A DNA stretch of 64,000 nucleotides. It comes from Leptolyngbya sp. FACHB-261 (lineage in GTDB: Bacteria; Cyanobacteriota; Cyanobacteriia; FACHB-261). Both the position numbers and the translations under genes were made by a program. The notes beneath the pieces were generated by a model. The model was given only the letters and a program-made list of their open reading frames with translations. It was not told where the DNA came from and ran no database searches. Positions 1-64,000 of this stretch are shown one piece after another (the stretch's first letter is position 1; each line of letters begins with the position of its first letter). The DNA lies in assembly GCF_014696065.1 (NCBI RefSeq), contig NZ_JACJPL010000022.1:1-64000 (forward strand), in the 5' to 3' direction.

Positions 1-2308
1 GTGGTTTGTGCTGAAGAATTGGATGCGACAGCGATTGGATGAGTTTGAGAACTTTCGAGATTGTGTGGATGCTGCGTTCAAGCAATGTCCTAACGTATGC
101 GCGTAGAGCTATATATCCTGGTTTCCTTAAAAAGCCGGGGAAAGCGCACCATTGGTCTTCTAACCAGTTAGATTTGACAGGGCTTGGAACGCTTGAGTCA
201 AAACGGCTAATCGCCTCAGCTAGGTCCTGTTGAGAAATATCAGTTCCAGAGAGTTGCTCAACTAGGCTTAGGCCTGTCTTAAGCTCTTGCTCCCCATAAG
301 GCTTATATTGGCTCCAGGGGTAAACGATAGCAGTGCAAACTCGGCCCGATGCAAGCCGTAACCCATGTTCATCCTCAATTACCTTTCGATTCAACCGCCC
401 CAAACGTTGAACTAGAGCAGGAGCAGGTGCTACAGGAGAAACTAATAGGTCGGCGCTGAGATCCAGGGACATCTCGCAAACTTGAGTTGTAATTGCTAGA
501 ACCGGAGTGTTTGAGCCGAAAGCTTTTATGACCGCTTTGTGTTTATCTAGCCTATCCTTGTAGCGATAGCGGCTATGATAGATTAAGCAATTTGAAGGCT
601 CCAACAAGGAGCTTAGGCACTTCGTTTTTGCTAGGCGATACAGGTTTATACAACTTTGTACTGAATTAGTTACCCACAAAACCTTTTGCCGTTTTTCTAA
701 TGCATCTAGTACGGTAGGCCATATCTCAGGTAGCTCATCAGAATCAGAAATCTCAGAAATGTATTGAATCTGGTAACGGGGTAGGATTTCTAGATCCTTT
801 GGTCCTTCGATAGAACTTATCTGCTCACCCAACTCACTTGCTACAGCATGAATTGCTTGGAGCTGTCCTTGAGTGAAACTAGCACTCATTAATAGAATCG
901 GAGCTCCTCGAAATGTTTTAAGGAATTGTAAAAGGGCTCCGAAGAGCCGGTCGTCATAGGCATGAACCTCATCAAATACAAAGGCAGATTGACTAATTGC
1001 AGGCCATGAATATAGAGGCTTACGATTGTTCTGAATGAGACCCAGCACTAAGTCAACTGTACAGACAATTAGCTTCGCTTGCCAGGCAGTTAATGCCGCT
1101 AACCGCGCATCTATCCCTTCGGAATCTTCTGAATCCCCTGAAAACAGAATTTCTTCCAAATCAACGGCAGCCCGGGAGTGCATCAAAGCTGTCTCAATAG
1201 GAGTTTCAGCAGCATAGTCTAGATATCCTTGGGAAGCAGTTCCAGTTGTGGGATATCCAAAAAACAACTTTCGACCCGTTGCTCTTTCCGTTGCTCTTTT
1301 TTTCGCCCATGCGTAAGCTGCAGATGTCTTACCAGTTCCACAGCCAGCCTTTACTAACGTGATCCTATTCTTTGCCTCAGCGACGTCTCTTTGAAAAGGG
1401 CGTAGGGAGTTACCGTTGAGTTTCTGTGTTAGAAGGTTTTGAATCTCTTGCTCAGAGAGTACAAGATTGAAAACCTGGTTCATCCACTCCCCAATCTTGT
1501 ATCCAGCAACAGGCAATGCTGAACCCGCCAGATCCGCAGCAATTACCGTTGCTTTAACTGCAGCAATAAATCTCTGACGTTGCCAATCGCTTTGAGCCTC
1601 AAGCTCAATAAACTCATCACGCAGCTCGGTCAGGGCTTGCTTCAGCGTAGACTTTGACCAACACTCTTGAGGATACTGGGAGAGCGACTCAGGTAGTCCA
1701 AAGACTTGCTGTCCCAGCCTAAGGATTGCCTGAAAATCCACATGCTGTGTGTAGATTTCAAGCTCATCACCAGTTCCGTCAAGAATTTCAGCAATGTCTC
1801 CTGTCGATTTACCATCTTGGCTTTGTCCAATTTTGAGATGATGCCCCATTGCTGCCCAGACAGCCACCATTAGATCAGCCTGAGGGCATTGTTCTAGCCA
1901 AGCTCTAGAGCTAGGAACTCGGAGCGCTAAGATGCCGCTAATGACCTCATGACGAAGCATCTGCCTGCTGCTGTGCTTCTTCCAAGCTCTCTGGAGCTTA
2001 TTCCTATGCAAGCAAATTTTCTCATCTTCAGAATTAAGATGAACCATCTCCTGAAAATGTTGATTTGCCTTACCCCAATCATGCAAATATGCGCCTAGCT
2101 TAACTGTGCGAGCGAAGTAATCAAAATCAATATCACTGGTTAGTCCTAACTGGTCCAAAATAGTGCGACCAAGCCTTTCTACTAAAACATCAGCAGCTTG
2201 CATCACTGCACTAATGTGACCTGTGTACTTGGCAGCACCTCGCATTCTGCTTCCTTGCGCAGCTTGTTTAGGTAGTGCCTTTGCTAGCAATGTCTTGAAG
2301 GGGGACAC
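1..2308 (-). CDS. cas3: CRISPR-associated HD nuclease-helicase Cas3 (C-terminus beyond left edge)
   Basis: Cas3 is the type I CRISPR effector nuclease-helicase that unwinds and degrades DNA after Cascade recognition. Reading the minus strand from a GTG at 2308 gives an uninterrupted frame to base 1 (about 769 residues visible). The N-terminal HD domain shows an early His (YTGH, H31), LHDWGK (H76, D77), a GHH and an RHE motif. The helicase follows, with Walker A AGCGTGKT (K327), a FGYPTTGT motif typical of cyanobacterial Cas3, a DEVH box (D446-H449), LLMSAS, and an ALVQRLGRLNR motif VI. The GTG start shares one base with the cas6 TAG stop, so the two are translationally coupled. The effector genes (cas8, cas7, cas5) are presumably to the left, outside the window. 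The reading frame is certain and the family assignment is strong; the exact subtype is less so. Confidence 0.93.
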   Translation of the reverse strand, partial: MSPFKTLLAKALPKQAAQGSRMRGAAKYTGHISAVMQAADVLVERLGRTILDQLGLTSDIDFDYFARTVKLGAYLHDWGKANQHFQEMVHLNSEDEKICLHRNKLQRAWKKHSSRQMLRHEVISGILALRVPSSRAWLEQCPQADLMVAVWAAMGHHLKIGQSQDGKSTGDIAEILDGTGDELEIYTQHVDFQAILRLGQQVFGLPESLSQYPQECWSKSTLKQALTELRDEFIELEAQSDWQRQRFIAAVKATVIAADLAGSALPVAGYKIGEWMNQVFNLVLSEQEIQNLLTQKLNGNSLRPFQRDVAEAKNRITLVKAGCGTGKTSAAYAWAKKRATERATGRKLFFGYPTTGTASQGYLDYAAETPIETALMHSRAAVDLEEILFSGDSEDSEGIDARLAALTAWQAKLIVCTVDLVLGLIQNNRKPLYSWPAISQSAFVFDEVHAYDDRLFGALLQFLKTFRGAPILLMSASFTQGQLQAIHAVASELGEQISSIEGPKDLEILPRYQIQYISEISDSDELPEIWPTVLDALEKRQKVLWVTNSVQSCINLYRLAKTKCLSSLLEPSNCLIYHSRYRYKDRLDKHKAVIKAFGSNTPVLAITTQVCEMSLDLSADLLVSPVAPAPALVQRLGRLNRKVIEDEHGLRLASGRVCTAIVYPWSQYKPYGEQELKTGLSLVEQLSGTDISQQDLAEAISRFDSSVPSPVKSNWLEDQWCAFPGFLRKPGYIALRAYVRTLLERSIHTISKVLKLIQSLSHPILQHKP

Positions 2309-2967
2309 TAGTGCTCCTGATGAGGTAGGAAAATTCCGCAGCCCATGTGTCGCTTGCCTCCACATCCAAATTGCTGCAGAAGCAGTGAGTGCTCATCACT
2401 CAAGCCAGTCACCTCAGTCGTAAAACCAACGACTGTGTAACGTTGAATCTTGATGACCTTACGACTAGGTTGTCCATCACGATTTAGAGGAACAGATAGA
2501 TGCCCTACGATTCCTAGGTTGTCCAACTGACGTTGAGCTGAAGCTATAAAGGAGCCTAGTTCCATAGCACCCTTGATAGTTACAATACGAGCTCTCACAG
2601 TTGGCGCTGGGCAGAGCATAGAGACAGTAGGGATTCCCAGCTGAATCTCGTGAACGCCTACTTTTACTTTCTTACCTGCCAATGGGTAGACTAACGGAAT
2701 TTTAGATATAGGAACCCTGATACGGGTCAGTGACTGCCGTGTCAGGTGAATTTTGCCTTGCTGATCTTTGATGCCTGGGACCGTGAGAATAGCGAGCTCG
2801 GGGTGCTGGCGAAGCTCTGGTATCAGGTGCACGAATGCTGCATAGAGCCCGTAGTTGTGATCTGCAGGTAGCACTTGTCCATTGATCACAGGAAAATCCA
2901 GTTCTACAAAGGGTTCAAACCCCCTGTTCTCTGCAGAAGGTGTTAAGGGTCTTGTAATAGAGTTCAT
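2308..2967 (-). CDS. cas6: CRISPR RNA endoribonuclease Cas6 (Cmx6/MYXAN-like)
   Basis: Cas6 cuts the CRISPR transcript within each repeat to release crRNAs. This 219-residue protein has the layout of the Cmx6 branch: an N-terminal ferredoxin-like part and a basic, glycine-rich C-terminal loop reading GCGGKRHMGCGIF just before the end, which is the RAMP G-loop. The length fits the MYXAN Cas6 group (about 200 residues). It is the first gene of the visible cas operon and overlaps cas3 by one base. No other cas gene or repeat-spacer array is visible on its upstream side, so the promoter should lie in the 2968-3908 gap. The subtype name is from recall of the family; Cas6 itself is well supported. 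Confidence 0.88.
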   Translation of the reverse strand: MNSITRPLTPSAENRGFEPFVELDFPVINGQVLPADHNYGLYAAFVHLIPELRQHPELAILTVPGIKDQQGKIHLTRQSLTRIRVPISKIPLVYPLAGKKVKVGVHEIQLGIPTVSMLCPAPTVRARIVTIKGAMELGSFIASAQRQLDNLGIVGHLSVPLNRDGQPSRKVIKIQRYTVVGFTTEVTGLSDEHSLLLQQFGCGGKRHMGCGIFLPHQEH

Positions 2968-3908
2968 CCCGTGGGGTTTCCTGGTGAGAGGGCGCTCTGG
3001 GACTTGCGAGCTATGTTTTCATCGCCTTTCGGCATCAAGGGTAATGAGCGGGCAAGGTTATTGATGAGCCTTGACGCTCTGCGCTTCTTGGCAACGCTCC
3101 ACTCGATTGGCTGCCACGTGGAAGTGCTCAACGCTCCACAGATACTCGTTTGAATGCCACTTAGAACATCTAAGGATGCACATAGGTTAGCTGCCCTGGT
3201 TTTGCTATGTCAAGGCCCTTCCTGCACTGGGCTATCTCTTAATTGGCATTTGGGCACACAGACGGGAAGATACCTTTGGAGGCAACCCCAGGCTTGTTAG
3301 CTCAAAATATTACTCAGCCCCATGCTCGCTGTCTGACTGCTGGAATCTCTGCTCTTAGCTGTCACCTCACTTCAAGTGACTGACGAACAACTGAACATGG
3401 TCGCTGCGAGCGAATGGGGCATCACTTCACTACACATCGCGCACTTTATGCGTCGAGTTCAACCTTTCTTGGAGCGCAATCAGTCATCCCTTAGGGCTGC
3501 TCCGCATCACTGGGCTAGTAGATATCCGCCGGGGGTCACTAAATCTATTACTCCACCAACAAGGTGCCCTAGCGTCATAGGGTTTCTATCTTCTTCAATC
3601 ACCTGCTAGGGGCAAAGACTCGTTCCCTAACCCTAGACCGCTTTGTGATTCAGGAGCTGATCTAACTCGATAGAGAAAACGGGTATCAAGGAAACAGGCA
3701 GTAGCTGCTTTGTAGACACCACCTTCTCCTCTGGGGGTTTTACCAGTGGACAACAGAGGGGGCGGTAAAAACAAACATCACATTGAGTGCAATGATTGCC
3801 CCTAGTAGGGAAAGGCGGAAGGGGCCACACACGGAAGAATAAGGCTCAAAAACTAATGGCGTAGCCTGTGGATGGAATGGCTGAGTTAGGTCGCAGTAGA
3901 GCACTTAT
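2968..3908. other. Intergenic, no convincing gene
   Basis: About 940 bases between the cas6 start and the disrupted lipoprotein gene. The open frames here (for example 3376-3609 on plus and 3633-3830 on minus) lack recognisable motifs and ribosome binding sites. The cas promoter must lie here, but I cannot place it. No CRISPR repeats are visible. Confidence 0.5.
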
Positions 3909-4697
3909 TTAATAGCTTATTGCTTGTCGCTCGGTTTCTTCGTTCGGGGTTAAATCAGATTGAGTCACAAATGTAACTCGATTAGGCTCAATCTCATAAC
4001 GTAAATCAAATGCCCCTATTCCACCAGAAGTCATGCCTTCTCGATAAATACTCATATCGTATTTACCGCTAACTTCTGTAGTTTCTACATAGAAAACAAA
4101 CTGATAGGGGAGCGGTAGCCCTGGAACGCTTTGTCTTAAGCTAAGCGCAGGCTTCTCAGGCAGAATTGAGCAATGGAACAAACCTTGTCCCCAACGGCAG
4201 CTCAGAGCTACATCAAAGTCTGAGTCTAAATAGTAGATGTCTGCGCGGACCTGCTTCGATAGCCCCTCTGAATCTTCTCTAAAGGCGCGAGGTAGATACC
4301 CATTGACCGCAATTCTGACGTCGCACATGGGACTTGGTTGACCACTCTACACACCGGATGGTACTTCACCGCAGTGGTCTTGGGGATACCCAGCCGCTCG
4401 ACGCACTGGCTGGTTGTATGTGTCCACATAGGTTGCCGTAATCGTAGCTCCAGTACCTTGGTAGGCAAAACACCAGATCTGTGTAGAGCGCCGAGCGCTC
4501 TCTAAATTATCAATCTCGAAAATCCCTGGGAATTTCTGCTCTCCGAACTGGTAGTAGCGGGCATACCAAACGAGGCGAAGTGACTGTTTATCACCCTGAA
4601 TTGGTGCAGACAGAGAGAGAGCAGACGTGCAAATTGGATAATTGCCGCAGGCAAGAAACACGAAGCATACTAATGCAATCGAAAGAGCTTTTCTCAT
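3909..4697 (-). pseudogene. Secreted/lipoprotein gene with an internal in-frame TAG
   Basis: One minus-strand frame runs from ATG 4697 to a stop at 3909 and is broken only by a TAG at 4349-4347. The 116-residue first part starts with a signal peptide ending in a lipobox-like LACG, so the product would be exported and possibly lipid-anchored. The second part resumes six codons after the TAG, in the same frame, for 139 residues (ATG 4328). Together they make a protein of about 262 residues rich in Tyr, Ser and Thr with scattered Cys. I recognise no family. The shared frame says this was one gene disabled by a nonsense change. Two separate small genes or amber readthrough are possible but less likely. 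Confidence 0.6.
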
Positions 4698-4909
4698 AGA
4701 GCTGGTAAGGCTAAGTCACTGAAATGGATGGAGGCAGGCTTTTGACCTGCATGACTGGTTCTGGTGGAACTGCGAGACCTTAATGAGAGCCGCTTCATGG
4801 AGACAGCCTGAAACGACGTCACCAAAACCAGGCGTCTGCTCTATTCCGTCACCTGTCCAGGCTTTAAAATGCTTGCTTTTGAGAACGGCAGTCAGACCAA
4901 ACCCAGTGC

Positions 4910-5164
4910 TTAAACTTGCCCTTGGTTTTGCTCTGCATAGCCCAGCACATACAGCTGCTCAATCTCCATGCGAATAGCTGCAACGGTATCGCCCACGATA
5001 AAGACGATTGCTCTGGCTCTCGTGCGCCTTGGTCGCTCTACAGGTGTCTCCTCCATCTGGGCCTGTTGCCCAACCACTGGAGTTTTTTTGCTTCTGTTTG
5101 GTCTGCGCCATGACAGCGGGGTGTTTAGGTTAACTAGCAATGTACCCGTAACATGAGGGTACAA
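4910..5164 (-). CDS. Small hypothetical protein, divergent from the RHH gene
   Basis: An 84-codon frame whose last 45 residues (RARAIVFIVGDTVAAIRMEI onward, ending in LYVLGYAEQNQGQV) look like a real small globular protein: a beta strand, then an amphipathic helix. The first part is unlike protein, and the first ATG falls in a palindrome, so the true start is probably internal (ATG 5056, or a GTG near 5077). It diverges from the ribbon-helix-helix gene at 5209, as plasmid or phage regulatory pairs do. The function is unknown. Confidence 0.4.
   Translation of the reverse strand: MYPHVTGTLLVNLNTPLSWRRPNRSKKTPVVGQQAQMEETPVERPRRTRARAIVFIVGDTVAAIRMEIEQLYVLGYAEQNQGQV
5141..5163. promoter_or_regulatory. 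Palindrome TGTACCC-N9-GGGTACA, probable operator
   Basis: A perfect 7-bp inverted repeat with a 9-base spacer lies in the gap between the divergent small genes, about 45-70 bases upstream of the RHH-type protein start at 5209. RHH proteins usually bind short palindromes and repress their own genes, so this is a likely autoregulatory operator. This is inferred from position and symmetry only. Confidence 0.4.
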
Positions 5165-5208
5165 GCAAGTAGCCTGCCGGTAGAAATTTATGATGGTCGG
5201 AGGACGCC

Positions 5209-5424
5209 GTGGGGAAAAGGCTTGTGGCCCGCAAGGACCGGCTATATCGGAGAGAGGTCAGTGTCTATCTGGAGCCGTGGCTAAAGCAGGGGCTGGTTCG
5301 TTGGGCCAAGCGCGAGAACCGTTCGCTCTCAAACCTGATTGAGGATCTGACGAAGAAGGCTTACCGAGAGTGGGCAGAGGCGAACAACATACCAATTGAG
5401 ACGCTGGACGAGGACGAGGAATGA
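5209..5424 (+). CDS. Small ribbon-helix-helix (CopG-like) protein
   Basis: A 71-residue basic protein starting at GTG 5209 behind a good ribosome binding site (GGAGG, 6 bases upstream). Residues 15-20 (REVSVYL) fit a DNA-binding beta strand. They are followed by two helices (LKQGLVRWAKREN and SLSNLIEDLTKKAYREW) with the N-S-N-L-I turn typical of the RHH fold, and an acidic tail ending DEDEE. Such proteins regulate copy number or partition genes on plasmids. Its place next to a palindrome and the replicon-like module at 6.2-8.9 kb supports a plasmid origin. The regulatory target is inferred. Confidence 0.65.
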   Translation: MGKRLVARKDRLYRREVSVYLEPWLKQGLVRWAKRENRSLSNLIEDLTKKAYREWAEANNIPIETLDEDEE

Positions 5425-6192
5425 CCAGCAACGGGTGTGAATAAACGATCACTGGGTCTGGAGGGCGAACTGATAGTGTTCAGACTCTGACCGTTCAAAT
5501 CTCCGAGTTTGGAAGCCAGATGTCTGAGTTAAGGGGGCAGGTTCAACCAGTGGTGGAACAGTTCAACTGAATGGTGCCTGCGCTCCCGTAGTGTCTAACC
5601 AAGTGGCGTTTCAGGAAGAATGCCTGAATCAGTTGCAGGATGAGTTTAGGTTCGATCTACGTGAGCGAGCAAAATGCTCAGGTACAGGCATTGCTTGAAC
5701 TCTGCTGTAGCCGCGAGTGCCGCTGCAGAGTTTAGAGCGGGGCCAGGGCTGATAGACCCTCCAGCGAGTAGAAAAAGTGAATGGGTAGCTAGATGGGAAC
5801 GGTTTCCAGCGACATGTTTGATTAGAGGGGCGGACTCGTCAGAGACTTGCAACCTAGCCAAGAGCTGAGCCTATGAGTTGATTGCTGAGCTGGGAATTAG
5901 CTGCTCTTCGCAACGCAGACCCCCCTGCCCTAGCTTCGAAACCAACACTCGACTGACATAAGTTTGACGAGCAATCGAATCGCTCCGCAGCCGCTCAAGC
6001 AACCTCCTCAGTTTTTCAACTGATGCAAGTAAGCGATGAGCAATATGCTTCTTGCACAACTGTATAGTGGAAAGTTTTAGCAAACGAGCCACTCCAGTTC
6101 CTCTTTCTGCTGGGACATAAATAAGTCTTCGGAGGGAAGACTACATGGGAAAAGGCCTCGACTTATCCGATGCAATCCAAATTTGTAACAGC
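5425..6192. other. Decayed intergenic DNA
   Basis: No intact gene. Two short stretches read like broken remains of a coding region: around 5488-5570 (SEFGSQMSELRGQVQPVVEQ) and around 5602-5695 (FQEECLNQLQDEFRF), both in plus-strand frames closed by stops. They look like coiled-coil fragments and suggest an eroded gene. Confidence 0.35.
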
Positions 6193-6323
6193 TTATTCCC
6201 GTTTATTTATGTTTTGAATCTCTTCAAAAAATATGAGTAAAAACTGAACACCTAGCAATTTATTTAATGGGGATTAATCATTTATTTAAACGGGATTATC
6301 TCTGTATAACCCCATTTAAATCG
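6193..6323. repeat. Iteron-like repeats in an AT-rich block (putative plasmid-type origin)
   Basis: Two direct repeats abut with a 22-base period: 6258-6279 and 6280-6300, both of the form ATTTATTTAA-(TG/AC)GGGATTA. An inverted copy follows at about 6303-6322 (CCCCATTTAAAT on plus) and a weaker inverted copy lies at 6193-6210 (CCCGTTTATTTATG on plus). A 22-base period (two helical turns) in AT-rich DNA just upstream of a DNA-binding protein gene and a replication-type gene is the layout of iteron plasmid origins. The repeats are seen directly; the origin function is inferred. Confidence 0.5.
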
Positions 6324-6882
6324 ACTATTTTTTCTCGCAAAAAGGGTTGAATATCTCAGCTCAGGGTGATAGTCTTTTGGAGTACAAACGTACCCAACCA
6401 AACCTCGCGCCATGTCCCTCAATTCTCTCTAAGCATGATCGAGACTGGAGATTGACCGATACTAGATGTGCTCCAGAACTGAAGCCTCCATACCTATTAG
6501 CTCAAGCAGGACCAGAGGTCAGTCTTACATCTCTAATGACCTACCAACTCTCCTCTCTTGAGGATAGAGAGCTGCAATAGGAGCTGTGTGTAGATTCATT
6601 TATCTCATTTGCTATCGGTTGATATCTCTAAATCTTTTCTGCCCAGAACCTAGGGAAGATAGGCAGGTGGGTGAGTAAGAGACGAGAGTTTTAGTCACTT
6701 AAAACTCACTCGTGCCATTGGCTTCATCAGCAGTCTCTTATTGATTGGGGATTTTAGAGCAGTTGCTATGGCCTCGCTTGGAAGAAGAGCTAGCACGTAA
6801 GACAGTGGTAAAGCTCCATCGGCATTTTTAGAAGCTGCAAGGAACCTTTTCTCTTGCAGAGTGCCCACCAGCAGAAAAATAT
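6324..6882. other. Intergenic, no convincing gene
   Basis: About 560 bases between the iteron-like block and the HTH gene. The only long frame (6347-6580) has no recognisable features. The region presumably holds the promoter for the HTH gene. Confidence 0.4.
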
Positions 6883-7161
6883 ATGAGCAACTTTTCGTTT
6901 CAATTTGGTACCAAGCAGCAAGCCGCTGAGATCTTGCAACTAAGTTGTGAAACCCTTAAGAAGTATAGACTTAGTGGCAGATTGATTGAGGGGATTCATT
7001 GGTCGAGAATCAATTCTCGATTGGTCAGATACAATTTGAGCTTACTTAAAGATTGGCTTGCAAACAAAAATGATCCAGTGGCACATCTACGTGCAATTGA
7101 GCAATTTCAAGCTAGCTTGCTGAGTAATCAGCCTAAGAAACCTCGTAGGAAGACTATATAG
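6883..7161 (+). CDS. Excisionase/AlpA-type helix-turn-helix protein
   Basis: A 92-residue basic protein. Residues 8-40 (FGTKQQAAEILQLSCETLKK and the following YRLSGRLIEG) match the winged HTH of MerR/excisionase-type small proteins, in which a TKQQAAEIL-like helix precedes the recognition helix. The tail is basic (PKKPRRK). It lies between the iteron-like repeats and the polymerase-like gene, so it may regulate replication or act in excision. The start ATG at 6883 is the first in frame after an upstream stop; the ribosome binding site is weak. The target is unknown. Confidence 0.65.
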   Translation: MSNFSFQFGTKQQAAEILQLSCETLKKYRLSGRLIEGIHWSRINSRLVRYNLSLLKDWLANKNDPVAHLRAIEQFQASLLSNQPKKPRRKTI

Positions 7162-7419
7162 GTATTGCGATGATAAGACCTGCAGCTTGTCCAATCATTG
7201 CCTAGTGAGAAGGTAAAATTTGAAAGCATTCTAGCTGGCTCACCAAGAGTGTAGTAGCTGATGGAGCAATGGTTATGTAAGGCATATAAGTATCAATGGC
7301 TTTAGGAGATAGGTTACTGAAGAGGGCTTGCTGAGTCTACTCGATAGGCTACAGCATGACTAGTTCACGCTAATTTCGGCCGTTCAGCGACTCACTTATA
7401 GAAGCTGGAGTAGTTCTTC

Positions 7420-8853
7420 ATGAGTTATATTATCAAGAAATACCGCTGTCCTAGGCAGTGTTATGAGTTTGTGCGAACTCTGACTAAAAGTTTAAGCCAA
7501 GAGAACCATGCTCTGTTCTGCCATATTCTAGTGAGTAGCATGAGCAATCTCCGTCTCCGCAAACACAAGGGCTGGGTACCTATTTCGTTCAAACTTATCC
7601 GTAAGACTTGGAAGGGTAAAGCGGACTGGAAGAAATTAGAGAGCCTAAACCTCATCAGAGTTAAACCCTATGATATGAGGCGCGGTCTGTCCTATGAATT
7701 CAAAGTACCTGATGCTCTAATTGAAAAATTTCTCTCTAGTTTTTCCACTAAGACTCAGGACCACGTAGACTCACCGATGGTAAACCTATTCACGGGTCAT
7801 TTAATGAAGTGCAAGCCTAAGAGTAGGTTAACAGACAGTACTGGACACCCTGAAGCAGAATTAATTGCATCTGCAATTAAAACAGTTAAGAAATGTTTTT
7901 TTAATGCACTGGCTGTTGAAAAGCATTTACAGAAATTAAAAGCCGAACGTGATTTATTTGAGAAAGATAGTCCTCAGTGGACGAGAGCGTGTGCTCGCTA
8001 TCTAAATGATTTTTATTGTTTTAGGGCTATTGTTTCACGCGACTTAGTCAGTATAGATGGCAAAATCTTTAGTTATGAACCGACTTATTCTAGTCAAACG
8101 ACTGGTCGTATCAGTGAAGAGGGGGGTGGATTGCAATCTTGTAGCCGTGCTATGAAGGAGGCTGCCTTTCAAGATATTAATGGCATCAGAAATTATGATC
8201 TCAAAAATAGTCAAGCCAATGGACTGATCCAGCAATTTGAGAGGGCTGGGTTAGATACTGTCTGGCTTAAGAATTACGTTGCGGATAGTAACTCTAAGAA
8301 AAAATATGCGGCCCAAGCTGGCATCACAGTGAACTGCTGGAAGAGTTGCCTGTACGCAACGATGATGGGGGCATATCTGGGGCCTGGTAGATACCGTGGT
8401 GCAGTCACTAAGTATCTAGAAGATGAGGCGGATGGTGATTTAGAAAAAGCTAAGGCCTTGCATATGATATGTCTAGCTGTAATTAAGCCTTTTAAGATTC
8501 AACTAGATAAGTGGCATCAGTGGCTGCGCGAAAAGTATGTCGAGCTTCATAGCTATTGTGTTAAAAGGAAAAAATATATAAAGAATGCTACCGGTAAAAC
8601 GCTCTGTCTCACGGACGTAGGCAAGGATAAGAATTTGCTTACGCGCAAAATATCTGCGTTTATATTACAAGGTGCTGAGGCGGCTTTCATTCATCACTTG
8701 ACTCTGTTAAGTGACGAGTATGGGTTTAAAGTTCTGAGCAATCAACACGATGGGTTGGTAACCTTAGGCACCATTCCAGAGGAAGCTGTTGAAATAGCGC
8801 GAGAAAAATCTGGACTCAAGCGAGCTGAAATCGAGGAGAAACCATTTCTATGA
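7420..8853 (+). CDS. Divergent family A DNA polymerase-like protein with winged-helix N-terminus (putative replicon protein)
   Basis: A 477-residue protein. Residues 30-110 look like a replication-type winged helix (GWVPISFKLI, then a Leu-rich helix and SYEFKVP). The C-terminal half aligns by eye with the pol I polymerase core in the right order: TGRIS...GLQS..R (T228 on; pol I TGRLS...NLQN..R), IRNYDLKNSQANGL (D260; pol I DYSQIELR, motif A), WKSCLYATMMGA (K308; O-helix K-x3-Y/F-x4-G), RKISAFILQGAEAAF (Q417; pol I N.PIQG.AAD) and NQHDGLV (H443, D444; pol I VHDEL, motif C). D260 and D444 would be the two metal-binding aspartates. There is no room for 5'-3' or 3'-5' exonuclease domains. It follows iteron-like repeats and an HTH gene and is closed by a terminator, which suggests the initiator/polymerase of a plasmid or phage satellite. 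Motifs are seen; function is inferred. Confidence 0.6.
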   Translation: MSYIIKKYRCPRQCYEFVRTLTKSLSQENHALFCHILVSSMSNLRLRKHKGWVPISFKLIRKTWKGKADWKKLESLNLIRVKPYDMRRGLSYEFKVPDALIEKFLSSFSTKTQDHVDSPMVNLFTGHLMKCKPKSRLTDSTGHPEAELIASAIKTVKKCFFNALAVEKHLQKLKAERDLFEKDSPQWTRACARYLNDFYCFRAIVSRDLVSIDGKIFSYEPTYSSQTTGRISEEGGGLQSCSRAMKEAAFQDINGIRNYDLKNSQANGLIQQFERAGLDTVWLKNYVADSNSKKKYAAQAGITVNCWKSCLYATMMGAYLGPGRYRGAVTKYLEDEADGDLEKAKALHMICLAVIKPFKIQLDKWHQWLREKYVELHSYCVKRKKYIKNATGKTLCLTDVGKDKNLLTRKISAFILQGAEAAFIHHLTLLSDEYGFKVLSNQHDGLVTLGTIPEEAVEIAREKSGLKRAEIEEKPFL

Positions 8854-8859
8854 CCTTTT

Positions 8860-8900
8860 AAAGGCTGAAACCCTTGCAGCTATGAAGATTCAGCCTTTTT
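8860..8900 (+). terminator. Intrinsic terminator after the polymerase-like gene
   Basis: A 10-bp perfect stem (AAAGGCTGAA at 8860-8869 with TTCAGCCTTT at 8889-8898) followed by further T residues, 7 bases after the stop codon of the polymerase-like gene. It fits a Rho-independent terminator on the plus strand. Confidence 0.75.
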
Positions 8901-9001
8901 GGATCCTCGACGACAGTCGGCGGATGGTGTGAGAGGGTGCGAGAGGAGAAAAGGGAAGAGAAGGGAAGAGGAAAAGGAAGAAGAGGGAAAAGGAAAAGGA
9001 A

Positions 9002-9242
9002 GAAGAGAAGGTATAGGCGTACGGCTTCAACTGCCAGAAGCCTTGTGAGGCAAGGTTTTGACCCTTATTCCTGCCTTCTCCTAAGAACCTACTGGAAAGA
9101 GTAGGGAGGAAGAAGGGAGAGTAGGGAGGAAGAAGGGAGTGTAGGGAGGAAGAGAAGGTATAGGCGTACGACTTCAACTGCCAGAAGTCTTGACTCACAA
9201 GGTTTTGACCCTTATTCCTGCCTTCTCCTAAGAACCTATTGG
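9002..9242. repeat. 94-bp duplication flanking a 20-bp purine-rich tandem repeat
   Basis: Bases 9002-9095 and 9149-9242 are near-identical direct copies offset by exactly 147 bases, with a few substitutions and no length change. Between them lies a 20-base unit beginning GTAGGGAGGAAGAAGGGAG, repeated about 2.6 times (9101-9120, 9121-9140, 9141-9152). A related purine tract (GGAAGAG/GGAAAA) precedes the first copy from about 8940. No coding potential is visible. The rest of the 8901-9659 gap holds nothing I can name. Confidence 0.8.
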
Positions 9243-9659
9243 TATCGGCCCAAGACTTTCTTCTGCCAAGGCAATATAAGTATCCTTAGAGCCATCTGAG
9301 CCCCTTCGAACGAAGTCTTCCTTTGCCCTCTTAACCCCACTCCTTTACTGAAGCATTTGCTTAAACTCTGCCTTGGCTCCCCTTTCCTCAGGAATCAATG
9401 GCTAGTTGAAATGCTTGTGGTAACAATCTGTAAGTCACAGGGTAGTGCCTGACTGGTGAATAGGGTTCTGCCCCTCACTAGGAGTAAGAAGCTCTCCTTG
9501 TCCCTTGAGAGCTAGTAGAGGGCTGTTTTTGCAATACATCTGTCTCATCCGCAAGGGGCCAGCGTTAGTTTTTCAGAGGAAAGGGTACATTGCTGACATA
9601 GCACCTGCTAGGCGCTGTCGGTAACCGACGGTGATTGAATAGCGTTGGATATAGTATCA

Positions 9660-9884
9660 ATGACCGAGTTTCGAGATACGAACGAACTAGTTTTGGAACT
9701 CCGGCAACAGCTTGGATTAACTCAGGAAAAGCTTGCTGCTAAGTTAGGAGTTACCGTCAGCACTATCAATCGTTGGGAGAATGGAAAAACGGCTCCCTCC
9801 CCTTTAGGGTTAAAGCAAATTGAAGAGATGCTCAGACAGATGGGCGAAGGAGGAAGAAGCTTACTGGCAAAGCACTTTCCCTGA
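9660..9884 (+). CDS. XRE-family helix-turn-helix regulator
   Basis: A 74-residue DNA-binding protein from ATG 9660 (a TTG 15 bases upstream in frame is an alternative). Residues 9-65 are a canonical Cro/CI-type HTH: LRQQLGLTQEKLAAKLGVTV, then STINRWENGK, with helix 2 and recognition helix 3 clearly visible. It sits about 260 bases upstream of the tubulin-like gene on the same strand and probably controls that cassette. Single-domain XRE regulators are common in mobile and defence modules. The family is certain; the target is inferred from position. Confidence 0.85.
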   Translation: MTEFRDTNELVLELRQQLGLTQEKLAAKLGVTVSTINRWENGKTAPSPLGLKQIEEMLRQMGEGGRSLLAKHFP

Positions 9885-10145
9885 GGAAGTAATTGATTAG
9901 CTCAGTTAGCAGATTAACCTCCTCATAGATCAGCTTCATTGTATGTACTACCTATCTTACCTTCATAGGTGGCTTATTAAAGCTACACCATCTTTACTGA
10001 CTAGAAGCTGTGAGTAATTCAAGCAGAGCAGTATTAGAGGGAGCTAAACTCTCAGCGCAATCCGAAGTAATACCTGGTAAAGATAAGAATATTTGACTCC
10101 TGTAGATGACCTTTTCCATCCGTCCACCAATTCACTGTAGAAATA

Positions 10146-13100
10146 ATGTCTGAATATACTGGAATGACTCCCACTGTTATCATCGGTGTAGGAGGCACAG
10201 GCAAGGAAATTCTGGTTAAGGTGCGTCGGATGATTGTAGAGCTGTATGGCTCTTTAGACGCTCTACCCATTGTCTCCTTTCTTCATATTGATACTGAGCA
10301 GAACGCTAAGGTCTCAGAACCTCAAGTTGTTCTGAAGCAAGACATCTCTCTACGCCCAGCTGAGCAAGTATGGGCTAAGGTTGAAGACGCAAAAGCTATT
10401 CTAAACAAGCTCTCATCCTACGAATATCTAACAGAATGGTTTCCTAGTCAGCTGAAGGGAACTGATTCAATTTTGGCAGGGGCAGGGCAGATTCGGGCAT
10501 TAGGCAGGTTTGCTTTTAGTCTAAATTATCAAGCAATCAAAACCAGTTTTAACAATGCCAAAGCTCGGATTGTTGGTCATGAGAAGTTTATGTTGGATCA
10601 TTGGCAGGTCCAACTAGATAAGGGGATCAACATCTTTGTCGTCTGCTCTCTTTCGGGAGGGACGGGCTCTGGTATGGTCCTAGACCTAGCTTATAATCTC
10701 CGTGATTGGGTGCCACCTTCAGAATTGCCCCAATCCTCTGCTTATCTGGTTTTGCCAGGAGCTTTCTCTGGTCTGGGGGACAGAGTGATCGCGAATGCCT
10801 ATGCGGCTCTGATGGAGCTAAATCACTACTCCCGCAATAACACCCGCTTTGAGAGCCAGTACAGTAGCAATCAATCGGACCGAATCAGTGCCCAAAGTGG
10901 TCAGGACGTTCCCTTTAACTTCTGCTACCTAGTGGGTAACAGCAATGACAAGGTGACATTTCCGAATCTCAGCTCCGTCTTGGAGATGGTTGCTCAAAAT
11001 CTCTTCCTGGATTTCAGTTCTGGGTTCAGCCAGTACAAGAAACTGGTCCGGGATAATGTACGCAAACAGTGGGCTAGTCCCGATGCGCTCGGTTATCCCC
11101 AAAGTTTCATTAGCTTTGGTCTGTCTAGTATCCAATTCCCTGTAGAACGGGTGCTCAACGCTTGTGCTTCTCGCTTAGCCGGTCGTTTGGTAACTTGGTG
11201 GGCCAATCCCACCCCAGCCCCCGCTGCAATGCGGGACGTCATTAAAACCGAAATCTTGCCGAGCCTGTTCCTGGCTGAATCAGATCACGAGCATCAACTC
11301 CTGGACAGTATCAGTCTTGGAGACAACATGAAGCCTTACAGCAAGGAGGTAGCAGACTGGGCTGCAGGCGTGCGTAAGCGACGAAATGACCTGAATATTC
11401 CTTTTGAGAACATCCAGCGCTTTATCTCCAACGAGCAGGAGAAGTATGCTCCTCACTTCAATGACAGCGATACAGACCCCCGACGCTGGAGCGACTACTT
11501 CCAGAAGATGTGGGACAACCTAAACAGGCTGATTCCTCAGAAGCGTCAAGAACTCCGTCAGACGGTCTACAAGATCATTGAGGATCGTTTCCGGGGTCCT
11601 AAGTTTGCTCGGCAATTTCTAGAAGTTCTCCTAGAGGTCTTTGCTGAGTTCCGCAGCCGCTTTGACCAGGACCGTCAGAAGAACTGGTTGCCCAGGGAGC
11701 GCTCCTCCGCCAATGCGCTTCAAGTCCTGCTCAAGCAAATTGATGATCATGCCAAGCAATTCCTGCTGGTGAACCGTAAGAATGTCATTGAGGATGACTT
11801 CCGGGGGATTATGCAGGCCCTTGAATCTCTCTTTGTATCTAAGGTCGAGGTTAAAGCTCGAAGCTTGGCAATTCCTCTTCTGGATGGTTTACGAGAAGAA
11901 ATCGATAAGCTCTTAATTGACCTGGCAGCCTTTGAGCGGGTCCTGGATATCCTGCGGTCTCAGTTACAAGATAAAGAACAGATCTTTGTGCGGGAGACCG
12001 GCGTTCTAACGGTCAATGGCATTCTGCTTTATGATCCCAAGGACATTGAGCAGGTCTATAGCAAAACTCTGAATGGCAAAGAAGATACAGTTTGTCAGAG
12101 TATTTCCCAACAAGTTTTAGGTGATTTAGGACTGAGACTGTTTGACCTTTACACGTTTGATACGCTTCGCACCAAGGGATTGTACGAGCGTTTGCTGAAC
12201 CAAGCTATCGATGAGTTTCGTACCGGAACGCAACTCGAAATCTCGACCGCTCGTAAATTTCTGGAGCAATATCCAACGGTAGAGCAACAGGAAGCTCAGA
12301 TTAAAACCACCTTTGAAAAATGTGAGCCCTTTCTGCGTCTGAGCCAGGAGCAAAAGCGGTTGGGATGGGAGGACCGGTCTGAGAAGTGCCAGACGATTGT
12401 AGGGATTCAAGGCGGCAACAAGCCAACAGATCCTGCCGTCGGGGCTTTGCTACCCATGATTCGCAAGACCAGTACCCTCACCGACAAGGATATTCGTCCC
12501 CTGAATGATCCCCACCATATCTACTTTGTGCAGGAGATTGGTGCTTTTCCTCTACGCCTCATTGAGGGAATGGAGCGCATGCGTACGATCTATCGAGCGG
12601 TGACTCACGCAGATAAAAATCCCCTTCACACTCACCAAGACAGCCGTCAGTTTAAAGACCTGATGCCCCCGACGCAGAGCGAGGTTCAAGTCAGGCAGAA
12701 CCTGGTTCTTGCACGAGCTTTAGGTTTAATGACTCAAGTAGAAAACCGGGTGAGCGGATTTTCTGAGGTACGCTTTGCCTATCGAGATAAGCAATCAGGA
12801 CTTGAGAAACTCCAAGTTGTTGGAGCTGATTGGCAAGAGGCAGAAGAGTATTTGCTGGTTGACCAGAATCGTAAGGTTCGAGAAACTCTGGACGATATTG
12901 TCAATATCATTGGGCAAACAGCGGTCACCAAGCCTGACAAGCAAGAACTCTATCAAAAACTGATGGCTCATCTGCATGTATCTGAGGCATCTATTAGTGG
13001 TGGAAAAGACAGCCCTGACTATCAGAAACTCGAAGCAGCGATTGAGGACTATGTAAAAGTTCACAGCCTATTTATCGCTCCCGCCTTAGGAACCGCTACA

Positions 13101-13508
13101 TTGTCTTCTCCAAAGTCTCCTGCTGCACTTAAGACTCCATCAAGCGCATCTGCACCGTCAGGAATGCTAGAAAGCAACTTGGAGAAGTTTACCAAATTGG
13201 TGGAAACTTGTTACCGTCGCGGCAATCCCTCTCCTACGGAATTGCAGCTACTAGAGCGTTTCCGACAGAAGTACAACATCTCTCAGGAAGTTGCAGACCA
13301 GATCACTGCTCAGGTTCAGCCGAAGCATGATCATCAGCAAGCGATAGATGAGTTTGGTTTGATGTTTCGAGCCTTTCTCGAAAACGACGGTGACATAGAT
13401 TTTGAAGAGCAGGCTCAACTGATTGAACTGCAAGAAGAATTGGAATTGACCAATGAACAAGTTGCAGCAATAGAGTCGAATGTCCGAGACGAATTAGGCC
13501 ACAAATAA
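10146..13508 (+). CDS. Giant tubulin-like protein (Tubulin_2 family)
   Basis: A 1120-residue cytoplasmic protein with an N-terminal tubulin/FtsZ-type GTPase-like domain. Residues 11-21 hold a glycine loop (VIIGVGGTGKE) and residues 170-176 the tubulin signature SGGTGSG after a hydrophobic strand (IFVVCSL). Both are typical of the Tubulin_2 group of bacterial proteins, which are much longer than FtsZ. The middle is long and helical (about 380-1000). The C-terminus (about 1010-1120) holds two EF-hand/TerB-like helical segments (GNPSPTELQLLERFRQKYNI and NDGDIDFEEQAQLIELQEEL). It is followed after 26 bases by a membrane-anchored periplasmic-binding protein, so the pair is probably an operon. Polymerisation and cargo are unknown. 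The family call is good; the function is open. Confidence 0.8.
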   Translation: MSEYTGMTPTVIIGVGGTGKEILVKVRRMIVELYGSLDALPIVSFLHIDTEQNAKVSEPQVVLKQDISLRPAEQVWAKVEDAKAILNKLSSYEYLTEWFPSQLKGTDSILAGAGQIRALGRFAFSLNYQAIKTSFNNAKARIVGHEKFMLDHWQVQLDKGINIFVVCSLSGGTGSGMVLDLAYNLRDWVPPSELPQSSAYLVLPGAFSGLGDRVIANAYAALMELNHYSRNNTRFESQYSSNQSDRISAQSGQDVPFNFCYLVGNSNDKVTFPNLSSVLEMVAQNLFLDFSSGFSQYKKLVRDNVRKQWASPDALGYPQSFISFGLSSIQFPVERVLNACASRLAGRLVTWWANPTPAPAAMRDVIKTEILPSLFLAESDHEHQLLDSISLGDNMKPYSKEVADWAAGVRKRRNDLNIPFENIQRFISNEQEKYAPHFNDSDTDPRRWSDYFQKMWDNLNRLIPQKRQELRQTVYKIIEDRFRGPKFARQFLEVLLEVFAEFRSRFDQDRQKNWLPRERSSANALQVLLKQIDDHAKQFLLVNRKNVIEDDFRGIMQALESLFVSKVEVKARSLAIPLLDGLREEIDKLLIDLAAFERVLDILRSQLQDKEQIFVRETGVLTVNGILLYDPKDIEQVYSKTLNGKEDTVCQSISQQVLGDLGLRLFDLYTFDTLRTKGLYERLLNQAIDEFRTGTQLEISTARKFLEQYPTVEQQEAQIKTTFEKCEPFLRLSQEQKRLGWEDRSEKCQTIVGIQGGNKPTDPAVGALLPMIRKTSTLTDKDIRPLNDPHHIYFVQEIGAFPLRLIEGMERMRTIYRAVTHADKNPLHTHQDSRQFKDLMPPTQSEVQVRQNLVLARALGLMTQVENRVSGFSEVRFAYRDKQSGLEKLQVVGADWQEAEEYLLVDQNRKVRETLDDIVNIIGQTAVTKPDKQELYQKLMAHLHVSEASISGGKDSPDYQKLEAAIEDYVKVHSLFIAPALGTATLSSPKSPAALKTPSSASAPSGMLESNLEKFTKLVETCYRRGNPSPTELQLLERFRQKYNISQEVADQITAQVQPKHDHQQAIDEFGLMFRAFLENDGDIDFEEQAQLIELQEELELTNEQVAAIESNVRDELGHK

Positions 13509-13534
13509 TAATCTTTAGGCTCTATGAGGTTCCT

Positions 13535-15115
13535 ATGGTCAGTCAATTTAACTATGTGACTTGCCCTAAGTGCGGTCATGATCGTAATCCCGTAACTGCT
13601 AAGAAATGTGAGATCTGCGCCTTCAAGCTGGGCAAAAGCTTCGGTCTCTTGCCTATGATCGGTGGTGGCTTGGCTCTTTTAACACTACTGGGAGTAGGTT
13701 ACTTTGCTTTAAAAGGCCAACCAGGTAGTGTCGCCAGTGCGGCAGGGGGTAGTTCATCTGAACCCTCCAGCTCCCAAGGTTTTACTGATCGCATATTTGC
13801 ATTTTCGTTGCCCGGTATCTCATTGCCTGGTAATGCTGCACAGTCCAATGACGTCAGTGCATTCCTCAGCCGAGGTGAACGAGTTCTATTTACAGACACG
13901 CCAGTTCCCAGCAAACAAGCTGCCGCAACAGCCTTCGCGGCTGGCGACTTCCCAACTGCGGTGAGAGAGTTGGAGGCATCTCGACAAGCTAGTCGCAGTG
14001 ATCCTGAATCGCTTATCTACCTGAACAATGCCCGCCTTGGCAACACACCGGCTCTGAGCGTTGCAGTGGTTGTTCCTATTGGTAGCAATGCCAATGCTGC
14101 TCGTGAGATTCTACGTGGGGTTGCTCAAGCCCAGGATGAGGCCAATCGGGCTGGTGTTCCACTAAAGGTCGTCATTGGCGATGATAACAACGATCCCAAG
14201 CGAGCCCAAGACATTGCAAATACCCTAGCAAAAGACAGCAGTATCCTAGCTGTTATTGGTCATGGCACTAGTAAAACTTCGCTGGCTGCAGCACCGGTCT
14301 ATCAGCAAAACCAAATGGTGATGGTTGCTCCTACCAGTACCAGTACCGAGTTAGTACAAGTTCCTAAGAGTGCTGGAGGAGATAACTATATTTTCCGCAC
14401 CATTTCCAGTGACCAGTTCACAGGCACAGCTCTAGCCCGCTACATGCTGAAGACACTGGGTAAACGGAAAGCTGCTGTCTTCTTCAATTCGGGTAGCTCT
14501 TACAGCAAGTCACTTGAGCAAGCGTTTGAAACAACCCTGAGCCTCGAAGGAGGGCAGGTCGTGCAACAAGTAGATCTTGCAAAAGGGAATGCTGCAAGCC
14601 AGATATCTGGTGGCGCAGCAGAAGTCTTAGTGCTTCTGCCAGACTCAGATACGCTAGCTCAGGCGATTGAGGTTGCTAAAGCGAATCAAAATCGTCTGCC
14701 ACTCCTAGCAGGGGATGCAGTCTACAAGATAGATAGCCTCCAACAGGGAGGGGCTGCACTTAACGGAATGGTACTTCCGGTCCCTTGGCATCCCCTGAAG
14801 AACGCCGACCCGAACTTCAGCCAAACTGCTAGCAGCTTATGGGGAGGAGACATCAACTGGCGCACAGCTATGGGCTATGACGCCGTACGAGCCCTACGTG
14901 TGGGGCGGGCTAAAGGCAAGATTACAGTGCAGAATGGCCGACAAGGCCGTGCCGCCCTAGCTAAAGCATTTGCTGCTCCAGGTTTTGCGTCCAATGGTGC
15001 AACAGGGGTAATTAGTTTTCTACCCTCTGGTGACCGTAACAGCAATGTAATCCTGGTAAAGGTACAACCTGGGACTCGCTCTGGAACTGGCTACGATTTT
15101 GTACCATTGCAGTGA
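13535..15115 (+). CDS. Zinc-ribbon/TM protein with type 1 periplasmic-binding (LivJ-like) domain
   Basis: A 526-residue protein starting at ATG 13535. The cytoplasmic N-terminus carries a four-cysteine zinc ribbon (C10, C13, C25, C28). A single membrane segment follows at about 38-57 (LLPMIGGGLALLTLLGVGYF), then a Ser/Gly-rich linker. From about residue 165 to the end there is a branched-chain-amino-acid-type receptor fold (LSVAVVVPIGSNANAAREIL; VIGHGTSKTS; MVMVAPTSTSTEL; VAVF-like strands; LLAGDAVY). It would span the membrane, with a ligand sensor outside and a zinc ribbon inside. It has no ABC permease partners nearby and is paired with the tubulin-like gene, so it is more likely a sensor than a transporter subunit. 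The domains are clear; the ligand is unknown. Confidence 0.8.
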   Translation: MVSQFNYVTCPKCGHDRNPVTAKKCEICAFKLGKSFGLLPMIGGGLALLTLLGVGYFALKGQPGSVASAAGGSSSEPSSSQGFTDRIFAFSLPGISLPGNAAQSNDVSAFLSRGERVLFTDTPVPSKQAAATAFAAGDFPTAVRELEASRQASRSDPESLIYLNNARLGNTPALSVAVVVPIGSNANAAREILRGVAQAQDEANRAGVPLKVVIGDDNNDPKRAQDIANTLAKDSSILAVIGHGTSKTSLAAAPVYQQNQMVMVAPTSTSTELVQVPKSAGGDNYIFRTISSDQFTGTALARYMLKTLGKRKAAVFFNSGSSYSKSLEQAFETTLSLEGGQVVQQVDLAKGNAASQISGGAAEVLVLLPDSDTLAQAIEVAKANQNRLPLLAGDAVYKIDSLQQGGAALNGMVLPVPWHPLKNADPNFSQTASSLWGGDINWRTAMGYDAVRALRVGRAKGKITVQNGRQGRAALAKAFAAPGFASNGATGVISFLPSGDRNSNVILVKVQPGTRSGTGYDFVPLQ

Positions 15116-15353
15116 TGTCAGCTTAGTATTTGCTTGAGTATTGAGGGCAAAATACCTCTAGAAGCATTACAATACCTACCCTCGGTTGGTATCTAGAATT
15201 GATACTCTTACCGATTCAGGCTTGGGAGTATCAGTTCTAGGTATTTGCTGAATAGATGGCTCTATAAATATAAGAATGGAATTCAATCAGTAAGCCTAAA
15301 GATTTTAAGGATAATGGATATTAGTAAAGCTAGAGGCTGTGCAGGGAGCGAGG

Positions 15354-15870
15354 ATGACTTGTCCAATTTGTGATGACAACCACGTTGTTAAGAACGGCAG
15401 AATCCGCAACGGCAAGCAAAACTTTAAATGCTGAAGTTGTGGCAGGCAATTTGTGCAAGACCCCCAAAACCAGCTCATCTTTGACCCGACTAAATCAACT
15501 CATTGACAAGCTGCTTTTGGAGAAACTCTCTGTCGCCAGGAGCTCGGGTAACTGGCGTCTTTGAACAGTGGCTGAAAATCTATGTGGATTTCCAACGAGT
15601 CAACCCCTCGACTAGGCCAAGTCCAGGCTAGAAAAAAAGGCTGATTGCCCTCGAGCGTGACGAAGCCTGGTCGTTCGTCACACTCGAGGGCAACCAGCAA
15701 TGGATTTGGCTGGCCGCTTGCCAGCCAAGTCACTCTGTATCTGCAGGTGGCCAAGCGGAATGAGACAGGAGCCCAGCGTTTATGTTAAGCGGTTCCGTCA
15801 GTGTGCCCTCTGCGACACGGACTTCTGGTCAGCCTATCGCCAAGTGCTCCCCAAGCAACGACTAAGAAGA
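15354..15870 (+). pseudogene. IS1-family transposase remnant (multiple frameshifts)
   Basis: From ATG 15354 the sequence reads as an IS1-type InsA zinc finger (MTCPICDDNHVVKNGRIRNG, then KQNFKC, stop, SCGRQFVQ). Pieces of the same protein continue in shifting frames: IDKLLLEKLS, VTGVFEQWLKIYVDFQ, ALERDEAWSFVTLEGNQQWI, and CALCDTDFWSAYRQVLPKQR near 15810-15865. Stops and frame changes separate the pieces, and the 3' part is missing, so it is inactive. I could not find terminal inverted repeats. Confidence 0.8.
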
Positions 15871-15957
15871 TTGAGAATCATAATTAATTGGAGCAATTGG
15901 TAGTTCACTCACCACTACAGTGCATCCTTGCCTTTGTAGGATAGGATTACTCCTCTG

Positions 15958-16854
15958 TTAGGTGCCTAGATTGACACTTTGCCACAGACGGAAAAGTGCT
16001 TGGGAAATTGGTCTGGTAACTCTGTCATTAGTCCAATAACCATTATGGGAAAGAGGAGTCCAACTTAATAAACCACCAACGTTAACTTCTCTATCTTCTT
16101 TAACAGCCTCCTTATATTTGTTATTCATGTGCTTGATAGGATAGCCGAGAACGTCATCTTTATCGTAATAATTGACCCATTCCCCTTCGAGCTCTGGGTA
16201 ATGAGCGGAGAGGTTGGGTGAGGGAACAGCTACAGGCGTGCCAAAGTCGTTGTAACGTAGTGCCCACAAAGGGATTTGATTACCCAACGTGTACAGAAGT
16301 GTTAGTGTTTCCAACTTCTCGAGAGGATTGTCATGAATTTCTATCTTGTTACTTCCTGCTTTTACACCTCCACTCTGAATATCCCAAATGTAATTACTAG
16401 CTATTGCAGCTCCCATACTATGGGCTATAACGCATAGTGGAGCATTTGGCCCAGCTTTCTCGGCTAACCTGTGCAGAGTATCAGCAAAGCACTGGTGCAC
16501 TCCATCGTAAACTGCTCGATCATCCGGCGGTGTTGCGGAGGTAATCTGGTAGCCAACACTATCTGCCAAAGAATTAAATACGAAATTACGGATATCGCCC
16601 CATCCAAGCTTCTCGATCTCTAGTCTTTTCCACAGATCATTCTGGGGCTTCTGAAGGATGTGAGCCCAGTAGATTGCATCGATCTCCAGTTCTGGAGCTT
16701 CACCATCAGCGTTTCTACCTCGTAGCTGTGAAAACTGCGACTTCAGCCTTTTTGCTATCCCTCCAGTAAACTTTTCTGGCTGGTTCGGATCCTGAAAACC
16801 AGGATTGTCATTACCAATGCCATGAATAATAGCTACAGCGATTTTTTGAGGCAC
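15958..16854 (-). CDS. Alpha/beta-hydrolase (lipase/esterase-like)
   Basis: A 298-residue probable cytoplasmic serine hydrolase. The start is GTG 16854, preceded by GTGGAG. The N-terminus has the first strand and oxyanion region (KIAVAIIHGIGND), and the nucleophile elbow is IAHSMGA near residue 147, the G/A-H-S-M-G form used by lipases and esterases. Acidic and His catalytic partners are plausible in the C-terminal third (YYDKDD; PLSHNGYWTN). It stands alone in the island, convergent with the IS1 remnant. The substrate is unknown; a phospholipase-type defence effector is possible but unproven. Confidence 0.75.
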   Translation of the reverse strand: MPQKIAVAIIHGIGNDNPGFQDPNQPEKFTGGIAKRLKSQFSQLRGRNADGEAPELEIDAIYWAHILQKPQNDLWKRLEIEKLGWGDIRNFVFNSLADSVGYQITSATPPDDRAVYDGVHQCFADTLHRLAEKAGPNAPLCVIAHSMGAAIASNYIWDIQSGGVKAGSNKIEIHDNPLEKLETLTLLYTLGNQIPLWALRYNDFGTPVAVPSPNLSAHYPELEGEWVNYYDKDDVLGYPIKHMNNKYKEAVKEDREVNVGGLLSWTPLSHNGYWTNDRVTRPISQALFRLWQSVNLGT

Positions 16855-17071
16855 TTATTACTCCACTGTTACCATGAGACACCTAGTTAGAATTTGCTAA
16901 CCAGTCGGTCCATTCTATGCAAGCTATAAATTCACTGTCAATGCGATTAACAGGTGTACACAAAACGAGCCGATTTTGATTAGATACCAAGCTCTGTAAT
17001 GAATCATACCTAGTCACTGGAAAAACTTAACAACATTTGTCCTGATTGATGGGGCTCAGTAGGTACATATA

Positions 17072-17123
17072 GTGCCGATTCAGGTGTAATCGAAAAAGAT
17101 TTCGATTACACCTGAATCGGCAC
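17072..17123. other. Perfect 24-bp hairpin, 4-base loop
   Basis: Arms 17072-17095 and 17100-17123 are exact reverse complements around the loop AAGA. There is no T tract on either side, so it is not an ordinary terminator. It lies in the 620-base gap between the divergent hydrolase and membrane-protein genes. I see nothing else in that gap. Confidence 0.85.
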
Positions 17124-17475
17124 CTAAATATTCGAATTGCTGTTCCGCCATTCAATTGCTGCTTTCTGAAACTGTCTTAGTAGTTTCATGTAGTTCGTCT
17201 GGCTGAGTACTGCACTCAGGCTGTCTTAAAGAGCAGGTGTGGGTTTAGCTCAGTTCCCTTAATATAAGGGTCAGCACCCCACACATATACCAATGAGGAA
17301 CACAAGATGAGCTAATGACATTACACTAGTGACAGCAGCCATCTATTACGGACTGCAAATTCTGAAGAATTTGCAGAACTCTAAGAGCTTCAACCTCATT
17401 GCTTATTTTCTCCTGATCTAAGCAAGGGTACATCGTAAGATTCTGGTACTTGACTACAAAAACTGGGCTATTATA

Positions 17476-18672
17476 ATGACTTCAATCGAATGTAATAGGG
17501 AGCACATTGAAAGCATCAATGGGACATTCCCCTATTTGCCAGTGAACAGTCCTGACCCTTCCTCCCCCTCTAGCTCGAAACTGTGTTCTCCAGATGCAGT
17601 AGCAGAGAAAGTAGATTCTTTAGTTAATTACATTCAACAAGAAATTCACAGCCGGGGTAAGAAAGCAATGACATGGCAAGTTCAAGAGGAACTTGCCCAG
17701 CTAATCAACCTTTTGCAAAGAGTTGAGAAAAGATTCTTAAAGAATGAAGCAGCAAAGCAACCATGCGTAGTTAAGCAGAAGCAGCTCAAGTCAAGCCTTG
17801 ATTTTGTAGAGATAGCTATAAAAGCTTTGTTTGAGGAGCAGCCTAACCTGTGTCTCTCTAGAAAGATCAGACGCAATATTGAGTATTTTATGCGCATGTC
17901 TGACATTCCTGTAGTTGGCATGCCAATTAATTTTTTTCATGGTGTTACACATCTATCATCGACGATAACGAAAGTAATCTTTGGCCTTGCAATATCCCTT
18001 CCTTTGTGCGCAGGACTTCTAGGCTATGCAATTTATCAACTTAATTCAGTTAGTAATAAGAACGCTCCTGCAGAATTTGCAAAGACTGCAATATCCATTG
18101 ACACACGAGGGCAATCTACACTTCCTGAAGGTTCGCAAGTCAGTCCAATAACTGCACCGGGTACGTCCCAAGCGCAGATCAGGGCAGCCCAAGCAAGGAT
18201 CAGCGAAGAATGTCTATTCTTGCTAATTCTGACGGGCTCAGCAGGAGCATTAGGGAGTATCATCAGCATCTTGACCAGGATTGAACAGTATCAGAGCAAA
18301 GAATACGAAGATTCTGCTCTCCCCATCTTTATTGGAGCATTTAAGCCCATAATAGGAGCGTCCTTTGGTATTTTGATCTTTACTCTCGTTACCGCAGAGA
18401 TATTTCCGTTTAAAATTCCCCAACAGGAAAGCAAGGGAGCTGCCTTTTTCGCCTTGGCATTCATTATTGGGTTCAGTGAGAGATTTGCGAATGACATCGT
18501 CAGCCGTACAGAGAACAGTTTATCTGGCGTCTCTGGGAAGCCAACAGAAGCCATTGAGATAATGGCTGAGCATCTAAAGAAATTACCGCCTGGCTCTTCA
18601 GAGGCTACGGCTATAGCTGAGGCGTTGTCCCAAACTTTATCTGCACACTGTCAGAATCAAAATAAAGGATAA
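17476..18672 (+). CDS. Four-TM membrane protein with coiled-coil N-terminus, unknown function
   Basis: A 398-residue protein. Residues 1-150 are soluble and helical, with a region predicted by eye to coil (about 40-125). Four hydrophobic segments follow: about 168-190 (KVIFGLAISLPLCAGLLGYA), 254-275 (LFLLILTGSAGALGSIISIL), 285-320 (FIGAFKPIIGASFGILIFTL) and 330-350 (AAFFALAFIIGFSERFANDI). The GFSERFA motif after the last membrane segment recurs, from recall, in bacterial membrane proteins of accessory regions. I do not recognise a named family. Flanking genes are a hydrolase and a DEAH-HNH protein, so membrane association with a defence module is possible, but nothing in the sequence proves it. 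Confidence 0.7.
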   Translation: MTSIECNREHIESINGTFPYLPVNSPDPSSPSSSKLCSPDAVAEKVDSLVNYIQQEIHSRGKKAMTWQVQEELAQLINLLQRVEKRFLKNEAAKQPCVVKQKQLKSSLDFVEIAIKALFEEQPNLCLSRKIRRNIEYFMRMSDIPVVGMPINFFHGVTHLSSTITKVIFGLAISLPLCAGLLGYAIYQLNSVSNKNAPAEFAKTAISIDTRGQSTLPEGSQVSPITAPGTSQAQIRAAQARISEECLFLLILTGSAGALGSIISILTRIEQYQSKEYEDSALPIFIGAFKPIIGASFGILIFTLVTAEIFPFKIPQQESKGAAFFALAFIIGFSERFANDIVSRTENSLSGVSGKPTEAIEIMAEHLKKLPPGSSEATAIAEALSQTLSAHCQNQNKG

Positions 18673-18724
18673 GGACGAGGCTTTTTATCTGCCATAAGAT
18701 TTAGGCGCTCGCAGCAATTTACTT

Positions 18725-21295
18725 TTAATTCGGGACAACAACATTAATGTCTTGTACATTGTAATACCAAAGCTGATTTTGAACAAAATGTAGAAGTTCT
18801 GCTTTGTGGCGCAGCAGCCAATCAGGATTATTGCCAGCGTATAAGCAAATTTCTACAACTGTTTCATGCCAATCCACTTGGTCAACGGCCTTGCAGTGGT
18901 AGAAGAAGTTCACAATCCTTGTGATTACTCGTGTTCGATCCTGATCTTTATACGGCAGAGATAAATTAATCGTTTTGGGGCTGGTTAGTTGTGTTACGTT
19001 AAATCGAAAGTTTATTTCATGAATTCCTTTCTCCTTGTTACAGACACTACACAAGGTTTGTGAATTCTCTAAAGTTGTTTCACCACCCAAAAATACTGGA
19101 ATGATATGATCAATTTCTAACCTTACACCCCTTCCACGCGCCTCACAGCACAAACAGGTGCAGCTATCCCGTCTTTTAATCTGTGCCTTTTCTTGTTCAG
19201 TTAGTTCTCGTCTGTTTGGGATAACTACTTGGGCCAGAGAAGTTCTAGAATTAGAAATGCCTTCCCCACACAATTCACGATCAAGAATGATTCTAATAGC
19301 TGCCTGCACTGCTGTTTCAAAGCGGCTGAATGATCTGTAGAAAGTCTTCCATAAGGCACCAGGTTTTGAAAATTCTTGGCTTAAGTGTTCACGCAAAGCG
19401 CGGGGAGAAAGCTCAACAACCTTCTGAGCAAGTTTATCTAAGTCGTAAAGCTCTCTCTCCTCAAATGGGTGATAGGTAGGGATAGATTGATTCTGAGCAA
19501 TATGGCGTACTATCTTAATTAAGTCTGAACTGAGCCTCTCACCTATATCGTCGGTTTCACGGTCGAACCACTTGTTGATCCACTGTTCGACTTGAAACTG
19601 CATCCATTCATTATCAAGGTATTCTTTAGACCATTCGTCCAATGAATCGGTACCAGAAATAAAGCCAATGAATGCATCAAGCTTTTGTTTGTTATGTTCA
19701 TAAGCCAATACAAACTCAGTAAACCCTTCCATTGATTCCTGTTTATAGTCAGGATCAGCGTAGACAATTTCTGTTCTGTACCAACCAACAGGAAAGATTC
19801 TCGAGAACGTAGAGATATCATAATCTCCACCGCTCTCAATTGACTTTGCTATCTCTTCTACCAAGCGAATTGAAATATATTCAAACGGGTAATACCCTCT
19901 AACGGGAGATGGGCCAACCTCTGTACCTCCTCCATCAATTGGAGTACCCCAATCTATTAAACGTTTCCAGTCATCGAAAAATAAAACAATATTTGCCTCA
20001 CTACTTCCTCCTGCTTTCTCGCCTCGTAAGGCTCTGCCGACCATTTGAGTGATCAAGATAGAGCTTGTTGTTTGACGAGTAATAAATACTGTTTTAACAG
20101 TAGGAACATCAGCGCCTTCTGTGAGCATTCTGACATTAATTAAAACGTCAAGTGGTGCGTCATTGCCATGCTCATCTTTGTCAGTCTTAAACCGTTCCAA
20201 GATTCGCTTGTTATCGTCTTGTGTGCGCCTGTTACGGGCTTCAGCAGAGCCAGGATCAGCATCTATATGTGAGTAAATTGCGTCCACTTTGATGCCTTTC
20301 TCAAGGAGCTTCTCTTTTATATAGACACACTGAAACCATCGATCAGCAAAGATAATGGTTTTCCCATAAGTATCTTTATTTGATGCGTAAGTATTTGCTA
20401 TAAAATTATTTCTATCTTTGTCAGTTGCAAGGATTTCGATTATGTCTTCTGGTAAGTCTTTATGCTGTTCTACTAATCGTTTATAAAGATTGTCATCGAC
20501 TTCTAGCTCTTTGCCAGTAGCTGCTTTAATATAGTTTGGCCTAGCCAAGATCTTCTGAGCTATTAAACTAGCTTTATTAGCTTTATAGATAATCCCATCC
20601 TGAAAGATTTTCCAGAGCCAGCCTCTCCTAGATGCGTCAGTATAGGTTGGAGTAGCTGTTAGGCCAAGAAGATGTGATTTCGGCAGTAATCTTCGAAGTC
20701 CTAGTGCAGAATCTTTTTCGCCAATTAGAAGATTACGGCAACCATAAGCAGGTGTATGATGAGCTTCGTCAACTACTATAAAAAGCTCTGTTTCTTTGCA
20801 GCTTTCGATAAATTTCCTGAAAGCCGTTTGTACTGGCAGGCCAAATCTGTCTATAGCATCGGTATGCAAATTGCTGATGGCTGTTTGTATCGTCATGATT
20901 ATGACATCATCTGTTAACTGAATAGATGATGCTTTAGCGTGAGATGGATTACTGGAAATACACCGGATATTTAATGTTTTTTTAGAATTTGGAATTTCCC
21001 TAGCATTATCATAAAAAGCTGAGAATGCTTGGTCCAGGAGATAAAACGAAGGAGCCAACCAAAGAATTTTGATGTTTTTAGGGACGACATGATCAGACAA
21101 CCATCTGACAGCTGTAAATGTTTTTCCTGCACCTGTAGGAAGGGCTAATATTCCACTGCCTGATCTATCACCGTTAGCCTTAAATGTTTTACTCAGAGCT
21201 TCAAATGCTTCAACTTGATGCTGAAAAGGTCGTTTGGGGGAGGAGTTAATGTGTTGCTCTCTCAATTTATCTAGGTTGAGCGATACGTATACCAT
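18725..21295 (-). CDS. SF2 DEAH helicase fused to C-terminal HNH endonuclease
   Basis: An 856-residue protein starting at ATG 21295 behind a strong AGGAGG site. The helicase core has Walker A LPTGAGKT (K58), a DEAH box (VVDEAHH, near residue 175), motif III LTATPT, and motif VI QMVGRALRG. After a long helical middle, residues about 710-760 form an HNH domain: CLCC...RLEIDHIIPVFLGGE...NSQTLC..CN, with zinc-binding Cys pairs and the DH-I-P core. The arrangement is like type III Res subunits and other single-gene helicase-nuclease defence proteins, but here the nuclease is HNH. No methyltransferase partner adjoins it. The domain calls are firm; the immune role is inferred from the surroundings. 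Confidence 0.88.
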   Translation of the reverse strand: MVYVSLNLDKLREQHINSSPKRPFQHQVEAFEALSKTFKANGDRSGSGILALPTGAGKTFTAVRWLSDHVVPKNIKILWLAPSFYLLDQAFSAFYDNAREIPNSKKTLNIRCISSNPSHAKASSIQLTDDVIIMTIQTAISNLHTDAIDRFGLPVQTAFRKFIESCKETELFIVVDEAHHTPAYGCRNLLIGEKDSALGLRRLLPKSHLLGLTATPTYTDASRRGWLWKIFQDGIIYKANKASLIAQKILARPNYIKAATGKELEVDDNLYKRLVEQHKDLPEDIIEILATDKDRNNFIANTYASNKDTYGKTIIFADRWFQCVYIKEKLLEKGIKVDAIYSHIDADPGSAEARNRRTQDDNKRILERFKTDKDEHGNDAPLDVLINVRMLTEGADVPTVKTVFITRQTTSSILITQMVGRALRGEKAGGSSEANIVLFFDDWKRLIDWGTPIDGGGTEVGPSPVRGYYPFEYISIRLVEEIAKSIESGGDYDISTFSRIFPVGWYRTEIVYADPDYKQESMEGFTEFVLAYEHNKQKLDAFIGFISGTDSLDEWSKEYLDNEWMQFQVEQWINKWFDRETDDIGERLSSDLIKIVRHIAQNQSIPTYHPFEERELYDLDKLAQKVVELSPRALREHLSQEFSKPGALWKTFYRSFSRFETAVQAAIRIILDRELCGEGISNSRTSLAQVVIPNRRELTEQEKAQIKRRDSCTCLCCEARGRGVRLEIDHIIPVFLGGETTLENSQTLCSVCNKEKGIHEINFRFNVTQLTSPKTINLSLPYKDQDRTRVITRIVNFFYHCKAVDQVDWHETVVEICLYAGNNPDWLLRHKAELLHFVQNQLWYYNVQDINVVVPN

Positions 21296-22294
21296 TAGAT
21301 TCCTCCTAATTTAGGCAGCAGATCACGACTCACGATAGCTGCACATAAGTTTTAGGTTTCCCATATCTCCCTGTTTGCTAACTGAATCTAGAAGGCAATC
21401 GCACTCCTGTACCAGCAGACAAAATAGCTTGAGCAAACCTGTATACCCGCAAGCAGCCTGGATAAACTTGAACATCTTGCAGACATCCCCGCACGATTCC
21501 CCACCGCGCTATGAGGTAAACCGTTTAGCTTGCCTGCAACCTAGGGTCTGCACGACCGCAGGGTATTTTCACTCATGCCACTGAGAGTGGGTGTAACAAT
21601 TCAACCTATGCTTACTTCTCCTGCCCAACGTGATTGGAGCTACTCACGCTAGGCTGGGACATCGAGTTGTGGTGCAGTCCAATCGCCATAAGTCAGTGAT
21701 GATGGGTGTCAGTGTGAACTCGAACACTGACACCCATCTGCCCAGCAGCTAAGGAAATATCTAGCCCGTATTCCAGTGTTCGCATTGTCCAAGCATGCAG
21801 GTAATAGGACGTGAGGATTAGATTAGTTAGGGCACTCCCCACGAGCAAGGGGGATACCGAGGAGCTGTTCAGACCACCTGCAGGTTTCTCAACCCCGCAA
21901 CGGAGGAAGAAGCGGATGGTTAAACCCCCGCTAATCTCAATATTTTCCGGGTGCAACCTTTACGATTTTGGGGCTAGGAGGGGAAGCATGGATATAGAGT
22001 CCAACTTTGCTTCTGCTTGCCCAAGAGGCTAAGTGATATCAATGAGGCTCACGGAGGTCGATCCACTGGAAACTGACAAGTTTCTCTGAAAGCTACGACA
22101 ACGACTAACTAATACAAACTCAGAAGATGCTCAATCAGATTGGTCTATGGGCTGAGAATCTACTGAAATGGTATTTTCCTAAGAAAAACAGAAGCTTGTG
22201 GTAAGAGAATTATTCGAAGAATTCCGCTAATCAACTGAAGCGTTGGACGAATTTTTCAAAAATTGCCCGACAAGAGCAATTTTGACTGTCTAGA
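21296..22294. other. 1-kb intergenic gap with one perfect hairpin
   Basis: No convincing gene in about 1000 bases; the open frames (for example 21811-22032 plus) have no motifs or ribosome binding sites. A perfect 15-bp hairpin lies at 21701-21738 and is listed separately. Confidence 0.5.
21701..21738. other. Perfect 15-bp hairpin, 8-base loop
   Basis: Arms GATGGGTGTCAGTGT (21701-21715) and its exact reverse complement (21724-21738) around GAACTCGA. No T run follows on either strand. It is one of several unrelated perfect-stem hairpins in the gaps of this island. Confidence 0.85.
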
Positions 22295-23596
22295 GTGAAG
22301 AGATTGACACCAAAGGTGAAGAAAGCAGTTATGGAAGCAGTCGCAGCCACATTTGCTATCCCCGACTGGATTGCTGCAGGTTTGAGTAATGGAGTTTACG
22401 AACGAGCTGGGGGTGTTATTCGGGAGGCAGGAAGCAAGCAAGTCATTGCTTGGTTAAAAGAAGTTGCTTTACCTAACCTCTCATCATCTACAATCCCGTC
22501 AATTGATCCAGTTACCGGAGCACTCAATCTAGCTATTTCAAGCGCGAACCTAGGGGTTTCAGTTAAAGGATTTTCAGAGGTCAAACAACAGTTAGGAGTG
22601 GTTCAGCAGAACTTACAACAAGTTCAGGGGAGTTTACAGATTACTTCGGCTTCCAGTCTTCTGAATCTGGGCTTCTCAGTGATAGGTTTTGCTGTGGTGA
22701 TGCACCGCCTTAAGGGTCTTGAGAAACGTTTACAGAAAGCTCAAGAAGTCTTGAATAAAGTCAATTACAAAATTGATCTCAGCTTCTACGCCAATTTCCG
22801 TGCTGCTCTTGACTTAGCAACAAATGCCTTCTCAATGAGCCAACCGGCAGCTTCTAAAAGCATGGCAGTTCAGGCTATCAACCGTTTCTTAGAGGCTGAA
22901 CATATTTATGTTGATTATGCAGACAAGGAACTCGAACGAGCAAGTCAGATTGCGGATGAGTACCTTCTAACTCTAGCTTTAGCTTATATTTCTGAAGCAC
23001 GTTGCTACCTAGAGTTAGAAGAGACTGATGCAGCTCTTCGTCGTCTTCAGGATGGATCGAACGTTCTTCGTCCTCGCATTCGGAAGTATGTCAAACTTCT
23101 ACTCACTTCCAACCCGGCAATCTATTTACATCCTCGATTCAAGGACAAAGTTGATTTGGCTCGGCTTACTAAGGTCTTTCAATGGCTTGAGCCTAACTTG
23201 GATGAAAAGGCTGTGTTCGAGCTTCAGCGAGAGAACTTATTCAAGCTGGCTCTAGAGCAAGATAAATGGATAGAAACGTTGCCAGCAGCTATCTTAGACC
23301 GTGCTGAGGTGAAGGAAGGTTGGTTCGGCCCTGATCTAGATGACCTGAGACGAAAGGCTGTTAGACAACTTCCTAAGGCAATGGAAGTGATGGAATCAAT
23401 GATCGAGACCAATGATCGTTTTGAGGCTTACCAGGAGGAAGTCAAAGCGATCAAAGAGTTGGGGATAAGCTTCCACGATTGGATGAAATTGGCTCCAGAT
23501 CAAGAGGCGCAGCCAGAGGGCACAAATTTGATGTACATCATTCCAGCTAGCTCAAACGATAGAAGTACCAGCATCGGGAGTTTAGATTCTAACTAA
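22295..23596 (+). CDS. Unknown helical protein preceding the type I R-M operon
   Basis: A 433-residue protein, start GTG 22295 (ATG 22331 is an alternative; neither has a clear ribosome binding site). It is almost all helical, with a glycine/hydrophobic stretch around 120-150 (SSLLNLGFSVIGFAVVMHRL) that could insert in a membrane, next to heptad-like coiled segments (KQQLGVVQQNLQQVQGSLQI and LKGLEKRLQKAQEVLNKV). The C-terminal half resembles TPR-like helical hairpins. It ends 58 bases before the hsdR start on the same strand, so it may be co-transcribed. A helical protein with one central hydrophobic hairpin recalls pore-forming effectors, but I do not recognise the family and do not assign a function. 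Confidence 0.7.
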   Translation: MKRLTPKVKKAVMEAVAATFAIPDWIAAGLSNGVYERAGGVIREAGSKQVIAWLKEVALPNLSSSTIPSIDPVTGALNLAISSANLGVSVKGFSEVKQQLGVVQQNLQQVQGSLQITSASSLLNLGFSVIGFAVVMHRLKGLEKRLQKAQEVLNKVNYKIDLSFYANFRAALDLATNAFSMSQPAASKSMAVQAINRFLEAEHIYVDYADKELERASQIADEYLLTLALAYISEARCYLELEETDAALRRLQDGSNVLRPRIRKYVKLLLTSNPAIYLHPRFKDKVDLARLTKVFQWLEPNLDEKAVFELQRENLFKLALEQDKWIETLPAAILDRAEVKEGWFGPDLDDLRRKAVRQLPKAMEVMESMIETNDRFEAYQEEVKAIKELGISFHDWMKLAPDQEAQPEGTNLMYIIPASSNDRSTSIGSLDSN

Positions 23597-23654
23597 GGGC
23601 CTGTGGTCATCGAAGTTGAGATTGAAAACTGGGCCAAGTGAGCAAAGGATAGTA

Positions 23655-26600
23655 ATGATAGCATCCCAGAATTTTGCGTTTCTGCAGGTTCATGACACAC
23701 AATTAGTGCGACTCGGTACTCTGGCCGAGCAGTACTTCGTAACTGATCCCAATACTTGTCTAATTAAGTTGCGCCAGTTTAGCGAGCTGCTGGCTCAGCT
23801 GGTAGCAGCAAGGGTAGGGCTTTACCTGGAGGGCGAAAATCAGGTCGATTTGTTGCGCCGCCTCCGGGATGAAGGCCTACTCAACAGAGATGCTGGACAG
23901 CTTTTCTATGAGTTGCGTGTGACTGGTAACAAAGCAACTCATGCTTTGTCTGGAGATCATCGCTCAGCGCTGAGTTGTCTCAAGTACGCTCGAGAGTTGG
24001 GGATCTGGTTTCACAAGTCCTTTTCCAAGGAGCGCAACTTTAAGCCAGGCCCGTTCATTCCACCTCCAGATCCAAGGAGTGAGACACAGGCTCTCAAGCA
24101 GGAACTGGAGCGGCTGCGAGCTGAGGCCCAGGTAGCCCGGACGATGGCTGAAGCAGCCCAAGCCTCAGCCTTAGAGGAAGCACAGTTGCGGGAGGTGGCT
24201 GAGGAGCTCCTGATAGAAGCAGAAGCCAAAGCTCAGGAGGTGCAGGCACATCTAGTTGAGATTCAAGCCCAAGCAACTCGTGAAGCACCGCAGGCTATTC
24301 AGCAAGTCATCCGTCAAGCACAGCAGGCTGAGACAGAGATCGTGCTTGATGAGGCCGAGACACGACGCCTCATTGACCGGAAACTGCAAGCAGCTGGCTG
24401 GGAAGCAGATTCGGAGCAACTCACTTTTGCCAATGGCATTCGTCCCCAGAAGGGCAAGAACTTAGCAATCGCAGAGTGGCCCACCCAGGGAGGCCGAGCG
24501 GATTACGCCTTGTTTGTTGGGCTTGAGGCGGTTGCTGTAGTGGAGGCTAAGCGCAGGAGTAAGGATGTCTCTGCTGATATTGACCAGGCTAAGCGCTACA
24601 GCCGTACCTTTCAAATTCTAGGAAATGAGACGCTGTCGGGCGGCCCTTGGCGCGAGTTCAAGGTCCCTTTTGTCTTTGCCACCAACGGGCGGGAGTATCT
24701 GAAGCAACTGCGCACCAAAAGTGGAATCTGGTTCTGTGACCTGCGCCGTCCTGAGAACCTGCGCTATCCCCTCAACGGCTGGTACACGCCCAAAGGACTG
24801 CTTGATTTACTGGCACAGGATGTGGACCAGGCACAGGCAAAGCTAGCTCAGGAAGACTTTAACTATGACCTGAAGCTGAGGGAATACCAGATTAAGGCGA
24901 TCCAGGCGACTGAGTCTGCTTTGGCTGAGGGAAGGCGAGAGCTACTTCTCGCAATGGCAACGGGCACGGGTAAAACGAAAACCTGTATTGCTCTGGTTTA
25001 CCGGCTGCTAAAGACAAAACGCTTTCGGCGAGTGTTGTTTTTGGTAGACCGCACCGCGTTGGGAGAGCAGACTGACAACGCTTTCAAAGAAAGCCGGATG
25101 GAGAGCCTTCAGAGCTTTTCAGACATTTTTGATGTCAAGGGGCTGAAGGACGCAACTCCTGAAGCGGCAACTAGGGTCCAAATCTCAACCGTCCAGGCAT
25201 TTGTAAAGCGGATTCTCTATGCATCAGATGAGCGGGCAGTGCCCCCTGTAGATCAGTACGACTGCATTGTGATCGATGAGTGCCATCGGGGCTATTTGCT
25301 GGATCGGGAGCTGAGTGATACTGAACTGAGTTTCCGAGACGCTGACGATTACATTTCTAAGTATCGTCGCGTGCTGGAACACTTCGACGCGGTGAAGATT
25401 GGTCTGACGGCAACCCCAGCGCTGCACACAACCGAGATTTTTGGGCCTCCAATCTATCAGTACAGCTACCGTGAGGCAGTGATTGATGGCCACTTGATTG
25501 ACCATGAGCCACCCTTCCGAATCGAAACAAAGCTGTCTCAAGAAGGCATCGTTTGGAAGCAGGGGGACTCAATAGCAAAGTTTGATCCCAAGACCGGGAA
25601 GCTGGATCTAGCGAATGCGCCGGACGAGGTGAAGTTAGAGGTTGAGCAGTTCAACCGTAGGGTGATCACCCAAGAGTTCAACCGAGTGGTTTGCGAGGCG
25701 CTAGCTTCTTACCTTGACCCGGCTCTGCCAGAGAAAACCCTGGTCTTTTGCGTGGATGATAATCACGCAGATCTCGTGGTGGACCAGCTGAAAACAGCGC
25801 TGGCTAATCAATACGGCAGTGTGGAAGATGATGCAGTTTTAAAGATTACAGGTAAGGCAGATCAGCCTTTGCAGTTGATTCGGCGCTTCCGGAACGAGCA
25901 GAATCCCAAAATTGCAGTAACGGTGGATCTGCTCACAACTGGCATAGATGTGCCTTCTATCTGCAACCTAGTGTTTCTGCGTCGGGTGAATAGCCGTATT
26001 CTGTACGAGCAAATGTTGGGACGGGCGACGCGGCTCTGTCCGGACATCGGCAAGCAGGTCTTCCGCATTTTTGATGCGGTGGATCTCTATGCGGGCTTGG
26101 AGGCGTTCACCAACATGAAACCAGTCGTGGTGGATCCCAAGATTTCGTTTGCGCAGTTGGTTGAGGAGTTGGGTCGCGTGCAGGCATCTGATGCTTTGGC
26201 CTTGGTCGTGGATCAACTGCTGGTAAAACTTCAGCGCAAGCGGCAGTCGATGTCACCAGAGGGGCGGGCGGAGTTGGAGACCCTGGCCGGAATGCCACTT
26301 GATGAGATGGTGAGTCAGTTGCGTCAGGCAAAGCCTGACCAAGTCCAGCAGTGGTTCCAAGGCCGGGAGTCCTTGGCAGTTCTCCTTGATCAGCGTCGGG
26401 AAGCAAATCAGCCCATTCTGGTGTCGTATCACGTTGATGAGTTGCAGAGCATCTCGCGGGGTTACGGTGTGGCAGGAGATGGGGCTTATCGCCAGCGACC
26501 AGCAGACTATCTCGATGACTTCAAGCGTTTCTTGACTCAGAACCAAAACGAGATCGCAGCGCTGCTAGTCGTCACCCAACGCCCTCGGGAGCTGACACGG

Positions 26601-27005
26601 GCACAACTGCGAGAGCTGCGGCTGCTATTAGATCGGGCAGGCTACTCAGAGCAGGCGTTACGGTCGGCCTGGCAAGACGTGACGAATCAGGACATTGCCG
26701 CGTCGATCATTGGCTTCATTCGGCAGGCCGCGCTGGGAGATGCGCTGGTGCCTTATGAAGAACGAGTGGATCGGGCTCTCAAGAAAATTCTGACGAGTCG
26801 GGCTTGGACCCCACCGCAAAGGCAGTGGTTGGAGCGCATTGGCAAACAGCTCAAGGTGGAAACCATTGTGGACCGGGAGGCCTTAGATCAGGGCATGTTC
26901 AAAGTTCAGGGGGGTGGCTTTGAGCGGCTGAACCGAACTTTCGAGGGCAAGTTGGAGGAAATTCTGGTAGAGATTAATGATGCGCTTTGGCAGAGTGCAA
27001 GTTAG
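23655..27005 (+). CDS. hsdR: Type I restriction enzyme R subunit
   Basis: HsdR is the ATP-driven translocase and nuclease of type I restriction. I chose ATG 23655, with AAAGGA upstream, over a TTG 39 bases earlier. The product is about 1116 residues. The N-terminus is a DUF4145-like helical domain (about 1-135), then a long coiled coil (about 155-240). The PD-(D/E)XK nuclease follows (ADYALF...VVEAKRR; E297, K299), then SF2 motor motifs: Walker A ATGTGKT (K440), DECH (D541-H544), LTATPA, and motif VI QMLGRATRLC. It heads an hsdR-hsdM-(Rpn)-hsdS cluster, with hsdM 15 bases downstream. All key motifs are present, so it looks functional. Confidence 0.95.
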   Translation: MIASQNFAFLQVHDTQLVRLGTLAEQYFVTDPNTCLIKLRQFSELLAQLVAARVGLYLEGENQVDLLRRLRDEGLLNRDAGQLFYELRVTGNKATHALSGDHRSALSCLKYARELGIWFHKSFSKERNFKPGPFIPPPDPRSETQALKQELERLRAEAQVARTMAEAAQASALEEAQLREVAEELLIEAEAKAQEVQAHLVEIQAQATREAPQAIQQVIRQAQQAETEIVLDEAETRRLIDRKLQAAGWEADSEQLTFANGIRPQKGKNLAIAEWPTQGGRADYALFVGLEAVAVVEAKRRSKDVSADIDQAKRYSRTFQILGNETLSGGPWREFKVPFVFATNGREYLKQLRTKSGIWFCDLRRPENLRYPLNGWYTPKGLLDLLAQDVDQAQAKLAQEDFNYDLKLREYQIKAIQATESALAEGRRELLLAMATGTGKTKTCIALVYRLLKTKRFRRVLFLVDRTALGEQTDNAFKESRMESLQSFSDIFDVKGLKDATPEAATRVQISTVQAFVKRILYASDERAVPPVDQYDCIVIDECHRGYLLDRELSDTELSFRDADDYISKYRRVLEHFDAVKIGLTATPALHTTEIFGPPIYQYSYREAVIDGHLIDHEPPFRIETKLSQEGIVWKQGDSIAKFDPKTGKLDLANAPDEVKLEVEQFNRRVITQEFNRVVCEALASYLDPALPEKTLVFCVDDNHADLVVDQLKTALANQYGSVEDDAVLKITGKADQPLQLIRRFRNEQNPKIAVTVDLLTTGIDVPSICNLVFLRRVNSRILYEQMLGRATRLCPDIGKQVFRIFDAVDLYAGLEAFTNMKPVVVDPKISFAQLVEELGRVQASDALALVVDQLLVKLQRKRQSMSPEGRAELETLAGMPLDEMVSQLRQAKPDQVQQWFQGRESLAVLLDQRREANQPILVSYHVDELQSISRGYGVAGDGAYRQRPADYLDDFKRFLTQNQNEIAALLVVTQRPRELTRAQLRELRLLLDRAGYSEQALRSAWQDVTNQDIAASIIGFIRQAALGDALVPYEERVDRALKKILTSRAWTPPQRQWLERIGKQLKVETIVDREALDQGMFKVQGGGFERLNRTFEGKLEEILVEINDALWQSAS

Positions 27006-27020
27006 CCGACAAAACACCTT

Positions 27021-28442
27021 ATGAATGCGACTTCTGATATTGTCCAAAAGCTCTGGAACCTGTGCCATGTCTTGCGGGATGAGGGCATCAGCTATCTGCA
27101 ATATGTCACGGAGCTAACCTATCTGCTGTTTCTGAAGATGATGGCAGAGACCGGGGGCGAGAGTCAGCTGCCTGAGGGATACCGCTGGGGTGATTTGGTG
27201 GTGCGCGAGGGGATTGAGCAGCTCACATTCTATCGGTCGCTACTGTTGGACTTAGGGCTGCACAGTTCACCTCAAGTGAAGGCGATTTTTGCCAATGCAC
27301 AGACAGCCCTGAAGCAGCCCAAGATTTTGCAAAAGCTTGTGAAGTCGATTGATGGACTGGACTGGTACTCAGCGAAAGCGGAGGGGCTTGGCGATCTGTA
27401 CGAAGGGCTGCTGGAGAAGAACGCTAGCGAGAAGAAGTCAGGGGCTGGGCAGTATTTCACGCCGCGTCCGCTGATTGATTCGATGGTTGCACTGATGAAA
27501 CCGCAAGCAGGGGAGCACATTCAAGACCCTGCAGCAGGCACAGGTGGTTTTCTGATTGCGGCAGACCGCTACATCAAGGAGCGCACGGATAACTTATTTA
27601 ATTTGCCAGAGGCGGAGCAGAACTTTCAGCGACGGGATGCATTCTACGGCATGGAGTTGGTGCAAGATGCGCACCGATTGTTGCTGATGAACATGATGCT
27701 GCATGCGATTGAGGGAAATGTGCAGCTGGGGGATACCCTTTCGGGGGATGGTCAACGTTTGGCGAAGGCAGATTTGATTCTGACCAACCCCCCCTTTGGC
27801 ACGAAGAAGGGTGGGGGGCTACCGTCACGGGACGACTTCACCTACGCGACTTCCAACAAGCAGTTGGCGTTTTTGCAGCACATTTATAGAGGTTTGAAAG
27901 TGGAGGGACGGGCAGCGGTGGTGCTGCCGGACAATGTGCTGTTTGAGGATGGGCAGGGTCGTCAGATTCGATCTGACCTGATGGGCAAATGCAACCTGCA
28001 TACAATTCTGCGGTTGCCTACGGGAATTTTCTACGCACAGGGTGTGAAGACCAATGTGCTGTTTTTCCAACGGGGCAATACCGATAAGGGCAATACTGAG
28101 GCGGTTTGGATTTATGACATGCGCACCAACATGCCCTCGTTTGGCAAGCGCACCCCACTGAGCCGTGTTCATTTCAAGAACTTCGAGGCGGCCTATGGCG
28201 ATGACCCCAATGGTGGTAGCCTGCGGGTTGATGAGGGTGAGAATGGGCGCTTCCGCCGTTTCTCACGAGAGCAAATCACCAAGCGAGGCGAAAACCTTGA
28301 CATTTCCTGGCTGAGGGATGAGAGCTTGCATTCGGGCGATGACCTGCCCGAACCTGATGAAATCGCTGCTGAGATCATGCTGAGGCTGCGAGCGGCGATG
28401 GAGGAAATGGAGGCGCTGTCTGAATTGCTGGAGGCGGAATAG
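27021..28442 (+). CDS. hsdM: Type I restriction-modification methyltransferase M subunit
   Basis: HsdM is the adenine-N6 methyltransferase subunit. The 473-residue protein has the N-terminal helical HsdM domain, the AdoMet-binding loop DPAAGTGGFL (from D169) and the catalytic NPPF (N256-F259). It starts 15 bases after hsdR and ends 17 bases before an Rpn-type nuclease gene. The C-terminal helix (EIMLRLRAAMEEMEALSEL) would pack against HsdS. No disruption is visible. Confidence 0.95.
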   Translation: MNATSDIVQKLWNLCHVLRDEGISYLQYVTELTYLLFLKMMAETGGESQLPEGYRWGDLVVREGIEQLTFYRSLLLDLGLHSSPQVKAIFANAQTALKQPKILQKLVKSIDGLDWYSAKAEGLGDLYEGLLEKNASEKKSGAGQYFTPRPLIDSMVALMKPQAGEHIQDPAAGTGGFLIAADRYIKERTDNLFNLPEAEQNFQRRDAFYGMELVQDAHRLLLMNMMLHAIEGNVQLGDTLSGDGQRLAKADLILTNPPFGTKKGGGLPSRDDFTYATSNKQLAFLQHIYRGLKVEGRAAVVLPDNVLFEDGQGRQIRSDLMGKCNLHTILRLPTGIFYAQGVKTNVLFFQRGNTDKGNTEAVWIYDMRTNMPSFGKRTPLSRVHFKNFEAAYGDDPNGGSLRVDEGENGRFRRFSREQITKRGENLDISWLRDESLHSGDDLPEPDEIAAEIMLRLRAAMEEMEALSELLEAE

Positions 28443-28459
28443 GGGGATAGGTTGAGCCC

Positions 28460-29392
28460 ATGACCGATCATGACCGTTTGTTCAAGGAACTCCTATCCAC
28501 TTTTTTCTGGGAATTCGTTGAACTGTTTTTGCCTGAAGTTTTTGCTTATGTGGAGCGAGACTCAATCACATTTCTACCTCAAGAAATCTTTACAGATATA
28601 ACGTCTGGAGAGCGGCGAGAAGTCGATCTATTAGCGCAGGTTCGCTTCAGGGCACAAGACGCTTATTTTCTAATCCATTTGGAAAACCAGGCGCAGTCTA
28701 GAGCTGAGTTTGCTCAGAGAATGTTTTACTATTTTGCGCGGCTACATGAGAAATATGCACTGCCCGTTTATCCAGTTGTGATTTTCGCCTTTGATGAACC
28801 TTTCCGGCCTGAGCCAAGCAGTTATCAAGTTGAGTTTCCAGATCGTAAAGTTCTGGAGTTTAACTTTGCTTCAGTTCAGCTGAACCGTTTGAACTGGCGA
28901 GACTTTCTTGAGCAGCGCAATCCAGTAGCGGCAGCTTTGATGGCCAAAATGAGGATCGAGCCTAGGGACCGGCCCAGGGTCAAGTTAGAATGCTTGCGAC
29001 TGCTGGCAACATTGCGACTTGATCCTGCCCGGACGCAGCTAATTTCTGGGTTTGTGGATACCTACCTGCGGCTGAATGAGGTGGAGGAAAGGGCGTTCCA
29101 GGCTGAGCTTGATAAGATAGTTCCAACTGAGCGGGAGCAGGTTATGGAGATTGTCACCAGTTGGATGGAGCAAGGCATTCAACAGGGCATTCAGCAGGGA
29201 ATTCAACAGGGCATTCAGCGGGAAGTCACTCTGGTATTGCGTCTGCTCAATCGTCGTTTCGGAAATCTAAATACAACTCTAGAGGAGCAGGTTCGCGGCT
29301 TATCTGTTGATCAGCTGGAGAATTTAGCAGAAGCCGTGTTTGATTTTTCCACTGAAGCAGATCTGATTAATTGGTTCAATCAAATTGAATGA
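28460..29392 (+). CDS. Rpn/PDDEXK-family nuclease (DUF4351-like tail)
   Basis: A 310-residue protein of the Rpn family of recombination-promoting nucleases common in cyanobacteria. It starts with the typical HDRLFKELLSTFFWEFVELF segment. The nuclease core carries REVDLL and a following IHLENQAQ, equivalent to D...(E/Q)xQ of the PD-(D/E)XK fold. Residues about 235-250 are a GIQQ repeat (four units), and the tail (LVLRLLNRRFGNL...LEEQVRGLSVDQLENLAEAV) is DUF4351-like. It sits 17 bases after hsdM and interrupts the usual hsdM-hsdS order. Either it hitched a ride in the operon or it works with it. Confidence 0.88.
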   Translation: MTDHDRLFKELLSTFFWEFVELFLPEVFAYVERDSITFLPQEIFTDITSGERREVDLLAQVRFRAQDAYFLIHLENQAQSRAEFAQRMFYYFARLHEKYALPVYPVVIFAFDEPFRPEPSSYQVEFPDRKVLEFNFASVQLNRLNWRDFLEQRNPVAAALMAKMRIEPRDRPRVKLECLRLLATLRLDPARTQLISGFVDTYLRLNEVEERAFQAELDKIVPTEREQVMEIVTSWMEQGIQQGIQQGIQQGIQREVTLVLRLLNRRFGNLNTTLEEQVRGLSVDQLENLAEAVFDFSTEADLINWFNQIE

Positions 29393-29668
29393 TAAGAATA
29401 AACAATAGTTGTTTGCAGAAAAACAGAGGAACATATTAAAAATAGCGCTACTTTAGTCTAGCTAACGACCCTCAAAAAAATTGTCTATGTCCATTGTTCT
29501 CAAGCTGATGCATAAATCCAGAAGTCATTAACGGCAATCCGGTGTCACCTAGTTTTCCACTGAATTTAGGCAGAATTTAGTGAAAGGATAGAAAAGTTAA
29601 AATAGGGAGCCGTACAAAAGAACCTAGACTCATTGATGAAATCGATCAAAATATAGGGAGAAAGCGGT

Positions 29669-31246
29669 ATGACACTAGTAGTAGGTGATAAGCTTCCCAA
29701 AGAACCCGTACAGTCGGATGCCTTACCTTTAGGTTGGCGCTGGGGAGCGTTTGATGAGTTAACTGTTAATTTTGATGGCCAAAGAGTGCCTGTGAGTAAT
29801 TCCGATAGGAAATTGATACAAGGAGCTTTTCCTTACTACGGTGCTTCTGGTATAATCGACTATGTTAACGAGTATATTTTCGATGGAAAATATCTATTGA
29901 TTGCAGAAGACGGGGCAAACCTTCTTAGTCGTTCAACGCCGATTGCATTTGAAGCTGACGGAAGATTTTGGGTAAACAACCACGCTCATGTAGTGCAAGT
30001 TCCCGGGTGTTTGATTCCGCTTTCATATTTGCGTCACTACATTAATTCAATAGACCTGAGAGTCTATATTTCTGGCTCAGCACAACCTAAGCTAAACCAG
30101 AAAAATTTGAATCGTATTCAGGTTCCTCTTCCACCCCTCAACGAACAACGCCGCATCGTCGTCAAAATCGAAGCCCTCACAGCCCGAAGCCAGCGGGCAA
30201 AAGAGGCACTCGACGCTATCCCACCCCTACTAGAGCGATTCCGTCAATCGGTCCTTGCTGCTGCTTTTCGTGGCGACCTGACGGCTGATTGGAGGGAGGA
30301 GAATCCGGATGTTGAACCGGCATCAGTTTTGCTGGAGCGCATTAGAGCTAAACGTCGCCATCAATGGGAGGTCAACCTCTCCGCCAGAGGTAGAGATCCT
30401 TCTAGGGCAAGGTGTGAGGAAGTAGAGATCCCGGATGCTAATGACTTTCCTGAACTTCCGAAAAACTGGATATGGACAACTCTAGAGCAACTTGTCTCCT
30501 CTCTTCGTAACGGTTTATCGAAGAAGCCAGCAGATAAACCACCTGGCATTCCAATTCTTCGCATCTCGTCCGTTCGATCAATGGAAGTTGACACAAATGA
30601 TATACGCTTCTATCGGGTAGAAAGACCTGATGAATTAACCCCATATTTCCTAAGAGCAGGGGATTTGCTTTTTACGCGATATAACGGTAGCCAAGAATTT
30701 GTTGGCGTTTGTGGCTTAGTACCAGCGCTAGACTATGATTTGATTTATCCTGACAAGCTTATACGAGCTCAGCTTGTTAAAGAATTAATTGTCCCCAAAT
30801 ATCTTGAGCTTGTGTGTAATGTTGGGATTTCGCGCTCACACATTGAAAGGCATGTGAAAACCTCCGCAGGGCAGCACGGTATTGCTGGTTCTGACATCAA
30901 AACCACACCAATTCCATTGCCTCCTCTTAAGGAACAGATTGAAATTGTAAATCTTGTTATCGAAAGATTTTCAGCAATAAGCAACCTCCAAATATATTCA
31001 GAAGACTGTCTTAACAAAGTTTCACTTCTCAATCAATCTATCCTAGCCAAAGCCTTTCGAGGTGAACTGGTTCCCCAGGATCCCAACGATGAACCTGCAT
31101 CCGTTCTACTAGAGCGCATCCGTACCGAGCGCGAGGCAATGGCTACCAAGCCCAAACGTGGCCGGAGTGTAAAAGAGCGCAAGGGTTCTACCAAAACCAA
31201 AATTGACCCTAAGCAGCAAACTATTGCCTTTGATAAGGATGATTAG
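29669..31246 (+). CDS. hsdS: Type I restriction specificity S subunit
   Basis: HsdS reads the two half-sites of the recognition sequence. The 525-residue protein has two target-recognition domains (from about 20, LPLGWRWGAFDEL, and from about 265, LPKNWIWTTLEQLV), each followed by a conserved helical spacer (PPLNEQRRIVVKIEALTARS; PPLKEQIEIVNLVIERFSAI) and a repeated AFRGDL/AFRGEL...EPASVLLERIR segment. The tail is basic (PKRGRSVKERKGSTKTKI). It starts 276 bases after the Rpn gene, after AGGGAG, so it probably has its own promoter. The duplicated plan is intact. Confidence 0.93.
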   Translation: MTLVVGDKLPKEPVQSDALPLGWRWGAFDELTVNFDGQRVPVSNSDRKLIQGAFPYYGASGIIDYVNEYIFDGKYLLIAEDGANLLSRSTPIAFEADGRFWVNNHAHVVQVPGCLIPLSYLRHYINSIDLRVYISGSAQPKLNQKNLNRIQVPLPPLNEQRRIVVKIEALTARSQRAKEALDAIPPLLERFRQSVLAAAFRGDLTADWREENPDVEPASVLLERIRAKRRHQWEVNLSARGRDPSRARCEEVEIPDANDFPELPKNWIWTTLEQLVSSLRNGLSKKPADKPPGIPILRISSVRSMEVDTNDIRFYRVERPDELTPYFLRAGDLLFTRYNGSQEFVGVCGLVPALDYDLIYPDKLIRAQLVKELIVPKYLELVCNVGISRSHIERHVKTSAGQHGIAGSDIKTTPIPLPPLKEQIEIVNLVIERFSAISNLQIYSEDCLNKVSLLNQSILAKAFRGELVPQDPNDEPASVLLERIRTEREAMATKPKRGRSVKERKGSTKTKIDPKQQTIAFDKDD

Positions 31247-31332
31247 ATTCTTCGCTTTTAACCTGTTACTTTACACGTTTCAGCTCAGGCAGAAACAGCC
31301 ATCGCCTATCAAAACGCCCTTCGAGCAGATTC

Positions 31333-31970
31333 ATGAGTGAATCAGAGAAACTGCGAAATCTAGTTACGCAAATCACTCAGACTGAGAAGCGAGAAGAGTT
31401 CTTTCGCCTTGCCAGCGAACTGAAACCCGTTGATGAACTTCTGCTGCTGATGAAGCAGCAAACCGACTCACTGATAGCCAATGCGAGACTCTGCAACAAC
31501 TTCTGATTTGGATAAGCCGTAAGGCAAGTGCAATCCCATTTCCCTACCAACCCTTCGCAGTCCGTGCCTTTTATCTAGCCCTCATCCGGGTCCTTGGCCC
31601 TGCTTTCGTCCGTGCCTTCAATGAACCCGTTCTCTACCGCGCTCGATCTCGCCAATTTGCCCTCAACCTGGACCGCGCCCAAGCCATCGTTCAAGACTCG
31701 AGCGAGCCTCTCATCCTTCAACTAACTACAGGCGACAACCCAACCGAAATTATTACCCGCATCTTCGCCTTCAACTTTGAGCCTCAACTCAGGCAGCTTC
31801 TCCAGGAGTTTCATGCTCAGCTCCCTAATCCAGATACCCAAGCCGAACAATTTGACGACTGGCGAGAAGCCAACAATGGTCAAGCTTGGATTGCCGAACT
31901 GAGAACTGCCGTTGGTCACGTTAGCGCAACGCTCCTGTGTCCCGCAGCACTTGCTCCTCGAAAGGTTTGA
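31333..31970 (+). pseudogene. Frameshifted, truncated N-terminal module of a cyanobacterial multidomain protein
   Basis: From ATG 31333 the frame reads SEKLRNLVTQITQTEKREEF and so on, to ELLLLMKQQTDSLIANARL, then a stop at about 31506. One base shift near 31495 restores a long frame (LQQLLIWISRKASA; YQPFAVRAFYLALIRVLGPA; NLDRAQAIVQDSSEPLILQL; DDWREANNGQAWIAELR) ending with TGA at 31968-31970. The AVRAFYLAL segment recalls the leader of cyanobacterial pentapeptide/STAND-type proteins. The 3' end runs into the tail of the TIR gene on the other strand, so the rest of the gene is lost. Confidence 0.65.
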
Positions 31971-33978
31971 GGGCTGTAGCCGAGAAACCCTCAAAGCTCT
32001 TAATCACCAGCGCCTCATTAGTGCGAAAGCGCTGCTTCTGGGGCGTCTCAGACCCAGCAACATAAACCGCTTTTGCCAACATCGCGCTCGACCGGCCATA
32101 GCCCGCTGCCTTCTGCAACTCCCGCAGCTTCGTGCGCAACCACACCTCACTGCCCGCGCCGTAGTAGATCAGCGCCGCTTCGCAATCGCGCAAACTGTCC
32201 TGGTGGTACTGCCGCACCTCCGCCTCATCTCCCTCAAACAGCGAAGGCAGCACCTCAAACCCCTGGTCCCAGAGATAGCTCTCCAAAGGCTCAATCGCCT
32301 CCAGGTCGCGCTGGTCGCAGATCAAGTAAACCCGAGCTGGCCCTGCTTCGCTCAGCTCAGGCTCCTTAGGTATGGAGCGAGGGCTGAGCCGGTCCTGAAT
32401 CAGTTTCCTCAACTCCTCCAGGCTGGTTTGCAACACCTCAGAGTCATCCTGCAACGCCTGAAGAAATTCCGCCTGACGCGGTTCCTGCGCCTGGGCATCT
32501 GATGGCATCCAGACTAGGCGAGTAAAGGTCGGATCCCTACGGTCGCGTTCCAGCGCCAACTGATGCTGCAACACCACCACCGAGCGCTCCGCCCCCTCAG
32601 GCACAATGCCGTAACGCTCCCCAACCAAATGGATCGAGAGCGTACAACGCGCCAAATACTCCCGCACACTCTGCTCAAACTCCGGGCTGTAAGGGAGCGG
32701 CTGGTCGGGCAGCACCACATGGCCCTGCTGCTGTAGCTCGCGCCGGATCTTGTCGCGTTCAGAGCTAAGGTCAAAGGTCGTCTCAGCCAGGTAAATGGTT
32801 GTGCCCGTGGGTGCCGCGACTTGAGGCAAAAAGCCATTGCGCTGGCTGCTCAGCGTGTCTAGAAGCTGGTAGATGTCGTAGGCCAGATCGTCCAGCTTGG
32901 CCCAATAGTTGCGCTCAGCCTCCGGCCCAAAAATGCGGCTAAACTCTTGCACTCGGCCTGTTTGGTCAATCTGATAAAACTCGTAGCCCAGCAACGGTTG
33001 CAACTCCTCCGGGTGCTGCTCTTGGGGAATCGGCGTCTTAATCACCTTAAAGATGCGCACCTCATTGGCAACCCGCACGCCACCCGTTTGCTCAGCCGCT
33101 CGGCAAAACTCCTTCAGCTCCCTAACGCACCATTCCGAGCGAACATAGCGAGGTGAGAGCACCACAACCAGTAGCGCCACCTTGGGAAACTGCTCCACAA
33201 TCGTCAGCCCAAAGTCATCGTTGCCTTGCAGTTTCAGATCTCGCCAGATTCTAGGGCGTTCCCCGCGCAGTTGGCCTAAGCGAATCTCCAGAGCTTTGTG
33301 AAAATCCGAGATCCAGCCCTCCTGCCCCTGCGTCAGCGGCTGGTTATCAATATGGGCGTAGCTGATGAAGATGTCATTCTCAAAATTAGAGTGGCCTCGC
33401 GCTGGAAGCTTCGATGCTTTTGACACCTCTTTGGGTGGATCCTCTGCAATTTCCTCCTCATTAGCAACTACTTCCACTTGCCCTGAATCGTTTAAAGCCC
33501 CCCTATTAGTTCGGTCTGTTGCGTCAAGTTGCGTCAGGAGGCTAGTATCTTGGTTTGATATCTCCTGCTCTTCCCAGGAGATTGTGAGCTTACTCTGTAA
33601 TGAGCTGACCTGCTCCCTAACGTAAATAGTTTGTGTTTCAAGAACTGTGAGTGGTACGCCCCAACCATTGACAAGTGTGACCTTAATAAAGCCCTCCTGC
33701 ACCTCAGGTTCTGCAGTAAGTAGAAACTGCGCTGGTCCGTAGGTGCCTCCAAAGCGGTGGAGTACTACAGCTGGCTCACCTAGTACCTCATTACGGAAGA
33801 CAGGAGCAGTGTCCAATAGGCAATAGATAACAACTTCTTCATCTGCATACGGCCATTTGTCTAGGGCTGTCGCTGGACGCAGGTCAACAGTCAAGAGGTA
33901 GGTCTTCCCAATTTCAACTACCCTAGGGTAGTTGAGGATTGGTTCTACAATTAGCTCAGCAGAGACAGAATTAACCAT
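31921..33978 (-). CDS. Multi-TIR protein of the vWA/AAA+ operon
   Basis: A 685-residue protein with an N-terminal beta-rich domain (about 5-125), an acidic linker (to about 198) and three alpha/beta regions. TIR1 (about 200-330) is canonical: NDIFISYAHID, then RIWRDLKLQG, VALLVVVLSPRYVRSEWCVR and E287, the position of the catalytic Glu in TIR NADases. Region 2 (from about 391, TTIYLAETTFDL) and region 3 (from about 547, RVYLICDQRDLEAIEPL) look like divergent TIR/DUF4062-like folds. It is the last gene of a five-gene operon and its ATG overlaps the CHAT-like stop by 8 bases. TIR1 could cleave NAD or signal; regions 2 and 3 may be regulatory. Domain 1 is firm, 2 and 3 are tentative. Confidence 0.85.
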   Translation of the reverse strand: MVNSVSAELIVEPILNYPRVVEIGKTYLLTVDLRPATALDKWPYADEEVVIYCLLDTAPVFRNEVLGEPAVVLHRFGGTYGPAQFLLTAEPEVQEGFIKVTLVNGWGVPLTVLETQTIYVREQVSSLQSKLTISWEEQEISNQDTSLLTQLDATDRTNRGALNDSGQVEVVANEEEIAEDPPKEVSKASKLPARGHSNFENDIFISYAHIDNQPLTQGQEGWISDFHKALEIRLGQLRGERPRIWRDLKLQGNDDFGLTIVEQFPKVALLVVVLSPRYVRSEWCVRELKEFCRAAEQTGGVRVANEVRIFKVIKTPIPQEQHPEELQPLLGYEFYQIDQTGRVQEFSRIFGPEAERNYWAKLDDLAYDIYQLLDTLSSQRNGFLPQVAAPTGTTIYLAETTFDLSSERDKIRRELQQQGHVVLPDQPLPYSPEFEQSVREYLARCTLSIHLVGERYGIVPEGAERSVVVLQHQLALERDRRDPTFTRLVWMPSDAQAQEPRQAEFLQALQDDSEVLQTSLEELRKLIQDRLSPRSIPKEPELSEAGPARVYLICDQRDLEAIEPLESYLWDQGFEVLPSLFEGDEAEVRQYHQDSLRDCEAALIYYGAGSEVWLRTKLRELQKAAGYGRSSAMLAKAVYVAGSETPQKQRFRTNEALVIKSFEGFSATALKPFEEQVLRDTGALR

Positions 33979-35698
33979 GCTTAGCTTCTTGTGAAGGTAC
34001 AGGTTTAGCAGACGGCAAAGTCAACTTTAAATAGGCCTTGGGGTTACCGTAGTAAACATACATAAATGTGTACAAAAAATCCCTTTTTCGCCTTTCTAAA
34101 GGAACCTTTGTATTCCTAAGTCTCGAGGCTACTTCTGCACGGAGTTTGCGTAACAGCTGGGCAGGTTGCATGCCTTGAGAGGAAGTAGCTGCACTTAGCA
34201 AGAACTGGGCTAGCTGTGCTGCGAAAAGGCGACCAACTGGTCCCAACGTGCCGATATAGCTAGCCGCAACCTGGGTGAGTGCAGCTTGTGTCAATCCACA
34301 AGGCTGATGATCATGGACTAGTAAGCGTCCAGAATAAGAGGCATTTGCAAAGAAGACTGGTCTTGGATCTAAAATACCTTCAACATCATCGAATCGGAAT
34401 TTCACTGTTACATTACTAGGATTATGTAGCTTACTCAAGACATTCTGTTCATCTCCATACGTTAAGACTCCATTACAACTTAAGTACACTAATCCAACCG
34501 TAACTGCCTCCGATGAGGGAAGCAATCCATCCTGTAATTCTTCCGGAGAAGTATGATGCTTGAGCGATAAATTCTGCAAAATTGGACAATTGGACTTTGT
34601 AACTTCTGAATCAAGGGAGTGAACATAGGCAACTACTCGGCCTGTATGTTTAGCTTCTCCAAGCTGCAACGCGACTTGCTGGTTTCGGTAATAAGCCTCA
34701 GCCCAGCGAACGACAAGCACGCACGCACCTAGATATCTGCCCCCTCCGAGTTTGAACATTTCCCAAGGAATTTGAGAGTCAGCTTGGTCGATTATAACGA
34801 TGCAGCAATCCTCACCATAAGAATCAACCACCTTTTCGAGCCATACAGTTATATCTCCCACATTCTTTATCGCATAGTCATTAATAGCCTCTTGGAGCGC
34901 TTTTAAATATCCAAGGTCATCACTGTAGTTTTCCGGTGATACCTGAAGGCTTGTGATAGGCCCTAACTTGTCGGGACGGTTCACTCGATCTCGAATCCAT
35001 CCCGTTAAGGATAACTCGTTTTGGCCTTTCAGATGAATGTGTAGAAAGGCTGTGCGCTCAGGTGGTTCTGCCTTGACTGGTAAGTTGTAAACTTTTGCAG
35101 TGGGGGCCGGTGTACTGTCAATACTTTCTAGGGGGAGTACTAGAGATGACGCGAATTTGTTGAGATTCGCACTGGATTCCCTATAGCGCAACTCCAAAGT
35201 CACTGATGCTACAGAACAATTAGCCTGAACTATGAATTGGAAGTCGTGGTGCCATTCAGCCTCAGCGTGGCGTGAAAGACAACTACCTTGATCGGCAATT
35301 GTCCCAATTGCAGCAACCTCTGCAGCGCTGCCTATCACGTTTAAGGTTAACTGCAGTTCTTGTTCAATCTTCACTGGGTATTGAATTATCTGCCAGTCAC
35401 AAGCCGAGAGACTGGGGGAAGGCCTGTATATATTCCAACTGCGCGAAACTCGTATGCAATAAGCTTGCTCAGGCTGGAGCGAAGCCTGAGGTGACAACAG
35501 GACAGCTTCACCAGAATTGAGTTCTAATACCTGAAGATCAAAAAAGAATTCATGAGCTACTAGGTCTACGTTAAGGTTTTGTGCACTGTTCTGGATAGTT
35601 CCACCATCTCCAGTCGCAATGCTCATTTGTACTTGTGGAACTGGTCGCTTGGCGACTGTTGACCGTTGAGGTCCAATGGCACGTGATATAAGGTCCAC
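33971..35698 (-). CDS. CHAT-fold protein lacking the catalytic His/Cys (pseudo-protease)
   Basis: A 575-residue protein, start GTG 35698 behind a G-rich site and 2 bases after the vWA stop. Residues 1-200 are beta-rich. The C-terminal domain follows the CHAT caspase-like plan: the early strand (CCIVIIDQADSQIPWEMFKL), then LVYLSCNG where active CHATs read HxxCHG (N409 in place of His), then VFFANASYSGR where they read LNACESGR (S454 in place of Cys), then a GTLGPVGRLFAAQLAQFLL segment equivalent to the conserved helix after the active site. Spacing between the two positions (45 residues) is normal. Both catalytic residues are therefore replaced, and the domain is probably a scaffold or sensor. 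Its stop overlaps the TIR start. Confidence 0.8.
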   Translation of the reverse strand: MDLISRAIGPQRSTVAKRPVPQVQMSIATGDGGTIQNSAQNLNVDLVAHEFFFDLQVLELNSGEAVLLSPQASLQPEQAYCIRVSRSWNIYRPSPSLSACDWQIIQYPVKIEQELQLTLNVIGSAAEVAAIGTIADQGSCLSRHAEAEWHHDFQFIVQANCSVASVTLELRYRESSANLNKFASSLVLPLESIDSTPAPTAKVYNLPVKAEPPERTAFLHIHLKGQNELSLTGWIRDRVNRPDKLGPITSLQVSPENYSDDLGYLKALQEAINDYAIKNVGDITVWLEKVVDSYGEDCCIVIIDQADSQIPWEMFKLGGGRYLGACVLVVRWAEAYYRNQQVALQLGEAKHTGRVVAYVHSLDSEVTKSNCPILQNLSLKHHTSPEELQDGLLPSSEAVTVGLVYLSCNGVLTYGDEQNVLSKLHNPSNVTVKFRFDDVEGILDPRPVFFANASYSGRLLVHDHQPCGLTQAALTQVAASYIGTLGPVGRLFAAQLAQFLLSAATSSQGMQPAQLLRKLRAEVASRLRNTKVPLERRKRDFLYTFMYVYYGNPKAYLKLTLPSAKPVPSQEAKHG

Positions 35699-35700
35699 AG

Positions 35701-37563
35701 CTAGCTCCCCCCCAGTTTTAGGAGAGCAGCGTTCTGGATTATCGCACCCATAGTCTCTGCCAACATGATGGGTAAGTCGGTGTGCTGTTGGGGTTGCGGA
35801 TTTAGGAAAAAGCTCTCCATATTGTTTAGGGCTCTCAGCTGACGGGCTATCTTGAGAGCGTCATTGATACCTTCACGAGAGACAGGGTGCGTAATTATCC
35901 CAGCATGGCTAGCCTCTAAAGGCACGTTTCCACGGCCATCACTAATGACAACAAGCCGTGCCTGCTGCAGCCTATTTCTGCCATGCTGAAGTGCAGTACG
36001 CAAGGTGCGTATTGCTAAGTCCAGGCCATGTGCTAGCGGAGTGGCAGTACCACCTTTTTCTCTTAAAGCAGCATTAATGCGTGGCGACAACAGGTTACGC
36101 GCTGTGATTTGCTCAGCGCGTAACCTCTCCTTTGCTCCTGCTGCTCCTACTTGAATAATAGACACGCTAGCGCGAACAATATAGGACCAGCTGAGGTGCG
36201 GTAGTAATGCCTCCTGCCAATCGCAGTCGTGCAGGCAAGTATAGTCTATAACCAGAACTAACATTTGCATGGGTATAGGGGCGCGTAGATAGCTACGCAA
36301 GTCTGCACGAGATATTTGAAAAGTACATGGATCACTTATGTAAGCGGAGCGGACCTTCTGAAATTTAGCTGCCTCCAATATCGTGCTAACTAGGGCAATA
36401 TCATGAAGGCTTGTAGCACGCTTGGTGCCTATAGCTGGCCCTTCGATTGCTCTTATGGCATGGTAACGATTAGGTGGTAATTGAAGGGGATCAATCTCCC
36501 GAGATACTAGGGCTGTATCCTCCGGGTAAGGGTCAGCAGGGACAGGGCTCGTCGGGAAAACCTCTTCAGTATCCGCCGAGAATACCTGCTCTTCTAAAGC
36601 AGAATCCACAGGCTCGGATGAGCCTGTGGAGGAGCTGACCTCTGAAAGTTGGTTGTTCTTCTTTGCCTTCTGTGGCTTTTTCGCAGAGGCCTCTTTTTTG
36701 GGAACTACTACTTGAGATATACCTGATCGAAGTCCGATAAGGTCAGCTGCTTCATCAACATGTGCAGTGGATACTACTTGATCTCGACTCAAGCATGCTA
36801 GCGCTCGGCTTAAGCGCGCTAGAGCAAGTTCTCGACGTGTAATGGAAGAGCTCGATTTGTTGAGATGGTTGAGATGCGAGAGAATGTAAGCCAGCGTCTC
36901 AGGTAGGAGTACAGGTAACTGCCCAGTAGCTTGGCTTAAAAGCTTGTATATGGCATCCATCTCGGGAGCCTCTAAGAGTTGGTGCCTTTGGGATTTCCCT
37001 ATAGTCCAATCGTCGATACCAAGAATAGTATTGAGTGGATGTGTGTCTGGTGCTAGTAGTCGCAGGGCAAAGCGGTCCAAAAGGTGCGGTGAAATCTCGC
37101 CTACCTCACCTCGAGCACAGCCAGCCACCCAGTAAAGATCAGGAGCCCACACAACATTCTGTCCATGCCGCTGCAAGGTGGCCACATCTGCGCCAACATG
37201 CATCACACACGCGCGTGCAGTCGGCAAGCTTATCCTCGCCAGATCTGGGATCAGGATCAGCTGCGGGCGAGCATCACCTTGAAATGGGACGAGCCGACCG
37301 GGTTTCACTCCTAGCTGGAAACCTTGCTGAAAGCCCAAGGTTCCCCACAAACTGTCCTCGGTCTCCGTAGATCCTAAGACAATAGTTCTAGGCATCTGCC
37401 CTGTTACACCTTCCAACATGGCAGCCAGCTGATCAGCAGCAGCCTGGAATAGGCTTAGGGAGTTATCAAACAATAAGATGCTACGTAATCCGGGTTCTAG
37501 TACAGAACACGCTAGTCCCTTTGCCAAAGAGTCAACTGTCGTAGAGGGACGGGCAGCCGACAT
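35701..37563 (-). CDS. ChlD-like AAA/vWA protein
   Basis: A 620-residue protein like the D subunit of Mg-chelatase-type machines. I start it at ATG 37563, with GAGGAG upstream and 13 bases after the AAA+ gene stop, not at the earlier ATG. The N-terminal third is an AAA-like domain without Walker A but with the ISPHLLDRFALRLL motif of ChlD. A charged Lys/Ser/Glu-rich linker follows (about 285-350). The C-terminal vWA domain begins at LVLVIDYTCL: the MIDAS D-x-S-x-S is altered (D440, T442, L444), while the later GGTAT and VVISDGRGN are kept. It would be the partner of the upstream ATPase, coupling ATP hydrolysis to the CHAT-like/TIR proteins. Pigment synthesis is unlikely given the neighbours. 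Confidence 0.83.
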   Translation of the reverse strand: MSAARPSTTVDSLAKGLACSVLEPGLRSILLFDNSLSLFQAAADQLAAMLEGVTGQMPRTIVLGSTETEDSLWGTLGFQQGFQLGVKPGRLVPFQGDARPQLILIPDLARISLPTARACVMHVGADVATLQRHGQNVVWAPDLYWVAGCARGEVGEISPHLLDRFALRLLAPDTHPLNTILGIDDWTIGKSQRHQLLEAPEMDAIYKLLSQATGQLPVLLPETLAYILSHLNHLNKSSSSITRRELALARLSRALACLSRDQVVSTAHVDEAADLIGLRSGISQVVVPKKEASAKKPQKAKKNNQLSEVSSSTGSSEPVDSALEEQVFSADTEEVFPTSPVPADPYPEDTALVSREIDPLQLPPNRYHAIRAIEGPAIGTKRATSLHDIALVSTILEAAKFQKVRSAYISDPCTFQISRADLRSYLRAPIPMQMLVLVIDYTCLHDCDWQEALLPHLSWSYIVRASVSIIQVGAAGAKERLRAEQITARNLLSPRINAALREKGGTATPLAHGLDLAIRTLRTALQHGRNRLQQARLVVISDGRGNVPLEASHAGIITHPVSREGINDALKIARQLRALNNMESFFLNPQPQQHTDLPIMLAETMGAIIQNAALLKLGGS

Positions 37564-37576
37564 AGACTCACTCCTC

Positions 37577-38584
37577 TCAAGAATGAGAACTTTTAGTTGT
37601 ATCAGCCATACTCTGAGGGCTGCCTTTAACAAGCTCTGCTACCAACTCTGTATCCTTGGTAGTCCAAGGTGCTCCTCCACCCTGTAGAGCACCCTGACGT
37701 CGGTGCTGGAGGGCTAATGGTGTTACCTCCACTATGTCCTCAATTGCCACTGTGTCTGCCCCCTTAAGTGCTGCTACAGCCCTTGCAGCTGTTGCCAAGG
37801 TGTAGTCACCACGATGACCCTCAACCTGAAAATTCTTGCTCACACGCACACAGCACTCAGCCATATCACGAGACAAAATAACTTTCTCGAATCGGGCTTG
37901 AGCTTGATGTAGCAACTCTCTTCGGAGCAAATCTTTCTGGCGAGCAGCCCGTAGCACCTCAAGTGGTCTCCCCTGCTGCTGATTTCTTTCTAAAGATAGA
38001 GCGGCATCATAATTCAGCAAAGTTTGTAGTATCTCTATTCGCAGGTTTTCATCTTCCTCAGCGGTTACATCAACCATTAGCCCGAAGCGATCAAGTAATT
38101 GAGGACGCAAGCCCCCTTCAGAAGGGTTCATTGTCCCTACCAAAGTAAAGCGCACCTCTTTCTTTTCATCCTTTCCCTCACGCTCCACGACTAATACACC
38201 CGTGGAAGTCACATCCAGCAGGATGTTAACAATATGGTCATCCAGCAGGTTAACCTCATCAATATAGAGCAAACCTCCATCGGCCTCCTCCAACAAACCG
38301 GGTTGTGAAACTAGCTTGCCCTGCAATAGTTGATTGATCTCCCAGCCGCCCACTACCCTATCTTCTGTCACGTTGATTGGTAAGGTCACTGGCAATCTGC
38401 CACTGATCATGGTCCCGAAGGCACGAACAACAGTAGATTTGCCTGTCCCGCGTTGCCCGCTTAGCAACACCCCACCAATTCTGGGCGCAATGAATGCTAG
38501 TTCTAGAGCCAGTTTGAGTTGCTTCTGGCCAACCATGAGCGTATAGGGCATGATTTGAATTGGCTTCAGGGGCACAGCTGTCAT
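37577..38584 (-). CDS. ChlI/MoxR-like AAA+ ATPase
   Basis: A 335-residue AAA+ ATPase starting at ATG 38584 after AGGAGAG. It has Walker A GQRGTGKS (43-50), Walker B LLYIDEVNLL, and the sensor region TMNPSEGGLRPQLLDRFGL, which is diagnostic of the Mg-chelatase I subunit/MoxR clade. The lid ends with HRGDYTLATAARAVAAL. Compared with true ChlI it is paired with a degenerate vWA subunit, a CHAT-like protein and a TIR protein, so it probably drives a conflict or signalling complex and not Mg insertion. The motif set is complete, so it should hydrolyse ATP. The start of the next gene is 13 bases downstream. Confidence 0.88.
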   Translation of the reverse strand: MTAVPLKPIQIMPYTLMVGQKQLKLALELAFIAPRIGGVLLSGQRGTGKSTVVRAFGTMISGRLPVTLPINVTEDRVVGGWEINQLLQGKLVSQPGLLEEADGGLLYIDEVNLLDDHIVNILLDVTSTGVLVVEREGKDEKKEVRFTLVGTMNPSEGGLRPQLLDRFGLMVDVTAEEDENLRIEILQTLLNYDAALSLERNQQQGRPLEVLRAARQKDLLRRELLHQAQARFEKVILSRDMAECCVRVSKNFQVEGHRGDYTLATAARAVAALKGADTVAIEDIVEVTPLALQHRRQGALQGGGAPWTTKDTELVAELVKGSPQSMADTTKSSHS

Positions 38585-38679
38585 ACCGCTCTCCTAAGGG
38601 CTCGCTACGAATTAATGCACCAACTCATAGTGTTAACCAGAGTCTAAGCCTTGTCATTACATGCAACCAATTCAGCTCA

Positions 38680-39150
38680 TCAACCCTGTGTCTGGTCTAC
38701 TCCGCTGATTACAGCACCCCTACCACCTTCTACACGTTGCTCCCCGGGTCTCGTCATTGCCTGATGAATATCCGAAATCTGAGCTTCGTCTCCGCCAATG
38801 ACAGCTTGCAATCCAGCAGATCCGCCTAGTACATAAAGGAGATCCTGCGCCAAGGCAGGATCATCTTGTAGTCTCTTTGCTAGCACCTTCGCAAAGTTCT
38901 TCTGCTGCTCGGCGTCTTCTGGATCATCCGCTACCATGGTTGCTGCTGCAGTAACCACTGGGTCATCCTTGAAACGCCCTGTAACCTTATTCCACAAGCC
39001 CTGAGCTTGCTGCCATACAGCACCTCCGCCCTTCTCAGCAATTACGTCCTCTAACTTTTTCTGAACGCTCTTACCCAGAGGCACTAGGTAAGGCATGAAA
39101 GGACTGAGGAGCGTTGCTGTCCCTTTCGCGATCAGAGCAATGTCTACCAT
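38680..39150 (-). CDS. Small helical protein heading the vWA/AAA+ operon
   Basis: A 156-residue protein, start ATG 39150 behind GAGGAAG. The N-terminus is hydrophobic and could be membrane-associated (VDIALIAKGTATLLSPFMPY). The rest is acidic-basic helical (KKLEDVIAEKGG; DPEDAEQQKNFAKVLAKRLQ; DDPALAQDLLYVL), with a Gly/Gln-rich tail. I do not recognise a named domain. As the first gene of the five-gene operon, with 95 bases to the ATPase, it may be an adaptor recruiting the complex or an effector-associated module. Two perfect hairpins lie upstream. Confidence 0.72.
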   Translation of the reverse strand: MVDIALIAKGTATLLSPFMPYLVPLGKSVQKKLEDVIAEKGGGAVWQQAQGLWNKVTGRFKDDPVVTAAATMVADDPEDAEQQKNFAKVLAKRLQDDPALAQDLLYVLGGSAGLQAVIGGDEAQISDIHQAMTRPGEQRVEGGRGAVISGVDQTQG

Positions 39151-39257
39151 CTCGAATCTTCCTCAAATCATGTGAAGAAATTACGCAGGCTACGAAGAAG
39201 GCTGTTAACAATCCCAAATACTGGTGCGGCACGATGATAAAGCTCACCCAGCAGGAG

Positions 39258-39296
39258 CCTGAATGATTCATACTGTGAAAGTATGAATCATTCAGG
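39258..39296. other. Perfect 17-bp hairpin, 5-base loop
   Basis: Arms 39258-39274 (CCTGAATGATTCATACT) and 39280-39296 are exact reverse complements around GTGAA. It lies about 110 bases upstream of the first gene of the vWA/AAA+ operon. No T tract follows on either strand. Confidence 0.85.
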
Positions 39297-39608
39297 AACA
39301 TAACGCTAGACTCTGTTTTCGACCAGTGCTCAGAGCCAGATTTTCTAGGCCAACCTTAATAAAGCAACTGTGCTTCAATTCGTTAGCAAATTCTCTAAAC
39401 GAGAAGCGCAAGGGACGATGTAGAACTTAAGTGTGACCTGGTGAAGGAGTGTACCAGATCTGAGTCATTACTATGTGTTCTCAATCACCCCGCTTAGTAA
39501 TCTGCACAAGCAAGAGGAAGACCAAAAACCTAACATCCCTACTCCTATCCTCTAAGCTTAAAGTGCTCACTTCAAGAAAAGTTGGGTTCTGCAAGAATTG
39601 AAACTCGA

Positions 39609-39654
39609 GTCAACTAGGTGTGTCACTGTCTGTTCAGTGACACACCTAGTTGAC
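39609..39654. other. Perfect 20-bp hairpin, 6-base loop
   Basis: Arms 39609-39628 and 39635-39654 are exact reverse complements around TCTGTT. A short T run (ATTTTC) follows on the plus strand, so a terminator role on plus is conceivable, though no gene ends just upstream. Confidence 0.85.
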
Positions 39655-40096
39655 ATTTTCAAGCTTTCTGTGTTTATACGAGGTAGTGCATCCTGCTTGT
39701 ATAGCTATGTAGTAGTAGACACAGAATTACCCTTCATCGGACAGTACAGCTGTTCTAGAGACTCTGCAGCTTCCTTACAACTTACAGATCGGTTAGGGAA
39801 CACCCAGCATCATATTCCCATAACCACGCATCTGTATTACCTGAAGCTTGCCAGAACGGTTGCTAATCTTGCCAGAAAGAATCCCTGATTTATAAAGACC
39901 AATAGGTCTGCTTTGCTGATGCTGTTGTCAATGTTAACGAATTTGAAGTTGGGCTAGGCTCAGTGAGGGGTGAGCTCAGACTTTCAGTACCATTTGTTGT
40001 TTTGGTTGCTCTTGCTCTAAGTACGAGCAAGGGCAGCTGAGAGCTGGAAGCTTCTTTTGTTCTTGGGCTGCCCTCTCTTGGTTTACGGCTAAGACA

Positions 40097-40408
40097 TTTT
40101 TAAGGACAAACCCAAACAGGAAACCCCAAAGCCAGATGCCTAAAGGCTTTTAGGCTTACAGCTAGAGGACTGCAAATCCTTTATCCCCCAGTTCGAATCT
40201 GGGTGCCGCCTTTTAAAAAATCTCGTCATACTCATTGCCTCAAACCCTTGGTGAACAGGGGTTTTCGCTATTTGTACATAGAGTTAGTTCGCCGCTTTGA
40301 GGCTCTCAATCAGGGACTTCAGTTTCTGATTGACACATCAAGAAATACTTAAAAAGGACAAAAAAGTCTAGGACATGCCAACTGCTTAAGTACAGTTTTA
40401 AGGACAAA
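40097..40408 (+). repeat. Dispersed (T)TTTAAGGACAAA repeats around the tRNA-Cys fragment
   Basis: Three near-identical motifs in the same orientation: TTTTTAAGGACAAA at 40097-40110, AAAAAGGACAAA at 40351-40362 and TTTTAAGGACAAA at 40396-40408. A looser copy (AGAAGGACAAAAGG) lies near 41663. Short same-strand repeats flanking an att core are typical of integrase arm-type sites, so this could be the recombinase binding array. That reading is an inference. Confidence 0.5.
40165..40210 (+). tRNA. tRNA-Cys(GCA) 3' fragment, probable att site of the island
   Basis: Bases 40165-40210 match the anticodon arm to the acceptor end of a cyanobacterial tRNA-Cys: stem GAGGA/TCCTT with loop CTGCAAA (anticodon GCA), a 5-base variable loop, T arm CCCAG-TTCGAAT-CTGGG, then TGCCGCC and a T tract. 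The 5' acceptor strand (GGCGGCA) and D arm are absent from the preceding 60 bases. It is therefore a 3' half only, as left at the far end of an element that integrated into the tRNA gene. The orientation puts the element on the left. Confidence 0.75.
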
Positions 40409-40646
40409 AAAAGGCTGAAACTAGTAGTAGAGGCTCTTGCCAGTGAGGAGTGTTGGTTGAGATGTGGTGTATGTGTACATCAGAGAAACCTAAAACAGGT
40501 TATGCACGGAAAGTATAGAAGCATTTTCAAAACCAAAGAGTTTTTTAAGGGCGACACAAAAAGAAGTTGAGCCTGCTGCGACAGAATCTACAGGAATTCA
40601 AAATCAGATACCTGGGGCAGTGAGATCAAAATCAGTTTTGGAAGCA

Positions 40647-40696
40647 AGGACAGAGGGTAAAGCATCGGAAGTCTCGCCTGCTTTACCCTCTGTCCT
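40647..40696. other. Perfect 18-bp hairpin, 14-base loop
   Basis: Arms AGGACAGAGGGTAAAGCA (40647-40664) and its exact complement (40679-40696). No T tract follows. It lies between the tRNA-Cys fragment and the first chromosomal-type gene. Confidence 0.85.
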
Positions 40697-41047
40697 CGCC
40701 TCCATTTGTATGAGCGCATCAAGCGCATCTATACAAGCCGAGTTAATCCAGCCTTGGCCAGAGCCAACGACTAATCCAACTATTTATTAGAAGCCGGTAA
40801 TCGCACTTACCAAAGTAATTTCTCTTGCTAAATCAATTGAGATAGCAAGATTGATATTGGTAGAGACATATTCTCTAACCGCTTGATGAATGCCCTCACA
40901 AGGCTCTTCCCCACTGAAGCATTCAATGCCAATGGCGAAAATTGGGCTTCGCTTTTTAACTTATTTGAGAATTCTCCTTTAGTATTTTCGCTCAGTTAAT
41001 AAATTGGGTTGAGGCAGAGAAATCACCTGTAGCCAGGGGAACAATCA

Positions 41048-41596
41048 ATGACAGCAAGCTTAGAAAGACTAGGAGGCAGGATGAGCCCCGATTCAGTACA
41101 GGCTAGTTCTGAAACTCAGCGTCAGTTGCTACGCATGGTGAATGGTTGTACTAAAACCGTAGCGCCATTGATCAAAGCATCAATGGCGAAACATCCTAAC
41201 CGGAGCGAGCAGTGGCACTTTGAGAAGGTAATTGGCGACTTGAAGACTGGCTTCAATGGGTGGATGCTAATTACAAAAGCTAATCCAACCTCAAATCTCG
41301 AAGACTCTCCAACCGTCAGCCAACAACGACCTCCTGCCGTGCCTTCAAAGCACAGACTCGAACGCATAAATACCCCTGTTTCGCCCCCAAAACCACTCAA
41401 TCTTCCAATCCGAAAACCAGTTTCTCTCCAACCTGTACCGAAATCCCTTGAGAAGCAGTTACTAAGCATGGTTAGTGGTAACCGAGGGCTCGCTCTACGC
41501 TTGGTCGAAAGCGTAAAAGTCAAAAATCCAGACCGCTCGGACACTTGGTGTTGGGAAAAGGCAATTAGTGATTTAGAACGGGATCGACGCCTATAA
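41048..41596 (+). CDS. Small protein with two copies of a 45-residue module
   Basis: A 182-residue basic protein, start ATG 41048 after AGGGGA. Residues about 25-68 (QRQLLRMVNG...HPNRSEQWHFEKVIGDL) and about 135-180 (EKQLLSMVSG...NPDRSDTWCWEKAISDLER) are clearly the same module, separated by a Pro-rich linker (about 83-125). The module has the shape of a short three-helix domain with a conserved Trp-x-x-E-K-x-I-x-D-L. A loosely similar duplicated helical module ends the Ser/Thr kinase encoded at 42871-44328. The function is unknown. It may be a protein-interaction module for the nearby sensor and kinase. Confidence 0.75.
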   Translation: MTASLERLGGRMSPDSVQASSETQRQLLRMVNGCTKTVAPLIKASMAKHPNRSEQWHFEKVIGDLKTGFNGWMLITKANPTSNLEDSPTVSQQRPPAVPSKHRLERINTPVSPPKPLNLPIRKPVSLQPVPKSLEKQLLSMVSGNRGLALRLVESVKVKNPDRSDTWCWEKAISDLERDRRL

Positions 41597-41913
41597 ATTT
41601 TATAGAGAGACATCGCTCCTTAGGCCCTTTTCAATCTAAAACACTCAACAGTGTCTCATCAAGAAGGACAAAAGGCTCTCCAGTAACTTTGAATAGTGGC
41701 ATAGACCTCTTTAGGCCAGGCTGCTTTTGTGATCTTGTGGACCAGCAGCAGTGCTCGTAACTAGTTCATAGTTATTTCATCAAGGCCAGAATTTTGCTGT
41801 CTTTTCATTGATATTTTATATATTTCCTTAAATTCTCTTTTATATTCAAACTCGGACAGACTCTCTGCCGGGTCTAGAATTTTCATCTGAGCCAAAATGG
41901 GCAAGGATTAACT
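41597..41913. other. Intergenic, nothing recognised
   Basis: About 317 bases, AT-rich near 41800-41860. It holds a GGACAAA motif at about 41665 and presumably the promoter of the heme-domain gene. Confidence 0.4.
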
Positions 41914-42819
41914 GTGCTAAAAAATATCAAGCTAGGGACTCGGTTTAACCTGATTTTGGCGCTGGTCTTCATGCTGGGAATCACCATTAGTGGTGCTGCC
42001 TTGTCTAGCGTATTGCAGCAGAGGGCACAAGCTGAAGTGACATCCCAGGCACTACTGCTCATCCAAGCTATGAACTCGGTGAGAAGCTACACCAGCAACC
42101 ACATTAAGCCACTACTGGCCCCTCAGTTAGAGCCTGAGACAACATTCACTGCGGAAACGGTGCCTGCCTACTCAGCCACTGAGGTGTTTGAGAATCTGCG
42201 TCAGAGCGAAGATTATAAGAATTTCTTCTATAAAGAAGCCACTTTGAATCCAACTAATCTGCGTGATAAAGCAGATGACTTCGAAAGCAAACTAGTTGAG
42301 CGCTTTCGAAGTGAACCTAATACCCCTGAAATTTCTGGCTTCCGAGCTTTGCCAGGTGGCCAGATGTTCTATATTGCTCGTCCGCTAGCAGTGAGTCAAA
42401 AAAGTTGTCTGCAGTGTCATTCTAAACCGGAAGTTGCTCCTAAGAGCCTCGTTGAAACCTACGGTGCTGAAAATGGTTTTGGTTGGCAACTTAATGAGAT
42501 TGTTGCTACTCAAGTTATTTCTGTACCCGCAGATGATGTATTAGCCAGTGCCAATCGCTCTTTGTCTTTGATTATGTCGATTTTGATTGGCATCTTTGCA
42601 GTTGTCATTTTGCTGATTAACCTGCTGCTTAGGCGCTCGGTCATTTGGCGGATTAGACGCATGGCAAAGGTTGCTCAAGAAGTAAGCACGGGTAAAACTA
42701 GCACTGATTTCGAACAAGACTGTGGAGATGAAATCGGTGCTTTAGGCATTGCCTTCAATCGCATGAAGTCGAGCCTAGAGATTGCCATGAGGCTTCTGAG
42801 CCAGCAGCAGGATGGCTAG
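41914..42819 (+). CDS. Membrane sensor with Tll0287-like (DUF3365) heme domain and HAMP
   Basis: A 301-residue protein, start GTG 41914 (AAGGA upstream). A first membrane segment (about 10-30) leads into a periplasmic DUF3365 domain with a single c-type heme site CLQCH near residue 166, as in the Tll0287 protein. A second membrane segment follows at about 212-236 (LSLIMSILIGIFAVVILLIN), then a cytoplasmic HAMP domain ending the protein (RIRRMAKVAQEVSTGKTSTD; DEIGALGIAFNRM). There is no kinase or cyclase output, so it must signal through a partner. The convergent Ser/Thr kinase downstream and the small modular protein upstream are candidates. Redox or gas sensing is inferred from the heme. Confidence 0.88.
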   Translation: MLKNIKLGTRFNLILALVFMLGITISGAALSSVLQQRAQAEVTSQALLLIQAMNSVRSYTSNHIKPLLAPQLEPETTFTAETVPAYSATEVFENLRQSEDYKNFFYKEATLNPTNLRDKADDFESKLVERFRSEPNTPEISGFRALPGGQMFYIARPLAVSQKSCLQCHSKPEVAPKSLVETYGAENGFGWQLNEIVATQVISVPADDVLASANRSLSLIMSILIGIFAVVILLINLLLRRSVIWRIRRMAKVAQEVSTGKTSTDFEQDCGDEIGALGIAFNRMKSSLEIAMRLLSQQQDG

Positions 42820-42870
42820 TGGTGTGAAAGCTGGTTAAGGGATGATTGAAATGTGAGTTGGGATGGTGGC

Positions 42871-44328
42871 TCAGGTCGAGAGCCGCCGTCTCAATTCGGC
42901 TGCTTTCTCAACGCTGTCAAGGTTTGCTGCCAGAATATTGACTAACTCTACCGGTGAGGTTTTTGGATTGGCCTTGATTGCTTTCTGCACCAGGAATGTG
43001 GCAATAGGACCAATAAATTCTGCTAGCTCTCGTTCACAGCGCTGCACAAATTCTGGTGGCGCCGTGGAATTGGTAGGGGCATGAGAAGCTAGCGACGGCC
43101 TGGAGGGTGCGCTGGCACCTGAAGGGGGAAACTGTGAGGCTGAAGCCGCTTGGAGCAAGGCCATAGCCCGTTGCTCAAAGGCAAATCGTTTAGGCTCTGG
43201 CAAATGTAGGGATAAGCCCTGCACAAGTTCGCTGTCGGTTGTCGCTCGGGCACAGGTGAGGCGCAGCAAGCTAGAGGCAATGGGACCGGTTAGCTCCATC
43301 AGCAATTGCTCTAGACAGGTATATTGCTGAGGCGACAGCAGCAAGCAGCTAGAAGGACCGCTTGGTGCAGAGACTGGTGTAGAAGTGGATGGCGGCTGTT
43401 TCGGTGATAAGAGTGGGGCGGTTAGCTGAAGCTGAGGCGGTAGAGGCGGCAACGGTGGTGGTAGAGGAGCTGTGCGCGACTGGGTGGTTGCCTCAACGAG
43501 GGGTTGAAGGGCTTGCAGTGCCGCAGCAGCAGACGGGTAGCGCTCCTTGAAGTGGTAGCACACCAAACGCTCTAGCACACCAGCCAGTTCGGCACTGATT
43601 TTGGCCCGATGCCGCCAGATCAGCTCGCCTGTGTCGGGATCACGAGTAAACTCTCCAGGTTTGCAGCCAGTGAGCGCTTGGATTGCGATCATGCCCAGTG
43701 CGTAGAGATCACTGTTGGGGCGGGGCATTCCCTGAGCTTGCTCAACTGGCATATAGCCTGGAGTGCCAATGGCGATGGTGCCAACACTAATCTGCTCTGA
43801 GTTGTTGAGCGAGCTATTGAGCAGTTGCGTCTGAACTTGCTTGACTGCACCAAAATCAATGAGCACCAACCGCTGGTCGGGGTGGCGTCGAATAATATTG
43901 GCTGGTTTAATGTCGCGGTGGATAACGCCGTGCTGATGCACAAATTGTAAAGTGCCTAGCACATCGTAAAGCAGGTGGATGACTTGGCTCTCTGTTGTAC
44001 AAAGTCCAGCCTTGATTTCTACACCCAACGGCTGGCCTTGAATGAGCTCCTGGATGAGGTAAAACTCCTGCTCCTCCTCAAAATAAGCCAGTAGCCGGGG
44101 AATCTGATCGTGGTTGCCCAAGCGCTCTAGCGTCTCAGCTTCGCTGGTAAACAGCCGTCTAGCGGTTTGCAGAAAGACGGAATCGGTACTGGCAGGCTTG
44201 AGATGTTTGACGACACAAGCAGGGCAACCAGGACGACGCATATCCTGGGCCATGTAAGTTTGGCCGAAGCCACCTCGGCCTAGGACTTGGGTAACTTGAT
44301 AACGCCCGTCTAACAGCTTGCCTAACAT
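42871..44328 (-). CDS. Cyanobacterial Ser/Thr protein kinase
   Basis: A 485-residue kinase of the Pkn2/Hanks type. I use ATG 44328 (MLGKLLDGRYQ) over an upstream GTG, because this matches the usual kinase start. The glycine loop is LGRGGFGQTY, the Lys is in ACVVKHL, the catalytic loop is HRDIKPANII, the DFG is LIDFGAV, and GTPGYMPVEQ is the activation/APE segment. A Pro-rich linker then leads to two copies of a helical module (LEQLLMELTGPIASSLLRL and CERELAEFIGPIATFLVQKA), known as a C-terminal add-on of cyanobacterial kinases. No membrane segment is seen. All active residues are present. Confidence 0.93.
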   Translation of the reverse strand: MLGKLLDGRYQVTQVLGRGGFGQTYMAQDMRRPGCPACVVKHLKPASTDSVFLQTARRLFTSEAETLERLGNHDQIPRLLAYFEEEQEFYLIQELIQGQPLGVEIKAGLCTTESQVIHLLYDVLGTLQFVHQHGVIHRDIKPANIIRRHPDQRLVLIDFGAVKQVQTQLLNSSLNNSEQISVGTIAIGTPGYMPVEQAQGMPRPNSDLYALGMIAIQALTGCKPGEFTRDPDTGELIWRHRAKISAELAGVLERLVCYHFKERYPSAAAALQALQPLVEATTQSRTAPLPPPLPPLPPQLQLTAPLLSPKQPPSTSTPVSAPSGPSSCLLLSPQQYTCLEQLLMELTGPIASSLLRLTCARATTDSELVQGLSLHLPEPKRFAFEQRAMALLQAASASQFPPSGASAPSRPSLASHAPTNSTAPPEFVQRCERELAEFIGPIATFLVQKAIKANPKTSPVELVNILAANLDSVEKAAELRRRLST

Positions 44329-44591
44329 CGGTTCAGTTTGCCCAAGTCCTTTACCAGTAGATAACGTCAGGATCACAGTAATATTCTCCCAATCACCAGG
44401 GTAAATCTGATGCCTTTAGAGAAACTTTAAATAAACGAGAACTTAGTTCTTCAGAAGCTTGATATAAACCCGAAATGTTGCAACTGCTGTTGCCCTTTAT
44501 ATAGATGAAAATAGGTAGGGCATATGCAGAACAAGGTGCGTCAGAAAGCACTGCTTAAAGCACAGCTCATAGCAAGACCCAAAGCTGGTTT

Positions 44592-45041
44592 TTAGGAAAC
44601 CTCCTGGTTGAGAAAATAGCCCTGCATACGCCGAATGGCTGAACTGCTCAGTTCTTGGCGGGCGGCTTCGGTGCAGTAATGGTCAGGACCTAAGAGCCGT
44701 TCATAGAGATCTAGGGCTTGCATGTGAAAAGGTTCTGCCTCGCTGTAGCGCCTCTGAACGGCATAAAGGTTAGCGAGATTTGAGAGCGTCTGAGCCAAGT
44801 CAAGGTCGTCAGCCGCGAGTGAGTTTTGCAGCGATAAAGCCTGTAAATAGAGAGCTTCTGCTTTTCGGTAGTGACCTCGCGCTTGGTGCAAAACAGCCAG
44901 GTTATTCAGCCTTTGGGCGAATTGAACACGACGCGATGTGAGTTTCCGGCTCAGAGAAGTGATCATACGATTTAAGGCTGAAAAGGGATCCATGAGGGTG
45001 GGCTGCTCTACACACTGGATCTCAAGCTGAGGAGCTCGCAT
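44592..45041 (-). CDS. TPR protein downstream of the LuxR-type regulator
   Basis: About 149 residues from ATG 45041 (ATG 45098 or 44993 are alternatives; 45098 would overlap the preceding gene by 50 bases). It has two kinesin-light-chain-type TPR repeats (RLNNLAVLHQARGHYRKAEA and TLSNLANLYAVQRRYSEAEP). TPRs bind partner proteins. It starts 7 bases after the stop of the LuxR-type gene, so the two are co-transcribed and may work together. Confidence 0.75.
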   Translation of the reverse strand: MRAPQLEIQCVEQPTLMDPFSALNRMITSLSRKLTSRRVQFAQRLNNLAVLHQARGHYRKAEALYLQALSLQNSLAADDLDLAQTLSNLANLYAVQRRYSEAEPFHMQALDLYERLLGPDHYCTEAARQELSSSAIRRMQGYFLNQEVS

Positions 45042-45048
45042 CAGGAAC

Positions 45049-45630
45049 CTAGGAATCACGAAGACCAACGGGGGTCTCAAACCAAGTTTTGTCGCCATTT
45101 TCTTTGGCTAGAGCACTTTTCATATGCTTCTTAACGGTATTGAGACTAATAAATAGCTGTTCAGCGATTTGACGATAGGTTCTGCCAGCACGGGCTAAGG
45201 CCCAAACTTCTGCCTCACGGGGGGTGAGGCCATAGGCTGGTGGCACTGCCCAGATTACGGCGGCATCAGCTGGTATGTTGCTTTCTAAAATGACCAAAAT
45301 CGCTGCTTCTTCTGCGGGTTGTATCTGTGCCGACTTGACTTCTAGCCAACGAGCAGTGATGCGGACGGTGAGTTTTTGGGCTGGCGTAATGCTGTGATCA
45401 ACAATGACCCGTTTACCTTTGTAATCTGCTTGGGCCTGAATTAAACACTCGCAGGTATACCAGATCAAGTTAGGAATTGAGGGATCAGCGGCAGCACAAG
45501 ACTGTAGCTGCTGGCAGATTTGCTGCGCGAGCGTGTTGGCATACACTACACAGCCCTGACGAGTCACGATTAGGATCCCGTGGTTGAATCCTTCAAGAAT
45601 GGCCTGGTAAAGCGGAGGATCTTGAGTCAT
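45049..45630 (-). CDS. LuxR/GerE-type regulator with PAS-like N-terminus
   Basis: A 193-residue protein. I chose ATG 45630, which has AGGTGA 7-12 bases upstream, over earlier in-frame ATGs. The N-terminus looks like a PAS sensor (YQAILEGFNHGILIVTRQGC, VVYANTLAQQICQQL). The C-terminus is a canonical LuxR HTH (LTPREAEVWALARAGRTYRQ, then IAEQLFISLNTVKKHMKSAL). It has no receiver Asp domain, so it senses a ligand or partner directly. It diverges from the sigma-like gene at 46316 with about 690 bases between, and could control either side. Confidence 0.87.
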   Translation of the reverse strand: MTQDPPLYQAILEGFNHGILIVTRQGCVVYANTLAQQICQQLQSCAAADPSIPNLIWYTCECLIQAQADYKGKRVIVDHSITPAQKLTVRITARWLEVKSAQIQPAEEAAILVILESNIPADAAVIWAVPPAYGLTPREAEVWALARAGRTYRQIAEQLFISLNTVKKHMKSALAKENGDKTWFETPVGLRDS

Positions 45631-46315
45631 AGGGCAATCACCTGTCAGAAATTTGGGGCGGCCAGAATGCTGCGGGATCGAAGGCTCAAACTCCATGATT
45701 GCGGCTGAGACCGAGAAACGCATTCGGGCTTTCAGTAAAGTTGCTTGCTGAAACTAGACTGCTTGAGCACACATTTCGGTAATCAGCTTTGCCGAAAACT
45801 ACACGAGCTGTTCCGCAGGTTGTTTTACGAGCTGTTCTGCACAAGCAGCCCGTGATGCGAACATAAGTGTTAATCCGGCTGTTAACACTCAGAAATGAGG
45901 TGTGTAATGGTAGATAACAGAGTTGCTGGGCTTGGAATCGTTGAATCTCCAGCATGAGAAGTCATCGATGTAAGCAGAAGAATGGCTTATACACTCCGTC
46001 CTAAAGCTTTCACAATCCGGATGTTTTGGCAGAACTTTAGATCTCAATTTTCCAGTGCCAAGTGGCATCGCTAGATATGAGCAATATCCTTCACTTTGCT
46101 CCAGATTGCGCGCTCGGCTCCTTGCATTGCTAAGTTGCACTCCTGAGTTAAATTGCCAAAGGCGCGAACTCGTTTGTAGCAAGTGGCACTAGGGGCTCCT
46201 AACTGGAGTACAGCCGCTAGCCATTGCCTATGTACGCTGTTGCCAAGCAAGGTTAATCTGGCCCCAGATTGCCGTTTTCTCCTCTGTGCCATTTGGCTTC
46301 ATTTGCTGGACTGCC
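45631..46315. promoter_or_regulatory. Shared upstream region with two direct 11-bp repeats
   Basis: The gap between divergent regulator genes. ACGAGCTGTTC occurs at 45803-45813 and 45827-45837, a spacing of 24 bases, which could be paired sites for a dimeric regulator such as the LuxR-type protein. The reading frames here have no recognisable features. Confidence 0.35.
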
Positions 46316-47512
46316 ATGCACCCCCGCCTTAGCCTGATTGATACTTTCTCCACTTTTGCGCAATTCGATGCTGAGCGTTTCCGGGCTTGGAGTAGTGACG
46401 CGAGGTTGCGCCGTAGCATGAGAATTTGCTTGGACCAACTGACGCTTTCGGAGAGGCCAGAAAACTTTTGGGTGCTCTATTGGTACAGGCGCTGGGCTGA
46501 TCAACAGTCCCAGCTAGCGAGAGGACATCTGACCGCCTATCTGCAAGAAGCGGCCTACTGGGCAGTTCATAAAACAACACGCCATCTCTCAAGTTTGCAG
46601 TTGACGCATGCTCACTACTTTCAGACCCTGATTAGCAGGGTTGATCAAGTGCTTAATGGGTTCGATCCTGCTCAAGGAATCACACTGGAACATTACGCTA
46701 GGTCAGTTTTCAGCAGCACTCTTCGTGAGCGTCTGTACCAGGCCCAAGAAGTTGATATCTGCACTGATTGGGCGCTGCTCCGTAAGCTAAGCAAGACAAA
46801 ACTCACTGAAGCTCTGATCGCGGCTGGCCTAGCGCCTTCAGCCCAAGCGTCTCGTCTACTGGCCTGGTATTGTTTCAACACGCTCTACCTGCCAGGGCAA
46901 GCGAATGGCACCCGCAGGCTGCCGCGACCGGCAGAGAGTACCTGGGAGGCAATTGCTGCTCTCTTCAATGCTCAACAGGCAAGAGGACCACTGGCGACAG
47001 CTCAAATTCTGGAGCAGTGGCTTCAAGACTGCGCTGTTGCTGTGCGCTGTTATCTTGTCCCCAGGGCGGTTGCCCCCAATCTTGCTAGAGCAGCAGGACC
47101 AGGCGAACTGTCAGAACCAGACTACACAAGCCCTCTATCCGGCCTAGACGCCAACATTGCTCAAGAGGAAGAACAGCGCCGAAGAGAGCATCAGGTGCAA
47201 ATTCAGGCAGTGCTGATCGAAGCTTTAAGGCAACTTGAGCCTCAAGGTCAGCAGTTACTGCGACTCTACTACCAGCAGGAACTGAGCCAGGAGATTGCCG
47301 CTCAGCTGGGCCTGCAACTCTCTACAGTTCCACAACAACTCAACCACTACCGTCAGCATCTGCTCACGCTGCTGGTTCAGCGGAGCCAAGACACTTTGCA
47401 TCTGACCCTGACCACTGACTTACTGAAAGCGACAAGTGCAGTTCTGGAGGATTGGCTGGAGGTTCACTACCGCCATCCTGACCTCCAATCCTCAGACAAG
47501 GAACCCTCATGA
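46316..47512 (+). CDS. Divergent sigma-70-like protein paired with DUF1822
   Basis: A 398-residue protein of the cyanobacterial sigma-like family that is nearly always followed by DUF1822. I start it at ATG 46316; an ATG 30 bases earlier is possible. Regions of sigma region 2 shape appear early (YLQEAAYWAVHKTTRHLSSL; FDPAQGITLEHYARSVFSST). A region 4 HTH appears late (LRQLEPQGQQLLRLYYQQEL, then SQEIAAQLGLQLSTVPQQLN). The stop overlaps the DUF1822 start (ATGA), so the two are translationally coupled. Whether it acts as a true sigma factor is uncertain, as region 2.4-type promoter contacts are not obvious. Confidence 0.75.
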   Translation: MHPRLSLIDTFSTFAQFDAERFRAWSSDARLRRSMRICLDQLTLSERPENFWVLYWYRRWADQQSQLARGHLTAYLQEAAYWAVHKTTRHLSSLQLTHAHYFQTLISRVDQVLNGFDPAQGITLEHYARSVFSSTLRERLYQAQEVDICTDWALLRKLSKTKLTEALIAAGLAPSAQASRLLAWYCFNTLYLPGQANGTRRLPRPAESTWEAIAALFNAQQARGPLATAQILEQWLQDCAVAVRCYLVPRAVAPNLARAAGPGELSEPDYTSPLSGLDANIAQEEEQRRREHQVQIQAVLIEALRQLEPQGQQLLRLYYQQELSQEIAAQLGLQLSTVPQQLNHYRQHLLTLLVQRSQDTLHLTLTTDLLKATSAVLEDWLEVHYRHPDLQSSDKEPS

Positions 47513-48684
47513 CCTTTGGCTCTGCTTTGCTAGAGTTCGCTGATCCTGGCCAGCTCTGGCTTGCGGTCGATCCTCAAGTTCAGACCCTAGCTTGGCAGCA
47601 AAGCCAGTTGCTGGTGCAAGACCACAGTAGCTGGCGGGCCTACCTCAATGCTCTCTGTCTCAATACCGTCTTGCCCTGGCTGCAAGCAGAACAGGACACT
47701 GCAGCGCGAGTTTGGCCAAAGCCCAGTGCTCTGCCAAGCTTTTGGGCGCTGGTTAATGGCACTGCCGTCAACTTGGGAAGCTCGCGTTTGCTGTTGTTAC
47801 CTAGCGAAGCGCTCGATCTCAGCGAGTTGCGCGTGCCTCAGGAATGGGTGGACATCCCCAATTGGGCTGCCGATTACTACCTAGCAGTTGCTATTCATCC
47901 CGATGAGGGCTGGGTGAATCTGTGGGGCTACGCCAGCCATCGACAGCTCAAAAGCCAGGCAATTTACGACGCCGACGACCGCAGTTACCATTTGGCCGGA
48001 AACGATCTGAGCCGCGACTTGAAGGTTTTGTGGCTCAGCCATCACTTTCGTTTAGCTGAACCAACCCAAGCCCGTCTCACTCCTCTACCCCTGTTGTTGC
48101 AGGCGCAGGCTGAAACTTTATTGCAGCAGCTGAGCCACCCAGAGCAAATTTTGCCACGCTTGAGCTTACCCTTTGAACTATGGGGGGCCTTGTTGTCCCA
48201 CGGTGGCTGGCGACAACGCCTACACGAACGGCGTCAGGGTCTCTCCGATCAATGGTCGGTTAACCAGTGGTTGCAGTCTGGGATCTCAGCGCTAGCGCAA
48301 CAGGTTGGCTGGACTCAGGCCGAATTGCAGGCCAATCGACTAGGCAGCCAAGCACTAGAACCAGGGGAAAATCCAGTATTGTTGGTGCGGCAATTAACGA
48401 TTGCCGGTGAACCCTACGAGTTGCGAGTGTTGCGCCAAGGTAGCCTGGAGCCGCGTGTTTGGCGTTTTGAATTGCGCTGTCAGCCTCCCGGTAATCTGAT
48501 TGCTAAAGGGGTGCGTTTGCGGCTGCTCACTGAGGATTTGCTGGGCTTCGAGAACCATGAGGATGTTGCTGATTCCGCAAGGGATCTACTTTATGTTGAA
48601 GTAGCTCTAGCGCTTGGCGAAGCACTGGTCTGGGAAGTGGAGCCCCTGCCGGATGACTATGATCGAGAGATTCTGCGCTTGTAG
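47509..48684 (+). CDS. DUF1822 family protein
   Basis: A 391-residue cytoplasmic protein of the cyanobacterial DUF1822 family. Visible family features are the early FADPGQLWLAVDP strand, WRAYLNALCLNTVLPWLQAE, and a middle DYYLAVAIHPDEGWVNLWGY motif. Its ATG overlaps the stop of the sigma-like gene. In cyanobacteria this pair is a conserved unit of unknown role. No membrane segments or catalytic motif are visible. Confidence 0.85.
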   Translation: MTFGSALLEFADPGQLWLAVDPQVQTLAWQQSQLLVQDHSSWRAYLNALCLNTVLPWLQAEQDTAARVWPKPSALPSFWALVNGTAVNLGSSRLLLLPSEALDLSELRVPQEWVDIPNWAADYYLAVAIHPDEGWVNLWGYASHRQLKSQAIYDADDRSYHLAGNDLSRDLKVLWLSHHFRLAEPTQARLTPLPLLLQAQAETLLQQLSHPEQILPRLSLPFELWGALLSHGGWRQRLHERRQGLSDQWSVNQWLQSGISALAQQVGWTQAELQANRLGSQALEPGENPVLLVRQLTIAGEPYELRVLRQGSLEPRVWRFELRCQPPGNLIAKGVRLRLLTEDLLGFENHEDVADSARDLLYVEVALALGEALVWEVEPLPDDYDREILRL

Positions 48685-48769
48685 ATTTCTAGCCTTTAGT
48701 TCGCACATTCCTAGTCAAGAATGTGTTGGCCAACCCACTGATTCTTGAGTCAATTTTCAGCAGAGGGGC

Positions 48770-49213
48770 ATGCAACGATTTACCACTCAATTGCGCGTTC
48801 GCTATCACGAAATGGACCCCCTTGGCCATGTGAACAATGCTGTGTATTTGCACTATTTGGAACAGGCTGCTATTGAACATTCTGAGTATCTAGGCTTTGG
48901 TGAGGCGCGCTACCGTGAGTTGGGTGGCATCTTTGTGCTGCGTCGGATGCAAGTTGAGTATTTGCGTCCGGCTGTCGCTGGTGACACACTTGCAGTTGAA
49001 ACCTGGTTGCAAGAAATGCGTGGTCCCAGAGTCATTCGTCGCTACGAAATTCGCAGACGAAACGGAGCGGACTTGTTAGTCATAGCAGAGGCAGTCTGGG
49101 TTTGGGTCGATGCAGCATCCGTACGGCCAAAAGCCATTCCCGCCTCTATTCTGGAGGTGTTTCAAGCGGCCAGCCAAACGACTAACGAGGTCATAACCAA
49201 CTCAGTGAGCTAG
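48770..49213 (+). CDS. 4HBT-family acyl-CoA thioesterase (YbgC/FadM-like)
   Basis: A 147-residue hotdog-fold thioesterase. The active-site helix is intact: VRYHEMDPLGHVNNAVYLHY, with the catalytic Asp and the HVNNAVY signature. The second half has VEYLRPAVAGDTLAVETWL, the usual strand pair. Such proteins hydrolyse acyl- or aryl-CoA thioesters; in cyanobacteria a relative makes the 1,4-dihydroxy-2-naphthoate of phylloquinone. The substrate cannot be told here. It ends convergently with ispE, with a shared hairpin. Confidence 0.88.
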   Translation: MQRFTTQLRVRYHEMDPLGHVNNAVYLHYLEQAAIEHSEYLGFGEARYRELGGIFVLRRMQVEYLRPAVAGDTLAVETWLQEMRGPRVIRRYEIRRRNGADLLVIAEAVWVWVDAASVRPKAIPASILEVFQAASQTTNEVITNSVS

Positions 49214-49226
49214 AGCTTGCGAGCAG

Positions 49227-49279
49227 GGTTGTGGATGGCTGTTCAGTTCCTGAGCAAGGCTGATCAACCATCCACAACC
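49227..49279. terminator. Hairpin between convergent thioesterase and ispE genes
   Basis: Arms GGTTGTGGATGG (49227-49238) and CCATCCACAACC (49268-49279), 12 bp perfect. The right arm lies within the last codons of ispE, so the stem uses coding sequence. It could stop transcripts from both sides, though there is no strong T run. Confidence 0.5.
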
Positions 49280-50181
49280 TGAACTCCACCGACGCACAGG
49301 CGGGTCAGCCAAATCTCAAGGCTGCTATGCGTAAAGGCTTGACGGGTTGCGGCTTCGATTGCTCTGGCCTGCTCCACTGACTCGCACAGGGCAAAGACGG
49401 TGGGCCCAGAGCCGGACATCATCGCCCCTAAAGCTCCTTGTGTCTCTAGGTAGCTGCGCAACTGGGCCACAGGTTCGTGAGCTGGTAAGACTACTTTCTC
49501 CAGGTCGTTGTAGAGGAAGCGTCCAATGCGGCCAAAGTCACGGGCCGCTACCGCACTCAGCATCTGGCTAGAATAACCGCGCAACTCCTTAATCTCGGCT
49601 TCGCTGTGCTTAAAGTGAGCGCGGAAGCTTTGATAAGCCCAGGCAGTTGAGACACTTAAATCTCGGAACTTGCACACCACTACCGGCAGCCCATCTAGAT
49701 CCGGCAGAGGGGTCAGAATCTCACCTCGGCCAACGGCCAGTGCTGTGCCTCCGGTAATGCAAAAAGGCACATCTGAGCCGAGGGCGCTGCCAATTTCTTG
49801 CAGTTCTGTATGGGTTAGGCCCAAGCCCCACATCAAGCTCAAGCCCACCAACACGGCTGCCGCATTGCCAGAACCTCCGGCTAGCCCTGCGCCCACTGGA
49901 ATTTCTTTACGAATTTTGATCTCAACACCACCACAATCTGGGTAGCGCTGCTGCATCAAGGCCGCAGCCTTCCAAGCGAGATTGCTGGCATCCTGGGGAA
50001 CTTGCGGATGGTTGCAATGCAACTGGATTGCGTGGCCTCTCAACGGACGCAGTTCAATCTCATCAGTTAAGTCAATGCTCTGGAGCACCATGACGACCTC
50101 GTGGTAGCCATCGGGTCGGTCACCCACAATCTCCAGATACAGGTTGATCTTGGCGGGAGCTTTCAGGCAGTAGGGGCGCAT
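49264..50181 (-). CDS. ispE: 4-diphosphocytidyl-2-C-methyl-D-erythritol kinase
   Basis: IspE phosphorylates CDP-methylerythritol in the MEP isoprenoid pathway. The product is 305 residues from ATG 50181 (MRPYCLKAPAKINLYLEIVG); an ATG 18 bases earlier is less likely. GHMP kinase motifs are complete: APAKINLYL at the N-terminus, the ATP loop IPVGAGLAGGSGNAAAV, and GAMMSGSGPTVFAL near the C-terminus. It overlaps the end of rsmA by about 60 bases and follows it on the same strand, a known rsmA-ispE pairing. Confidence 0.95.
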   Translation of the reverse strand: MRPYCLKAPAKINLYLEIVGDRPDGYHEVVMVLQSIDLTDEIELRPLRGHAIQLHCNHPQVPQDASNLAWKAAALMQQRYPDCGGVEIKIRKEIPVGAGLAGGSGNAAAVLVGLSLMWGLGLTHTELQEIGSALGSDVPFCITGGTALAVGRGEILTPLPDLDGLPVVVCKFRDLSVSTAWAYQSFRAHFKHSEAEIKELRGYSSQMLSAVAARDFGRIGRFLYNDLEKVVLPAHEPVAQLRSYLETQGALGAMMSGSGPTVFALCESVEQARAIEAATRQAFTHSSLEIWLTRLCVGGVQVVDG

Positions 50182-50974
50182 CGTCTTGGGCTGCGGCAAC
50201 GAGCAGGTTACTGAGACTCACCCAGGCATCAACACCGAGGTCTTCAGCCCGTGCTTGAGGATTCACCTCTAATTGTTCCAGGAAGCTGGTCAATTGTTCG
50301 CGATTCACCAAACCGCCTAAGGTATTGCGTAGCATTTTGCGTCGGGTGGCAAAGCCTGCGGTGACTAGCTTCTCCAAATGCTGCGGATTGTTGGCGATTT
50401 TTCGAGGGGGATGAGGCTGGAGTGTGATCACAGCAGAATCTACTTTAGGGGGCGGCTTAAACGCCTGCGCTCCAACATCGCAAACCCAAGCGGCATCTAC
50501 TAAGTACTGCACCTTTACACTCAACGCACCGTAGTGCTTGGAGCCTGGACGGGCACACAGGCGTAAAGCCACTTCTTTTTGCAACAGCAGCACGATGCGC
50601 TCGAACTGATTAATCGGTGTGGCGATCCTACCCAGGAGTTTTTCTAGGATAGGACCCGTGATGTTGTAGGGAATATTGGCAACCACTTTGTTGGCTGAGG
50701 GCAATGGCAACATGAGAATATCGCCTTCTACCAGCTGAAAATTCTCCAAGTTGCCAAAGCGCTTAAGCAGGGGCGCGATGAGGTCTCGGTCTAGTTCCAC
50801 AGCGGTCAGAGCCCCACATTTGGGTAGCAGCATCTGCGTCAGACTGCCTGTGCCAGGGCCAATCTCCAATACATGATCAGTTGGTTTAAGGTCAGCGGCA
50901 GCAACAATACTGGCAAGGGCTTTTTCACTGCGTAACCAGTGCTGACCAAAGCGTTTACGGGGACGAATCGACAT
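50120..50974 (-). CDS. rsmA: 16S rRNA adenine dimethyltransferase RsmA (KsgA)
   Basis: RsmA dimethylates two adenosines near the 3' end of 16S rRNA during small-subunit assembly. The 284-residue product starts at ATG 50974 (MSIRPRKRFGQHWLRSEKAL, the family start). Motif I EIGPGTGSLT binds AdoMet, and the catalytic NIPYNIT follows. The start overlaps the YihY stop by 20 bases and the end overlaps ispE, so the three genes form a tight chain. The tail after about residue 262 (AAAQDDAPLL) extends beyond the conserved fold. Confidence 0.95.
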   Translation of the reverse strand: MSIRPRKRFGQHWLRSEKALASIVAAADLKPTDHVLEIGPGTGSLTQMLLPKCGALTAVELDRDLIAPLLKRFGNLENFQLVEGDILMLPLPSANKVVANIPYNITGPILEKLLGRIATPINQFERIVLLLQKEVALRLCARPGSKHYGALSVKVQYLVDAAWVCDVGAQAFKPPPKVDSAVITLQPHPPRKIANNPQHLEKLVTAGFATRRKMLRNTLGGLVNREQLTSFLEQLEVNPQARAEDLGVDAWVSLSNLLVAAAQDDAPLLPESSRQDQPVSGDCG

Positions 50975-51893
50975 TAGGTGATGATACCTTCTGGCGTCGA
51001 GCTGGCACAGAATCTCCCATTGCTTCTCGCAGCGAGAGATTGACCTGATCCCCAAAGAGCAACGCCAGCGAACTGAGCCATAGCCATAGCAGCATCACGA
51101 TCACAGCACCTATGGCTCCATAGACCCGGTTATAGTTGCCAAATTGAGAGACATACAGTCGAAATGCTCCTGAAATCGCCACCCAGAGCAAGCTGGCGCA
51201 CACGGCTCCAGGCAGAAGTGGCGTTCCTTTGCGGCGCACGCTAGGGCCGTAGCGGTACAAGACCATGCAGGCTACGGTAACGATCCCCAAAGTAATTGGC
51301 CAGGTGAGCATATTCCAGCCCCAGAGCAGTAGCGAACCGACAGGGCCTAAGCCAACTGCGCCAGCCTGAGTTGCAACTAAGGTCAAAACCAGACCGCTAA
51401 AAAAAAGCACGCCTGAGGCCAAGCCAATCAGCAGAAGCATCCCTAGCATCAGCAGGAGCGAGAGTAACCTGGCTTTCCAGAAGGGGCGGAGCTTCGAGAC
51501 CGGCACCTCATGGCTGAGATCCAACGCCACCATCGCCGTTCCCACTGCACCTGAAGCTGCCCAGAGGGCTACAAAAAAGCTCAAGGAGAGCAAGCCGCTA
51601 TTGTGACCGTAGCTAATGGCACGCACATAATCCTGCACCAGAACCAGCACTTCTTGGGGCGCGATCTGCTGTAGCCGTCCCATAATTGCGTCAAAGGTGG
51701 CTTGAGAGGAGCCAAACAAGCCCACTGCGGTTAGTGCAGCCAGAATAGCGGGGAACAAAGCCAACATCGTGCTGTAGGCCATCTCGGACGCCAAACCGGG
51801 CAAGCGTTGCTTAGCCGCGTTAACAAGGGCACTGCGAAAGATTTTCGGTGAGAGGTGATGGATATAGTCTGGTTTCTGGGGCTTCATGGGCAT
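50955..51893 (-). CDS. YihY/BrkB-family inner-membrane protein
   Basis: A 312-residue integral membrane protein of the YihY/virulence factor BrkB family. The N-terminus (LASEMAYSTMLALFPAILAA) carries the conserved A-Y-xx-LFPxL motif of the first membrane segment. Five more segments follow (LLSLSFFVALWAASGAVGTA; SLLLMLGMLLLIGLASGVLF; PITLGIVTVACMVLYRYGPS; VCASLLWVAISGAFRLYVSQ; YGAIGAVIVMLLWLWLSSLA). The family function is not settled. It leads the rsmA-ispE chain. Confidence 0.92.
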   Translation of the reverse strand: MPMKPQKPDYIHHLSPKIFRSALVNAAKQRLPGLASEMAYSTMLALFPAILAALTAVGLFGSSQATFDAIMGRLQQIAPQEVLVLVQDYVRAISYGHNSGLLSLSFFVALWAASGAVGTAMVALDLSHEVPVSKLRPFWKARLLSLLLMLGMLLLIGLASGVLFFSGLVLTLVATQAGAVGLGPVGSLLLWGWNMLTWPITLGIVTVACMVLYRYGPSVRRKGTPLLPGAVCASLLWVAISGAFRLYVSQFGNYNRVYGAIGAVIVMLLWLWLSSLALLFGDQVNLSLREAMGDSVPARRQKVSSPNVDSSP

Positions 51894-52438
51894 AGCCTAT
51901 CTGGCCCGATTAAATCTGCGTTTCCGTCTCCGGATTGAACTTCAGCTGCTGGAACGGAGGGTGTAGAGAAGTGATGACATCTCACAACTAAGTCCCTAAC
52001 AAACTCTGCGGTAGCCATTGGCACGGTCATTAGCACGGTGAGAAACGCACATCTTCTAGAGCCTTGCTTCTGGAGACGCTTGGTTGCAAATAGCCTTCTC
52101 AGTAGGTTCTCAGTGTGTTGGTCTTAGCAAGTACTCAAACTCTGGAAGTGATTCTCTGGAAGTTCTGGTCAAGCTTGGAACATCCCTGAGCACAGAACAA
52201 ACCAACTGTTACTCTCTGCAAAGTTGTCGCCTTAGTTCAAGTCCCGATGACTCCAGCCACTGACAAGTATCCCTTGTTATTAAGTCATGCGAATGGCCGG
52301 GTAACTGGGTTAGGTCGGTTGCCCCGCAGAACGGTAGCGTTATTTGTTCTAGATCTCACCAAGTCTTCGCTTTAGACTTCGGTGAACTTAAACTGACTGG
52401 CTAAGCACAAGCCTGATGGATTGAAAAGGAGTTGATGA
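51894..52438. other. Intergenic, nothing recognised
   Basis: About 545 bases between the divergent yihY and dedA pseudogene. No gene, repeat or RNA element is apparent. Confidence 0.4.
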
Positions 52439-52774
52439 ATGCATTTCGACCTGCCAGAGCTAATTAAATCTTTGGGCTATATAGAAGTTTGGGCAATTGT
52501 ATTTGCCGAATCAGGCTTGTTAATTGGTTTCTTTCTACCGGGAGATAGCCTGCTGTTCACGGCTGGTTTCATAGCCTCTCAAGGATCACTCAGCATTTAG
52601 ATTTTGACCCTGGGCTTTTTTATCTGTGGCTGGACTGTTGGCGTTACCTTTCTGGGCCAGGTTATTCCTGACGTTGATAAGTATCTCTTGCCAATTATCC
52701 TCGTGATTGTGGTCGCCTCCGTCGCGCCCTCCCTCATCCATCTCTACCAGGAAAGCAGATCTAAGAGAATCTAA
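52439..52774 (+). pseudogene. DedA/SNARE-associated membrane protein remnant
   Basis: Reading from ATG 52439 gives the family N-terminus ([20 protein letters not shown], then [13 protein letters not shown]) up to an in-frame TAG after about 54 residues. The same frame then continues with a DedA C-terminus (ILTLGFFICGWTVGVTFLGQ, VDKYLLPIILVIVVASVAPS) to 52774. The middle of the protein is missing. It is therefore an internal deletion plus a nonsense codon: a dead gene. Confidence 0.8.
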
Positions 52775-52816
52775 GACGAACCCAAGCCTGGGACTGGGAC
52801 TGGTCAAGCCATTGCT

Positions 52817-53344
52817 TCACCGTCGTGACGGGTCACGCCTGCTAAACAAGGTCCGCAATCGAATGCGGTTGGAAATGTAGAGCGGCAGTTGGTAGTGCTC
52901 AGCCAGCAACCAAACCACTAAGCTCAGGTGGGTTAGGAAGGTGAGCACAGTCCAAAGGATTGGGAAAAAGCTGAGCGCGCTGCCTGCGGCTGGCGGGAAG
53001 GTGTGATAAGCCATCCATACCAGCGTGGGTGGCAACAGCACCAAGGCTACACCGACAGTCCAGATCACCAGCGTCAGATTGACATCATCGTGCTGAACTG
53101 ACTGCCAGCCCCGTCCAGTCCAGCGCCACTGCAAGGGTTGTGAGCTATCCTCGACCCGCAACACATTGTCGCTGAGATTGGCTGTGAAAATGTGACGGCA
53201 GAAGTTACAGGCAAAGGCATCGGTCAGAACAAGCCCCTGAATTTGGCCGTGGCGGCACACTGGGCAGGTATAAGTCTGCTCGTAGCTCAGCAAATGTCGC
53301 TGCGTTAATGGTTGGAGCGAAGCCTGAGCGGGAAGTTTGTCCAT
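52817..53344 (-). CDS. Zinc-ribbon, two-TM cyanobacterial protein of unknown function
   Basis: About 175 residues from ATG 53344 (an earlier ATG at 53368 is possible). Near the N-terminus two CxxC pairs (CPVCRHG and CNFCRHIF) form a treble-clef or ribbon zinc site. Two membrane segments follow (VIWTVGVALVLLPPTLVWMA and FPILWTVLTFLTHLSLVVWL), then a basic tail. No catalytic motif is visible. I recognise it only as a conserved cyanobacterial layout. Confidence 0.75.
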   Translation of the reverse strand: MDKLPAQASLQPLTQRHLLSYEQTYTCPVCRHGQIQGLVLTDAFACNFCRHIFTANLSDNVLRVEDSSQPLQWRWTGRGWQSVQHDDVNLTLVIWTVGVALVLLPPTLVWMAYHTFPPAAGSALSFFPILWTVLTFLTHLSLVVWLLAEHYQLPLYISNRIRLRTLFSRRDPSRR

Positions 53345-53502
53345 CATGAGCCGGGAAACTGAGCGCAAAATATGAAGCTAGAGGCAAAGTTCTTTCGAAA
53401 AGACTCTACTTTATAGCTATCTCTTAATTACTCTGTCAGCCTCTGTCATTAGAGTTGACAGACTTTCAAAATTCTTCAGGTCTTACCGTGATAGTCAAAT
53501 AA

Positions 53503-53554
53503 TCCCCTCTCGGTTGGCTTTAGCTGGAAGAACCAGTGGCGGACCGAGAGGGGA
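53503..53554. terminator. 12-bp hairpin between same-strand genes
   Basis: Arms TCCCCTCTCGGT (53503-53514) and its exact complement (53543-53554), with a 28-base loop. It lies between the SpeY-like gene end and the zinc-ribbon gene, and may terminate the former. No T run is evident, so this is moderate evidence. Confidence 0.4.
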
Positions 53555-53677
53555 GACTGAATCTAGGCTGGTTTAAGGAGTTTGTCTTAGGGGTTGATTT
53601 GAGGTTGGATGGAAAAACCTAACTCAGCTTCAACTGGCGGCCTAACTGCGGCTGCTAGCAGCAGTTAGCAATTAGCC

Positions 53678-54889
53678 TTAGCGTCGGATCGGCGTACCGC
53701 AGGGGTAGGTGGCGACGGGTTGCTCCTTTGATTGCTCTTTGTCTTGCTCTTTTGCAGTAGCCACGGATGCCAGATGGAATTCCTGGGTCTTCTTCTCTTC
53801 CGCTGGCTTGTTCAGCGCAGCCAGGTAATCTGTCTGCAAAGTCGCTACCAGCTCGCTGCGTCGGTCATAGAGCCGCTTCAGCGGACGCACTGGGCAGGTG
53901 TTCATTACGTAGGCGGTGAGCAGTGGCAGCGCGATTGTGCTGTCGGTGTAGCAAACTACGGTGTCGCGCAGAGCATCCGGGTCGACTTTGCCCCAGCTAA
54001 CGGCTTCACTGGGTACGGCACCGGAGAGACCGCCAGTGTCAGGGCGAGCGTCAGTGATCTGAATAAAGTAGTCGTGGCCACGCTCTTCCAAGCCCAGAAC
54101 TTCGTGAATCTGCGGCTGGGTTTGCAGCAGGAAGTTCTTGGGGCTACCGCCACCCAGGATCAGGGCTGCGCTCTTGCCGTCGTTTTCACGGGCACCATAG
54201 ACAATTGCAGCTGACTCGTTCACGTCTTGCGAAGGATCGAGCACCAGCTGAGAACCTTCTAGTGCCATTGCAGCTACGTTCATACCGATTGAACTGTCGC
54301 CGGGTGAAGAGGTGAAGATCGGTACCCCACATTCGTAGGCAGTTGCCAGCAGACAAGAGTTCTGAATACCCAGTTGAATTTCGACCTCGCGCACATACTT
54401 GCCCAGCAAGTAATGGAACTCGGCGGTGCCCATACGCTTCTGGAACGCTGGAGCCTTCAGCACTTCCCGCACAAAAGCATCAGTTTGCAGCAGGACATCG
54501 TAGTTAAAGATGATGTCGTAGATGCGGATGCGCTCTTCTTGCCGCAGTTTCACGTCGTCTACGAAGGGGTGAGAGCTGTAGAGCTCTAACCCCAGGCTGT
54601 AGTGCATGTCGTGGTAGAGGTTCGCGCCGGTGCTGATGATGTAGTCCACAAAGCCATTGCGCATCAACGGAGCCAGCAACGACACCCCGAAACCAGCAGG
54701 TGTTAATGCACCTGACAAACTCAGACCCACAGTGACACCGTCGCGCATCACTTCGCTCTTGAGCAGATGGGCAATCTCGCGCAGCCGAGCCGAGTTGTAA
54801 GCGACGAAATACTGATCGATCAGGTCCACCACATTTATTTCGGTGGGCATGGGAACGGGAAGTAGCTTTTGACCAAGCAGTTTAGACAT
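53678..54889 (-). CDS. Deoxyhypusine synthase-like protein (SpeY/homospermidine-type)
   Basis: A 403-residue protein of the deoxyhypusine synthase superfamily. The ATG at 54889 ([20 protein letters not shown]) is preferred to one 57 bases upstream. Family motifs are [39 protein letters not shown] and EAVSWGKVD, where the Lys matches the catalytic Lys of deoxyhypusine synthase. Bacteria lack the eIF5A substrate, and such homologues are thought to make homospermidine or related polyamines from spermidine/putrescine with NAD. The tail ([10 protein letters not shown]...[11 protein letters not shown]) is low-complexity. Confidence 0.88.
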
Positions 54890-55484
54890 GACAAATCTCC
54901 AGGAAATGAACCAAAGAAAGTTCTGAACGACAAGCGCCGCAGGCAATTAGATATGCCACTGCAATAGAGGACGGAGCCCCACATTCGGCTCGCTCCAGGC
55001 TCAGCTAGCAGACAGCCAAACTTGTAGAAGCGCAGCATTAGAACGCAGCAGTGCGCTAAGTTGCGGCTTTTCGATGTGAGTTGTAAAAGCTAAGCCTAAT
55101 GAGGCAGTTGGTGACCGGCCCAGTTCGGACTTCTCACAACAGGTGAGGTCTCGAACCCTCAGTTACAGACCGGTCAGGGCATACTGGGCCCTTCGCAGCG
55201 GTCAGCCCAGGATAGAGCAGGATCGCAGAGGCGCCTGCGCTTCAGTTTCATGTCCAGGTACCACAGGTCAAAACCAGGGTAACCAGCGCAGAAGAAATGG
55301 TTCAATTCGGCAGCGACCCGTACGAACTGGTCAATGTTCCTCAATAGATCGTAACACCGATAGCTAACAGTGAAATACGTACATCTGCTGATAAAGCTTG
55401 CTGACTACTGGGGCCGAGAAGTGGCGTGCAACTGGTAAAGTACAGGCCACTTGTTCAAGATAGGGATCCAGACAGGTAGAAAAC
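54890..55484. other. Intergenic, nothing recognised
   Basis: About 595 bases between two minus-strand genes. No gene with support; it must contain the SpeY-like promoter. Confidence 0.4.
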
Positions 55485-56369
55485 TCAGGCTCCCGCGCCT
55501 GCAAAGCCCAGATCGCCGTCCAAATCGCTTAGGGTTTCGAACTTGGCAGTGCGCACCTTCGGTTCAGGCGCAGCCAGTGGTTTGACGCCCCGTGTCACCT
55601 GATGCAACCACCAATGCTCCTGGGTCTGTACGGCACCAAAACCGGCTGCCTGCATCCAGGCGTTGAGGTTACCAGCAGCGTAGGCGTTGATGTGCGGCTC
55701 TTCGAACACGTTGTTCAGCCACTCGGTATTGCGCAGTGTGTTCTGGTTGCCATCTAGGATTAAGCACTCGCCGCCTACTGTGACCAGGCGGAACATCTCG
55801 CGCAGAATGCACTCGGTCACTTCTGGCGGTGTCTCATGAAAGAGTAGCGAGGCTGTGACTAGATCAAAAGAAGCGTTGGGCAAGCCAGTGGCTTCAGCGT
55901 CACCGTGGCGGAAGGTGATGCCAAGGTTTTCCTGTTGAGCTTTGAGCTGAGCAACCGCCAGCATGTAGGGCGACAGGTCTAGCCCAATCACCTCGGCTTG
56001 AGGAAAAGCTTTTTTGAGCAACAAGGTGCTTGAGCCGGTGCCACAGCCCAGGTCGAGAATACGGCGCGGCTTGCTGCGAACTGCCTGAATCAAGCAGTTG
56101 CGCACCATTTCTTCACCGGGCGGCAGAACGTAGCGAGTCACCGGGTCGTAGCTGAGAGCGGCATCGGTGGTGAGATAGCCACCTTCGATGCCGTGGAAGT
56201 TGCCGGTGCGGTAGTAGTCAGGGTAGGTCAGATCGGGCCGAGCAATCTGGGCGGTGACCGTCGGCCAATCAATGCGCTCATGAACACGGTGGATTTCCTG
56301 TGGGTCAATGAACAGCTTGAAGACCGGGGCTAGGAATTGCTCCCAGAGAGTGTCTTTGCGGGTCGCCAT
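55485..56369 (-). CDS. SAM-dependent methyltransferase
   Basis: A 294-residue class I methyltransferase. Motif I is RILDLGCGTGSSTLLLKK, then VIGLDLSPYML, HGDAEATGLPNASFDLVTAS and GGECLILDG, in standard order. The N-terminus (about 1-85) is an extra helical cap with HERIDWPTVTAQI. The family is common in cyanobacteria and often described as a type 11 methyltransferase of unknown small-molecule substrate. The start ATG 56369 is followed by a good frame. The substrate is unknown. Confidence 0.88.
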   Translation of the reverse strand: MATRKDTLWEQFLAPVFKLFIDPQEIHRVHERIDWPTVTAQIARPDLTYPDYYRTGNFHGIEGGYLTTDAALSYDPVTRYVLPPGEEMVRNCLIQAVRSKPRRILDLGCGTGSSTLLLKKAFPQAEVIGLDLSPYMLAVAQLKAQQENLGITFRHGDAEATGLPNASFDLVTASLLFHETPPEVTECILREMFRLVTVGGECLILDGNQNTLRNTEWLNNVFEEPHINAYAAGNLNAWMQAAGFGAVQTQEHWWLHQVTRGVKPLAAPEPKVRTAKFETLSDLDGDLGFAGAGA

Positions 56370-56646
56370 GACTTTCCTTGCCAGATTGCTCTCTCTATGA
56401 TGCCATCTGTAAAGTTTAGTGAATGCCTTTAGGGCAACAATTGCCGGGTATATGTTGCGGCTTCTGGCTCAGAACTCACGGACCACAGCTTGGTGGCAGA
56501 GCTTGTGTGCCATAGATTACGGATCGGGGCCAGTGTGTCAGGGCTTGTGAAAAAAACGCCTGGTTTTGTAATACAGCACACTCAAAGACGACTACGCCTG
56601 AAAACTCTTCCCTATGGGGCATTGATAGGATCAAGTTAAGTCCACG

Positions 56647-58182
56647 TTGGTCCTACTTTGCTTGAGTCACACTCCTGTTTTTGATTACCTGCGTCGAGTT
56701 GCATCTGCTCAGACCCAGCCTTTCCAACCTAGTCGCAGACGCTTTCTACAAACCGGCTTGGCGGCGGCGGTTGTGCCTCTGGTGCCTGTCTCCAAGCTTA
56801 AACCGCCTCAAGTAGTGATCGTGGGTTGTGGGATTGCCGGGTTGACCGCAGGCTACCGACTCAAGCAAAGGGGGGTGCAGGTTGCTTTATATGAGGCTAG
56901 CAATCGCCTGGGAGGGCGCACCTTCAGTCTGCGCAATCACTTTCCGGAGGGACAGGTTGCAGAACTGGGCGGCGAGTACATTGACTCTCACCACAACTCC
57001 ATCCGCGTCCTAGCCACGGAGTTGGGCCTAGAACTTTATGATGTGCTGGCTGAGGACCGGGGACTGACGGATAACGTCTGGTATCTGGATGGGCAACTGC
57101 TGACCAATCCGCAAGTTCTGACTGCTTTCGCCCCGATTCGTGCTCAGATTCAGCAGGATTTGCAGGGAAGTGCTTTCACGCAGAATTCGCCTGGGATTGA
57201 CCGGCTGGACCAGCTCTCGATTACGGAATGGCTGGATGGTGTGGAGGCGGAGCCGTTCATCAAGAAACTGCTCAATGTTGCCTATACCGTGGAATATGGC
57301 GTGGACGCTAGCGATCAGTCAGCGCTCAATTTGCTGTATCTGCTGGGGAGCGGTTCGCCCGTCACGGGAGCGGATCAGTTTGCGCTGCATGGCGTGAGTG
57401 ATGAGCGCTATCGCATTCGCGGTGGCAATGATCGGCTGGCTCTGACCTTGGCGTCTAAGCTGGTGAATGAAATCCACACGGGTACGGCGCTAGAAGCGGT
57501 GCGACAACGCGCAGATGGCTACCTGACCTGTAGCTTTTGGCAGGATAACCGCAGTTTTGAAGTTGCTGCGCCGCAGGTGATTTTGGCGTTGCCGTTTACG
57601 ATGCTGCGTCAGGTGAAACTGGCGATAGATTTACCGCCGCGTCAGCGTCGAGCGATTGCCGAACTGGGTTATGGCACCAATGCCAAGTTGATGGTCGGGT
57701 TCAACGAGCGGCTCTGGCGCAGTCGTTACAACTCCAATGGCAGTGTCCATTCAGACTTGGACTTTCAGAGCACTTGGGAAACCAGTCGGGGTCAGCCGGG
57801 TCCGGCGGGGATTTTGACCAACTTTACGGGCGGCGGACATGGCGTTGCCCTCAGTTTCAAAACCCCGGCTTGGCAAGAGCAGCAGTTTTTGACGCAGTTG
57901 GAGCAGATTTTCCCTGGTGTGGGTGCGGCTCGCAGTGAACTGCCGGTGGCTCGTTTCCAATGGCCGACCTATCCGCACACGCGTGGTAGCTACTCTTGCT
58001 ATCGCGTGGGGCAGTGGATGTCATTTGCGGGCAGCGAAGGGCAATCGGTGGGCAATTTGCACTTTGCTGGGGAGCATTGCTCGGTGGTGGCGCAAGGCTT
58101 TATGGAAGGGGCTTGCGAGAGTGGCGAACGGGTGGCGCGGATGGCGTTGGCACTGGTGCCGTTTGCGGAACGGCTGGCTTGA
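56647..58182 (+). CDS. Tat-exported FAD-dependent amine oxidase-like protein
   Basis: A 511-residue flavoprotein. The start is a TTG at 56647 by the frame; the signal is clear: a twin-arginine motif SRRRFLQTG at about 29-37, then AAAVVPLVPV. The FAD dinucleotide loop is VVIVGCGIAGLTAGY, followed by EASNRLGGRTFS. The C-terminus has the amine-oxidase end LHFAGEHCSVVAQGFMEGAC. It resembles monoamine/L-amino-acid oxidases and carotenoid-desaturase relatives. Export points to a periplasmic amine or amino-acid oxidase; the substrate is not known. Confidence 0.88.
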   Translation: MVLLCLSHTPVFDYLRRVASAQTQPFQPSRRRFLQTGLAAAVVPLVPVSKLKPPQVVIVGCGIAGLTAGYRLKQRGVQVALYEASNRLGGRTFSLRNHFPEGQVAELGGEYIDSHHNSIRVLATELGLELYDVLAEDRGLTDNVWYLDGQLLTNPQVLTAFAPIRAQIQQDLQGSAFTQNSPGIDRLDQLSITEWLDGVEAEPFIKKLLNVAYTVEYGVDASDQSALNLLYLLGSGSPVTGADQFALHGVSDERYRIRGGNDRLALTLASKLVNEIHTGTALEAVRQRADGYLTCSFWQDNRSFEVAAPQVILALPFTMLRQVKLAIDLPPRQRRAIAELGYGTNAKLMVGFNERLWRSRYNSNGSVHSDLDFQSTWETSRGQPGPAGILTNFTGGGHGVALSFKTPAWQEQQFLTQLEQIFPGVGAARSELPVARFQWPTYPHTRGSYSCYRVGQWMSFAGSEGQSVGNLHFAGEHCSVVAQGFMEGACESGERVARMALALVPFAERLA

Positions 58183-58233
58183 ATACTTTTGACTTCTTTT
58201 CAAAGTACAGAAGCAAGAAGCCCTCACCCCCAG

Positions 58234-58332
58234 CCCCTCTCCCAAAATTGGGAGAGGGGAGGTCATATCAATTCTCTAAGTGAGAGTTACAAAATCCCAC
58301 CGCCTACGGCTCCTCCCCTTTGCAAGGGGAGG
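58234..58332. repeat. Two GC-rich intergenic palindromes
   Basis: CCCCTCTCCCAA-AA-TTGGGAGAGGGG (58234-58259) and CCTCCCCTT-TGC-AAGGGGAGG (58312-58332). These are short intergenic repeats of the kind scattered through cyanobacterial genomes. They lie between convergent genes and may also act as terminators. Confidence 0.7.
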
Positions 58333-58413
58333 TTGGGAGGGGTGAATCTGTAGCGATTAAGAAGTGAGTTGGGATTAGAAGGGAATTTGTTTCTCTTGGT
58401 TCTGAGATTTTTG

Positions 58414-60498
58414 CTAAAGACCCAGGAATGGCTTGATGAGCGGCAGCAGTTTGGTGCAGGCTTCGACAAATTGAGTGGCAGTGGGCAATTGAGCCGCCAT
58501 GCCTTGCAGAACGCGAATGGCTTTTTGGGCTGTTTTCTGTGCGGTTCCGGCTTGCGGTTCTTTGCCTGCTTCTGCTAAGTCTTTGATGGGTTCTAGGGCT
58601 TCGGCTTTTTCTTCGGGGTTTAGATTGCTGTCTGTTTCAATTGCGGTTTGCAGTTGGGTGAGTAGTTCTTTGATGCCGGGTTGATTGGGGTCAGTAGAGG
58701 TGGGTAATTGCTGGATAGTTTTGCTGACGGTGCCGCTGATCGTGCTGTAGTCGCCTAGGGCGTTGCCAAAGATGTCGCCTTGATTGTTGCTGAACTCGAT
58801 TTTGCGGCTGGAGTCTGTGCTTTCGTTCATAGATTTACTCTCTGCGGTGGCGTTGACATCGATAGTGACGGGGCGGTTTGCTAATAGGCTGGCAATGTCT
58901 TTGAGATTGGCGCTTTGTTCTCGGTAGACAGTGATCAGGTCATCCTTGCCTTTTAGTTCAGCTTGATATTTGGCTTCTAAGGCTTTAAGAGAAATCTCGT
59001 AATTCTGATTGAATTCGCTGTGAAGTCTGGCTTTGTCGGCATTGGGTGGAGCGTTGACTTTGACGACTACGACGCCATCGCCTTTGTTTTCGATACTTTG
59101 GATCGAGAGTTCGGTGCCTTCGTTATCCAGAACGAGATTGTTGAAAGAGTAAGTGAAGGCTTTCCAGTCGATGCCGTTTCTGAAGATCAGGTCAACAGTG
59201 CTCAGGACTTCTTGAAAGAGTTTGGTGAATTCGCCAGGGGCAAAGTTGCCGCTGCTGGGGCGGCGTTCGCGTTGGTTGTTGAGCAGGTAAACGTATTCGC
59301 AAATTGCACCGTCGAGTTGTGTGGTGCTGTCGATGTTCCAGGCTTCGAGGCAAGTACCAGTAAGTTTGGCTTGATCAAAGTTTGCATTCAAGGCTTGTGT
59401 TTTGGTGAGATTTGCTCGTTCTAAGTTTGCGTTTTGTAGGATTGCACCACTAATATCGGCTTCGGTTAGGTCGGCATTGCTGAGGTCTGCACCCGTTAAA
59501 TTTGCACCTTTAAGGTTGTCGCCAATAAAAGCTTTATTTTTACCATTACCTGTAACAAGTAAGCCTCGTACAGCAGGCTCAAGTAAGATAGTGCCGCCCA
59601 CTCTGGCTCGATCTAGCCTAATACTCCGAGACCAGCAAGTACGAATCACAGTTGCCTTTCTGAAGTCTGTGCTCCTAAGAATTGCTTGAGCAAAGTTGGC
59701 ATCAGTCAAATCGGCATTGCGAAAGCTTGTGCCCCCAATTGCAGCACAAGCGACAGCAATTCTCCGCACTAAAGCAAACTTCTCGTCGCCTGCTAAAGCG
59801 CGCCAGGCGATGTAGGCGGTTGATAATTTGCCTGCGACTACGCCTGTGAATCCGCCTGCGACTGCGACTGTCAATGTGCCTGCGCCTGCGACTGCGACTA
59901 CGCCTACAACTGCGCCTGCGCCTGCGACTACGCCTATGATTGCGTCTGCGCCTGCGCCTGCGCCTATGATTGCGTCTGCGACTACGCCTGTGAATGCGAT
60001 TGCGATTGCGACTGCGACTGCACCTGTGAATCCGACTGCGACTCCGACTGTGCCTGTGCCTGCGCCTGCAGCTGCGACTGCGACTGCGACTGCGACTGCG
60101 ACTGCGACTGCGACTGCGACTGCGACTGTAATAACGCCTAAAGCTACTTCCAGCCCTCGACGAATTATGACAATCGAGAGAACGACCATCGTTGCCAGGA
60201 CAAGCACACCGGCAATGATGTTCTGCTCAGCACTAGGAAGAAGCAGATACACAACTAAGTAGCCTGCTATCGCTGAGGAGAGTGTCGATACTAATGACAA
60301 AGCTAATGAGATGAGGCTCTGACCAATGAGCCAGCGCTTTTGCACTCCTGCTCTAGCCCCTGTAAAATTTGCGACGGTTAAATTTGCTTTGGTAAAATCT
60401 GCTCCTCGGATGTCTGCATAGCTGAAGTCTGCACCCGTCAGATCTTGGCCTTTGAACGAGCGACCTCGGAGATTAGCGCGGCGGAAGTCTTCAGGCAT
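58414..60498 (-). CDS. Pentapeptide-repeat membrane protein with repeat-expanded hydrophobic region
   Basis: About 694 residues from ATG 60498 (a TTG 30 bases upstream is possible). Pentapeptide units A(D/N)LXX occur near the start (RRANLRGRSFKGQDLTGADF, SYADIRGADF) and in the middle (NLKGANLTGADLSNADLTEA). Between them are two membrane-like segments, then a very unusual stretch of about 100 residues built from alternating Val-Ala, Gly-Ala and Thr-Gly, matching hexanucleotide repeats in the DNA. The C-terminal third is soluble and helical. Pentapeptide proteins form right-handed beta helices; the role here is unknown. Confidence 0.8.
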   Translation of the reverse strand: MPEDFRRANLRGRSFKGQDLTGADFSYADIRGADFTKANLTVANFTGARAGVQKRWLIGQSLISLALSLVSTLSSAIAGYLVVYLLLPSAEQNIIAGVLVLATMVVLSIVIIRRGLEVALGVITVAVAVAVAVAVAVAVAVAAAGAGTGTVGVAVGFTGAVAVAIAIAFTGVVADAIIGAGAGADAIIGVVAGAGAVVGVVAVAGAGTLTVAVAGGFTGVVAGKLSTAYIAWRALAGDEKFALVRRIAVACAAIGGTSFRNADLTDANFAQAILRSTDFRKATVIRTCWSRSIRLDRARVGGTILLEPAVRGLLVTGNGKNKAFIGDNLKGANLTGADLSNADLTEADISGAILQNANLERANLTKTQALNANFDQAKLTGTCLEAWNIDSTTQLDGAICEYVYLLNNQRERRPSSGNFAPGEFTKLFQEVLSTVDLIFRNGIDWKAFTYSFNNLVLDNEGTELSIQSIENKGDGVVVVKVNAPPNADKARLHSEFNQNYEISLKALEAKYQAELKGKDDLITVYREQSANLKDIASLLANRPVTIDVNATAESKSMNESTDSSRKIEFSNNQGDIFGNALGDYSTISGTVSKTIQQLPTSTDPNQPGIKELLTQLQTAIETDSNLNPEEKAEALEPIKDLAEAGKEPQAGTAQKTAQKAIRVLQGMAAQLPTATQFVEACTKLLPLIKPFLGL
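59840..60126. repeat. Hexanucleotide repeat array inside the pentapeptide gene
   Basis: The DNA is dominated by degenerate TGCGAC/TGCGCC units, becoming a clean run of nine TGCGAC copies at 60073-60126. It is in frame and encodes Val-Ala dipeptides on the minus strand. The clean 3' part indicates recent slippage. Confidence 0.9.
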
Positions 60499-60528
60499 GG
60501 AGCTGATCCGGATGCACGGGATTGACAA

Positions 60529-61307
60529 GGTGATAACACATCGGGAGACCCCTCCCCCAGCCCCTCCCCGGCGCGGAGAGGGGAGCCGGATTGAGTTGGC
60601 ATTTCTCCCCCTTCCCTCACAGGGAAGGGGGCCGGGGGGTTAGGTCTCTACTTGTTGTCGTTACTTCCACAAGTTCCGTCCTTACTTCTGCAAGTTCTGT
60701 CCTTACTTCCACAAGTCCTGTCCCTACTCCCGAGCTTGTTGTCGTTACTTCCACAAGTCCTGTCGTTACGACAACAACTTTTGATCTTGATCTTTAAAAA
60801 AGTTCATCTGGATCAATTGGCGCTTGAGTGAGAGCAGGTGCGATGACTCTAGAGAATCTACTGAACTTGCCTGGGAGGGCATAGAGCGCTCAGTGAATCT
60901 CTGGGATCGCCTTCAGCAAGCTCTGACATCACTCGCCAAAAATCTTTGCTCAACCCTATTTACAACTGCCTAAATTAGCGCTACATTCTCACTCAGTCTC
61001 GCTGGCGAGACGTTACCTGGTGCCGTTTGTGCAACACCAGATAACTGACCCCCGTGTTGTTAACCACAACGCGAAGGCTGAGGGAAGTTTAACACCGACC
61101 AAGGCTGTTCTTTGGTTTCGCTTTCGCGGGCCATAGAGCAGGTCCGTTAGCAGACAGACTAAGGGGTCAAGAGGTCACTAATTGCCCCTTTCCATTGACC
61201 ATTCGTCCCTGCCAAGGGCGAAGCATCAAGGTCAAAGTTTCAGGCAAAGCCTCAGCTTTGTGCCGAGTGCTTCACCCTAATCCAACCATCCTGATTGCGA
61301 TAAAACT
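60529..61307. other. Intergenic with palindromes and tandem repeats, no gene
   Basis: About 780 bases. A perfect palindrome CCCCCTTCCCT-CAC-AGGGAAGGGGG lies at 60607-60631 and a looser relative at about 60547-60589. A tandem repeat of about 24 bases built on GTTACTTCCACAAGT-CTGTC runs from about 60655 to 60785. No reading frame here has support. Confidence 0.6.
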
Positions 61308-61625
61308 ATGTCTTGTCAAATTCGTTGTGCCCTCTGGGATCTGATTTCCCGTGAGGTCGAATTGCCTGCGCTCAACAAACTGATTCTGCTAACGATCGCC
61401 AACTACACCGAACCCTACCGCAGCAAAACCCCGGTGCCCATCTCCCTAATTGTGCGCGACACCCGCATCCAAGAATCCGACCTGCGCAAGTTCTTCACCA
61501 GCCTCGAAAGCGGTCACTGGATCGAGAAAACTTTAGTGCCTAATAGCGAAGGTCGGCCCCCAGTTACCGTCTACCATCTCGCCCCTCGCCTACTCCGCGC
61601 CGCCCAAGCCAAACCGACCGACTAG
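61308..61625 (+). CDS. Small winged-helix-like protein
   Basis: A 105-residue protein. The pattern LPALNKLILLTIANYTEPYR, PVPISLIVRDTRIQESDLRK, FFTSLESGHWIEK matches a replication-protein-like or MarR-like winged helix (short helix, recognition helix, wing). It lies alone, convergent with the Uma2 gene. The family name is not known to me. It probably binds DNA. Confidence 0.65.
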   Translation: MSCQIRCALWDLISREVELPALNKLILLTIANYTEPYRSKTPVPISLIVRDTRIQESDLRKFFTSLESGHWIEKTLVPNSEGRPPVTVYHLAPRLLRAAQAKPTD

Positions 61626-61653
61626 ACACCTGAGTTTGTACCCAACTTAAAAC

Positions 61654-62319
61654 TCACAGGGTATCTGGATCAATATTCAGTTCTCGCAGTTTCGCCGCTA
61701 AACGCTGGGCTCTCTGGGCCTCCTCAGAATGAGTCAGTAGAGTTACGCCAGTTGCCGGATTGTGAAAGCGCAACTCGCCCGTTGGCAGCAGGCGTAACTC
61801 TAAATTCAACACCTCACTAAACAGCGAGAGCATTCCATCCGGCAACTCCGTCCCAGCCATTGGCCAGTAGTTCTCGCCAGCTAAGCGCAAACCCTTGAGC
61901 CGAGGGCTGAGGTAGTCGCCCGTGGGGTCATATTGCCAATACTCGCGCACTCCTAAGTACGCATAGAGCCCCTTCTTAGTGCCTTGGTCCTCACTGACAG
62001 TACTCTTAGAGGTAATTTCCAGAATGAAATCAGGTACCTTACCGCCTTCCTCCCAAACTCTGTAAGAAGGTCGGTCTCGCTGCTCTGCCCCAAGCACTAC
62101 GAACACATCTGGCGCTACTACAGCAGCAGCATTCCCCTGCTCATAGTAGAGAAACAGATTGCCGGACACATACACCTCCGGCTGACTTTGGAAGTGAATC
62201 CGCAGCACTTCAACCGCATAGGTCAAGTAATTGCGCTGGAAGTCGCTCTCAGCCATAGGCTTACCATCGTCGCTAGGATACTCAACAGGATTTGAGCGGT
62301 GGCTTGGCGAAACCGTCAC
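61654..62319 (-). CDS. Uma2 family nuclease-like protein (DUF820)
   Basis: A 221-residue protein of the Uma2 family, abundant in cyanobacteria, with a PD-(D/E)XK-type fold. Visible motifs are VVAPDVFVVLG (the Asp) and PDFILEITSKST (the E-x-K), then REYWQYDPTGDYL. The C-terminal helix (EEAQRAQRLAAKLREL) is typical. The family function is undecided. Key residues are intact. Confidence 0.88.
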   Translation of the reverse strand: MTVSPSHRSNPVEYPSDDGKPMAESDFQRNYLTYAVEVLRIHFQSQPEVYVSGNLFLYYEQGNAAAVVAPDVFVVLGAEQRDRPSYRVWEEGGKVPDFILEITSKSTVSEDQGTKKGLYAYLGVREYWQYDPTGDYLSPRLKGLRLAGENYWPMAGTELPDGMLSLFSEVLNLELRLLPTGELRFHNPATGVTLLTHSEEAQRAQRLAAKLRELNIDPDTL

Positions 62320-62368
62320 TGAGAACGCCCTCCAGCAGTAGGGTTAGAACCAAAACGCAATTGTTAGC

Positions 62369-62800
62369 TTACGCCGTTGCTGCTTCAGCCGTTGGCCGTT
62401 CCTGGCTTGAGCCTTGCGTGCTCAGTTGAATCAGCTCAACTTTGTAGCCATCAGGATCTTCCACAAACGCGATCACCGTCGAGCCATGCTTCATTGGCCC
62501 CGGTTCACGGGTAACTTTGCCGCCCTTAGCCCGAATCGCTTCGCAAGTTGCGTAAATATCATCCACGCCCAAGGCAATGTGACCGTAAGCATCACCCAGG
62601 TTGTAGGAGTCGCGGTCCCAGTTATAGGTCAGCTCAATCACCGTATTGTCTGACTCATCGCCATAACCTACAAAAGCCAGCGTAAACTCGCCACTGGGGT
62701 AGTCCTTCTTGCGCAGGAGTTGCATCCCCAGAACATTGCAATAGAAATCTAATGATTTGTCCAGGTTGCCAACCCGGAGCATGGTGTGGAGCATTCGCAT
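62369..62800 (-). CDS. gloA: Lactoylglutathione lyase (glyoxalase I)
   Basis: Glyoxalase I turns the methylglyoxal-glutathione hemithioacetal into lactoylglutathione. The 143-residue product from ATG 62800 ([13 protein letters not shown]) has the four metal ligands in order: the first His (MLHTMLRV), Glu in VIELTYNW, His in YGHIALGV and Glu in GYKVELIQ. The [20 protein letters not shown] motif is family-specific. The short variant is as in Ni-dependent bacterial enzymes. Confidence 0.94.
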
Positions 62801-63062
62801 CTCTGACACTCTTAAGCGCTTCCTCTTTAGTGTACGTAGAAATCTAGTTCAGGAGTACCCACACATAGCGGCGTCTTGTGCATCCAACCAATGAAACAAC
62901 GAAAATCAGTAGAGTCTTGAATGAGAACCTGATTAAAAAAGACGGCCTTTCCTATTACTAACCGTCTTGTAAATAACCAAGCGTCTTATATATAAACTCT
63001 AGAACCTAAAAAACCTTAAAAAGCGGGTATTAGGGGTCTAGAGATATTCTGGGGTCAATCCC

Positions 63063-63562
63063 ATGTCCCTCACCCTTACCAATCTAGAACAGGTGCAAAA
63101 AGAGCATTCGGATTGGCGATTAGAGCTGGTCGATGGGAACATCATTGCTATGGGACCGTGTGATGATACCTCGAGCGAGATTGGTATAGAGTTTGCCGCA
63201 CAACTCCGTAATTGGGTTAAGCCTTGCAGACTCGGGCGAGTATATGACTCTAGCGGTGGCTTCATTCTGCCGAATACAGACCTACGTGCCCCTGATGTCT
63301 CCTTTGTTTTGGCAGAGCGAATCAAGCGCGGCAATCGTAATTTTGTACAACTAGTGCCGGATTTAGTGTAGAGATCAAATTCAAGACCGACCGCATTCCA
63401 GCTCTGTACCAGAAAATTCAGGACTCCCTACAAATGGGAGCACAAGTCGGCATTCTCATTGACCCAGACAAGCTAAGCGTGACCATTTATCGCCCTGTAG
63501 GTACGCCTACCCTGGTGCAGAACGATGATGTCCTCACCTTGCCTGAATTGCTCCCCAGTTGA
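63063..63562 (+). pseudogene. Uma2 family gene disrupted by a one-base deletion
   Basis: From ATG 63063 the frame encodes the family N-terminus with RLELVDGNIIAMGPCDD and LRAPDVSFVLAERI, then stops at 63369-63371 right after LVPDLV. One base earlier or later the frame continues as EIKFKTDRIPALYQKIQ, VGILIDPDKLSVTIYRPVGT and ends DDVLTLPELLPS at 63562. A missing base around 63369 (expected GTGGTAGAG) explains the break. The gene is inactive. Confidence 0.85.
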
Positions 63563-63835
63563 GAACTGCTGATTTTTGAACTCTGGCCCCCCGTGTTCGA
63601 ATAAAGTCTGAGGGACAAGAACTCAGAGACAGGACCAGCTTGATCCCCTGTCTATTTAGCGCTTCCACTTAAATAAACTCCAAGGCAACCCTGGAGCTAA
63701 CTCCGGAAAGTAGTAAACAAGTTGGATCATTTAGGTAAAATCTTTAGGTTTCATACCCCATGCCACAGAAGCTCTGCTCTAAGATGCTTGGGGGCAAATT
63801 GCTTATTGACTTGTCAACTCCTGTCCAATACCTAA

Positions 63836-64000
<165 letters not shown>

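Follow-up and report, generated by a model that had tools for sequence, protein, structure and literature searches.

The plus-strand gene at 7420-8853 encodes a 477-aa protein that is, by its modelled fold, a genuine superfamily A polymerase. It joins a thumb-palm-fingers core with conserved catalytic residues to an N-terminal winged helix, and its relatives occur in mobile-element contexts. We consider it probable that the gene encodes a TV-Pol-like primase/polymerase of an integrated, and probably decayed, mobile element. The TV-Pol family comprises minimal superfamily A polymerases that are found on mobile elements and were predicted to prime as well as to polymerise (Iyer, Abhiman and Aravind 2008, PMC2579912). 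The features considered are given by their positions in the window, the 64,000-nt stretch of Leptolyngbya sp. FACHB-261 DNA that was analysed, with the evidence for each in brackets.

6194-6320, no strand assigned: cluster of repeated sites with the core TTTAAAYGGGRTTA, possible operators or iterons (repeat and site scans)
6883-7161, plus strand: small HTH gene, 92 aa, HTH_17/excisionase-like (intact ORF; Pfam)
7420-8853, plus strand: TV-Pol-like superfamily A polymerase, 477 aa (ORF, alignment, AlphaFold2 model, structure matches)
7441-7800, plus strand: N-terminal winged helix, residues 8-127 (N-domain modelled alone, structure matches)
7810-8850, plus strand: thumb-palm-fingers polymerase domain, residues 131-477 (VIA-align)
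8107-8109, plus strand: R230 of the TGR motif (alignment)
8197-8199, plus strand: D260, the motif A catalytic Asp (alignment)
8341-8343, plus strand: K308, motif B, in the fingers (alignment)
8746-8751, plus strand: H443-D444, motif C (alignment)
8860-8898, plus strand: terminator-like hairpin with a T run (folding)

The 477-codon frame is intact in the ORF list of the window, as is the 92-aa HTH frame, in agreement with the original prediction. Library searches gave the 477-aa protein no above-cut-off match in Pfam or NCBIfam, and the PHROGs that it matched (best E about 1e-8) are all without a known function. A Pfam GCN5L1 match over residues 134-192, below cut-off with E 0.011, was rejected because the model forms the thumb there. 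The genome encodes the host's own Pol I at another place, so the identity of 7420-8853 as a displaced polA was also rejected. No second copy of the gene was found in the same genome. A short second DNA_pol_A fragment was observed at G000:C34:15319-15519 of that genome (114-aa open frame, E 1e-6). The window is part of a 278-kb contig, and the gene most likely now sits in the chromosome or a large replicon.

The AlphaFold2 model of the full-length protein, for which the input alignment consisted of 13 relatives from public contigs, was confident (mean pLDDT 90.4, pTM 0.87). When it was compared with the PDB by Foldseek, 50 of 50 among the matches listed were family A DNA polymerases, with a best E of 7e-8. 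Residues 131-477 aligned to Pol theta with Z 20.6 (3.4 A over 311 residues), to T7 DNA polymerase with Z 18.9 and to Klenow with Z 18.7 in VIA-align. The family A core that had been predicted was therefore borne out by a polymerase-type model and by family A matches. The model includes a two-helix thumb (helices 163-183 and 189-205) in a region that aligns to Pol theta and Klenow. D260 lies at the end of the strand at 256-261 and D444 within the hairpin at 437-449 of the modelled secondary structure, an arrangement as in Pol I. The relationship was fainter by sequence: PDB searches by protein and by profile matched no polymerase, and a profile of the cyanobacterial members had no significant hhalign match to Pol I, T7 DNAP or T7 RNAP. 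With the phage and Polaromonas members as the profile, Pol I/T7 DNAP was reached at E 4e-6.

The pol I motifs listed in the original prediction were all present and in order: QTTGR(230)...LQ(239), YD(260)LKNSQ, K(308)-x3-Y-x4-G with G317 as the motif B glycine, LQGAEA (417-422) with Q417-G418, and QH(443)D(444)G. Among 28 aligned rows R230, Q239, D260, K308, E420, H443 and D444 were invariant or nearly so; R230 was present in 27 of these rows, the exception (L023) looking like an alignment shift. D260, K308 and H443-D444 were invariant in 15 diverse rows, and the catalytic residues were kept among relatives down to 20% identity. This conservation, together with the model, suggests that the protein would be catalytically active. 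TGR(230) precedes Q239 by nine residues, and R668 and Q677 of Pol I have the same spacing. Five residues beyond the motif A Asp, at a position that we take to be that of the steric-gate Glu710 of Pol I, 24 rows have Gln, 3 have His and 1 has Val; with these in place of Glu, sugar selectivity cannot be assumed. The protein shares the polymerase domain fold and motifs A, B and C with DNA polymerase I and T7 DNA polymerase, but differs from them in its low identity (about 13%), in its HDG rather than HDE, in the Gln at the steric-gate position and in the absence of a 3'-5' exonuclease domain. The polymerase domain begins at about residue 131 and only the winged helix (about 125 aa) precedes it, in line with the predicted lack of an exonuclease domain.

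The HDG motif and the Gln or His in place of the steric-gate Glu are also what might be expected of a single-subunit RNA polymerase, T7-like in function, that transcribes the element, and such a role was raised for the remotely related divPolA2 by its authors (PMC11348598). We regard this explanation as very unlikely: the structural matches listed comprised DNA polymerases and no RNAPs, the TGR-x9-LQ spacing is that of DNA polymerases, and the comparison with T7 RNAP was not significant.

Single-sequence scans of genome contigs and viral contigs returned no relatives; these were recovered by an alignment-based search instead, and about 25 distinct polymerase relatives were collected. The family is sporadic, being found in 5 of 390 genomes of the class and 6 of 386 of the phylum, and in 4 of 389 genomes of the class of a Desulfobacula MAG (the query genome is counted in each figure). 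The cyanobacterial members, which belong to prophages and plasmids, lie on Picosynechococcus, Nostoc and other contigs, on Calothrix plasmid6 and on a Synechocystis plasmid, where the frame is broken in two. Others belong to Vampirovibrio, Desulfobacula, SAR324, two Polaromonas plasmids, IMG/VR contigs and jumbo phages. Three relatives (L008:7475-9092, L036:7956-9301 and L038:7974-9470) have a frame broken in two and are decaying or misassembled copies. In the tree, the window protein and a Nostoc MAG protein formed a pair (support 95/97); the phage members did not group as one clade. Genes for terminase, portal, major head and tail proteins lie near the relatives, as do those for tyrosine integrases, serine recombinases and KilAC antirepressors.

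These terminase, portal, integrase, serine recombinase and KilAC contexts are those described for TV-Pol and support the TV-Pol-like reading. Published TV-Pol genes neighbour resolvase, integrase, transposase and KilA-C genes, and the published set includes a protein of cyanophage Ma-LMM01 (PMC2579912). When the whole Ma-LMM01 genome was searched, the profile matched gp030 only, which adjoins two transposases, while an ordinary PolA lies apart from it at 157-158 kb. As the sole profile match in a genome that has its ordinary PolA elsewhere, gp030 is probably the published TV-Pol, although we reach this identity by inference. The family and TV-Pol have in common a minimal superfamily A core without a nuclease, the conserved Arg, the two Asp and the fingers Lys, as well as a phage or mobile-element context with recombinase, integrase and KilA-C neighbours among the relatives.

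Several features set the family apart from TV-Pol. The RxxxK motif is an 80% consensus in the fingers of TV-Pol (PMC2579912), whereas in the family the Lys was found in 28 of 28 rows and the Arg in 1 of 28. This reduction of RxxxK to its Lys counts against the TV-Pol reading, and for this reason we term the family TV-Pol-like and not a proven member. The N-terminal domain of TV-Pol was predicted to be all-helical (PMC2579912), in apparent contrast to the winged helix of the family, and the main branch described here is cyanobacterial and was not reported in 2008. No D5 helicase partner was visible at the family loci checked, and the surroundings of the polymerase in the window held neither a D5-like helicase nor a recombinase/KilA-C neighbourhood. 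More broadly, no helicase was recognised beside the gene in the window or at the relatives' loci checked, unlike D5-linked TV-Pols and CcPol, and this counts against a TV-Pol-like primase.

CcPol of SCC elements, a polymerase classed as a TV-Pol, carries out DNA priming jointly with its partner MP (PMC7581432, PMC10061031). By analogy this supports the reading of the 477-aa protein as a possible primase, and the CcPol-MP and PolA-SSB primases resemble it in having an A-family core on an integrative element, in a primase's place (PMC7581432, PMC10061031). CcPol retains the steric-gate Glu and a portion of the exonuclease domain, and it acts together with an OB-fold partner and a helicase, whereas the 477-aa protein has a winged helix, and neither an OB-fold partner nor a helicase was recognised for it. 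A second comparison is with divPolA2 of barbaviruses and ICP1-like phages, a divergent extra PolA beside a regular polymerase (PMC11348598). The family resembles it in GGR...QNLP, in the motif A/C pattern and in a weak profile link (E 2e-4). However, divPolA2 was described as lacking a thumb homologous to those of other polymerases (PMC11348598), and the thumb of the 477-aa protein aligns to Pol theta and Klenow. Neither divPolA1 nor divPolA2 gave a direct profile match, and both were rejected as the identity of the family.

All four of the phage records with a relative that were checked also carry an ordinary PolA, so the role of the family member there is not bulk replication. An additional polymerase in genomes equipped with PolA would suit a primer-dependent accessory DNA polymerase that serves mobile elements in repair or translesion synthesis and has no part in initiation, and repair was suggested for divPolA2 by its authors (PMC11348598). 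Such an enzyme is less expected in phage early/antirepressor or recombinase contexts and on small plasmids, and the characterised CcPol primes; we find a repair role rather unlikely.

Modelled separately, residues 1-134 formed a winged helix (pLDDT 86.7), as the original prediction had held. The best matches were ORC2 winged helices (Z 6.3), and plasmid initiators followed with Z 5.2-5.7 (4pql Z 5.7, RepA of pPS10 Z 5.6). TFIIE, RPC62 and MarR-type regulators scored similarly to the initiators, at Z about 5-6. Since all Z were below 8, these matches indicate the fold class of the modelled domain and not its function. The 477-aa protein shares the N-terminal winged-helix class with plasmid initiators (RepA of pPS10, RepE, pSK41-type RepA), and both have site repeats nearby; it differs in that the similarity holds at the fold-class level only and in having a polymerase core in place of a second Rep domain.

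The site repeats themselves are real. Two direct 19-nt copies lie 22 bp apart at 6258 and 6280, and the core TTTAAAYGGGRTTA starts at 6263 (+), 6285 (+) and 6307 (-), in exactly 22-bp phase with the third copy in the opposite orientation; a weaker fourth TTTAAAYGGGRTTA site lies at 6194 (-). Four sites in 250 bp compare with 0.3 expected, and 0 of 500 simulations reached 4, an enrichment that is somewhat optimistic because the consensus was drawn from these very sites. A self-contained mini-replicon, in which the winged helix would bind the 22-bp-spaced sites as iterons and open an origin at which the fused core would start synthesis, could draw on this phased cluster in AT-rich DNA and on the resemblance of the winged helix, among others, to initiators. 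The complete 13.7-kb Calothrix plasmid, which has a relative, also fits, as none of the 10 other proteins checked on it matched a Pfam Rep family. Yet the sites lie 1.1 kb from the polymerase gene, and no TTTAAAYGGGRTTA-type sites were found near relatives' genes, whether upstream of six of them or across the full length of two plasmids. The two Polaromonas plasmids with a relative carry a separate RepA_C, and in pW9NP1 iteron-like repeats lie beside repA; the phages have their own PolA, and the winged helix matches non-initiators about equally well. On this comparative evidence the replicon and initiator claims of the original prediction are unlikely, and we give the mini-replicon little credence. 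Its fuller form, in which one protein with an origin-binding winged helix and a primer-independent family A polymerase would serve small cyanobacterial elements as initiator, primase and polymerase, their origin being at 6194-6320, is likewise improbable.

The small HTH gene appears to derive from another cyanobacterial module, which further weakens the mini-replicon. Its 92-aa product matched HTH_17 with a Pfam E of 1.6e-4, below that model's cut-off. Kin of this protein were found in 124 of the 380 class genomes, frequently several in a single genome, but no homologue was found beside relatives of the polymerase, and the window repeats were absent beside kin of the HTH gene bar one weak match. 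Elsewhere in cyanobacteria the kin stand between a tyrosine integrase with an S24-type repressor and an 801-aa protein, a gene order known from one group of closely related elements. The 801-aa protein has a CPICG zinc-ribbon-like motif, a DUF3987 domain (E 7e-51) and, by inspection, a TOPRIM-like motif, for which Pfam Toprim_2 gave only E 0.008; we read it as primase-helicase-like from these motifs. Related integrated elements at L096:2628-7737 and L100:4220-9355 comprise a tyrosine integrase, a divergent S24 repressor, a small HTH gene and the 801-aa protein, a satellite-like layout seen in several genomes of one cyanobacterial genus.

Because kin of the HTH gene adjoin the TOPRIM-DUF3987 gene elsewhere, the polymerase would stand in the place of a primase; we infer such a displacement from gene order, with that one group of closely related elements as its base. 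No convincing integrase, repressor or TOPRIM-DUF3987 remnants were found in the window, the sole integrase-like match being 46 aa at 28976 (E 0.009). As the integrase, the repressor and the 801-aa protein are absent from the window, the locus looks like a remnant.

The predicted terminator after the gene was recovered as the hairpin at 8860-8898 (10-bp stem, dG -16.6, z -3.2), which the consensus scan had missed because of its loop limit. No coding gene adjoins the polymerase downstream in the window, and no RNA families were found in 2900-10200. Just past the terminator, a 98-nt direct repeat (91% identical; 8998-9095 and 9145-9242) lies in purine-rich GGAAGA-type tandem repeats. A ribbon-helix-helix gene (5209-5424) and an XRE-type HTH gene (9645-9884) flank the region. 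Farther out are CRISPR-Cas genes at the window edge (2-2967, minus strand), with a Cas3-type helicase/nuclease and Cas6; a 1120-aa Tubulin_2-domain protein and, after it, one of 526 aa that has a periplasmic-binding-protein domain (10146-15115); and a helicase-HNH protein with a type I restriction system (HsdR, HsdM-like, HsdS-like) at 18728-31243, a possible defence island.

The explanation that we favour, a TV-Pol-like enzyme of a mobile element, would work as follows. The 477-aa protein would serve the replication of an integrative mobile element, most likely by acting as its primase or primase-polymerase. Its winged helix may hold the template or a partner, and the thumb-palm-fingers core would make or extend a primer using two metals on D260 and D444, with helicase and bulk synthesis supplied by host or helper enzymes. 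The element in the window would probably be a remnant in which the HTH gene, the polymerase and the terminator are left and the integrase, repressor and helicase are gone.

The family adds a branch, spanning cyanobacteria, Vampirovibrio, plasmids, and temperate and jumbo phages and absent from Pfam and NCBIfam, to a poorly studied A-family class of which CcPol is the only assayed member in the literature cited. Because its members are small, intact and confidently folding, the priming predicted for TV-Pol in 2008 becomes open to test with one compact protein, and the altered steric-gate residue makes the choice between dNTPs and rNTPs a directly testable question.

Follow-up and report, generated by a model that had tools for sequence, protein, structure and literature searches.

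A tRNA-Cys 3′ fragment as the probable right attachment site of a defence-rich genomic island in Leptolyngbya sp. FACHB-261

Why should a piece of a tRNA gene lie, without its 5′ half, between a stretch of defence-like genes and the other genes of a cyanobacterial genome? This question was raised by the window considered here, i.e. a stretch of 64,000 nucleotides corresponding to bases 1–64000 of contig C22 in the 6.95 Mb genome of Leptolyngbya sp. FACHB-261 (36 contigs). Its preliminary description, made from the letters alone, reported a 46-base segment of tRNA-Cys(GCA) and interpreted it as the right end of an integrated island. Our analysis supports this interpretation and locates the far end of the same island at an intact tRNA-Cys on another contig (C36). 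The fragment is very probably the attR of a ~ 70 kb tRNA-Cys genomic island, inserted by an integrase in the anticodon stem-loop.

Located on the forward strand (40164–40212), the segment proved to be an exact copy of 49 bases of the 3′ part of tRNA-Cys(GCA), and thus slightly longer than reported, and the lack of the tRNA 5′ half was confirmed. It starts at AGAGGACTGC, at the end of the D arm and the anticodon stem, and stops just beyond the acceptor 3′ strand; ARAGORN detected no intact tRNA in the window. Genome-wide, this 49-base core occurs twice, in the window fragment and in the intact tRNA-Cys(GCA) at C36:95878-95949, the sole intact one of the genome, and a control with the reversed pattern gave 0 matches. 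An exact match of 49 bases is not a chance event. No third tRNA-Cys piece was found in the genome with up to 1 mismatch allowed per 20 bases. The features that delimit the island in the window, together with the first genes beyond it, are as follows:

1..111 (+): end of an IS630-like element interrupting cas3, the other end being at C36:125294-125404
1..40163 (no strand): right 40.2 kb of the probable island, delimited from contig adjacency and GC content; the left 29.5 kb correspond to C36 95902-125404, outside the window
112..2392 (−): 5′ part of cas3 (cas3_core, E=1.5e-49 on 116-2392), the 3′ part being on C36
40164..40212 (+): putative attR, right end of the island, exact repeat of C36:95902-95950 within the intact tRNA-Cys
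41914..44376 (+ and −): nearest genes recognised beyond the right end of the island, coding for Tll0287-like (+) and protein kinase (−) proteins, from Pfam

A perfect inverted repeat with 20-base arms and a 6-base loop is also present within the island at 39609–39654, ~ 500 bases from its right end.

The preliminary description had predicted that an intact tRNA-Cys would be found elsewhere with a tyrosine recombinase beside it, and such a gene was indeed located on C36, 164 bp downstream of the tRNA-Cys and on the same strand. This 386-aa ORF (C36:96114-97274) matches a PHROG integrase family (E=5e-10); it has no match in Pfam and NCBIfam, and a PDB sequence search gave 0 matches. All 32 integrases aligned share residues R231, K253, R316, H339 and Y348, which we take, by their familiar pattern, to be the tyrosine-recombinase active site. 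A small ORF (C36:97237-97521), convergent to the integrase gene and with relatives near the integrases of three other genomes (G162, G169, G179), is a candidate excisionase given its position and size. After this first pair come a second, truncated integrase gene (47% identity over 109 aa) and another copy of the small ORF, and deeper in the island lies a recombinase-like ORF of 650 aa; the truncated integrase and the recombinase-like ORF suggest a composite history.

The two contigs are connected through an interrupted gene. Contig C36 extends 29.5 kb beyond the tRNA and stops 111 bases into an IS630-like element (a family name that we assume), and the window opens with the last 111 bases of an element of this kind; the IS ends on both contigs carry inverted repeats with 22 of 28 bases alike, with TA at both ends. 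The element splits cas3, leaving the 3′ part at the end of C36 and the 5′ part in the window, and the two halves join in frame once the IS and one copy of the TA are removed. One cas3 split by one IS across the end of C36 and the start of the window implies that the contigs are adjacent, and therefore that the island has its other end at the intact tRNA-Cys on C36. Both ends thereby appear to lie on one replicon, and the unassembled middle of the IS may contain other DNA. With 29,503 bases on C36, 40,212 bases in the window and this unassembled middle, the island reaches ~ 70 kb. Its GC content (48.0% on C36 and 47.7% in the window) contrasts with that of the flanks (52.8% on the left, 51.8–55.1% on the right), with a step at both ends. 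The switch from defence-like to other genes previously noticed at the fragment is borne out by the Pfam content and coincides with the rise in GC from 47.7% to 51.8%. The intact tRNA-Cys of this genome was not found apart from an island, nor was the fragment encountered at this place in strains lacking the island. Relatives of the Tll0287-like and protein kinase genes of the right flank are also close together in Aliterella.

The cargo between these ends is mostly defence-like, including CRISPR-Cas, type I restriction-modification and others. The CRISPR-Cas system is of type I-MYXAN, with a cas4-cas1 fusion, cas2, cas5, cas7, cas8, the split cas3 and cas6, and is accompanied on the C36 part of the island by an array of 75 repeats (L005:7381-12649), whose 74 spacers had no match in the comparison loci examined. 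In the window, the remaining cargo genes recognised are:

2308..2967 (−): cas6 of type I-MYXAN (PF09559, E=1.7e-59; cas6_cmx6, E=7.7e-65)
10146..15115 (+): adjacent genes for Tubulin_2-like and periplasmic-binding-like proteins (Pfam, E=1.3e-95 and 1.7e-27)
18725..21295 (−): helicase-HNH nuclease protein, defence-like (ResIII, Helicase_C, HNH; PADLOC PbeA, E=4e-20)
23616..31246 (+): type I restriction-modification, with hsdR, hsdM, a DUF4351 protein and hsdS (Pfam)
31921..39150 (−): TIR/DUF4062, AAA and MoxR-like operon, defence-like (Pfam, NCBIfam)

The ORF at 22295–23596, directly before hsdR, has a weak match to JukB (E=8.4e-8). The operon at 31921–39150, which associates TIR/DUF4062, chelatase-like AAA and MoxR-like genes with genes without family, may represent a defence system not described so far. 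Among the island ORFs scanned with Pfam, which comprise part of the short ORFs and stop at the unassembled IS middle, no relaxase or conjugation gene, as expected of an integrative and conjugative element, was detected; the Pfam scans of island ORFs likewise revealed no Tn7-type transposition genes.

The position of the crossover can be approached from the extent of the repeats. As in this genome, the repeat starts at the anticodon stem in 7 of 8 relatives, the last one (G179) starting further upstream, in the D arm; in two genomes (G324 and G389), differences between the copies reappear 3′ of the anticodon arm. Taken together, these starts and renewed differences place the strand exchange in or next to the anticodon stem-loop. 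This position corresponds to the anticodon-centred subsite of Islander, listed for 2083 of its 3919 islands (PMC4383910). We propose that a circular element would have held, in its attP, a copy of the tRNA-Cys 3′ part, and that the tyrosine recombinase of the island would have joined this attP with the chromosomal tRNA-Cys through strand exchange within the anticodon stem-loop. The 5′ half from the chromosome and the 3′ half of the element would then restore the tRNA, giving the attL on C36, and the displaced chromosomal 3′ part would stay at the other end as the attR, at position 40164 of the window. Excision would be the reverse reaction, probably helped by the small convergent gene beside the integrase. 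We infer from sequence that this integrase made this insertion and may still be active, and that the small gene may act in excision.

Comparable arrangements were observed in other cyanobacteria. A second tRNA-Cys 3′ piece is present in all eight Cys-linked relatives examined (G162, G179, G169, G324, G249, G133, G302 and G389, the last being Aliterella), and the two copies, where on one contig, are spaced by 10.1, 14.3, 18.3, 19.0 and 28.1 kb. Of 21 intact tRNA-Cys loci without a downstream integrase match, among which G320 and G287 are interrupted by a contig end within ~ 1.4 kb, 19 have no further copy in their genome at the mismatch limits applied; a second match with 2 mismatches occurs in G268 and G307, and BLAST recovered a further diverged one in G196 and G210. 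These 21 loci exclude G352b, G196b, G210b, G269 (no core), five fragment-only loci and the second copy of G179, which is near-complete and also called as a tRNA by ARAGORN. In Aliterella, a paired change in the T stem distinguishes the two tRNA-Cys copies, which suggests that the 3′ half of the tRNA came with the element itself.

An empty site was identified by comparing G133, occupied by a 19.0 kb element, with its sister species G209, which has one intact tRNA-Cys and no integrase. Upstream, the two are 95.1% identical over 2.3 kb, and the DNA following the G133 fragment corresponds, from the first base, to the DNA following the G209 tRNA (93.1% over 6.5 kb). For the present genome, no empty site was found among the 59 genomes searched, which, apart from itself, are no nearer than the same class. 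The right-flank gene Tll0287 was followed in nine genomes, which showed no tRNA in the flanks of this gene and no match to a strict tRNA-Cys pattern (0/9), a looser pattern giving copies in seven of the nine (one each in six, two in G389), and flank proteins in four further stretches gave no useful synteny. The right flank of G249, followed in 26 genomes of its genus, does not adjoin tRNA-Cys in the sister species, and the flank of G169, used as an empty-site test in 8 genomes, provided no clean case. Other loci depart from the common layout: G256 has a fragment for which no intact partner was found, G332 carries at the tRNA-Cys of its contig C4 a tandem of two integrase elements separated by 11 kb and associated with two tRNA pieces, and has one extra fragment besides, and G083 encodes a close relative of the integrase with its tRNA-Cys located elsewhere. 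These exceptions (G249, G256, G332, G083) may come from draft or rearranged genomes, but show that not every case is simple.

Candidate circular forms were also recovered. In G302, an element lies on contig C7 between the intact tRNA-Cys and a fragment, and contig C5 (18,288 bp) reproduces its 18,287 bp in a form closed at the core; the two sequences coincide from the core up to the point where C5 itself breaks, with a one-base register slip there. On the simplest reading, C5 would be a free circle bearing the attP, but it may also be a tandem copy or a duplicate made in assembly. This 18.3 kb element encodes a VapE-like helicase-primase and phage-tail-like proteins. For the island described here, no circular form with attP was found in the genome assembly, where the core copies are two. 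Two small circular records filed as plasmids, NZ_CP016485.1 (Picosynechococcus PCC 8807 ‘plasmid unnamed2’) and NZ_CP046059.1 (Microcystis NIES-298), encode related integrases (38–39% identical). In the former, the integrase gene is immediately preceded by the 3′ half of a tRNA-Met, as expected of an attP or an excised island, and in the latter no tRNA piece was found in the 450 bases upstream of this gene. As judged by these genomic comparisons, relatives of the integrase show what the mechanism predicts, namely a shared architecture, an empty site and a putative circular form.

At a broader scale, relatives of the integrase (E ≤ 1e-10) were detected in 293 of the 388 genomes of the class, this genome itself and remote homologues, perhaps housekeeping ones, being counted. 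The matches listed comprise 30 loci, one being the genome's own, and 29 relative loci were compared. An intact tRNA lies directly upstream, on the same strand, in 20 of them (Glu 6, Cys 5, Thr 4, Met 3, Leu 1, Lys 1) and on the other side in 2, and the 7 others have no tRNA, two of these being within ~ 230 bases of a contig end. In a tree of 32 integrases (the 30 listed loci plus G302 and G133, added because they are Cys-linked), eight Cys-linked integrases, this one included, split off together with one unlinked row (branch support 100/98). The tRNA label changes 11 times over seven labels against a mean of 19.6 for shuffled labels (0 of 200 as low), a difference to which close copies contribute. 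Among phages, the integrase matched three records of one cyanophage (25.6% over half of the query), and no relative was found in viral contigs. No published description of this family was found in the literature, covered as listings, abstracts and passages, which is no proof of absence. On balance, we lean towards a widespread cyanobacterial integrase family that enters varied tRNA genes (Cys, Glu, Thr, Met and others) via the anticodon arm, with a target that follows the integrase clade and a very different cargo from case to case, as in defence islands of 70 kb and VapE-primase phage-tail elements of 18 kb, the free circles of which are sometimes filed as plasmids.

Not all of the 70 kb need have arrived at once. 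The attL and attR could bracket at least two elements, accreted at tRNA-Cys or nested, the left-end integrase having brought only part of the island. The truncated second integrase with its own small convergent gene after the first pair, the 650-aa recombinase-like ORF and the IS630-like element are consistent with such a composite, as are the smaller elements of the relatives (10–28 kb) and the tandem pair of G332, whereas no third tRNA-Cys piece (up to 1 mismatch in 20 bases) is present here. We regard this history as quite conceivable, if not favoured, and it may well refine the interpretation of a tRNA-Cys island without excluding it.

The two other explanations weighed were both rejected. 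Some cyanobacterial CRISPR-associated transposons (CASTs) insert near tRNA genes, and the island carries a type I system, as might be expected had a Tn7-like transposon set it beside the tRNA; this is most improbable, since the Pfam scans of island ORFs revealed no Tn7-type proteins, the Cas set includes cas1, cas2 and cas3, the repeat consists of 49 bases of tRNA instead of a short target duplication, and a tyrosine recombinase stands at the tRNA. A stray tRNA pseudogene or a split-tRNA exon with no tie to the island would, as a lone fragment, look alike, but the presence of an intact, unsplit tRNA-Cys with an adjoining integrase, the joining of the contigs through cas3, the composition boundary at the same place and the recurrence of the tRNA-fragment pairing in 8/8 relatives examined leave this hardly any plausibility.

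The tRNA-Cys island is thus of an ordinary and well-known kind, the anticodon-type tRNA island, with its ends mapped precisely and an integrase family unnamed by Pfam and NCBIfam. It shares with the anticodon-centred (‘A’) islands of Islander (PMC4383910) a regenerated tRNA, a displaced 3′ fragment, a tyrosine integrase and an anticodon-centred repeat, and differs in nothing in kind, the particularities here being an integrase without Pfam or NCBIfam match and a mainly defence-like cargo. The Prochlorococcus tycheposons, as related second-hand in PMC10872708, are likewise cyanobacterial and tRNA-sited, with a tyrosine recombinase at the tRNA end and a large variable cargo, a likeness of layout; unlike the island, their cargo is described there as nutrient-related. 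The G302 element has the same integrase family (41%), tRNA-Cys target and att arrangement, but VapE-like helicase-primase and tail-like genes instead of defence genes. Similarly, the two plasmid-filed circles share the integrase family at the identities given above, but measure 13–17 kb and carry a DUF3987 or VapE-domain gene, with no annotated defence cargo.

These observations suggest that excised islands are to be found among the small circular records of cyanobacteria filed as plasmids. The att sites and the integrase family make tRNA specificity testable, or could be used for site-specific insertion in cyanobacteria. For Leptolyngbya sp. FACHB-261 itself, with both ends fixed to the base, the island shows how one cyanobacterium came by many of its defence genes together, in one integrated block.
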